Source: Micavibrio sp. (GTDB taxonomy: Bacteria > Pseudomonadota > Alphaproteobacteria > Micavibrionales > Micavibrionaceae). From it: 34,075 nt of DNA. How positions within the stretch are numbered: the first letter of the stretch is position 1; each line of letters opens with the position of its first letter. The DNA is taken from assembly GCA_002687495.1 (NCBI GenBank), contig NZAJ01000048.1, positions 1 to 34,075 of the forward strand, read 5' to 3'. The notes beneath the pieces are model-generated. The model was not told the origin of the DNA and searched no databases. It saw only the letters and a program-made list of their open reading frames with translations. The translations under genes were made by a program, and so were the position numbers. Positions 1 through 34,075 of the stretch are shown one piece after another.

Positions 1-30
1 TTCTGATAAGCTGCGTTCTGTTTGGCTCAT
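1..30 (-). CDS. Start of second transhydrogenase subunit gene (partial)
   Basis: Only the first ten codons are inside the window, reading MSQTERSLSE on the minus strand. The ATG lies two bases after the stop codon of the upstream pntA gene, and an AAGAAGGA ribosome binding site sits about nine bases before it, inside the end of pntA, so the two genes are probably translationally coupled. In alphaproteobacteria the small membrane subunit (PntAB, alpha-2) normally follows the soluble alpha-1 subunit, which is the only reason for this identity. The visible residues are too few to confirm it. Confidence 0.5.
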   Translation of the reverse strand, partial: MSQTERSLSE

Positions 31-32
31 AA

Positions 33-1325
33 TTATGAATCCTTCTTAGTTTTTTTACTGGTGCTTTTGCTTTTTGTCGCAGTAGCCTTTTTAGTTTTTG
101 TGGTGCTGCTCTTCTTTGTTGTTGTTTTTTTAGTAGTGGCTTTCGTGCTGCTCGTTTTCTTTTGAGCGCTCGCTTTTACATTTTGAAATAGTGGATGTAT
201 GACAGCGCCATCTTTACTTATTGCTACGCCTTTAATGATTTCGTCATCCCAATTGATAGCGAGCTTAATGTCCTCTTCATCAATGATAAGCTTTAAAAGA
301 TTGAGGAGGTTTTTGGCGTATAGTGCGGAAGAATCTGCCGCTAAACGTGACGGGGTGTTTTGATGTCCAACAATAGTCACGCCATGCTTCTCAATAACTT
401 CACCGCATATCGAAATCTCACAATTTCCACCTGTCTCAACGGCTAGATCGACAATCACACTGCCTGTTTTCATGGATTTGACCATATCTTCGCTAATCAG
501 CTTCGGGGCAGGGCGTCCCGGAATAAGTGCCGTGGTGATGACGATATCTTGTTTTGCGATATGCGCCTCAACAAGTTCAGCTTGTTTTTTCTTGTAACTC
601 TCGGACATTTCCTTTGCATATCCGCCAGCCGTTTCTGCCTGTTTAAACTCTTCATCTTCAACAGCAATGAAATTAGCGCCTAGTGAGGCAACTTGTTCTT
701 TAGCCGCTGGGCGCACATCTGTCGCGGTGACAACCGCGCCTAAGCGGCGTGCTGTCGCAATCGCTTGTAAGCCCGCAACGCCAGCACCCATAACAAAGAC
801 TTTGGCTGGTGGTATAGTGCCGGCCGCTGTCATCATCATTGGGAATGCGTGCGGATAATATTCTGTGGCGTCTAAAACAGCCTTATATCCAGATAGGTTT
901 GATTGCGAGGAGAGTGCATCCATGCTTTGGGCGCGTGAGATGCGCGGCACAAGCTCCATAGCAAAAGCATTGATCCCAGCTTTTGCAAATTTGGCTGGTA
1001 GATCACTATTTGAATGAGGGGATAAAAGCGCAATTAATAATGCACCTTTTGGGATAAGAGCCATCTCATCTTTATTGGGCGCTTGAACCTTTAATACAAT
1101 ATCGGCGCTTGTATAAAGATCTTTATGACCCTTAGCGATAATGCCACCAGCTTCTATATAGGCGCTATCTGGTATAGCGGCTTTTAGGCCTGCATCTTTT
1201 TCCAGCATGACAATGCAACCAAGTGCGCAGAGTTTCTTGACTGTCTCTACAGAGGCGGCAACACGATGTTCACCTGGTTGAGTTTCTTTAGGAATGATGA
1301 TCTTTAAGCCCACGTCACGATCCAC
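33..1325 (-). CDS. pntA: NAD(P) transhydrogenase subunit alpha (alpha-1) with basic C-terminal tail
   Basis: Soluble NAD(H)-binding subunit of the proton-translocating transhydrogenase, which transfers hydride from NADH to NADP+ using the proton gradient. The N-terminus has the alanine dehydrogenase/PntA signature (IIIPKETQPGEHRVA), and the nucleotide-binding fold is seen at VFVMGAGVAGLQAIATARRLGA, followed by VTATDVRP. Membrane helices are absent, as expected for the split three-subunit type (about 380 residues in the family). Residues from about 385 to 430 form an added tail made almost only of Lys, Thr, Ser and Ala, which is not a normal part of this family. The start at 1325 is GTG with a weak ribosome site; another GTG at codon 5 would give a start nearer the family's usual MKIxIPKE. 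Confidence 0.94.
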   Translation of the reverse strand: MDRDVGLKIIIPKETQPGEHRVAASVETVKKLCALGCIVMLEKDAGLKAAIPDSAYIEAGGIIAKGHKDLYTSADIVLKVQAPNKDEMALIPKGALLIALLSPHSNSDLPAKFAKAGINAFAMELVPRISRAQSMDALSSQSNLSGYKAVLDATEYYPHAFPMMMTAAGTIPPAKVFVMGAGVAGLQAIATARRLGAVVTATDVRPAAKEQVASLGANFIAVEDEEFKQAETAGGYAKEMSESYKKKQAELVEAHIAKQDIVITTALIPGRPAPKLISEDMVKSMKTGSVIVDLAVETGGNCEISICGEVIEKHGVTIVGHQNTPSRLAADSSALYAKNLLNLLKLIIDEEDIKLAINWDDEIIKGVAISKDGAVIHPLFQNVKASAQKKTSSTKATTKKTTTKKSSTTKTKKATATKSKSTSKKTKKDS

Positions 1326-1555
1326 TTTTTCTAATGGTTATAGAAATGTAATTACACATACCAAGATGACTCATTGTGAAGCTTTTGTGAAGGGCTGCTA
1401 TGTCGAATTAGCTTTTAATGAAACGAATTTTTACTGTGCGTTGCAATAAAATTTACATAGGCTTGAATAATCATCGTTTTTTGATTAGAATCCTCTACAG
1501 AAACGTTTCTCATCTTCCGTGTTCTTCGGAAATATCTCTAAATTTGGAAAAATAT
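1326..1555. promoter_or_regulatory. Divergent intergenic region between pntA and tolC
   Basis: Promoters for the leftward transhydrogenase operon and the rightward secretion operon should both lie here. The stretch is AT-rich. A weak candidate for the rightward promoter is TTGCAA at 1441-1446 with a GAATAAT element near 1465, but neither half is strong. No operator was recognised. Confidence 0.3.
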
Positions 1556-2917
1556 ATGCGCGCGCATTTACTTTTATTTTCATCGATTCTATTGCCTGTT
1601 TTCACGCCTTCTCATACGCAAGCGCAATCTTTGCCTGAGATGGTCGCCACAGTCGTGGAGTACCATCCGCAAATTGAAGTGCTAGAACAAGCTGAGCGCG
1701 TTGCAGAAAAAGATATTAGTGAACAACATTCGGCCTATTACCCAACGCTCAGTGTGAATGCAACGGCTGGAAGAATGTATGCGGATAACAGTACAAGCCG
1801 TGGTTTGAGCGTAACGCGCGGGGCGGGCTATTCCAATTTATGGGATGGGACAGCCTCACTATCGCAAACGCTTTATGATGGAAATGAAAGAAGCAGCCGT
1901 GTCGACGCCTCAGAAGCCAGACAAAAAGTTGCAGCGCTGCAGATCGTTGATAAAAGAGAAAATATGGCGCTGAAGGCAACGCGCACATATGTGAATTATA
2001 TTCGTGCTAAAACCGGTTATGCGATGGCTTTGGCGCATCAGAATAAAATGAATGAATATATCGACCGCATTACAGTGTTGGTTGATGAGGGCGCGGCAGC
2101 GGAAACGGATTTGCAACAGGCTCTCGATTTATCGATATTAACGACGAATTTTGAAATTGATTTTAAAGGTCAGCTCATGGCTGCTGAAGCTGAGTTTATG
2201 GAGTTGACAGGTAACACACCTGATAAAGATGTGAAGCTCCCTGAATCTGTATCTGCTTTAATCCCTGAGACAGGTGATGTCGCCATCAGAGTGGCAGAGA
2301 ATGCGAATGCTATCATTAGAGGTGCGCAGAAAAACTCACAAGCTGCGCGTTCTGATATAGATGCGGAGCGCAGTGGTTATTTCCCTGATGTGAAGGCTGA
2401 ACTCTCTTATATGAAGTCAGAAAAAGACGATCTGATTGGCGGAGAGGCTGTTGATGCGCGCGCTGTAGTGAAGATGAACTGGAGCTTTGAAACGGGCGGA
2501 GCTCAAAAAGCGCGTGTGCAAAAAAAGCATCTAGCGCACCAACAATCGCTGACGCAAATCAGAGAAGCGGAAAAACGCGTGGCTGCGTCTGTGCGATTGG
2601 CTTATGCGGAAAAAGAAACGGCAGCGCGTCAGTTGAAAAATAAAGCAAAGCGCGTAGAGCTGAATGAAAAGTTATTTTCAATCTATGAGGATCAGTTTGA
2701 AGGCGCGGTTGTAACTTTGCTACAGCTTATGCAAGCTGAAAATCAGCTTTTCTCGGCAAGGTTAGAGCATATGAATGCGAAACACCGCCAGCTTCTCTCT
2801 GAATATTCAATTCTTGGAACAATGGGGCAGCTGCAAAAAACACTTGGTCTAGATTTAGAGGTCGTACCTCTAAGCCCAGAAGAAATGGAGCAGCAAGCCT
2901 CCATTGAGCAACAATAA
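1556..2917 (+). CDS. tolC: TolC-family outer membrane channel of a type I secretion system
   Basis: Outer membrane efflux protein that forms the exit duct of a type I secretion system. The open frame reaches back to 1418, but the ATG at 1556 is preferred because it opens directly with a signal peptide (MRAHLLLFSSILLPVF, cleavage after TQA or AQS) and gives 453 residues, normal for TolC. The mature part shows the usual tandem coiled-coil repeats: SLPEMVATVVEYHPQIEVLEQ at the start and alpha-helical, Glu/Gln/Ala-rich halves in each repeat. It lies 14 bases before the ABC exporter gene and shares its operon. LapE-like AggE/TolC proteins are the closest functional match. The family is sure; the exported substrate is not encoded in the window. 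Confidence 0.92.
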   Translation: MRAHLLLFSSILLPVFTPSHTQAQSLPEMVATVVEYHPQIEVLEQAERVAEKDISEQHSAYYPTLSVNATAGRMYADNSTSRGLSVTRGAGYSNLWDGTASLSQTLYDGNERSSRVDASEARQKVAALQIVDKRENMALKATRTYVNYIRAKTGYAMALAHQNKMNEYIDRITVLVDEGAAAETDLQQALDLSILTTNFEIDFKGQLMAAEAEFMELTGNTPDKDVKLPESVSALIPETGDVAIRVAENANAIIRGAQKNSQAARSDIDAERSGYFPDVKAELSYMKSEKDDLIGGEAVDARAVVKMNWSFETGGAQKARVQKKHLAHQQSLTQIREAEKRVAASVRLAYAEKETAARQLKNKAKRVELNEKLFSIYEDQFEGAVVTLLQLMQAENQLFSARLEHMNAKHRQLLSEYSILGTMGQLQKTLGLDLEVVPLSPEEMEQQASIEQQ

Positions 2918-2931
2918 AGAGCTACAAGAAC

Positions 2932-5118
2932 ATGGCTAAACAAGATGGTGAAAAGGACGAGGCGAATAAAAAAGAGCCCGCACCAATACGCAAAGATACG
3001 CTCCTTGAATGCCTAGTCTTTTTAACTGAACATTATGGACGTGCGAAATCTGCCCGCGCTTTAACAAGCGGTTTGGCTTATGACGGTGTGTGTATGCAAG
3101 CGGAGCTATTCTGTGAAGCGGCCGCACGCCAAAAGATCAAAACAAAGATCACAAAATTCAAATCTATAAGCGCAATTAATACGGCGATCTTGCCTGCTGT
3201 TGTCATCATTCAATCAAAAAGAGCCTGCGTACTCTTGAGTAAAACCGATAAGGGCGTTGAGATTTTTGATGCTGTTAAAGGTGAAAAACGCTCTATGCCA
3301 ATAGACGAGCTAGAGCAAACTTATGCTGGCTTTGTCATTTTGTGCCAGCCAACCGCTGAATTTAAAGCGCCGGAGCTGGCGGAAAAAATAGAAGGCGACA
3401 CTGATCAGCATTGGTTCTGGGATTTAGCAACGCAAAATCGCGGTATCTATGCAATGGTGCTTATGGGCGCAGTTTTTATCAATTTATTTGGACTGACCAG
3501 CCCGCTCTTTATCATGAATGTTTATGATCGCGTAATCCCGAATAATGCCATAGAAACAGGTTGGGCGCTGGCGCTTGGCGCTTTAACAATCTTTTTATTC
3601 GACCTTATTTTAAGAACATTGCGCGCGTACCTTATTGATTTAGCAGGCCGACGCATGGATGTGATTGCAACGCGTAAAATCTATGATCAGGTCTTAAATA
3701 TGCGTCTTTCCGAAAGGCCGAAATCAAGCGGTGCATTTGCGAATATGCTTAAAGATTTTGACGCGGTCAGAGATTTTTTCACCTCTGCGACAATCACTGC
3801 GCTCGTTGATCTTCCTTTCACGCTATTCTTCTTATTCATTATCTATAAGCTAGGTGGGCCAGTAGTCTTGGCTTTGGCATTATTGATAATCTTTGTTTTA
3901 ACCGTTGGTTTCTTTTTGCAAATCCCATTGAAAAAGCTCGTGCGAAAAGCGACAAGATCGTCTGAGGTTAAACATGGTCTTTTGGTTGAGACAATACATG
4001 GCCTTGAAACAATCAAATCTATAGGCGCAGATGGCGCATTTAGAGCGCGTTATGGCGCAATGGTCGGGGAAAATGCAGCCTATGGACAAGCATCGCGCGC
4101 ATTATCTGGCTTCGGTGTGAATATTGCGAGCTTCGTTCAGCAAAGCGCCAGCGTTTTTATTGTCTTGATCGGTATGTATCTCGTTGCGGAAGGCACGCTG
4201 ACTATTGGTGGGTTAATCGCCTGCGTTATGCTCTCAGGGCGTGCGCTCGCGCCAATCGGGCAAATCGCAAACTTGATGGCGCGTTACCATCATGCGACAG
4301 GGGCGCTAAAAACATTGGACCGCATCATGGCTGCACCAGTAGAGCGCCCAGAGCATGTTAATTTCTTGCACCGCCCAGACCTCAAAGGCAAGGTGAGCTT
4401 TAAAGATGTAAGCTTTGCTTACCCGAATGTACAAAGGGATGTCTTAAGCGGTGTGAGCTTTGAAATTAAACCGGGTGAAAAGGTCGGTATTATCGGGCGC
4501 ATCGGCTCAGGAAAAAGCACGATCGCTAAGCTTATGATGGGGTTATATGTTCCTACAAGTGGCAGTATCTATGCTGATGATACAGATTACCGTCAAATTG
4601 ATCCTGCGGATTTGCGCCGCGCACAAGCTTATATCTCTCAAGATGTGAAGCTTTTCACAGGCTCAGTAAGAGATAATATATGCGCCTCACAGCCGAATAC
4701 GAGTGAAGATGAAATCTTAAAAGCAGCCAAAGCCGCTGGAGTTCATGATTTTATCTCTCACCATCCTATGGGCTATGACGCGCCAGTCGGTGAAAACGGG
4801 GATGGTTTATCAGGTGGCCAGCGTCAAGCAATAGCGCTCGCGCGTGCAATGCTCATTAAACCAAAGCTGTTAATCGCTGACGAGCCGACAAACGCGATGG
4901 ATGTTCAGGCTGAGCAAGCCTTTAGGCGTTATATACAAAATGAAATTAAAGATAAGAGCTTTGTTCTTATCACGCACAAACATTCAATGCTTGAGCTGGT
5001 CGAGCGCTTAATCATCATTGAGCAAGGCCGTGTTGTAATGGACGGGCCACGTGATGATGTGATCAAAGCGCTGCAAGGCGGTAAGTTTGGCGGTAACCCA
5101 CAAGGAGGCACAGTATGA
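2932..5118 (+). CDS. Type I secretion ABC exporter, LapB/RtxB-like, with degenerate C39 domain
   Basis: Inner-membrane ABC transporter, 728 residues, with fused membrane and ATPase domains. Residues about 20-145 form a C39-peptidase-like domain, but the catalytic Cys-Gly is replaced (DTLLECLVFL) and the histidine region reads KRACVLL, so it is a non-cleaving docking domain as in HlyB and LapB. A six-helix membrane domain covers about 160-440. The ATPase domain has Walker A GRIGSGKST (about residue 522), signature LSGGQRQ (about 626), Walker B LLIADEPT (about 647) and the H-loop THKHS (about 680), all intact. The stop overlaps the start of the next gene by four bases (ATGA). LapB-type exporters usually handle large RTX adhesins; that substrate class is inferred. 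Confidence 0.93.
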   Translation: MAKQDGEKDEANKKEPAPIRKDTLLECLVFLTEHYGRAKSARALTSGLAYDGVCMQAELFCEAAARQKIKTKITKFKSISAINTAILPAVVIIQSKRACVLLSKTDKGVEIFDAVKGEKRSMPIDELEQTYAGFVILCQPTAEFKAPELAEKIEGDTDQHWFWDLATQNRGIYAMVLMGAVFINLFGLTSPLFIMNVYDRVIPNNAIETGWALALGALTIFLFDLILRTLRAYLIDLAGRRMDVIATRKIYDQVLNMRLSERPKSSGAFANMLKDFDAVRDFFTSATITALVDLPFTLFFLFIIYKLGGPVVLALALLIIFVLTVGFFLQIPLKKLVRKATRSSEVKHGLLVETIHGLETIKSIGADGAFRARYGAMVGENAAYGQASRALSGFGVNIASFVQQSASVFIVLIGMYLVAEGTLTIGGLIACVMLSGRALAPIGQIANLMARYHHATGALKTLDRIMAAPVERPEHVNFLHRPDLKGKVSFKDVSFAYPNVQRDVLSGVSFEIKPGEKVGIIGRIGSGKSTIAKLMMGLYVPTSGSIYADDTDYRQIDPADLRRAQAYISQDVKLFTGSVRDNICASQPNTSEDEILKAAKAAGVHDFISHHPMGYDAPVGENGDGLSGGQRQAIALARAMLIKPKLLIADEPTNAMDVQAEQAFRRYIQNEIKDKSFVLITHKHSMLELVERLIIIEQGRVVMDGPRDDVIKALQGGKFGGNPQGGTV

Positions 5119-6443
5119 GCCTGTTTGAGCCAAAATTAAAAGAAACAGACTTTATGTCGGAATTAGAAGCGGCAACGCATATGCGTCCGGCAACATCTGC
5201 AACTTTGATGTTATTCTCTATCATCATTCTTGTTTTGCTAGCGCTTATTTGGGCTGGCGTCACACAGGTAGAGCAATTAACACGCGGGCAGGGTCAAGTC
5301 GTTCCATCATCAAATGTGCAATTCGTTCAGAGCTTGGAAGGCGGTATTGTTGAAGAGCTTATGGTCAGCCAAGGGCAAAGAGTGCAAAAAGGTGAAATTC
5401 TTATGCGCCTTTCTGATGTGCAGTTTAGTTCAGAAGAGCGCGGCACACGCGCAAAATTTTTAGGCCTTGAGGCACAAAAAGCAAGACTGCTCGCAGAAGC
5501 ACATGACCAAGATTTTATTGTCCCTAAAGAGGTGAAAGAGAACGCCCCGCAAATCGCTCAAAGTGAGCTTGCGCTTTATAACTCTAGACAAAAAGAGTTA
5601 CAGAATTCATATGCGATTTTAGAAGACCGTATCACTAAGGCGAGCGCTGAGCTGGCGGAGGTTAACGCTCAAATTAATCGTTTTTATGAAAGCCGAAAAT
5701 TGATGCGTGAAGAGCTGGCGATCACATCGGAGATGGTTAAAAAGCGTGCTATGCCTAAACTTGAAGAGATCAGGCTTAATCGTGAAATCAATGATCTTAC
5801 TGGACAAATCAACGCCAATAGCCAGCGTAAAAAAGCGCTGCAAGCTGAGCTGAGTGTTGCCGAAAAAGAAAAAGCAAGCCAGCTTGATCGCTTCCATTCG
5901 CAAGCTCTTGGTGAGTTGAATAATGTGCAAACTGAAATATCATCCCTTAAAGAGAACTTGAAAACGATAGGGGATCGCGTTGATCGCCGTGAAGTAAAAG
6001 CGCCGATTGATGGCATTGTGAATAATATCGCGGTGAGTACTGTGGGCGGCGTTGTTGAGCCGGCTATGCGCTTGGTTGAGATTGTGCCGTTAGATGAAGA
6101 GTTAAAAATTATCGCAAAAATTCAACCGAGTGATATTGCTTTTATAAGACCTGGGCAAAGCGCCAAAGTCAAAGTAACGGCTTATGATGCGCAAATTTAT
6201 GGCGCGTTACAGGCTGAGCTAACACGAATAGGGGCGACTAGCGCAACCGATCAAGAAGGCAATGTAACCTTTGAAGTGGAGCTGCGCACGCAGAAAAACT
6301 ATCTAGGCACCGAGGAAAGCCCATTGCCTATCACGCCTGGTATGGTTGCGCAAATTGAAGTGATTACAGGCAAACGCTCAATTCTAGATTATCTACTCAA
6401 GCCAGTATTAAGAGCGCGCGATCGCGCATTTACCGAAAGGTAA
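5115..6443 (+). CDS. HlyD-family membrane fusion protein of type I secretion system
   Basis: Periplasmic adaptor linking the ABC exporter to TolC. A single N-terminal membrane helix (about residues 33-54) is followed by the first half of a lipoyl/barrel-sandwich domain (QGQVVPSSNVQFVQSLEGGIVEELMV), a long coiled-coil hairpin (about 115-285), the second half (VDRREVKAPIDGIV) and a C-terminal beta-barrel region ending in the usual GMVAQIEVITGKRSILDYLLKP motif. The 442-residue length is typical. Its start codon overlaps the exporter stop, so the two are translationally coupled. LapC is the closest named counterpart. Confidence 0.93.
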   Translation: MSLFEPKLKETDFMSELEAATHMRPATSATLMLFSIIILVLLALIWAGVTQVEQLTRGQGQVVPSSNVQFVQSLEGGIVEELMVSQGQRVQKGEILMRLSDVQFSSEERGTRAKFLGLEAQKARLLAEAHDQDFIVPKEVKENAPQIAQSELALYNSRQKELQNSYAILEDRITKASAELAEVNAQINRFYESRKLMREELAITSEMVKKRAMPKLEEIRLNREINDLTGQINANSQRKKALQAELSVAEKEKASQLDRFHSQALGELNNVQTEISSLKENLKTIGDRVDRREVKAPIDGIVNNIAVSTVGGVVEPAMRLVEIVPLDEELKIIAKIQPSDIAFIRPGQSAKVKVTAYDAQIYGALQAELTRIGATSATDQEGNVTFEVELRTQKNYLGTEESPLPITPGMVAQIEVITGKRSILDYLLKPVLRARDRAFTER

Positions 6444-6462
6444 GACCAAAAAGGGGAGCCAT

Positions 6463-8730
6463 ATGATTGGTAAATTAATGACGCAGCGCTGGATGCATGT
6501 CGCGCTTTTATTTATTCTACTAATCTTTGCGGTGTTCCACAGTGACTCCAATGCGCGCTGGCGCCAAGAGATGCAATATTTCGTTTTTGACGAACTTAAC
6601 CGCATGTATCCTAGAGAAAAAAGCGACGAGCTTATCATTGTAAATATTGATGATGACTCGCTTCTTGAGTTAGGGCAATGGCCATGGCCACGCACTATTT
6701 TGGCTAAGATGGTTGATAACTTAAGCGCGCTTGGTGCAAAGGCGATTGTCTTTGATGGGGTGTTGGCAGAGCCAGATCGCACATCACCCAAATTAATCGC
6801 GCAAAGCCTTCAGGTGAATGATGGAAGCCTAGATTTAGGGCAGGTGATTGGTAATCTTGAAAATTTACCTGATCATGATGCTCTATTTGCTGAAAGTGTT
6901 AAGGAGAGTGAGCGCTTTGTATCTGCTTTTACGTGGGGCTCTTATTCAGCGGAGATGCAAAAATCTCGCCCGCGTATCAAGCAAGCACTTCTGGCGAAGC
7001 GCGCAGAAAAAACAGCTCTACTAGAAAATGTTCTTAGATTTGAAAGCACCGCTAATTTCTTGCCTCAGATTGAAAAAGCCGCAGCGGGGAATGGTAGTTT
7101 CATGGCTACACCTGATCCTGATGGTGTTTTAAGAACAACCAGCTTGATTTTTACTGATGGCAAGCAGCTGTACCCTTCATTATCTTTGGAAGCTATCCGT
7201 GTGGCTGGGGGCAAGCCGTGGCGCTCTATTTTGGTGACACCGAGTGACAGGGGAGAGGAAAGCTCTCTGATTGATACGGCGTTAAGAATTCACTTTGATG
7301 ATTACGCTATTCCGATTGAAGCGGATGGTATAGTTAATGTCTATTACCGTCGTTTTGATGAGAGGGGTGATGACTATCTCTCGGCTTATAAGGTTATAGA
7401 TGAAGCCTTTCACGATGATATAAGTGCCTTAGTTAAAGATCGTATCGTTTTGATCGGCGCAAGTGCGGAAGGATTAAAGGACTTGCGTTCAACGGCATTA
7501 GAAGCCTTTCAGCCTGGCGTTGAAATTCACGCCAATGTGATTGAGCAGATCATCCAAAATAAATATCTTCTAAGGCCCGATATTACAAAAGGCGCTGAAG
7601 CCTTCTTTATCTTTCTTTTCGGTGGCTTGATGATCCTGTTGGCACCATTCATCAATGTGCTGGTTTTAAGTATTTTATGTGGCGGCTTAGTCTTTGGTGC
7701 TTTTTCTGGAACCGCTTATGCCTATCAAGAATATGGCTTGCTCTTTGATCCGTTCTATCCATCTTTGTCTGTTGGCTTAATATTGATCGTTTCCGTCTTC
7801 ATGACATATTTACGCGTGGAAAGTGAAAAGCGCCAAGTGCGTAGCGCATTTGGGCTCTATATCTCTCCCGACTTTATGAAAGAGCTAACCTCAAACCCTG
7901 ATAAATTACAGCTTGGTGGTGAGATCAGAGATCTCAGTGTGATGTTTACTGATATCCGCAGCTTTACAACCATTTCAGAAGGGCTATCACCACAAGAGCT
8001 TATCCAATTGATGAATGATTTTCTAACCCCCATGTCAGACCTTGTTATGCAGAATAGAGGAACAATTGATAAATATATGGGCGATGCGATGATGGCATTT
8101 TGGAATGCGCCGTTAGATGATGCTGAGCATGAATATCATGCATGTAAAACGGCTCTGAGCATGCAAGCTGCGCTTGATCCTATTAATGAAGTTATAAAAG
8201 AAAAGGCATCAGGGACAGGTAAGAAGCCAGTTCTGCTGCAAGCTGGTATTGGTATTAATACAGGGCCTTGCGCGGTAGGGAATATGGGATCACGCCAGCG
8301 CTTTGCTTATTCAACATTAGGGGATGCTGTAAACCTTGCCTCTCGTTTAGAAGGGCAAACAAAGAATTATGGCGTAAGTATATTGATCGGCGAGACGACC
8401 TATAACAATGTGCCCCAACTAGCCTCTTTAGAGATGGATCTCATCAAGGTTAAGGGTAAAGAGAAGGCAGAGAGGATTTTCGCACTTTTGGCGGGCGAAG
8501 AGGTGGCTTCAACGGATGCTTTCAAGATATTAAAAGCGCAGCATGAAATTATGATTACATCATACAGAACAGGCGCGTTTGAAGAGGCTCTTGAGGCAAT
8601 AAAAGAATGCCGCAAACAGGAATTGTTCGATTTGGATTTTGCTTATGATATGTATGAAAGCCGCATTGAAGAGCTGCTTAAAAACCCGCCAGAACACTGG
8701 GATGGTGTTTATGTTGCAACATCTAAATAA
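6463..8730 (+). CDS. CHASE2-domain class III adenylate cyclase
   Basis: Membrane sensor that makes cyclic nucleotide. An N-terminal helix (about residues 10-27) leads into an extracytoplasmic CHASE2 sensor domain to about residue 375, then three closely spaced membrane helices (about 378-460) and a class III cyclase domain (about 480-690). Both metal-binding aspartates are present (D497 in FTDIRSFT, D541 in KYMGDAMMAFW), along with the base-contacting K537, a Ser at 617 where Asp or Thr is common, and the transition-state pair N624 and R628 in VNLASRLEG. This set predicts an active enzyme, most likely adenylate cyclase. The gene follows the HlyD gene by 19 bases with an AGGGGAG ribosome site, so it appears to be the last gene of the secretion operon. 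Confidence 0.9.
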   Translation: MIGKLMTQRWMHVALLFILLIFAVFHSDSNARWRQEMQYFVFDELNRMYPREKSDELIIVNIDDDSLLELGQWPWPRTILAKMVDNLSALGAKAIVFDGVLAEPDRTSPKLIAQSLQVNDGSLDLGQVIGNLENLPDHDALFAESVKESERFVSAFTWGSYSAEMQKSRPRIKQALLAKRAEKTALLENVLRFESTANFLPQIEKAAAGNGSFMATPDPDGVLRTTSLIFTDGKQLYPSLSLEAIRVAGGKPWRSILVTPSDRGEESSLIDTALRIHFDDYAIPIEADGIVNVYYRRFDERGDDYLSAYKVIDEAFHDDISALVKDRIVLIGASAEGLKDLRSTALEAFQPGVEIHANVIEQIIQNKYLLRPDITKGAEAFFIFLFGGLMILLAPFINVLVLSILCGGLVFGAFSGTAYAYQEYGLLFDPFYPSLSVGLILIVSVFMTYLRVESEKRQVRSAFGLYISPDFMKELTSNPDKLQLGGEIRDLSVMFTDIRSFTTISEGLSPQELIQLMNDFLTPMSDLVMQNRGTIDKYMGDAMMAFWNAPLDDAEHEYHACKTALSMQAALDPINEVIKEKASGTGKKPVLLQAGIGINTGPCAVGNMGSRQRFAYSTLGDAVNLASRLEGQTKNYGVSILIGETTYNNVPQLASLEMDLIKVKGKEKAERIFALLAGEEVASTDAFKILKAQHEIMITSYRTGAFEEALEAIKECRKQELFDLDFAYDMYESRIEELLKNPPEHWDGVYVATSK

Positions 8731-8741
8731 TGAATAAAATC

Positions 8742-8763
8742 TGGAGCCTAGTGGTGCTCTTTT
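8742..8763. terminator. Weak bidirectional hairpin between convergent genes
   Basis: GAGC at 8744-8747 can pair with GCTC at 8756-8759, followed by four Ts. The stem is only four pairs long and overlaps the stop codon of the EAL gene, so this is a weak candidate for ending transcription between the cyclase and EAL genes, which stop 17 bases apart. Confidence 0.25.
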
Positions 8764-9968
8764 GCGAATAAGATCACTTCTGTTTCAGGCATAGGTTTGC
8801 AGAAATAATAGCCTTGCCCCATTTCGCAGCCCATAGATTTTAGCATTTCAGATTCTTCTTCTGTTTCAATCCCTTCAGCTATAATCTTAATCCCTAAGTT
8901 TTGACCTAATCCAACAATAGAGTGAACGAGTTGTCTCGCACGCTCGTCTTTTTCAATCATCATAACAAAGCTACGATCAATTTTGAGGCAATCAATTGGG
9001 AATGCGTGCAGGTAACTTAATGAGGAATAGCCAGTCCCGAAATCATCAATCGAGATTCCTATGCCAGCTTGTCGACATTCGCTTAAAGTGGCATTGGCTT
9101 TATCTGGCTGTCCAATAAGCAGGCGCTCGGTAATTTCAATATGGAGCTGCTGCGGTTTGATGTCGGTTGTGCTGATTGTATCATAAACGGTCTGTGTGAA
9201 ACCCGCTTCGCTAAAATCATGGCTGGAAAAATTGACGCTCATGAAAAGGTCATTTTCAAAGCCGGCCTTGTTTTCAATACGTTTCAGGGCTTTTAAAGAT
9301 TCTTTGAGCATCCATTGAGATGCTTTAACAATCAGACCGCTTTCTTCAAGAACGGGAATAAATAAATCAGGTCTGATAAAGCCTTTATCAGGATCAATCC
9401 AGCGCATCAAAGCTTCAAAACCGGCAATTTTCCCGCTTTGAATATCCATGATGGGTTGGTAATACGCATATATATGCCCATTTTCGAGTGCGTGCTCAAA
9501 GTCATTAGCCAGGCGTAATGTCTCCATCGCACTTGAGCCACGAGCAAGATCAAGCTCAATGGCTTCGGCATCAAGTTCAGATGCTGCTGGATGACCGATG
9601 ATTTCAGCGCGTTTTAAAATATCCCTGTAACGCGTCAAGATAACTTGAATAGCCATCTTGATAACAGGATCAGCGCTATCTATACGCTGCCCGAAATTCT
9701 CTTTGGAGATTTCTAAGAGCTGACAATCCTGTGTAGCCTTGATTGTGGCTGTGCGCGGGGCGTTGTCGATAAGTGCCATTTCGCCAATCATGGCGCCAGC
9801 ACCTCTTGAGCCTACATGCTGCTGTCCACCATTTTCATTCGTAACTATAATTTCGACGCGCCCAGAAAGGATGATATAGGCGCAATCACCTTCATCGCCC
9901 TGACGCATAATGACATCGCCGGCAGAGAAGAGTTTTTTAGTATCGTTTTGAATAGTGAGTGTGGACAT
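8748..9968 (-). CDS. Cyclic-nucleotide-binding EAL phosphodiesterase
   Basis: Predicted c-di-GMP phosphodiesterase controlled by a cyclic nucleotide. Residues about 8-115 form a CAP-type cNMP-binding domain with the phosphate-binding cassette GEMALIDNAPRTAT (62-74). After a helical linker, residues about 155-400 form an EAL domain. Its catalytic residues look complete: E185 of EAL, N246, E278, D308 and D309 in DDFGTGYSSL, K329 and E365. The protein therefore should hydrolyse c-di-GMP, probably gated by cAMP or cGMP binding. It has no membrane helix. It converges on the CHASE2 cyclase gene, a likely source of its ligand; that link is inferred from position. Confidence 0.92.
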   Translation of the reverse strand: MSTLTIQNDTKKLFSAGDVIMRQGDEGDCAYIILSGRVEIIVTNENGGQQHVGSRGAGAMIGEMALIDNAPRTATIKATQDCQLLEISKENFGQRIDSADPVIKMAIQVILTRYRDILKRAEIIGHPAASELDAEAIELDLARGSSAMETLRLANDFEHALENGHIYAYYQPIMDIQSGKIAGFEALMRWIDPDKGFIRPDLFIPVLEESGLIVKASQWMLKESLKALKRIENKAGFENDLFMSVNFSSHDFSEAGFTQTVYDTISTTDIKPQQLHIEITERLLIGQPDKANATLSECRQAGIGISIDDFGTGYSSLSYLHAFPIDCLKIDRSFVMMIEKDERARQLVHSIVGLGQNLGIKIIAEGIETEEESEMLKSMGCEMGQGYYFCKPMPETEVILFAKEHH

Positions 9969-10091
9969 GGTCGCGTTTAATATAGCTCTAATAATGAGTT
10001 TACATTCTGCCAGCTATTTAATAAAAATCAATTAAGAACTCAAATTGCTTTATTTTATATGCGGGATCTATAAAAAAGTTAGAATAAGTTC

Positions 10092-10121
10092 TTGACAAGG
10101 CAGGGGTGCGCAGACTAATGT
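10092..10121 (+). promoter_or_regulatory. Probable rpmJ promoter
   Basis: A consensus -35 TTGACA at 10092-10097 is followed after 18 bases by TAATGT (10116-10121). It lies about 50 bases before the rpmJ start and points towards it. Confidence 0.5.
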
Positions 10122-10169
10122 CCGCGAATAATTTTTGTAAACATTGCTAAAAAGGCTGGGACACGAACA

Positions 10170-10295
10170 ATGAAAGTTGTAAATTCATTGAAGACATTGA
10201 AAAAAAGAGACCGTAATAATCGCGTTATCCGTCGTCGCGGCCGCGTTTATGTGATCAACAAGAAAAACCCACGTATGAAGGCGCGTCAGGGTTAA
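10170..10295 (+). CDS. rpmJ: 50S ribosomal protein L36, cysteine-free type
   Basis: A 41-residue basic protein starting [14 protein letters not shown] and ending [10 protein letters not shown], the standard ending of alphaproteobacterial L36. It is part of the large ribosomal subunit. The zinc-binding Cys/His residues of the ordinary L36 are absent (positions that often hold Cys read [17 protein letters not shown]), so this is the zinc-independent C-minus form. It has its own promoter upstream and a strong terminator downstream, and so is probably a single-gene transcript between the EAL gene and mreB. Confidence 0.95.
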
Positions 10296-10318
10296 TCTCT
10301 TCTCACATTGTCTGAATC

Positions 10319-10345
10319 AGGCGCCTAGATTATGGCGCCTTTTTT
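10319..10345 (+). terminator. Rho-independent terminator after rpmJ
   Basis: AGGCGCC (10319-10325) pairs perfectly with GGCGCCT (10334-10340) around an eight-base loop, followed by a run of Ts. Confidence 0.9.
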
Positions 10346-10481
10346 ATTGCTCTAAGCCTTTATATTTAAAGCAGACAAGAAGTCTGTTGAAATCTCTGCA
10401 GAAATATTGATTCTGTTGGTGCATTCACAGTGCAGCTCTGCTATTACTTATCCTTAGTTTATGCCATCACTTTATATATGA

Positions 10482-11531
<1,050 letters not shown>

Positions 11532-11546
11532 AAACTTATTCCTTGT

Positions 11547-11578
11547 AAATTGTTTTTAAACAATTTTGTTCGTATAAT
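11547..11578 (+). promoter_or_regulatory. Probable mreC operon promoter with overlapping dyad
   Basis: TTGTTT at 11550-11555 and TATAAT at 11573-11578 are spaced by 17 bases, a good sigma-70 layout. The -35 hexamer lies inside a perfect nine-base dyad (AAATTGTTT at 11547-11555 and AAACAATTT at 11558-11566), which could be an operator or a weak AT-rich terminator of mreB. Transcription would start near 11585, leaving a leader of about 110 bases before mreC. Confidence 0.55.
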
Positions 11579-11694
11579 AATGACAACAAGGTTGCTTTCG
11601 TCGCGTTAGCTCTTAGGATAAAAGTTAGCAAAATGAAATATAAACAGGGGAATACAGGGAATTGAAGAGCCGCGCTAAACTCAGAAGGTCAAGA

Positions 11695-12552
11695 ATGGTA
11701 CGCTCAAAGGCATTAGCGAGAATGATGCCATTACCTTTTATGGGTAGCGGTTCCACCATGGTATTAATCATGCTGGCCAGTGTGCTTCTAATTGTATCTT
11801 CGATTAGACCCCAATATGTAGATGGTCTTCGTTTAGCTATTAGCGATACGTTCACACCTATTTTAAAGCTTGTAACAGTGCCTGTACAAACAGCAGCATT
11901 TTTTGTGCGTGATGTGTCTGGCCTTGCAGAGATGCAATCAGAAAACGCAAGGCTTAAAGATGAAAATGCGCGTCTGCGCGATTGGTATCACACAGCGCTC
12001 TTGCTTGAAGCAGAGAATAAATCTCTTCGCGAACTTCTTCATGTGAAACTTGAACCTCAGCACACATATATCAGTGCGCGCGTACTTTCTGATGGTGGGC
12101 GCACTTTTGCTAAAAGTTTGCTCGTTGATGCGGGGCGCGCCGATGGCGTCGAAAAAGGGCAAGCAGTCTTAGCTGCGCAAGGTGTGGTTGGCCGCGTTAT
12201 CGAAGCTGGTGAAAATACAGCGCGTATCTTGCTGATTACAGATATTAACTCTCGTATACCGGCACTTGTTGAAAATAGCCGTCTACACGCAATATTCTCT
12301 GGCGAGAATAAGAATAATGGCCGTCTTTTACACTTGTCACCTGATAGTAACTTAAATGATGGTGCCCGTATTATAACCTCTGGTTTGGGCGGTGTTTATC
12401 CTTATGGTTTACCAATTGGTGTGGTTGAGAAAGATCAATATAACCAGCCTATCGTTAAACCTTACGCAGATTTCAATCGTCTCGTTTATGTGCGCATTGT
12501 GAAAACGCCAAGTGATCCTAACTTGCGCGAAGGTGCTCTTAATATCGAGTAA
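11695..12552 (+). CDS. mreC: Rod-shape-determining protein MreC
   Basis: Bitopic membrane protein of the elongasome that binds and activates PBP2. A basic N-terminus is followed by one membrane helix (STMVLIMLASVLLIVSSI), a coiled coil (MQSENARLKDENARLRD, then LLLEAENKSLRELL), and the beta-sheet MreC domain containing GVVGRVIEAG and ILLITDINSRIPALVE. The frame extends to a TTG at 11662, but the ATG at 11695 is preferred because AGAAGG lies six bases upstream of it; this gives 285 residues. The TTG start would add eleven basic residues. Confidence 0.93.
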   Translation: MVRSKALARMMPLPFMGSGSTMVLIMLASVLLIVSSIRPQYVDGLRLAISDTFTPILKLVTVPVQTAAFFVRDVSGLAEMQSENARLKDENARLRDWYHTALLLEAENKSLRELLHVKLEPQHTYISARVLSDGGRTFAKSLLVDAGRADGVEKGQAVLAAQGVVGRVIEAGENTARILLITDINSRIPALVENSRLHAIFSGENKNNGRLLHLSPDSNLNDGARIITSGLGGVYPYGLPIGVVEKDQYNQPIVKPYADFNRLVYVRIVKTPSDPNLREGALNIE

Positions 12553-12619
12553 GGCTCGATATCCTTTCGATTAGATTTAAAGCTTTTAATAAAGCGGCTT
12601 AAGCTGCTATAGAAATAAT

Positions 12620-13129
12620 ATGAGAGCATTTCTGACAGTAACAGAACGATTAGAAATCGCAGCGCGTTTGCTTTTAGTCTATGCGTTGATTGGCGCTATG
12701 TTTTTGCTAGATATTGCCGCAGCGCCTGATCCTTTAGCCTTTTTATTCGTCGCGCCTTATACATTAATGGCTCTGTATTATTGGACAATTTCACGCCCTT
12801 TAATATTTCCAGCCATCATGGCGTTCACTTTAGGGCTTTTGCTCGATATTTTAGGGGGCTACCCGTTAGGATTATTTGCATTGCTCTTTACTGTTGTTAG
12901 GTTGCTTTTAGCTGGTCAGCGCAGGGTGCTTATGGCGCAAGGTTTTGTTATCTTCTGGGTGGGCTTTGTAATCGTCAGTGCCCTAACATATATATCGGCA
13001 TGGGCCATTATGAGCTTGGTGAATTGGCATTTCTTACCCTTAACAGATCTAATTCAACCAATACTTATGGGTTCTTTGCTCTTTCCCCTTGTTTCTGCTT
13101 TTCTAAGTCTCACACATAAAATATTATAA
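12620..13129 (+). CDS. mreD: Rod-shape-determining protein MreD
   Basis: Small polytopic inner-membrane protein of the elongasome, 169 residues with about five hydrophobic segments. The conserved MreD element is seen in FTLGLLLDILGGYPLGLFAL. It lies between mreC (67 bases upstream) and mrdA (5 bases downstream), its normal position, which supports the call for a poorly conserved family. Confidence 0.9.
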   Translation: MRAFLTVTERLEIAARLLLVYALIGAMFLLDIAAAPDPLAFLFVAPYTLMALYYWTISRPLIFPAIMAFTLGLLLDILGGYPLGLFALLFTVVRLLLAGQRRVLMAQGFVIFWVGFVIVSALTYISAWAIMSLVNWHFLPLTDLIQPILMGSLLFPLVSAFLSLTHKIL

Positions 13130-13134
13130 CGCTC

Positions 13135-14997
13135 ATGCTTGGCGGTAGAGATAATGAAAAACTATATACGCGCCGCGCCATTGTTATGGGCGGACTTCAG
13201 ATGGGCCTGCTTGGTGTGCTTGGTACACGCTTAGCGTGGCTGCAGATTGCGCAAGGCCATCGCTATCGAACGCTCTCTGATAAAAACCGTATAAATATGA
13301 AGATGCTTGCCCCATCGCGAGGGATGATCGTTGATCGTTATGGCGTGCCATTAGCGGTAAATAACCAAAATTTTCGTGTTCTTCTTGTGCCTGAGCAGGT
13401 TGAGAATATTGAGCAAGCCTTAAGAGCATTGCAAAATTACGTCGATATCACTGAGCGTGATATTGCAGACGTGCTCAAAGAGGCAAAACGCAGTTCTAAA
13501 TTTGTACCTATAGAAGTTAAAGATGATTTGAACTGGAAAGATGTGGCGACGATTGAAGTCAATATGCCTGATCTTCCTGGTGTTTTCACAGACTCTGGCG
13601 AAAGACGTAGTTATCCTTTTGCCGAAGCGACAGCTCATATTGTCGGCTATGTAGGCGCGGTCAATAAAAGCGAGATTGACGCAGATCCGGTTTTGACATT
13701 GCCGGGCTTCAAGATCGGTAAAACAGGCATTGAAAAAAAATATGATGAAGAGATGCGCGGTGAAAAAGGAACTGCGCAAGTTGAAGTGAATGTGGTCGGG
13801 CGTGAGGTGCGCCAGCTTGAGGTGAATGAGAGTACACCAGGGAAACGGATTGTTTTAAGTCTTGATGGTGAGCTTCAGCGCTATACTCAGCATCGCCTTT
13901 CACAAGAAAGAAGCGCTTCTGCTGTTGTGATGGACGCGCAAACCGGCGCTGTTTATGTGCTTGCCTCCTCTCCGGCATTTGATCCTAATTTATTTATCTC
14001 TGGTATGCCGTTTGATATCTGGGAAGAGTTACGCGCTGATCCTGCGCATCCGCTCATCAATAAAGCGGTGGCTGGTCAATATCCTCCTGCATCAACCTTT
14101 AAAATGATAGTAGGGCTAGCAGGTATGAGGGCAGGGCTCGTAAAGCCGAGTAGAACCTCATATTGTAATGGTAAATTTACTTTGGGGCGTGACACGTTTC
14201 ACTGCTGGAAAAAACAAGGACATGGACGCGTAAATTTTGATGGCGCACTCGCTGGATCATGCGATGTGTATTTCTATGAACTAGCGCAAGAGCTTGGAAT
14301 TGAAAAAATTGCGCAAGAAGCCAGATTATTTGGCTTGGGCGAAAAACTCGATTTTGATCTCAGTGAAGAGCGCCCGGGCTTGGTACCGGATAAGAAATGG
14401 AAGCTGGGCTATAATGGTCAGAAATGGCAGCTTGGCGAAACAATCGTTACGGCCATTGGTCAAGGCTCTCTTCTGGCGACGCCGTTGCAGCTTGCGGTAA
14501 TGACAGCACGTATGGCCAATGGTGGCTATGCTGTGAAGCCTTGGATTACATATGATTTGGCCCAAAATTATAACAAAGCGCAAGATTGGGAAAAGATTGA
14601 TGTCTCTAGCGCGCACCTTAAGGCTGTTAGGCAGGCAATGAATCTTGTTGTTAATAACGAAGACGGGACAGCTTTCCGCTCCCGTATTAAAGACCCTGCG
14701 ATGGCTTTTGCGGGAAAAACAGGAACGGGGCAGGTGCAAAGAATTACGATGGCGCAGCGTCTAGCAGGTGTTAAAAACGAAGATCTTGCCTGGCAAAAAC
14801 GTCACCACGCTTTGTTTGTTGGTTATGCCCCTGTTGGTAATCCCCGCTATGTCTGTTCTGTGGTTGTTGAGCATGGCGGCGGTGGATCAGCAACTGCGGC
14901 GCCTATTGCTAAAGAGCTAATGTATGAAGTTCAAAAGCGTGACCCAAGAACAAAGGGTGTCGAAGAGAAAATCCATGTTGAGGAGGCAAAAGAGTAA
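13135..14997 (+). CDS. mrdA: Penicillin-binding protein 2, elongation transpeptidase
   Basis: Cross-links peptidoglycan during side-wall growth together with RodA. A short cytoplasmic N-terminus (RDNEKLYTRRA) leads into a membrane helix (about residues 18-38), then the PBP dimerisation/pedestal domain containing SRGMIVDRYGVPLAVN, and the transpeptidase domain. Its active-site motifs are all present: S320 and K323 in ASTFK, S375-C-D377 (SxD is normal for PBP2), and K528-T-G. The C-terminus ends in a charged tail rich in Lys and Glu. Length is 620 residues, normal. No good ribosome site precedes 13135; coupling with mreD, whose stop is 5 bases away, is likely. The stop shares its last base with the rodA start (TAATG). 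Confidence 0.96.
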   Translation: MLGGRDNEKLYTRRAIVMGGLQMGLLGVLGTRLAWLQIAQGHRYRTLSDKNRINMKMLAPSRGMIVDRYGVPLAVNNQNFRVLLVPEQVENIEQALRALQNYVDITERDIADVLKEAKRSSKFVPIEVKDDLNWKDVATIEVNMPDLPGVFTDSGERRSYPFAEATAHIVGYVGAVNKSEIDADPVLTLPGFKIGKTGIEKKYDEEMRGEKGTAQVEVNVVGREVRQLEVNESTPGKRIVLSLDGELQRYTQHRLSQERSASAVVMDAQTGAVYVLASSPAFDPNLFISGMPFDIWEELRADPAHPLINKAVAGQYPPASTFKMIVGLAGMRAGLVKPSRTSYCNGKFTLGRDTFHCWKKQGHGRVNFDGALAGSCDVYFYELAQELGIEKIAQEARLFGLGEKLDFDLSEERPGLVPDKKWKLGYNGQKWQLGETIVTAIGQGSLLATPLQLAVMTARMANGGYAVKPWITYDLAQNYNKAQDWEKIDVSSAHLKAVRQAMNLVVNNEDGTAFRSRIKDPAMAFAGKTGTGQVQRITMAQRLAGVKNEDLAWQKRHHALFVGYAPVGNPRYVCSVVVEHGGGGSATAAPIAKELMYEVQKRDPRTKGVEEKIHVEEAKE

Positions 14998-16127
14998 TGG
15001 CACATCATATCGGCTTAAGCTCTGATCATGGTATCATGTACAAGTTTCGCCATATTAGCTGGGGGCTTGTCTTTCTTATTTTCGCAATTGCAGGGATTGG
15101 TTTTGCGGCCTTATATTCCGCAGCGGGAGGAAGTTTCGATCCTTGGGCATCACGCCAAATTATGCGTTTTATTGTCGGTGTAATCGGTATGTTTATTATC
15201 GCTTTGATCGATGTGAAATGGTGGTATAGGCTGGTTTGGCCAGCTTATTTTGGCGGCTTGCTCCTTTTGATTATCGTTGAGGTTATGGGCCATGTCGGTA
15301 TGGGGGCGCAGCGTTGGATCAATCTTGGCTTCATTCAGCTTCAGCCCTCAGAGGTCATGAAGATTGCTGTTGTAATGGCATTAGCGCGCTACTTCCATTC
15401 TGCTACGATTGATGATATGCGCCGCATATATTTCCTCATTATTCCTGCGATTATTATTCTCGCGCCAGTCTCACTCGTTATGTTACAGCCTGACTTGGGA
15501 ACATCTTTGATGATCATTATGGCTGGAGCTGGGATGCTCTTTATCGCTGGTGCATCTATATGGCTATTTGTTGCAGGCGCTGTGGCGGTGGCTGCGATTA
15601 TTCCTATCGCATGGTATTTTGTATTGCACAGCTATCAAAAGCAGCGTGTTTTAACATTCCTTGATCCTGAGAGTGATCCGCTCGGCGCAGGATATCACAT
15701 TACTCAATCGAAAATCGCGCTAGGGTCAGGTGGCGTTAGTGGGCGTGGCTTCTTAGAAGGTACACAAAGCCGCCTGAACTTTCTTCCTGAAAAACAAACA
15801 GACTTTATCTTCACATTATGGGCGGAAGAGCAGGGGCTGTTAGGCGGGCTTTTATTGCTCTTCCTCTTTGGTTTGGTTTTTGCGTATGGGGTCTGGATTT
15901 CAACGCATTGCCGCAATAATTTTGGACGCTTTTTATCGCTCGGTTTAACGATTAACTTCTCGCTCTATGTGTTTATTAATATCGCGATGGTTATGGGGCT
16001 TATTCCCGTTGTGGGGGCGCCGCTACCACTTATATCATATGGGGGGACATCAATGCTCGCCGCATTGGTTGGATTTGGCCTTATCATGTCATGCTCTATT
16101 CATTACGATACAAAGCTTACCCGTTAA
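14997..16127 (+). CDS. rodA: Peptidoglycan glycosyltransferase RodA
   Basis: SEDS-family membrane enzyme that polymerises lipid II during elongation, paired with PBP2. It has about ten hydrophobic segments over 376 residues. Family motifs are clear: GAQRWINLGFIQLQPSEVMK, LPEKQTDFIFTLWAEEQGL (with the catalytic Asp in TDFIF) and the end motif GAPLPLISYGGTSM. The start overlaps the mrdA stop by one base. An in-frame ATG at codon 14 (MYKFRHISWG) would give a start more like that of other RodA proteins. Confidence 0.96.
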   Translation: MAHHIGLSSDHGIMYKFRHISWGLVFLIFAIAGIGFAALYSAAGGSFDPWASRQIMRFIVGVIGMFIIALIDVKWWYRLVWPAYFGGLLLLIIVEVMGHVGMGAQRWINLGFIQLQPSEVMKIAVVMALARYFHSATIDDMRRIYFLIIPAIIILAPVSLVMLQPDLGTSLMIIMAGAGMLFIAGASIWLFVAGAVAVAAIIPIAWYFVLHSYQKQRVLTFLDPESDPLGAGYHITQSKIALGSGGVSGRGFLEGTQSRLNFLPEKQTDFIFTLWAEEQGLLGGLLLLFLFGLVFAYGVWISTHCRNNFGRFLSLGLTINFSLYVFINIAMVMGLIPVVGAPLPLISYGGTSMLAALVGFGLIMSCSIHYDTKLTR

Positions 16128-16149
16128 AATATTTAGTGAGTGCAAAAGA

Positions 16150-16182
16150 AAAAGGCTTCTCTAAAATATAGAAAAGCCTTTT
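16150..16182. terminator. Bidirectional terminator between rodA and grxD
   Basis: AAAAGGCTT (16150-16158) and AAGCCTTTT (16174-16182) form a perfect nine-pair stem. A-rich and T-rich flanks let it work in both directions, ending the rightward mre cluster and the leftward grxD transcript. Confidence 0.85.
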
Positions 16183-16214
16183 GAATAATAGATCACTTAT
16201 AGCGCGCCGAGTGT

Positions 16215-16544
16215 TTAGGCGGCTTTAATGCCTTTATCGCTAAGAAGCTGTTGCAGCTCACCGCTTTCATACATCTCACGGATAATATCACAGCCACCAA
16301 CAAACTCACCCTTAACGTAAAGCTGAGGGATTGTAGGCCAGTTAGTGAAGTCTTTAATGCCTTGGCGAATATCATTATCTTCCAAAACATTGATATCTTT
16401 AAAACTAACGCCTAGTTGAGAGAGAACCTGTACAACAAGAGAAGAGAATCCGCATTGTGGGAATGCTGCTTCACCCTTCATGAATAAAACGACATCATGA
16501 TTATCGATCTCTTTTTGTATGCGCTCAAATACGACATTCTGCAT
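16215..16544 (-). CDS. grxD: Monothiol glutaredoxin, Grx4 type
   Basis: CGFS-type glutaredoxin that carries and delivers [2Fe-2S] clusters. The active site reads FPQCGFSS, the glutathione-binding WPTIPQLYVKGEFVGGCDI is intact, and the 109-residue length fits. The residues before the active site are MKGEAAFPQC rather than the more common MKGTPxxPxC. It lies 48 bases downstream of a BolA-family gene on the same strand; Grx4 and BolA proteins are known to form cluster-bridged complexes, so the pair is probably an operon. Confidence 0.96.
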   Translation of the reverse strand: MQNVVFERIQKEIDNHDVVLFMKGEAAFPQCGFSSLVVQVLSQLGVSFKDINVLEDNDIRQGIKDFTNWPTIPQLYVKGEFVGGCDIIREMYESGELQQLLSDKGIKAA

Positions 16545-16592
16545 AACTTATAACCTTTCTTTCTGTGTGAATTTATCTCTGCACGCGTAAAC

Positions 16593-16832
16593 TTATTGAT
16601 CATCTGGTACAGATGTTTGAAGTGCGAGTGCATGGAGCTCGCCGCCCATTTTGCCTTGTAAAGCGGCATAAACCATTTGATGTTGTTGGACGCGATTCTT
16701 ACCAGCAAAAGATGGAGAGCTTACATAAGCGGCGTAATGGTCACCATCACCGCGTAAATCTTCTATGCGCACCTGCGCATCAGGAATAACGTCTAAAATG
16801 AGCTGCTCAATTGCTTTTGCATCCATCGCCAT
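16593..16832 (-). CDS. BolA/IbaG-family protein
   Basis: Small BolA-fold protein, expected to bind a [2Fe-2S] cluster with the adjacent Grx4. The chosen ATG at 16832 has GAAGGA nine bases upstream and gives 79 residues, the normal family size; the frame continues to 16895 but without family similarity. The central region RGDGDHYAAYVSSPSFAGKNRVQQHQMVYAAL carries the BolA signature, and the helix after it ends in HALALQTSVP. The sequence looks closer to the IbaG/YrbA subgroup than to classical BolA, so no symbol is given. Confidence 0.93.
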   Translation of the reverse strand: MAMDAKAIEQLILDVIPDAQVRIEDLRGDGDHYAAYVSSPSFAGKNRVQQHQMVYAALQGKMGGELHALALQTSVPDDQ

Positions 16833-17016
16833 GAGTTTTAATCCTTCAACATGTTCTTGATAATTACTTATAACGTTGAGATAGCGTGCCTGCATTTAAA
16901 AAGCAAGGGGCATAAGAGGTGGGAGGAATTTTTAATATCGGCCGAGTTATAGAAAAATCTATAATTTGAGTAGAGTTGTGACTTTATAAGTACATTTGTG
17001 TAAGGTATTAGAATAA

Positions 17017-17047
17017 TTGATTTTTTTGTTGTTTTGTTTTATACAAT
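17017..17047 (+). promoter_or_regulatory. Candidate orphan promoter in the gap before the ATPase inhibitor gene
   Basis: TTGATT (17017-17022) is followed after 17 bases by TATACA (17040-17045), which overlaps TACAAT (17042-17047). It points right, but no protein gene follows on the plus strand before a terminator at 17164-17195. Confidence 0.4.
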
Positions 17048-17051
17048 CAGC

Positions 17052-17197
17052 TAATAATATTAACAAGGGTGAGGCCTGGGGAGGTCTTTACTGAGTATTT
17101 ATTTCTGTACGGTGAGTTGAATAAGTAATCGCCCTTAACAAAGTTTACATGTGTGAATAATAAAAAAAGCTCCGGCAATATGCGCGGGGCTTTTTCA
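17052..17197 (+). ncRNA. Candidate small RNA
   Basis: The 16833-17221 gap holds no convincing protein gene. A sigma-70-like promoter (17017-17047) and a strong terminator (17164-17195) frame a possible transcript of about 145 bases. It contains a hairpin GAGGCCT (17071-17077), GGGG loop, AGGTCTT (17082-17088). A 19-codon GTG frame from 17069 is also present but has no convincing support. No known RNA family was recognised. The terminator may instead serve only the leftward DUF1476 gene. Confidence 0.28.
17164..17195. terminator. Bidirectional terminator after the ATPase inhibitor gene
   Basis: AAAAAGCTCCG (17164-17174) pairs with 17185-17195 (CGGGGCTTTTT), one G-T pair in an eleven-pair stem; the inner loop can add three more pairs. 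It lies just beyond the stop of the leftward DUF1476 gene. Confidence 0.85.
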
Positions 17198-17221
17198 TTT
17201 CTTTAGTCTGCAGCTAATGCT

Positions 17222-17551
17222 CTAGTTAGCTTCTTCAGTAAGCTGACGGCGTGCTTCTGTGAGTGCTTTATCAAGCTCAACATTAAGGGCGTGATCGGAA
17301 ATCTCGATAGACTTCTCATCAAGGTCAGCACGCACTTTGCGCAAAATATCGTCAAAGCCTGCTTCTTCTAAGTTTGCTTCAACAACACTCGCCGCATATG
17401 TCGCTGCATCTGAGCCATCAAGGCCAAGTTGCTCGGCAACCCATAGTCCAAATAACTTACTGCAGCGTGCCTCTGTGTTAAAATCAAGCTGCTCATCATG
17501 AGCATATTTATTTTCCATCGCTGCTTCACGGTCACTAATCGATGATGACAT
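17222..17551 (-). CDS. DUF1476 protein, zeta-type F1-ATPase inhibitor
   Basis: Small helical cytoplasmic protein of the alphaproteobacterial zeta family, which in Paracoccus blocks the ATPase activity of F1. The N-terminal part SSISDREAAMENKYAHDEQ matches the family's DRExAxExKFAHDEEL inhibitory segment, followed by KLFGLWVAEQLGL and DILRKVRADLDEK. The ATG at 17551 is preferred to the GTG at 17557 because AGAGGT lies seven bases upstream. The length is 109 residues, as usual. It is divergent from purC and ends at its own terminator. One cysteine (ARCSKL) replaces the usual Arg or Asn. Confidence 0.92.
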   Translation of the reverse strand: MSSSISDREAAMENKYAHDEQLDFNTEARCSKLFGLWVAEQLGLDGSDAATYAASVVEANLEEAGFDDILRKVRADLDEKSIEISDHALNVELDKALTEARRQLTEEAN

Positions 17552-17812
17552 TTTCACTACCTCTTTGTAATAATAAGTTGTTTGGTGAATGTGGCGCTTG
17601 CCAATCTGAAGTTAATTAGTAACATCACAAACACATAAAATCCATTGTTATCTCTTTCTAAATCAGATAAAAATGCGTCTTTCATTATACGAAAATGTGT
17701 TAACACTTTGCTTAATATCGAAGAAAAAAATACAAAATAATATTAAGCTGAATAACTATGGTATCACTAATAGACACCAAGCTGATTAGAATAAGAAAAG
17801 GATAAGTCTCAT

Positions 17813-18664
17813 ATGGCACGCAGAAAAATGATCTATGAAGGTAAAGCCAAAATCATTTATGAAGGATCAGAGCCGGGCACAGTCATTCAATATTTCAAAG
17901 ATGACGCAACAGCCTTTAATGCTGAAAAGAAAGCCGTGATTAATGGTAAGGGTGTTTTAAATAACCGCATCTCTGCGCATTTGATGACTAAGCTCGAAGC
18001 TATCGGCATTCCAACGCATTTCATTAAATCAATTAACATGCGTGAGCAGCTTGTGCGCTCTGTTGAAATTATCCCCCTAGAAGTCGTTGTGCGTAATGTT
18101 GCAGCAGGCTCTCTCGTTAAGCGTTTAGGCCTAGAAGAAGGGGAAATCCTACAGCGCCCGCTTGTTGAATATTACTACAAAAAAGATGAGCTCGGTGATC
18201 CTATGATCTCTGAAGAGCATATCATGACATTTGGCTGGGCTGATCCATATGAGATGGAAGAGATCGTGGCAATGGCATGGCGCGTTAATGACTATTTAAG
18301 CGGTTTATTCTCAGGCATCGGCTTGACATTGGTCGACTTTAAATTGGAGTTTGGCCGCATTTATGGCGAGTATGGCGAGGTTTACATCGTGCTAGCGGAT
18401 GAGCTTTCTCCTGATAACTGCCGTTTGTGGGATTCTAAGACAGGTGAAAAGCTTGATAAAGACCGCTTCCGTTTTGATCTGGGTGATCTTGTCGAGGGTT
18501 ATCAATATATCGCAGAAAAGCTTGGCCTTATCCCAGAGGGCGGGATTGTTAAAGGCGGCGATGTGAATGAGAAGTTGCTTGAAAACCTAGACCTGATTGA
18601 AAACGAGTTGGCTGCTAAACGTAAGCTACGTGATATCAAGGGCGGAAAACCTAGAAAAATATAA
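17813..18664 (+). CDS. purC: SAICAR synthetase
   Basis: Phosphoribosylaminoimidazole-succinocarboxamide synthase, which joins aspartate to CAIR with ATP in purine synthesis. Signatures include [11 protein letters not shown] near the start, [15 protein letters not shown], the motif [18 protein letters not shown], and [10 protein letters not shown] followed by [14 protein letters not shown]. The usual family end ([12 protein letters not shown]) is reached near residue 240, and about 43 further residues, charged and helical, extend the C-terminus; this adds to the normal length. The start has AAAGGAT upstream. It is divergently placed from the ATPase inhibitor gene and alone on its strand. Confidence 0.96.
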
Positions 18665-18675
18665 AGCCTTGAAGC

Positions 18676-18709
18676 GGCTAGCTCGAGTAAGAATAAACTC
18701 GAGTTAGCC
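18676..18709. terminator. Long hairpin between convergent purC and nadK
   Basis: GGCTAGCTCGAGT (18676-18688) pairs with ACTCGAGTTAGCC (18697-18709) with a single G-T pair, forming a 13-pair stem around an eight-base loop. There is no T tract on either side, and the left arm of the nadK stop lies inside it. It could end or stabilise both convergent messages. Confidence 0.5.
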
Positions 18710-19462
18710 TGTAAATTGCTCTTTAAAAATACGTTCTTCAAGTGTGTTATCTGGATCATAAAGTAGGGTCTTTGTGATCTTACGCGCCTCTTTGATTAAA
18801 ACTTCACGCACATGACGCACTTCTTTAGAATCCGCGCTCACGGATACAGGGCGTTCAACTGACTTTTTAACTTCAAATAAAATTTTTGAGTTATTGCGAA
18901 GGACAGCCCCCGGCCAACGTCTAGGACGAAAAGCAGAAATCGGTGTGAGGTTCAAAACATTCGCATCCATTGGCAAAATATGCCCGCCCGCAGAGGAATT
19001 ATAAGCCGTAGAGCCTACGGGCGTAGAGACCATCACCCCATCACAGACAAGCTCATCAATGCGAACAACATCATTCACACTAATGCGAATTTTAGCTGAA
19101 TTATGCGTTTCTCTCAAAAGAGAGACTTCATTAAAAGCAACTTGCTTATGCTTCTTACCGTCTTTATCTGTCGCTGTCATATGTAACGGGTGAATATTGA
19201 AACGCTTAGCATTTTGAATGCGCTCAAAAAGTCCGTCTTTCTTATGCTCATTGAGCAAAAAACCGAGCGTGCCGAGATTCATGCCATAAAGCGGCGCAGC
19301 ATAATCTTCATATTCATGCAGGGCTTGAAGCATTGTTCCATCGCCGCCAAGCACTACAATCGCATCAGCCTCTTCAGGGCTAACATGACCATATGTGCTT
19401 TTGAGCTCTTCTAATGCTTTTTGTGCTCGAGGCTTTTTCCCGGCGAAATAGGCAAGTTTCAT
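18704..19462 (-). CDS. nadK: NAD kinase
   Basis: Phosphorylates NAD+ to NADP+. The glycine-rich VVLGGDGTMLQALHE near residue 38, the conserved FNEVSLLR, and VCDGVMVSTPVGSTAYNSSAGG are the family's substrate and catalytic motifs. The 252-residue form lacks an N-terminal extension, which is usual for alphaproteobacteria. The start overlaps the stop of the upstream HTH-phosphoribosyltransferase gene by four bases, so the pair forms one leftward operon linking pyrimidine salvage or synthesis and NADP supply. Confidence 0.95.
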   Translation of the reverse strand: MKLAYFAGKKPRAQKALEELKSTYGHVSPEEADAIVVLGGDGTMLQALHEYEDYAAPLYGMNLGTLGFLLNEHKKDGLFERIQNAKRFNIHPLHMTATDKDGKKHKQVAFNEVSLLRETHNSAKIRISVNDVVRIDELVCDGVMVSTPVGSTAYNSSAGGHILPMDANVLNLTPISAFRPRRWPGAVLRNNSKILFEVKKSVERPVSVSADSKEVRHVREVLIKEARKITKTLLYDPDNTLEERIFKEQFTG

Positions 19463-20370
19463 GCCTCAGGCTCCCAGCTATTTGGGTCTTTCAAGAAAGA
19501 TTCAACAGACTTTAATGTTGCCTTATCGAAATATTTCTCTGCCTTAGCCAATGCAAGCACATCCCACCAAGTAGCAAGGGAAAGCAAATTGATTCCCATT
19601 TTTTCCATGTTTTCTTCGCTCGCTGGGAAAATACCATAGTGAAAGATTACAAATGTATGGCTTACTTCTGCATCAGCCATTCTCAAGGCGTTGATGAAAA
19701 TCTCTTTACTGCCGCCATCGGTTTGCAAATCTTCAACCAAGATCACTTTAGGCTTGCTGCCATCTTCCATTTTTTCAGGAAGATGTCCTTCAATTTGTCC
19801 CATGCGTCCATAGCCCTTAGGGGCTTTGCGCACATAAATCATAGGCTTTTCAACACGATCTGCGATAAAAGCACCATAAGGAATACCAGCCGTTTCACCG
19901 CCAGCCACATAGTCTATATTCTCTAAGCCAATTTCGTTGCTAATGAGCTGCGCTGCCGCATTCATAAGCTTTGAGCGTGCTTCAGGGAAAGAAACAAGGC
20001 GGCGGCAATCAATATAAACTGGAGATTGGCGTCCGGATTTAAGTGTGAAAGGCTCTTTCGCATTGAACAGAACAGATTTTGTATCAAGCAAAATCTTCGC
20101 AGTCATCTTAGCCATTTCGCCCTTATCAAAGGGCGCGGCTGTGACACCAATCAACGCGATAAAGTCTGACATCGTGCAATTAGTGGCAGCTAGAATTTTA
20201 GAAATACTCTCTGTTGAAGGCCAGCGCGGTTTGTCATCCGGGCTGAAACGCTTGCTTTTGTTAAATGAGGTCGGATCCAGTCCCGCATGTTTCGCCAGGC
20301 CTGAAGGGGAGTAACCGTACTTAGTTGCTAGCCTATCAATTGCTAGCCAAATTTCATCGTGAGTCAACAT
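19459..20370 (-). CDS. pyrE: HTH domain fused to orotate phosphoribosyltransferase
   Basis: A 303-residue two-domain protein. Residues 1-75 are a Cro/CI-like helix-turn-helix (YSPSGLAKHAGLDPTSFNKS, then RWPSTESISKILAATNC) of the kind found at the front of S24 repressor-peptidases in alphaproteobacteria. Residues about 88-303 are an orotate phosphoribosyltransferase: FTLKSGRQSPVYIDCRR, the flexible loop VRKAPKGYGRMGQIEG, and the PRPP-binding loop VILVEDLQTDGGS (209-221), all intact, so catalysis to OMP is expected. The ATG at 20370 lacks a ribosome site, whereas an internal ATG at 20115 (M86) follows AAGGG by four bases and would give a plain PyrE. Both products are possible. The pairing of domains recalls PurR, an HTH-PRTase regulator, though the folds used differ. 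Confidence 0.9.
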   Translation of the reverse strand: MLTHDEIWLAIDRLATKYGYSPSGLAKHAGLDPTSFNKSKRFSPDDKPRWPSTESISKILAATNCTMSDFIALIGVTAAPFDKGEMAKMTAKILLDTKSVLFNAKEPFTLKSGRQSPVYIDCRRLVSFPEARSKLMNAAAQLISNEIGLENIDYVAGGETAGIPYGAFIADRVEKPMIYVRKAPKGYGRMGQIEGHLPEKMEDGSKPKVILVEDLQTDGGSKEIFINALRMADAEVSHTFVIFHYGIFPASEENMEKMGINLLSLATWWDVLALAKAEKYFDKATLKSVESFLKDPNSWEPEA

Positions 20371-20429
20371 AGGAGGATAGTCCCATTTTTACGCGCAAAA
20401 ATAAATAGGAATAAAATCTTATTTTTTCC

Positions 20430-20476
20430 TTGACTTCATAATAATCTTATAGCATAAAAGAGAACATAAAGGGAAC
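20430..20476 (+). promoter_or_regulatory. Promoter overlapping a LexA-like (SOS) box at the prophage edge
   Basis: TTGACT (20430-20435) and CATAAA (20453-20458) are spaced by 17 bases and point into the phage cassette. Immediately downstream, GAAC (20462-20465), seven bases, GAAC (20473-20476) matches the alphaproteobacterial LexA operator GAAC-N7-GAAC and would cover the start of transcription. The site also lies 92 bases upstream of the divergent HTH-OPRT gene. Confidence 0.5.
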
Positions 20477-20517
20477 ACTTGTATCCAAAATAAATATAAA
20501 AAAGAGATTTAGAAGAC

Positions 20518-20982
20518 ATGAGCAAAATGAAAAATAAAATAAATCAATATGATAGTGCTGATCTTGGTAAAGAGCTTCACCCTTTTGAGGATGCACAAGA
20601 AGCATGGTTTTGGTTCATATCTGCTCAACAAGCTAAGAATGAAGGGGCTAAATTTGTAGCGGGACAAAGTGTGTATAACCGTCCATGCGAGCCAATTGAT
20701 ATCTTGAAGACGCTTGATCGTCTTTATCGTAAGCGCCGCCTTCAAAAAGATCACTTACTCGTCTTGCGCCATTATGGCCGCCGTTACATGGCGCCAGACC
20801 CACGACGCGTTAAGGAACAACGCAGCTATTACCTTTGGCAAGAAGCGCTAGAGTGTCTGGGTGAGGCTTTAGAGACTAAAGGCATTATTAAAGCGCAGCG
20901 CCAGCCTCACGAAAATTGGGCGCAAGAAGCCTTACTGTTTGAAAATCAATATCCAACAACATTGAATGGGGAGAGATTCTAA
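20518..20982 (+). CDS. Phage-associated hypothetical protein, possible regulator
   Basis: A 154-residue basic protein at the head of the cassette. I recognise no named domain. The centre (CEPIDILKTLDRLYRKRRLQ, then DHLLVLRHYGRR and PDPRRVKEQRSYYLWQEALECL) is helical and reads like a helix-turn-helix or antitermination-type protein, and similar short proteins occur in front of portal genes in alphaproteobacterial phage islands (from memory). Its position directly behind the SOS-like promoter fits a regulatory role. The ribosome site AGAAG is close to the ATG; a second ATG at codon 4 is possible. Its stop shares a base with the next start. Confidence 0.72.
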   Translation: MSKMKNKINQYDSADLGKELHPFEDAQEAWFWFISAQQAKNEGAKFVAGQSVYNRPCEPIDILKTLDRLYRKRRLQKDHLLVLRHYGRRYMAPDPRRVKEQRSYYLWQEALECLGEALETKGIIKAQRQPHENWAQEALLFENQYPTTLNGERF

Positions 20983-21467
20983 TGAATATTCAAAAATCAG
21001 AACACACAAAAGCTTATGTTATTTTTAGCCCGCAAGCGGATTTACCATGGCTGAAAGTTTTAAAGGTTGGGTTTAGGCATTGCGCGATCATTATGAATGA
21101 TGGGCAGCATTGGCTCACGATTGATCCGCTCTCTAACTACACTGAAATCCTAGTGCATGATATGCCCGCGGACTTTGATCTGCCGGCATGGATGAGGCGG
21201 CGAGGTCATATGGTCGTTGAAGCGGAGATTTCAAAGCCATGTAAAACTGCACCAATAGGAGTTTTTAGCTGTGTTGAAGCCGTAAAACGTGTGCTTGGTA
21301 TTCATAACCGTTTTGTGATTACGCCTTATCAACTCTACCGCTATTTGATGCGCGCAAATGAAGCGAAAGCGAAAAAATCTAGCGCATATGAGCATCAAAA
21401 TAACGGCCTTAATACAATCGATTATTCTAACCTCTTTACGCAAGGAGCCTTACAATGGGAAGCTTAA
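20982..21467 (+). CDS. Possible permuted papain-fold cysteine peptidase (phage)
   Basis: 161 residues, hypothetical. A His in GFRHCAIIMNDGQHWLTIDPL comes before a Cys in GVFSCVEAVKRVLGI, which is the order of active residues in circularly permuted NlpC/P60-like (papain-fold) proteins; the CVEAVK helix is typical of the cysteine helix. No signal peptide is present. In the phage setting it could act on peptidoglycan or as a processing peptidase. The function is inferred from motif order only. It overlaps both neighbours (1 base before, 13 bases after), so it belongs to the same transcript. Confidence 0.65.
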   Translation: MNIQKSEHTKAYVIFSPQADLPWLKVLKVGFRHCAIIMNDGQHWLTIDPLSNYTEILVHDMPADFDLPAWMRRRGHMVVEAEISKPCKTAPIGVFSCVEAVKRVLGIHNRFVITPYQLYRYLMRANEAKAKKSSAYEHQNNGLNTIDYSNLFTQGALQWEA

Positions 21468-21724
21468 GCTCTCGCGCCTCTAGCGCAGCCTCAACCCCTA
21501 AAATTGTCTATGTGAATACGCCCTCTGTCTCTACGAATGATACAGGGCAAGATGAGAACGAAACCAATAATGAAATCGACGATGCCTTAAGTGCATCCGA
21601 AGAAAGAAGCGAAGATTTATTGCGCCGCAAACGCGGAACGTTTGGCACAATCCAAACGTCTTTAGGCGGCGTGTTGAATGACATTACGTCACAAGTGCAG
21701 CGCAAAACATTGCTGGGCGAATAG
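21455..21724 (+). CDS. Small phage hypothetical protein
   Basis: 89 residues, rich in Ser, Thr, Asn and Glu in the first half and probably disordered there, with a more ordered end (LLRRKRGTFGTIQTSLGGVL, then RKTLLGE). The final RKTLLGE recurs, as far as I recall, in small proteins beside portal genes in alphaproteobacterial T7-like prophages. No function is known. It overlaps the preceding gene by 13 bases with AAGGAG upstream. Confidence 0.65.
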   Translation: MGSLSSRASSAASTPKIVYVNTPSVSTNDTGQDENETNNEIDDALSASEERSEDLLRRKRGTFGTIQTSLGGVLNDITSQVQRKTLLGE

Positions 21725-21796
21725 CAAAAAAGCCAGCCTTCTAGAGCCTATTGAAAACTAAGCTCTACAGACCTTAATCTATAAGGATAATAAATC

Positions 21797-23371
21797 ATGA
21801 CATTACAAATATTAGAAACTCAGCGCGATGAGCCTGAGATTGTTCAAGCGCGCTTAAAGTCTGTTATGCGCCGCTATGAAGCTGCGATGAAAAAGCGAGG
21901 CGGCTGGGAAAATATATGGCAGGAATGCTATGATTATGCACTCCCGCAACGCGGCGGCTTTACGCATAAGCCTCTTAACGGTGCGCGTAAAAAAGATCAT
22001 ATCTATGACGCGACAGCCATGGATGCAGCTGATAGGCTTGCGGCCTCAATGCTTGGGAATTTAACGCCTAGCTGGTCGCAATGGTTTGGCTTGAAACCTG
22101 GACCAGCTGTTAGTGATAAAGAAGCCGAGCGTTTAGCACCCGTCTTGGAAAAAGCGGCTCGGGCTGTGCAGGATCATTTTGATCGCTCGAATTTTGCCGT
22201 GGAAGTGCATCAGTGCTATCTCGACCTCATTGTCGGGGGGACAGCAAGTCTAGTCTTTGAAGAATCTGAGCCGGGAAGTTTTTCGGCTTTTAATTTTGCA
22301 GCTATACCGCTGACCCATCTGGTTTTAGAAGAGGGGGTTAATGGTACGCTTGATGGAGCTTATCGCCAAATGGAGCTTTCTTTAGGGCAGCTCAATGCCC
22401 GTTATGAAGACGCTATTATTCCCGATGAAGTTTATAATCGTGCCTCCCGTGATCCCCAAGCACGTTTTAAGGTGCTGGAAGCAATCATGCCTGATGAGCT
22501 TGTCTATAGCTATCACGCCATATTGATGGATGTGGGTGATGCGCCATATTTACTGAGCAATGGCCGCTTTAATAGCTCGCCAATTATTTCTTTCCGTTGG
22601 CTAAAAAGCCCAGGTGAGATTTATGGCCGCTCGCCTGTGATGAAGGCGCTGCCAGATATTAAAACAGCCAATAAAGTTGTCGAGCTGATTTTGAAAAATG
22701 CGTCGATCTCAGTAACAGGAATCTGGCAAGCTGATGATGATGGCGTGCTAAATCCAGCAAATATAGATTTAACACCAGGCAGTATAATCCCCAAAGCCAT
22801 AGGCTCTAAGGGGCTGCAGCCACTTTCTATGCCCGGCAGTTTTGACGTCTCGCAGCTTGTTCTTGAGAGTTTGCATTCGCGCATAAGATCAGCGCTTCTC
22901 TCTGATAAATTGGCGCCGATTTCTGGGCCTTCTATGACAGCAACCGAGGTGTTGGAGCGCTCTGCGGAGATGGCTTTGGTCTTGGGTGCGACATATGGGC
23001 GTCTGCAATCAGAGCTTCTAACGCCGCTTATAAAACGCGCTTATATGATTTTAAAACGCAGAGGCGAAGTGCCTGATATCGATCTTGATGGACGTTATGT
23101 GATGGTTGATTATCGCTCACCTTTGGCGCGCTCACAAGCGCAGCGCAATGTGCAAAATACACTCAGCTGGATAAATTCTGTCATGGCGATGGGCCCTGAA
23201 GCGCAAGCAGCTATGAATCTACCCAAAGCGGCGCGCTATCTGGGAGATGTACTAGGCGTACCAAGCGATCTTATTCGTAAGCAAGACCCAGTTGTAACGC
23301 TCGCGCAAAATGTGAAGCAAGATGCTGAAAAGCTTAGTGCGCAATCTCAATCTTCAACCATAAAGGAGTAA
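21797..23371 (+). CDS. Portal (head-tail connector) protein, T7 gp8-like
   Basis: Dodecameric ring at the packaging vertex of a podovirus. The 524 residues match T7 gp8 in size (536). Family features include the N-terminal WENIWQECYDYALPQ, DATAMDAADRLAASMLGNLTP, the stem-region PGEIYGRSPVMKALPDIKTAN and MTATEVLERSAEMALVLGATYGRLQSELL in the C-terminal part. AAGGATAATAAATC precedes the ATG. The scaffold gene follows by 6 bases. Confidence 0.93.
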   Translation: MTLQILETQRDEPEIVQARLKSVMRRYEAAMKKRGGWENIWQECYDYALPQRGGFTHKPLNGARKKDHIYDATAMDAADRLAASMLGNLTPSWSQWFGLKPGPAVSDKEAERLAPVLEKAARAVQDHFDRSNFAVEVHQCYLDLIVGGTASLVFEESEPGSFSAFNFAAIPLTHLVLEEGVNGTLDGAYRQMELSLGQLNARYEDAIIPDEVYNRASRDPQARFKVLEAIMPDELVYSYHAILMDVGDAPYLLSNGRFNSSPIISFRWLKSPGEIYGRSPVMKALPDIKTANKVVELILKNASISVTGIWQADDDGVLNPANIDLTPGSIIPKAIGSKGLQPLSMPGSFDVSQLVLESLHSRIRSALLSDKLAPISGPSMTATEVLERSAEMALVLGATYGRLQSELLTPLIKRAYMILKRRGEVPDIDLDGRYVMVDYRSPLARSQAQRNVQNTLSWINSVMAMGPEAQAAMNLPKAARYLGDVLGVPSDLIRKQDPVVTLAQNVKQDAEKLSAQSQSSTIKE

Positions 23372-23377
23372 AGTATA

Positions 23378-24037
23378 ATGACTGAAGAAACGAGTAACCT
23401 CTTAATCGAAGATGTCGATCCGGCAATCATTCCAGATAAATTTAAAAACCCTGAAAGCGGCGCGCTGCGTCTTGAAGCGCTTGTGAATTCATATGCTGCG
23501 CTTGAGCGTAAAATGTCATCTGCCCCTTCAGTACCCAAAACGCCTGATGAGTATTGCATTAAATGCGATCACGGTCTTTTTGAAGCTGATGCAGATGTGA
23601 ATGATCGCTTATATCGCTCCGGCTTTACACAGGAGCAGGCACAAGCAGTATATGATTTAGCCGCTGAAAAAATGCTGCCGATGATGAAAGAGCTAGCGCA
23701 CGATTTTGCGGCTGATCGAGAGTTGGAAAAGCTTGTCTCTCATTTTGGTGGGCAAGAGCAGTGGCGTATGGTTTCTAAGCAATTACTCTCATTTGGTAAA
23801 AAGAATTTGCCTTCTGATGTGCTTGAGAACTTAGCCAGCTCTTATGAAGGGGTTTTGGCTCTTCACCGTATGATGAAGACGGAAGAGCCAAGTTTAAAGC
23901 GTGCAGACACGCCAGTAAATCATGTGCAAGATGCTGATCTGCAATCTATGATGCGAGACCCGCGCTATTGGAAAGATAAAGACCCTGCATATATTGCAAA
24001 GGTGACAGAAGGCTTTAAACAGCTATACGGAGAGTAG
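23378..24037 (+). CDS. Capsid assembly scaffolding protein, T7 gp9-like
   Basis: Internal scaffold that guides procapsid assembly. 219 residues, acidic in the first half, with the frequent scaffold phrase PDEYCIKCDHGLFEADADVNDRLYRSGFTQEQAQAVYDLA followed by helical segments and a C-terminal DPRYWKDKDPAYIAKVTEGFKQLYGE, the type of end that binds capsid. It is shorter than T7 gp9 (about 307). The position between portal and capsid supports the call. The AGGAG ribosome site is ten bases upstream. The convergent PilZ gene ends 10 bases beyond the stop. Confidence 0.85.
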   Translation: MTEETSNLLIEDVDPAIIPDKFKNPESGALRLEALVNSYAALERKMSSAPSVPKTPDEYCIKCDHGLFEADADVNDRLYRSGFTQEQAQAVYDLAAEKMLPMMKELAHDFAADRELEKLVSHFGGQEQWRMVSKQLLSFGKKNLPSDVLENLASSYEGVLALHRMMKTEEPSLKRADTPVNHVQDADLQSMMRDPRYWKDKDPAYIAKVTEGFKQLYGE

Positions 24038-24047
24038 GGCGGAGAGG

Positions 24048-24458
24048 CTATTGAGCCATTTGCGAGTGTGCAAATTCTTCGTTCATGCATTCATTCAGAA
24101 TAGACTCGAAGTTTTTGCGCCCTTTGCCTGTTAAAGGTGCAAATTGAAAAGCGATGTTGTTTGAGTTCTTGCGAATAACGCGCGCGAGCTGAGTGACGTC
24201 TCTCATATCATTTTCAAATTTGAATTTGATAGTGAGGCCAATCTCATCATCAACAGAGAATAGGCGTTCATCAGCGCGGATTAACGCCCCACCGATTGAC
24301 CAGTTTTGTATAGGGTAGACTTTGTTTTCAATTAAAGCCACGCAACGATCATTATCACGACGCTGATGACGTCGCTGATGCGTTTCAAGCTCACTGAATG
24401 GTAAGCTCTGGCCATTATTATTATTGGCATTTAAAGTTTTGAAAAAACGACTAAACAT
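24048..24458 (-). CDS. PilZ-domain protein, antisense cargo gene in the phage cassette
   Basis: Predicted c-di-GMP receptor of 136 residues. The PilZ hallmarks are R34-xxx-R38 in RRDNDR and N52-x-S54-x-x-G57 in QNWSIGGALI, both needed for c-di-GMP binding. A charged low-complexity linker (ANNNNGQ) precedes the domain, and there is no membrane segment. It is the only leftward gene in the phage cassette, lying between scaffold and capsid, which points to a separately expressed cargo (moron-like) gene. Its promoter should be in 24459-24590. Binding partners are unknown. Confidence 0.85.
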   Translation of the reverse strand: MFSRFFKTLNANNNNGQSLPFSELETHQRRHQRRDNDRCVALIENKVYPIQNWSIGGALIRADERLFSVDDEIGLTIKFKFENDMRDVTQLARVIRKNSNNIAFQFAPLTGKGRKNFESILNECMNEEFAHSQMAQ

Positions 24459-24594
24459 TGTCGCCTATCTCCCTGCAAAAAATACACTCTACACTTTTAT
24501 TTAATATATGTAAAGTTTGTATATAATTCAATTGTGTCAATTATATGGCATATATTAGAGAGAAGTAAAATAATCAAGAAAATAACGCAAAAAC

Positions 24595-24623
24595 TTGACT
24601 TTTTATGATTTTATTCCTACAAT
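24595..24623 (+). promoter_or_regulatory. Strong promoter upstream of the capsid gene
   Basis: TTGACT (24595-24600) and TACAAT (24618-24623) are spaced by exactly 17 bases. Transcription would start near 24630, giving the capsid gene a leader of about 165 bases. Needed because the antisense PilZ gene separates the capsid from the portal transcript. Confidence 0.65.
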
Positions 24624-24659
24624 TGGGTGTAAATATCACTATTGCATGTAAAATTAAAA

Positions 24660-24756
24660 GAAGCGCAGATAACCTTTTGTAAAGCCTGCAGCTTCCCCGT
24701 TTCGGTCCTGTGAAGAAAAATTCACAGATAAACCCATACGAAGATCGGGCTTCGTA
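24660..24756 (+). promoter_or_regulatory. Three-hairpin leader of the capsid mRNA
   Basis: Three successive stems lie between promoter and capsid start: 24660-24668 with 24686-24695 (nine pairs, one bulged A); 24708-24714 with 24721-24727 (CTGTGAA/TTCACAG, loop GAAAAA); and 24737-24743 with 24750-24756 (TACGAAG/CTTCGTA, loop ATCGGG). The last two have perfect seven-pair stems and six-base loops. None is followed by a T run, so they look like RNA-stabilising or regulatory elements, not terminators. Apart from these and the promoter, 24459-24795 shows nothing else. Confidence 0.5.
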
Positions 24757-24795
24757 ACCCTTCCATAAACATATTAACCAAAAAGGAAATGCCTT

Positions 24796-25632
24796 ATGTC
24801 TACATCCATAGACCAGGCCTTCATTAAGCAGTTCGAAAAAGAAGTGCATATGGCCTATCAGCGTCAGGGTTCTAAGTTAAGAAACACTGTGCGCACAATC
24901 AATAATGTTAACGGCTCCAGCGCGGTCTTTCAAAAGATCGGTAAGGGCACGGCCTCGACTAAATCCACGCATGGCATGGTGCCGGTGATGAATCTAGATC
25001 ACTCTAATATCGAGGTGATTTTAGAGGATTTCTATGCCGGAGATTGGATCGATCGTTTGGATGAGCTAAAGCTCAATATCGATGAGCGTCAAGTAATCGC
25101 CGCTGCTGGTGCGAGTGCTTTAGGCCGCAAAACAGATGAGTTAATCCTAAGCGCCTTAGAAGACGCATCAAGCAATACGATCGCTGATGGGAATGAGGGC
25201 ATGACAAAAGCCAAGATCTTAGAAGCTTTTGAAATGTTCGGAGAAGCGGATGTGCCCGATGATGGCCAGCGCTTCTGTATTGTTGGCTGGAAGCAATGGT
25301 CAGAATTACTGACAATTGAAGAGTTTATCAACGCTGATTACGTCGGCACAGACTCGCTTCCTTTCTCAGGCGTCACGCAGGCCAAGATGTTCCTCGGCAC
25401 GCTCTTTATTCCTCATTCAGGCTTGCCTGTAGATGAGAACGATATCCGCTCATGCTTCTGGTATCACAAAACCGCTGTGGGTCACGCAAGTGCTTCCGAT
25501 GTGGAAACAGATGTGACATGGCATGGCGATCGCGCTGCGCATTTCGTCAATAACATGATGAGCCAAGGCGCTGGCCTAATAGATGAAGCAGGCGTGATTG
25601 TCATTAACTGCGATGAAACGCCAGACGCGTAG
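24796..25632 (+). CDS. Major capsid protein
   Basis: Main head protein of the podovirus-like particle, 278 residues. It starts with STSIDQAFIKQFEKEVHMAYQRQGSKLRNTVR, then a capsid-type N-arm and strands, with FYAGDWIDRLDELKLNIDERQVIAAAGASALGRKTDELIL matching the spine-helix region of this capsid family, and ending VNNMMSQGAGLIDEAGVIVINCDE. It is smaller than T7 gp10A (345). AAAGGA lies nine bases upstream of the start. Its position after the scaffold and before the decoration and tail genes fits. Confidence 0.9.
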   Translation: MSTSIDQAFIKQFEKEVHMAYQRQGSKLRNTVRTINNVNGSSAVFQKIGKGTASTKSTHGMVPVMNLDHSNIEVILEDFYAGDWIDRLDELKLNIDERQVIAAAGASALGRKTDELILSALEDASSNTIADGNEGMTKAKILEAFEMFGEADVPDDGQRFCIVGWKQWSELLTIEEFINADYVGTDSLPFSGVTQAKMFLGTLFIPHSGLPVDENDIRSCFWYHKTAVGHASASDVETDVTWHGDRAAHFVNNMMSQGAGLIDEAGVIVINCDETPDA

Positions 25633-25657
25633 AGACGCATAGAAAGGAAATTAAGAT

Positions 25658-25897
25658 ATGTCATTTATTACAAACGATTTAAGTGTTCTAGCCTATGCGA
25701 ATAACTTCACACTCTGGCATTACACCAGCCAAGACGCAGATATAACAACAAGCGGCTATTTTGATAAAGCATCAGATATGCTGCGTGTGGGCGATCTTAT
25801 TATTGCGAATGTCGATACAGACGGCACGCCGGCGACAAATTTCTATATTGTCTCGGCTGTTGCAAGTGGCAGTGTCAGCATCAGCGCTTATGCTTAA
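25658..25897 (+). CDS. Small structural protein, probable decoration or head protein
   Basis: 79 residues, mostly beta-strand in character, starting MSFITNDLSVLAYANNFTLWHY and with the phrase ASDMLRVGDLIIANVDTDGTPATNFYIVSAV. Similar small proteins follow capsid genes in alphaproteobacterial T7-like phage islands (from memory), where a decoration role is likely. AAAGGA lies upstream. No specific function can be assigned. Confidence 0.7.
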   Translation: MSFITNDLSVLAYANNFTLWHYTSQDADITTSGYFDKASDMLRVGDLIIANVDTDGTPATNFYIVSAVASGSVSISAYA

Positions 25898-25981
25898 ACG
25901 CTAAGCTCTGAGTTAGTCCTCCCCCATATAGTACGCTGACACTGATCGCGTCTTTTGTTTATATATTGAGCAGTTCGCCCG

Positions 25982-26003
25982 CGCTTTGCTTTATCTCAAA
26001 GCG
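25982..26003 (+). other. Perfect hairpin after the decoration gene
   Basis: CGCTTTG (25982-25988) and CAAAGCG (25997-26003) form seven perfect pairs with an eight-base loop, followed by a pyrimidine run (TCCTTTCCTC). It may be an imperfect terminator. Confidence 0.4.
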
Positions 26004-26084
26004 TCCTTTCCTCTGTGCGCGTTTAAATGGCGCTGCTCATAACAAGACGCCTTTGCGTGTGCCGCTTTATGTATCGAAGCAGGT

Positions 26085-26173
26085 CTTGCGGCCTTATAAC
26101 TATGCCCTTTTTGAGAAAAGGCTATCTCCTCATTCTCGCCTTTTTTAATGTAGGTAGAGTGTGAGGCCGCAAG
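26085..26173. repeat. Long-range inverted repeat around a terminator
   Basis: CTTGCGGCCT (26085-26094) and AGGCCGCAAG (26164-26173) are exact inverse copies 69 bases apart, enclosing the terminator hairpin at 26116-26144. Within this non-coding gap (25898-26212) I also see ACGC/GCGT and CATAA/TTATG pairs around 26034-26080, so the region seems folded. It has no supported gene. Confidence 0.5.
26116..26146 (+). terminator. Terminator between decoration gene and tail genes
   Basis: AAAAGGC (26116-26122) pairs with GCCTTTT (26138-26144), followed by further Ts. It would stop the capsid transcript before the tail genes. Confidence 0.6.
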
Positions 26174-26212
26174 TACCGATTTTTTAACTTTAACAAATTA
26201 GGAATTAAAAAT

Positions 26213-26782
26213 ATGGCCTTAAATGATGTAGCTCTATGTGCGCGTGCCCTTATTCGTATTGGCGCGAGCCCAATCACCAGCTTTTCGGACGGCTCAGCCG
26301 AAAGCGAAGTGGCTGGCGCTTTATACGAGCCTGTGCGCGATGCGCTGCTCTCCGCTTATCCGTGGAGTTTTGCAACCGGGCAGATTGAGCTAAGTCAGCT
26401 CGAAGATGCACCGGAAGCAGATTTCTCTTATGCTTATGCGCTGCCGAATGATTATTTGCGCGCCATCTCTGTTGGCGGGAATGCGAAAGGGCGAGGGCTT
26501 AAATATCGCATCATGGGTGATGCACTTCATTGTGATGCGCCAAATGTTCTGCTCACTTATATTTACGCCCCTGATGAAAGCGCTTTTCCGCCATATTTCG
26601 ATCAAGCCCTCATCGCGCGTTTATCAGCTGAATTTACAATTCCCGTCACCGAGAGTACGTCTCGGGCAGAAATGCATTATAAGCTCGCAGAAAAAGAGTT
26701 AGATCGCGCCCGCCAGATCGACGCGCAATCCGATACGCCAAACGCGATTGATAAATTCACGCTGATTGATGTGCGGGGCTGA
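26213..26782 (+). CDS. Tail tubular protein A, T7 gp11-like
   Basis: Gatekeeper between portal and tail nozzle. 189 residues, nearly the length of T7 gp11 (196). Typical features are LCARALIRIGASPITSFSDGSAESEVAGALYEPVRDALLSAYPWSFA near the start and FSYAYALPNDYLRAISVGG. The ATG follows AGGA with suitable spacing. It is directly followed, after the cargo-like gene 26849-27124, by the gp12-like gene, as in T7. Confidence 0.92.
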   Translation: MALNDVALCARALIRIGASPITSFSDGSAESEVAGALYEPVRDALLSAYPWSFATGQIELSQLEDAPEADFSYAYALPNDYLRAISVGGNAKGRGLKYRIMGDALHCDAPNVLLTYIYAPDESAFPPYFDQALIARLSAEFTIPVTESTSRAEMHYKLAEKELDRARQIDAQSDTPNAIDKFTLIDVRG

Positions 26783-26848
26783 TATACTGGGATAGGTTTT
26801 GCTTATTCAAAAATTGACTGTCTGATTTATACTGTGCAATATAATGCG

Positions 26849-27124
26849 ATGAGCAATATTTCTAGCAACAAAAAACTCTATGCAGTGATCGCGCTAAGTG
26901 CCGCTTTTTTGGCTGCTGTGATGTCCTCTATTGATAAAAGAGAGCAAGAACCTGCTGCACCGAAGTTAAAGGTTGAGCCAAAAGTTTGCGAAATTGCGGC
27001 AAAAACACCTGCAGATATAAAAGCAAAAAACCCTTCTCTATATAGTGAAATTGATGAAGCTTGCGCGGCTCAAAATTTGGCACCAGACGTTCATGCTTTC
27101 TGGAATAGCTATCCAGGCTCATAG
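26849..27124 (+). CDS. Small single-span membrane protein, cargo-like
   Basis: 91 residues from the ATG at 26849 (the frame also has a GTG at 26834; neither has a good ribosome site). One hydrophobic helix (YAVIALSAAFLAAVMSSI) lies near the N-terminus, followed by a charged tail with two Cys that would sit in the periplasm (CEIAAKTP and DEACAAQN). No family is recognised. A lysis helper, superinfection-exclusion or other cargo role would suit it, but this is speculation. It lies between tail tubular A and B and ends at its own strong terminator (27151-27183). Confidence 0.6.
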   Translation: MSNISSNKKLYAVIALSAAFLAAVMSSIDKREQEPAAPKLKVEPKVCEIAAKTPADIKAKNPSLYSEIDEACAAQNLAPDVHAFWNSYPGS

Positions 27125-27150
27125 ATAAAGCACTGCATTTTTTGCACATG

Positions 27151-27183
27151 ACCCGTTCTTCGCACTGAAGGAACGGGTTTTTT
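27151..27183 (+). terminator. Strong terminator after the small membrane protein gene
   Basis: ACCCGTTC (27151-27158) pairs with GAACGGGT (27171-27178) in a perfect eight-pair stem, extended by TTC/GAA inside, with six Ts at 27178-27183. Confidence 0.9.
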
Positions 27184-27305
27184 ATGGCCTGCATTCTCGG
27201 GATTTAAGGAAACAAAGAATAGTGATTTTGGGCTTGTCTAAAATTGTAACACTGCGAGCGCAACCGCGAAGTGCCCGAAGGGCGAAAATACTAAAAGGAA
27301 AAATA

Positions 27306-29204
27306 ATGACAAGAATACGTGAAGTAAAAACCACCTTCACCGCCGGTGAAGTGTCTAGTGATTTGCTAGGGCGCGGGGATTTGCGCGCCTATGAAAATGG
27401 AGCTTTAGCGCTTCGGAATGTGTTTATTAAGCCAACAGGCGGCGTGCGCAGAAGAGATGGGCTAGGCTATATTGATACAGCGGCAGGGGCAGGTAAGCTT
27501 ATCGCCTTTGAATTTAACACCGAGCAAACATATCTGTTGGTCATCACAGATGCACAGATTGATATCTATGCGGATGGGGTGAAGGAAGCGACTATAGCTG
27601 CACCATGGAGCGCGAGCCAAATCGATCAGCTCGCTTGGACTCAGAGCGCCGATACGCTGCTTTTGACTCACCCTGATGCTCCGCCCAAAAGGTTGGTGCG
27701 CACAGGGGCAGGCAGTTGGAGTTTGCTAAGCTGGAGCTTTTTCAGCGATGAAAATATTATTTATCAACCCTATTATAAATATGCAGACTCTGAAGTCAGC
27801 GTGACCCCGAGCGCTGTGAGCGGCGATATTACTCTCACCGCCTCCGCAAGTGTCTTTGAGGCTGATCATGTTGGAACACGTATGCGCGTTGCAGGTGCAG
27901 AGCTTGAGATTACAGATTTTGACTCAGCGACAGTTGTAAGCGCAACAACGATTGAGGATCTGCCCTCAAGCGATGAAACAATCGACTGGTTCGAGCAAGC
28001 GTTCAGCCCGGTGCGTGGTTACCCCGCGACAGTCGCTTTCCACCAAGATCGCCTTGTGATAGGAGGCTCAAGAGATTTGCCAAACCGTATGTGGTTTTCC
28101 AAAAGCGGAGATCTCTTTAATTTTGATTTGGGAGAGGGCTTGGATGATGAAGCGATAGAGTTCTCAATTCTCTCTGATCAGGTCAATGCAATTCGAGCAG
28201 TTTTTTCCAGCCGGCACTTGCAGATTTTCACCTCAGGCGCGGAATGGGTCGCAACAGGTGACCCGCTAACCCCAACAAGTGTGCAAGTTAGCCGCCAAAC
28301 ACGTATTGGCTCAGTCGTGGATAGGCATTTAAGGCCGGTAACCGTGGATGGGGCGACGATTTTTGTAGCACGTAATAAGGAGCAAATTCAGGAATATATC
28401 TATACCGACTTAGAGGAGGCGTATCAGTCTAATGATTTAGCGCTGCTCTCGCGTCATGTCATTCAATATCCTGTTGATATGGATTATGACCCTAAAAAGC
28501 GCCTTTTATTTGTGGTGCGTGAGGATGGAGCCTTTGCAGCGCTCACAGTTTTTCGCGCCGAACAAGTCTCCGCGTGGACGCTGCATGAAACGGATGGGCA
28601 AGTGCTCTCTGTCGCTGTAGTGGGCGAGGAGGTTTATATGCTGATTTTAAGAAATGGCCAATATCTCATAGAGTTACTCGATCAATCTTTATATATGGAT
28701 TCAGCACTGAGTGGTGAAAGCGGCGCCGCGACGACAAGTTGGTCAGGTCTAGATCACTTGGAAAACAAGCAAGTCTCTATATTGGCGGATGGGCAGGTTG
28801 CCGCCTCACAAATAGTCGCCAGTGCGCAAGTCAATCTCGAAGAGGCCGCAAATGCGGTGCAGATAGGCTTACCTTTTACGCATAAAATAGAGCCACTGCC
28901 TCCGAGCGAACTAGGAGCGGCAGGTGGTGGACGCAAAATTCGCTTGGTTGAAGCAGCTTTTCGCTTAAAGGATACGCAAAGCCTGAATGTCGATTTAGGG
29001 CGCGGTCTTCGCGATATTCCCCTGCGTCAAATTGGCGAAGATGAAGTCCTTGACGAGCCGCCACCCCAAATCAGCGGCGATATAAAGCTGCGCGGTTTAG
29101 GCTGGGTCAATGATTCAATAAAGCCGCTTTGGACGATCGAGCAAGCTGATCCGTTAAGCTTCACGCTGCTCAGTGTAACCACGCAAATCAAAGTAAATGA
29201 CTAA
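27306..29204 (+). CDS. Tail tubular protein B (nozzle), T7 gp12-like
   Basis: Forms the tail nozzle. The start at 27306 (MTRIREVKTTFTAGEVSSD) is supported by AAAGGA upstream; the frame runs further back to 27222 but without a ribosome site. The typical opening LLGRGDLRAYENGALALRNVFIKPTGGVRRRDGLGYID is clear, with later phrases such as GSRDLPNRMWFSKSGDLFNF and TSVQVSRQTRIGSV also common to gp12-like proteins. The 632 residues are shorter than T7 gp12 (794). A terminator (27151-27183) lies just before it, so a promoter is needed in 27184-27300, though none is obvious. Confidence 0.9.
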   Translation: MTRIREVKTTFTAGEVSSDLLGRGDLRAYENGALALRNVFIKPTGGVRRRDGLGYIDTAAGAGKLIAFEFNTEQTYLLVITDAQIDIYADGVKEATIAAPWSASQIDQLAWTQSADTLLLTHPDAPPKRLVRTGAGSWSLLSWSFFSDENIIYQPYYKYADSEVSVTPSAVSGDITLTASASVFEADHVGTRMRVAGAELEITDFDSATVVSATTIEDLPSSDETIDWFEQAFSPVRGYPATVAFHQDRLVIGGSRDLPNRMWFSKSGDLFNFDLGEGLDDEAIEFSILSDQVNAIRAVFSSRHLQIFTSGAEWVATGDPLTPTSVQVSRQTRIGSVVDRHLRPVTVDGATIFVARNKEQIQEYIYTDLEEAYQSNDLALLSRHVIQYPVDMDYDPKKRLLFVVREDGAFAALTVFRAEQVSAWTLHETDGQVLSVAVVGEEVYMLILRNGQYLIELLDQSLYMDSALSGESGAATTSWSGLDHLENKQVSILADGQVAASQIVASAQVNLEEAANAVQIGLPFTHKIEPLPPSELGAAGGGRKIRLVEAAFRLKDTQSLNVDLGRGLRDIPLRQIGEDEVLDEPPPQISGDIKLRGLGWVNDSIKPLWTIEQADPLSFTLLSVTTQIKVND

Positions 29205-29233
29205 TTATAGATCAAGATAAAGGAGTATCTTTA

Positions 29234-29752
29234 ATGGGTGCAGTAACATCAATCGCCAGCGGTCTTGGCTCAGTCGCCTCAACGCTTGGCACGGTCAATA
29301 CGATCGTTGAAACAGTAGAAACGCTAAGCGGGAATTCGGCTGAAAAACAAGCGCAAGATTTAGCGCTGCGTCAACTTCAAGACGCTCAAAACTTACAGCA
29401 ATCACAACTGGCGCAGCAAACAGCGCTAGATAGACAGCAGCTAGCAGATGCGCAGGCGCAGGAGGAAAAAGAGCGTAAAGATGCTCTTAAACGCGCAGTC
29501 GCAGCGCAGCGCGCAAGCTATGGCGCGAGTGGGGTAAGCTCTTCTGGTGGCAGCGCACAAGCTGTCTTGTTGGGGATGTTTGATCAAACCGAAGATGAGT
29601 TAGAAGCGGCTCGTAAATCAACGGCGCTTAAAAATGCAGCCCTCGATCTGGAGCTGGAACAAAGTAAAGCACTTAATGTTTTGCAATATTCTCAGCTCCA
29701 GCAAAGCCAAAAACTCAATGATGAAATCGATAGTTTTAGCGATTTATTTTAA
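29234..29752 (+). CDS. Probable internal virion protein, T7 gp14-like position
   Basis: 172 residues, Gln- and Ala-rich with strong coiled-coil character (QDLALRQLQDAQNLQQSQLA and similar). The N-terminus is Gly/Ser/Thr rich (GAVTSIASGLGSVASTLG) and might insert into membrane. Its place between the nozzle and the tail fibre corresponds to T7 gp14, an internal/ejection protein of similar length (196), but T7 gp15- and gp16-like genes are absent. The assignment is by position and composition only. AAGGAG precedes the start. Confidence 0.6.
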   Translation: MGAVTSIASGLGSVASTLGTVNTIVETVETLSGNSAEKQAQDLALRQLQDAQNLQQSQLAQQTALDRQQLADAQAQEEKERKDALKRAVAAQRASYGASGVSSSGGSAQAVLLGMFDQTEDELEAARKSTALKNAALDLELEQSKALNVLQYSQLQQSQKLNDEIDSFSDLF

Positions 29753-29778
29753 TTTTTTAAATCAGGAGTAACCTCAAA

Positions 29779-31806
29779 ATGACCGAGCATGTGAAAATGC
29801 CCGCTATAACGCCGATCGTGCGTTATGTGGCAAATGGTGAGCAAGTTGAGTTTGAATATGGCTTTCCGATCTTCGCCTCTGAAGATTTAGCGGTTTATAT
29901 AGATGGCGCAAAGCAGGTCAGCGGCTATAATATCTCTGGCGCTGGGCAAACTGCCGGAGGAAGTGTGAGCTTTGAAGCGGCTCCCAATGAGGGGGCAGTC
30001 ATAACGCTGGCGCGTGAACTACCAATTGAGCGTATTACTGACTTTCTTGAAGGCGGTGATTTTAGCGCCTTATCGATCAATACAGAGCTGGACTATATGG
30101 TCGCAGCCCTGCAACAAGTTAATCGCGAAAATGATTTGATGTTGCGCTATAGCGATCATGAAACGCCAGCGAATGTCGAACTACCCAGCCGATCTGAGAG
30201 AGCAAATAAAGCGCTGGGCTTTGATGGTGATGGTCATCCGGTAGCACTAAGTCTTTCTGAAGCGGTGGTGAGTGCGCCGAGCGATTTTATGGCGCAAGGC
30301 ACAGGTGCGGCTACGCGTCTTTCGAGTGACAAGCTTGCTGATATGATTTCGATCAAGGATTTTGGCGCCATAGGCGATGGCCTTACCAATGATACAAATG
30401 CGATCATAAATGCGTTAAGTGCACATGACACGATCTATATCCCGCCAGGTGAATATCTCATAAGCTCCACTATTCAAATTGGCGCAGGAAAAACCATAGT
30501 CGGTGCGGGCGATAGTGCGATCCTTAAATGTCAAAGTAATAGCTTTAATGCTTTAGAGCTTGTTGCTGATTTTATTAAGCTTTCTGGTTTTAGGATTGAA
30601 GGTGGCGATATCGGTATTAAACTCTATGGCTTGCTTAGGCCTGTTGTTCAGCTCAGCATCACAGACATCACGCTCATTGGCCCCAATATTGGCGTGCAGC
30701 TTGATGGCTATGACGATACGAATAAGCCTTGTTATTGGAATAACTTCTCACGCATTCTTGTGGAGCAGCCTGCGCAATATGGCTTTCACCTAACGCTCAG
30801 TGGAAACGGCGATACCCCGAATGCGAATAAGTTCCATGCTTGCAGGGTATATAGCCATGGCGCCGCTATAACGGGCGCTGGCTTTTATATTGAGCATGGG
30901 CGCTATAATAATGCTTTTATTGATTGTGAAGCCAATGTCGATGGCGGCGCAGATGGGTGCTTTATTATTGGTGCAGGGGCAGGGGAGACGATCCTGATTA
31001 ACCCCTATGCCGAGAGCTTTAACCTTGTTCCTAATGTAAAGCTTGAAGCCAGTTCTTCCGAAACCTCGATATATAATCTGCTCTCGGTCAGTAATGGCGC
31101 AGCAATTTATGATCTTTCAGGTGGAGCATATAGTGCTTATAATGCAGGCTATCCGAACAAGAATTACCTGCAAAAAACAGCCTGTGTCGATATGCTCTCA
31201 ACCCTGCAGAGATACGACACTGAATATATAGATTCGAGTGGTGGCGTTTCTTTGGATTTATCGCACTCTATTCATTTGGTTTCAAGCTATGGCGGCGCAT
31301 TAACCGTCAATCTTCCGCAGGCATCCGAGAGCACAGGCGCAATGATGGTCATTAAGAAAACAGATAGCTCTGCCAATGTGATAACAGTCGCAGAAACCGA
31401 TGGAAATGGCCCCGATGGGCGTAGCTATTTTCTAGGCGTTGAAAATGATTATGTGATGATGCTCTCAAATGGTGCTGAATGGTTTGTAATTGCCTCAAAT
31501 AGATCACCTGGAAATACGCGCTATTATGATGGCACGGGCACATATGACATCGATATGGCCACCGATACATATCTATTATCTAGCTATTCAGGAACGATGA
31601 CAGCGCGCTTACCGCCCGCAGATGCAGCAGAGGCTGTGGGCCGCACAATTACGATCAAAAAGACCGACAGCTCCTCAAATGTTATCACAGTGAGCGAGCA
31701 AGGCGGTTCTGGTCCAGATGGATATGCACAGCCGCTTTCCTCTCAATATGACGCGCTGAGTGTCGTCTCTGATGGAAATCAATGGTACATCATTTCTAAA
31801 TTCTAA
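29779..31806 (+). CDS. Tail fibre/spike with pectate-lyase-like domain and tandem C-terminal modules
   Basis: Receptor-binding protein of 675 residues. Residues 1 to about 150 resemble the T7 tail fibre virion-binding domain (VANGEQVEFEYGFPIFASEDLAVYIDGAKQ). Residues about 190-470 form a right-handed beta-helix of the pectate lyase superfamily (KDFGAIGDGLTNDTNAI, YIPPGEYLISS), common in depolymerising spikes. The end holds two related modules of about 100 residues, marked by IKKTDSSANVITV (from residue 525) and IKKTDSSSNVITV (from 626). This could bind or cut capsular polysaccharide; active residues cannot be assigned. AGGAG precedes the start. Confidence 0.88.
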   Translation: MTEHVKMPAITPIVRYVANGEQVEFEYGFPIFASEDLAVYIDGAKQVSGYNISGAGQTAGGSVSFEAAPNEGAVITLARELPIERITDFLEGGDFSALSINTELDYMVAALQQVNRENDLMLRYSDHETPANVELPSRSERANKALGFDGDGHPVALSLSEAVVSAPSDFMAQGTGAATRLSSDKLADMISIKDFGAIGDGLTNDTNAIINALSAHDTIYIPPGEYLISSTIQIGAGKTIVGAGDSAILKCQSNSFNALELVADFIKLSGFRIEGGDIGIKLYGLLRPVVQLSITDITLIGPNIGVQLDGYDDTNKPCYWNNFSRILVEQPAQYGFHLTLSGNGDTPNANKFHACRVYSHGAAITGAGFYIEHGRYNNAFIDCEANVDGGADGCFIIGAGAGETILINPYAESFNLVPNVKLEASSSETSIYNLLSVSNGAAIYDLSGGAYSAYNAGYPNKNYLQKTACVDMLSTLQRYDTEYIDSSGGVSLDLSHSIHLVSSYGGALTVNLPQASESTGAMMVIKKTDSSANVITVAETDGNGPDGRSYFLGVENDYVMMLSNGAEWFVIASNRSPGNTRYYDGTGTYDIDMATDTYLLSSYSGTMTARLPPADAAEAVGRTITIKKTDSSSNVITVSEQGGSGPDGYAQPLSSQYDALSVVSDGNQWYIISKF

Positions 31807-31827
31807 TCTTATAAGGATGGTTCTTAC

Positions 31828-32106
31828 ATGCCTGAAATAGAAGCAAAAATGCGCGATGATATTGCGGCATTTCTTCCCGCTGCCATCGAGGTGGCAATAC
31901 TCTCATATCAACGCTTTGCCGAAGAAGAGGCTAGTGCTATTACAGCTCTAAAAGCTAAAGAGTTTAAATTGCATCACGACGCATGCAAAATGGCGCTCGC
32001 TCATATCGAACTCTTATTAAAGCTTGTTTCTATCGCAGGGATTGAGCCACCTGAGAATATAATTGATTTGGAACAAATCATCGCCAATGCCCATAATTTG
32101 CCATAA
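31828..32106 (+). CDS. Phage hypothetical protein, candidate small terminase
   Basis: 92-residue all-helical protein (DDIAAFLPAAIEVAILSYQRF, FKLHHDACKMALAHIELLLKL). It lies after the fibre gene and, apart from one interposed gene, before the large terminase, where T7 has gp18 (89 residues), the small terminase. Size and position fit, but no sequence motif proves it. AAGGA lies upstream. Confidence 0.55.
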   Translation: MPEIEAKMRDDIAAFLPAAIEVAILSYQRFAEEEASAITALKAKEFKLHHDACKMALAHIELLLKLVSIAGIEPPENIIDLEQIIANAHNLP

Positions 32107-32169
32107 AAATTGACATAATTTATAGACTACGTTATAACGACGGCCTTCGATAAAAAATATGGATATTTT

Positions 32170-32967
32170 ATGAGCTTTGGGCCTCCACGTAATGAAGGAA
32201 AAGGGTATGTAGCTATTCTGGCTGCTGCTAGTATTGTTGTTACGACAGCTGTAACAGTTTTGTATGATAATCCAGCGTTCGAGAATGTGTTGCGTCCTTT
32301 CAAAAGCATGTTTGCCGGCTCACATCTTGATGTTCCAGAAAAGCCTATAGAGCAGCGCGCTCCAATAAGCGAATCGCAAAAAAGCGGTTATGAACTCATG
32401 CAACTCGCTTTAGATTGTTTTCAAGGTGAAACTAGCTATGAAACGTACCCTTTTGATGAAAGCCCCATTAAAAGAGGTTATGGCGCGAATAACATCAGCG
32501 AGAAACCTGAAGATGCCCCTGAATGGCTGTGGAGCTATATGCAGGATAGAGCAAGTAGAGCTGGTGAAAAGGTTATGGATGTGGATCTGAGCTATGATAG
32601 AAGTTCAATCGAACCAAATGAATATGCAGGCAAAGCCATTAATGATTTGGCTGATAAGTTTCGAAAATATGCAGATGACCCCAATATTGTCTTCTATGTA
32701 TATGGGAGCAGTGATGGAACGTATAAAGAAAATACACCAGCTTATGTTCAGTATAAAACGTCTCTACAGCGTGTTAATGTAATATTGGAGGCGTTTAATG
32801 TGGCAGGCATTCACCCAGAGCGTGTTTGCCGTGGGGTCGCAGGTGTTAGTCATAAACTGGCAGGGCAAAATAGACCTGATATGAGGTCTGTAGATATTAT
32901 GGGTTTCAATATTGATTTGAAAAATCTTCAAAAAACCTATGTTGAGAACGCTTTTAAGCCTCAATAA
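32170..32967 (+). CDS. OmpA-like-domain membrane protein, cargo-like
   Basis: 265 residues. One hydrophobic segment (AILAAASIVVTTAVTVLY, residues about 15-32) anchors it, with a large remainder that would be periplasmic. The last third (FYVYGSSDGTYKE, then LQRVNVILEAFNVAGIHPERVCRGVAGVSH and RPDMRSVDIMG) follows the OmpA C-terminal pattern (GxxD, RAxxVxxxL, GI.xxR, NRRVxI), but several key residues differ, and whether it binds peptidoglycan is open. It separates the putative small terminase from the large one and ends at its own terminator, so it looks like an added gene. Confidence 0.62.
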   Translation: MSFGPPRNEGKGYVAILAAASIVVTTAVTVLYDNPAFENVLRPFKSMFAGSHLDVPEKPIEQRAPISESQKSGYELMQLALDCFQGETSYETYPFDESPIKRGYGANNISEKPEDAPEWLWSYMQDRASRAGEKVMDVDLSYDRSSIEPNEYAGKAINDLADKFRKYADDPNIVFYVYGSSDGTYKENTPAYVQYKTSLQRVNVILEAFNVAGIHPERVCRGVAGVSHKLAGQNRPDMRSVDIMGFNIDLKNLQKTYVENAFKPQ

Positions 32968-32993
32968 CAAATTAAGCATATAAAACTTTAAAC

Positions 32994-33023
32994 AAGCCGC
33001 GCCTCTATGGATGCGGCTTTTTT
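32994..33023 (+). terminator. Terminator after the OmpA-like gene
   Basis: AAGCCGC (32994-33000) pairs with GCGGCTT (33013-33019), followed by T run to 33023. Confidence 0.85.
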
Positions 33024-33060
33024 AATGCGCATTTTAAAACTCATAAATCGGCGAGGTCCC

Positions 33061-34075
33061 ATGAAAAATTTACCATTTTGGGTATTTGTAAAAATCTGGA
33101 ACCAGCGCATGCGCCAAGCGACGCCTGATATTCATATTCAAATGGCCAATTGGCTAGAGCATAGCTGGATAAATGGGGATAAGCGCTTATTGTTAATGGC
33201 CTTTAGAAGTGCAGGAAAAAGCACAATAGTAGGTTTGTTTGCCGCATGGCTACTCTATCGAAATCCGGACTTAAGAATTTTAGTTCTCGCCGCTGATCTG
33301 GCTCTAGCAAAAAAGATGGTGCGAAATGTTAAACGCATTATCGAAGCACATCCCTTAACGGGAAAGCTTAAGCCGCATAAAGCCGATCAATGGGGAGCAG
33401 AGCGTTTTACGATCAATCGCACATTAGAGCTGCGCGATCCTTCGATGTTGGCAAAAGGCATAACAGCCAATATTACGGGCAGCCGCGCCGATGTGATTAT
33501 CTGCGATGATGTCGAAGTGCCGAACACGTGTGATACGGCGGATAAACGCGCAGCACTGAGAGAGCGGCTTGCCGAAAATGAATTTGTTTTAGTACCGAAC
33601 GGCACGCAGCTTTATATCGGTACGCCCCATAGCTGGTACACGATTTACGCCGATGTCGCGCGTGAAGAAATTGGTGAAACCCAGCCTTTTCTGAACGGTT
33701 TCAGCCGCCTGGAAATTCCTGTGCTTGATGAGGGTGGGCAGAGCGCATGGCCTGAACGTTTTGCGCTAACAGATATCGAGCGTATGCGACTGGCAGCAGG
33801 CCCAAATAAGTTCAGCGCGCAGATGATGCTAACGCCTGTAAACATTGCCGAAGGGCGTTTAGACCCTGCCGCGTTTCGCCGTTATGAAGCGGCGCTGGAT
33901 TACACCAAGGAAATTCATCTGATGCTGATCGGCGACCGTAAAATGGTGTCCGCCAGCGCGTGGTGGGATCCTGCCTTTGGCAGTGCAAGCGGGGATGCTA
34001 GTGTGCTGGCTGTCGTGTTTACCGATGAAACAGGCGGGTATTGGCTGCATCGTTTGGAATATATTCGCGCGCAAA
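33061..34075 (+). CDS. Terminase large subunit (partial, runs off the window)
   Basis: ATPase-nuclease that packages DNA. The 338 visible residues start MKNLPFWVFVKIWNQRM, with Walker A AFRSAGKST at about 47-55 and Walker B VIICDD at 145-150. The nuclease domain begins with WWDPAFGSASGDASVL near residue 301, where D303 is a probable metal ligand. The frame stays open to the end of the window. A GAGGT site is just upstream. The order after the fibre and a small protein corresponds to T7 gp19 (586 residues). Confidence 0.93.
   Translation, partial: MKNLPFWVFVKIWNQRMRQATPDIHIQMANWLEHSWINGDKRLLLMAFRSAGKSTIVGLFAAWLLYRNPDLRILVLAADLALAKKMVRNVKRIIEAHPLTGKLKPHKADQWGAERFTINRTLELRDPSMLAKGITANITGSRADVIICDDVEVPNTCDTADKRAALRERLAENEFVLVPNGTQLYIGTPHSWYTIYADVAREEIGETQPFLNGFSRLEIPVLDEGGQSAWPERFALTDIERMRLAAGPNKFSAQMMLTPVNIAEGRLDPAAFRRYEAALDYTKEIHLMLIGDRKMVSASAWWDPAFGSASGDASVLAVVFTDETGGYWLHRLEYIRAQ

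Follow-up and report, generated by a model that had tools for sequence, protein, structure and literature searches.

The window analysed here, a stretch of 34,075 nt from a contig of Micavibrio sp., encodes in a single open frame a protein in which a helix-turn-helix (HTH) domain is joined to a complete orotate phosphoribosyltransferase (OPRT; gene pyrE). The fusion is genuine and neither a product of chance nor a frame artefact, because full-length homologues at 62-73% identity occur in 18 further genomes and the dN/dS of the HTH part is low. It is a conserved, selected enzyme-repressor fusion, for which the best interpretation is a RogA-like repressor that controls a domesticated phage cluster and carries the OPRT in place of its sensor domain. 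We consider it probable that the protein is a bifunctional enzyme-repressor acting on the pyrE-nadK operon to which it belongs and on the neighbouring virion cluster, its S24 domain having been replaced by the OPRT. One protein would thus probably serve both metabolism and the timing of particle production in small alphaproteobacteria related to the predator Micavibrio.

Profile search assigned residues 81-300 of the fusion to NCBIfam NF001729 (307.9 bits against a cut-off of 245) and residues 11-73 to Pfam HTH_26 (22.8 bits against a cut-off of 22). The AlphaFold model, with a mean pLDDT of 89, consists of two separate folded domains (residues 1-73 and 83-300) connected by a weak linker (residues 76-79). 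The closest solved structure to the model is the OPRT 4ohc, with a TM-score of 0.88-0.91 on the target, onto which the OPRT half superposes at 52-53% sequence identity. The HTH modelled alone reached a pLDDT of 95. Foldseek with this domain returned XRE/Cro-type regulators in the top rows, the best E-value of 0.026 being non-significant, and sequence search gave no credible solved structure for the HTH, the two rows returned being catenins at E-values of 0.33 and 0.7. The OPRT part has the motifs VEDLQTDGGSK and YVRKAPKGYGR, which we take to be the PRPP motif and the catalytic loop, respectively, and the motif blocks are kept in the alignment of the 19 fused proteins; the phosphoribosyltransferase (PRTase) of the fusion looks catalytic. 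In addition, the genome of the window (90.5% complete) yielded no other match to the fusion and no second OPRT match. Altogether, the single frame, the profile matches and the two-domain model confirm the in-frame HTH (residues 1-75) and intact OPRT that the sequence-only reading had described.

Table 1. Features of the window, with positions, strand and the evidence for each assignment.
Feature	Positions	Strand	Evidence or remark
nadK	18704..19462	-	NF003406, 350.3 bits; overlaps fusion by 4 nt
HTH-OPRT fusion gene, 303 aa	19459..20370	-	single open frame; full-length homologues in 18 other genomes; AlphaFold model
OPRT domain (residues 83-303)	19459..20124	-	NF001729; 4ohc identity; motif blocks
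Internal ATG, codon 86, possible second start	20113..20115	-	sequence (AAGGG upstream); not conserved
Cro/CI-type HTH, RogA-like (residues 1-75)	20146..20370	-	HTH_26 match; identity to unfused HTHs; fold
Candidate operator O2, TGGGACTATCCTCCTA	20370..20385	-	overlaps first base of start codon
Candidate operator O1, TAAGATTTTATTCCTA	20406..20421	-	36 bp from O2, between both promoters
-35-like TTGACT of putative cassette promoter	20430..20435	+	sequence; inference
CATAAA, fits -10 at 17 bp spacing	20453-20458	+	sequence; inference
LexA/SOS-type box GAAC-N7-GAAC	20462..20476	+	motif search; at expected cassette transcription start
First cassette gene, family unknown, conserved	20518..20982	+	comparison with relatives
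Second cassette gene, family unknown, conserved	20982..21467	+	comparison with relatives
Portal (head-tail connector), podovirus type	21797..23371	+	PF12236, 471.7 bits
T7-type capsid assembly (scaffold) protein	23378..24037	+	PF05396, 55.6 bits
Candidate operator O3, TATGATTTTATTCCTA	24604..24619	+	upstream of major capsid gene
Major capsid protein	24796..25632	+	PF19821, 277.6 bits
Tail protein	26213..26782	+	phrog_394
Tail protein	27222..29204	+	phrog_376
gp14-like internal virion protein, below cut-off	29234..29752	+	PF24072, 21.8 bits (cut-off 27)
Tail fibre or spike	29779..31806	+	
Large terminase, cut by contig end	33007..34074	+	frame; 66% identical to the terminase of locus L160, itself a PF17289 match

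The HTH was also found as a separate gene in 45 further loci, with 63-81% identity over the HTH among the matches listed. The HTH of the fusion is 57-76% identical to unfused HTHs, nearly all of which come from beside homologous virion clusters. Among the unfused proteins, 38 of the 45 are longer than 150 residues, and 35 of these 38 fall at 200-234 residues. Three of the unfused proteins were tested for an S24 domain (PF00717), which was matched in two and not in the one from Micavibrio. The Ser-Lys dyad of S24 is intact in 21 of the 38 long repressors, whereas seven genomes have only a short HTH frame of 72-133 residues, with a degenerate S24 remnant in one of them (G050; genome identifiers are ours). 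None of the 19 fused loci gave an S24 match. Downstream of the unfused HTH gene and on the same strand lies pyrE in 39 of the 45 loci, within 90 nt in 21 of them. In four of the six loci without a nearby pyrE (G008, G025, G046 and G062), the HTH gene stays beside the cassette genes, which supports its link to the cluster; in the other two (G023 and G024) the stretch examined places neither pyrE nor the cassette near it. Genome G043, where the cassette adjoins pyrE, gave no HTH match. These three genomes count against the model. Judged by these comparisons, the HTH of the fusion is derived from an S24/LexA-type repressor, which in unfused relatives usually lies divergently beside a podovirus-like virion cluster.

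When 200 nt of sequence before each of 64 HTH starts was searched, using the first HTH match per locus, the palindrome GGA-N6-TCC was found 63 times, compared to a mean of 1.4 in shuffled sequences. The palindrome is present in all 19 fused and in 31 of the 45 unfused loci. The pair of O1 and O2, mostly 36 bp apart, was found in 19/19 fused and 30/45 unfused loci (15 unfused loci fell below the score) but in only one of 320 shuffles, and GTCAA stands beside O1 in most loci listed. The cassette promoter also carries GAAC-N7-GAAC, which we assume to be the motif of the alphaproteobacterial LexA, in 16 of the 19 fused and 34 of the 45 unfused loci and in none of the 320 shuffles; within the window it occurs once, with 0.59 expected by chance. 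The same box precedes lexA in all three loci examined, two of them from one genus, which supports this reading of the motif, and lexA itself is present in 7/7 genomes, our own copy being cut short.

The HTH and its sites recall RogA (CCNA_00080) of Caulobacter crescentus, described as a protein of 213 residues with an HTH and a LexA/CI-like domain lacking catalytic residues, which represses the activators gafYZ of a gene transfer agent (GTA) and has GGAA-N4-TTCC repeats in its target promoter (PMC9632790). As far as this description goes, the fusion shares with RogA an N-terminal HTH and its candidate sites, GGAA-N4-TTCC being a case of the GGA-N6-TCC found here, and the unfused relatives share the layout of HTH and S24-like domain, a similar length and an often broken dyad. 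In contrast to RogA, the C-terminal part of the fusion is an OPRT, and the S24-like domain is absent from every fused locus. The likely target also differs, namely the podovirus-like cluster in cis rather than gafYZ of an RcGTA-type cluster, because a capsid of the HK97/RcGTA type was absent from 7/7 family genomes tested, with a positive control in Caulobacter. Since unfused architecture, operator and distribution all agree, we regard the HTH of the fusion as RogA-like, with RogA taken from its description.

The sequence-only reading had proposed an enzyme-regulator of its own operon, of the adjacent phage cassette or of both. Control of both is probable, in view of the palindromes in or at the edge of 20371-20517 and the third one at the capsid operon. 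OPRTs function as homodimers. We propose that translation of the full-length protein starts at an ATG that is mostly leaderless, and that the OPRT homodimer would substitute for S24 as dimeriser, thereby placing two HTH heads on GGA-N6-TCC, with O1, O2 and O3 as the putative operators. Once bound, the fusion would repress the virion genes as well as the pyrE-nadK operon that encodes it; from the positions of the sites, O2 would mediate autorepression, O1 dual control and O3 control of the capsid operon. The example of RogA and O2 itself favour repression over activation, whereas O1 may serve activation instead. LexA would act at the cassette promoter as an extra gate responding to DNA damage. 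In the least certain step, PRPP, orotate or OMP on the OPRT would alter DNA binding, such that particle production would follow the pyrimidine state; control by one of these ligands is plausible. The full scenario, in which a GTA-type repressor swapped a damage-type sensor for a pyrimidine enzyme, probably more than once, and the release of podovirus-like particles is gated by orotate or PRPP together with LexA, is put forward only tentatively. If true, it would place a metabolic checkpoint on horizontal gene transfer inside an essential enzyme. As an enzyme with known ligands stands where the sensor was, what controls gene transfer particles becomes directly testable.

It is, however, quite possible that the OPRT is a mere dimerisation module and abundant carrier, leaving a repressor that is locked on, senses no metabolite and is freed only via LexA/SOS or turnover. 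The S24 domain is so often degenerate or cut short in unfused relatives that regulated cleavage looks dispensable, the LexA-type box is retained in most fused loci, and the position of pyrE as downstream neighbour in 39/45 unfused loci explains the choice of enzyme without sensing. The probable repetition of the fusion with the same enzyme speaks against such a passive role, although the argument is weak given this neighbourhood.

The virion cluster, with genes of T7/podovirus type, runs divergently from the HTH gene. Cassette genes lie in the same stretch in 56 of the 64 HTH loci, the first cassette genes being missing from the stretch examined in the other eight. The fused genomes gave a portal match in 17 of 19 and a capsid match in 16. 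In the class-wide sample the capsid was found in 92 of 385 genomes, the best 58 of which represent 34 families, at E-values of 2e-85 or better and identities of at least 51%. The capsid of the closest named isolated phage (Pelagibacter phage EXVC031P) is 50% identical, and that of a 5-kb fecal contig up to 57%. Mantel tests of the distances of five cassette proteins against those of nadK and purC gave r of 0.42-0.78, with 0/999 permutations as high except 2/999 for capsid against purC; for the HTH the values are 0.45 with nadK and 0.40 with purC. Against the OPRT the correlations drop to 0.16-0.44 for the cassette proteins and 0.19 for the HTH, and as many as 42/999 permutations reach the observed value. 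In fused pairs, dN/dS is 0.030 and 0.131 for the portal and 0.051 for the capsid, the remaining pairs being saturated, and it reaches 0.23 and 0.42 for the first two cassette genes in one pair. By the Mantel tests, these ratios and its wide distribution, the cluster is a vertically inherited virion cluster under purifying selection, as is characteristic of GTAs. The best reading of these comparisons is a domesticated, GTA-like element. They point to a podovirus-like, vertically inherited particle cluster, often with a RogA-like repressor, across many alphaproteobacterial families.

That the cassette is instead an ordinary temperate prophage with a captured repressor appears doubtful. Virion and lysis genes are present, and relatives appear among the viral contigs of IMG/VR, in which HTH and virion genes recur in this order: of 195 relatives, 80 were kept for comparison, and an HTH was found in 20 of these loci, many of the rest being truncated, with an OPRT next to it in two. 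Of these 20 loci, two of them fused, eight have an exact GGA-N6-TCC, degenerate forms being seen by eye at the same places, and five the LexA-type box. Against a prophage stand the covariation with host genes, the same place of the cassette by pyrE-nadK in families f1, f2 and f7, and a host PilZ gene embedded in it. Past the terminase, at which the window ends, genome G059 encodes a cell wall hydrolase (PF07486) and a holin whose model is named for gene transfer (PF11351, GTA_holin_3TM), likewise counted against a prophage; folD, a host gene, follows two frames further on. Neither an integrase nor any other integration or replication gene appeared there, by eye among the frames of G059 and G056 or by Pfam among eight G059 proteins. 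FpGTA of Faecalibacterium is likewise described as a GTA-like element that is most likely podovirus-like (PMC12946183), but its host is not an alphaproteobacterium, and the consulted part of that source names no such repressor. BaGTA of Bartonella, which its source paper calls unrelated to RcGTA and lists with capsid, portal and terminase, was considered as the same element on the basis of that paper and rejected; the string “podovir” is absent from it.

At the start of the fusion gene, the sequence-only reading had noted an ATG without a Shine-Dalgarno string, and AAGGG four bases 5' of an internal ATG; both are as claimed. In many loci, the window included, O2 abuts the ATG or sits just 5' of it, so that a leaderless start would account for the absent ribosome site. 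In the fused genes of G015 and G051, O2 lies further upstream, and GGGAG or GGAG precedes a TTG start. The suggestion that two proteins are made, the fusion and an OPRT-only form from the internal ATG, seems unlikely and did not hold as a general feature. It draws on the AAGGG and the ATG at codon 86, and on five of the seven genomes of the genus, in which a Shine-Dalgarno-like string lies no more than 18 nt from a linker ATG, in some cases rather far from it. These five are the only such cases among the 19 fused genes, the other 14 lacking a linker ATG with such a string; nine have no linker ATG (codons 78-92) at all, and conservation of the internal start does not extend beyond the genus of the window.

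Control of the virion genes is further supported by O3. After regions shorter than 500 nt had been dropped (41 loci reduced to 34), 26 of the 34 regions upstream of the capsid gene contained the site with at most one mismatch, among them 13 of the 14 from fused loci; in 13 regions the site is perfect. By comparison, shuffles gave 1.1 and 0.03, and control tiles 15/665 and 3/665, for up to one mismatch and perfect sites, respectively. The site also precedes the capsid gene of G012, by ~230 bp, even though 78 kb separate that gene from the fusion on their shared contig. Genome G005 at first seemed to offer another example of a displaced capsid operon but was rejected, since its fusion sits at a contig end with portal and capsid together on another contig. 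We therefore consider it rather improbable that the HTH mainly autoregulates pyrE-nadK while the cluster is a fading passenger. O2 does overlap the start of the fusion gene, and nadK, which overlaps its end, probably belongs to the same operon. G003 (99% complete) and G037 (97%) also keep the fusion with neither a portal nor a capsid match, which counts against control of the cluster, as does G004, with a portal split across two contigs and no capsid match. Yet the persistence of O3 in fused loci, its movement with the capsid operon in G012 and the low dN/dS of portal and capsid all argue against a fading cluster.

Among 94 genomes searched, our own included, 85 gave a match. The full-length fusion in one frame is present in 19 of the 60 genomes of the family, in 10 genera, among them all seven searched genomes of the genus, and in none of the 34 other genomes of the order; three family genomes (G021, G030 and G052) gave no match at all. 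In 18 of the 19 fused genomes the fusion is the sole match, with a second weak match in G001 (E-value 5e-4). An even class-wide sample of 385 genomes gave, among the matches listed, full-length hits only in the family members G000, G006 and G015. Four of the 27 named loci have the fusion (NORP106, NORP84, 1_bin.40 and OFTM66), all labelled Alphaproteobacteria. The fusion is thus real but common in its own lineage, an outcome that the sequence-only reading had listed as refuting; it refutes uniqueness, though not the proposed function. Of six fused pairs, four gave a ratio for the HTH, with dN/dS of 0.010, 0.019, 0.026 and 0.076, and two were saturated (dS is high throughout); for the OPRT, dN/dS is 0.019-0.122. 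The low values indicate that the HTH codons are selected as protein, and counter the worry that the HTH goes untranslated.

In the OPRT tree, 17 fused sequences form one clade (SH-aLRT 98), whereas those of G007 and G037 are placed elsewhere. Parsimony of the fusion state on this tree takes three changes, of which the supported (starred) branches force at least two, gain and loss not being distinguished. The tree suggests more than one fusion event. A single gain with later losses may also have occurred but is less likely, because reversal would need S24 to be regained. The likelier route is loss of S24 followed by fusion to the adjacent pyrE, more than once, as the tree neighbours of G007 (G045, G014 and G050) have the short HTH frame. 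Genomes G009 and G060 were rejected as one-frame fusions, as stop codons separate the two parts. Although pyrE was the adjacent gene, and both parts stand in one frame with stops between them in G009 and G060, it is hardly credible that the fusion is an accidental read-through whose HTH has no function, or that it arose in assembly, given 19 genomes, near-invariant HTH segments, purifying selection on the HTH and retained operator-like sites.

The comparison with PurR made by the sequence-only reading fared poorly as to origin: the PurR profile TIGR01743 gave only 20.1 bits against a cut-off of 258.7, and a PurR-like origin was rejected. The fusion resembles PurR of Bacillus subtilis in having a DNA-binding head on a PRTase fold, but the HTH type and the PRTase of PurR differ from those of the fusion, whose PRTase looks catalytic. 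BirA, PutA and NadR are enzymes that also act as repressors, and the fusion likewise has enzyme and putative DNA-binding repressor in one chain; it differs from them in the origin of its repressor half, a phage-derived cluster, and in the exchange of the original sensor domain. With lambda CI and LexA-type S24 repressors it shares the HTH, divergent promoters with shared candidate operators and the link to SOS, but a housekeeping enzyme takes the place of the self-cleavage domain. Literature search by title and abstract opening, with most subscription papers outside its coverage, found no paper about a fusion of HTH and OPRT and none about a Micavibrio GTA; two of the papers listed mention Micavibrio and gene transfer agent once each.

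A genome-wide regulon was considered and rejected. The perfect pattern TRGGA-N6-TCCYA occurs three times in our own genome, compared to six for the reversed pattern, and 36 times in ten relatives, compared to 48. At the 15 site loci examined, out of 39 sites, no gene recurred beside the sites except the fusion start and the capsid operon. Away from these places the sites are no more frequent than background, so that the regulon seems tiny. A site also lies near the distant or unlinked pyrE in nine of 33 unfused genes.

The podovirus-like virion cluster that diverges from the HTH gene (represented also by loci L164-L243) is widespread in Alphaproteobacteria, with its capsid found in 92 of 385 sampled genomes of the class, and a RogA-like HTH gene often adjoins it. 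The cluster is a candidate for a second kind of alphaproteobacterial GTA. In the window it also harbors a host-type PilZ gene. In all seven loci fetched from families f3 and f5 (L096-L101, L103), PilZ lies near pyrE on the same strand, and none of these seven loci gave a match to the cassette. The proximity of PilZ to pyrE in these loci suggests that insertion of the element took place between the two genes or around them.

Features of the window and of a related locus
Feature	Position	Strand	Context
Virion cluster	window 20518-34074		
PilZ gene, host-type	window 24048-24458	opposite to virion cluster	between scaffold and capsid genes
HTH and OPRT ORFs of G045	L050 669-1578		

In G056:C1 (L067, L161), taken as the cultured predator Micavibrio aeruginosavorus ARL-13, the same kind of virion cluster adjoins a repressor that is not fused and whose S24 portion is degenerate. 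Passages of the genome paper of this strain (PMC3189940) mention nine ICE-like islands but no such cluster.

In several genomes whose HTH gene and pyrE are not directly adjacent, an operator-like site sits ~250-350 nt upstream of pyrE (L052, L058, L067 and L070). The genomes concerned are G018, G053, G027 and G056, and two of them, G018 and G056, also have a small ORF of ~80 residues between the two genes. In G045, which belongs to the same genus as the fused G007, an 80-residue HTH-only ORF and the OPRT ORF share 14 nt in different frames, an arrangement that may be unfused, frameshifted or close to fusion.
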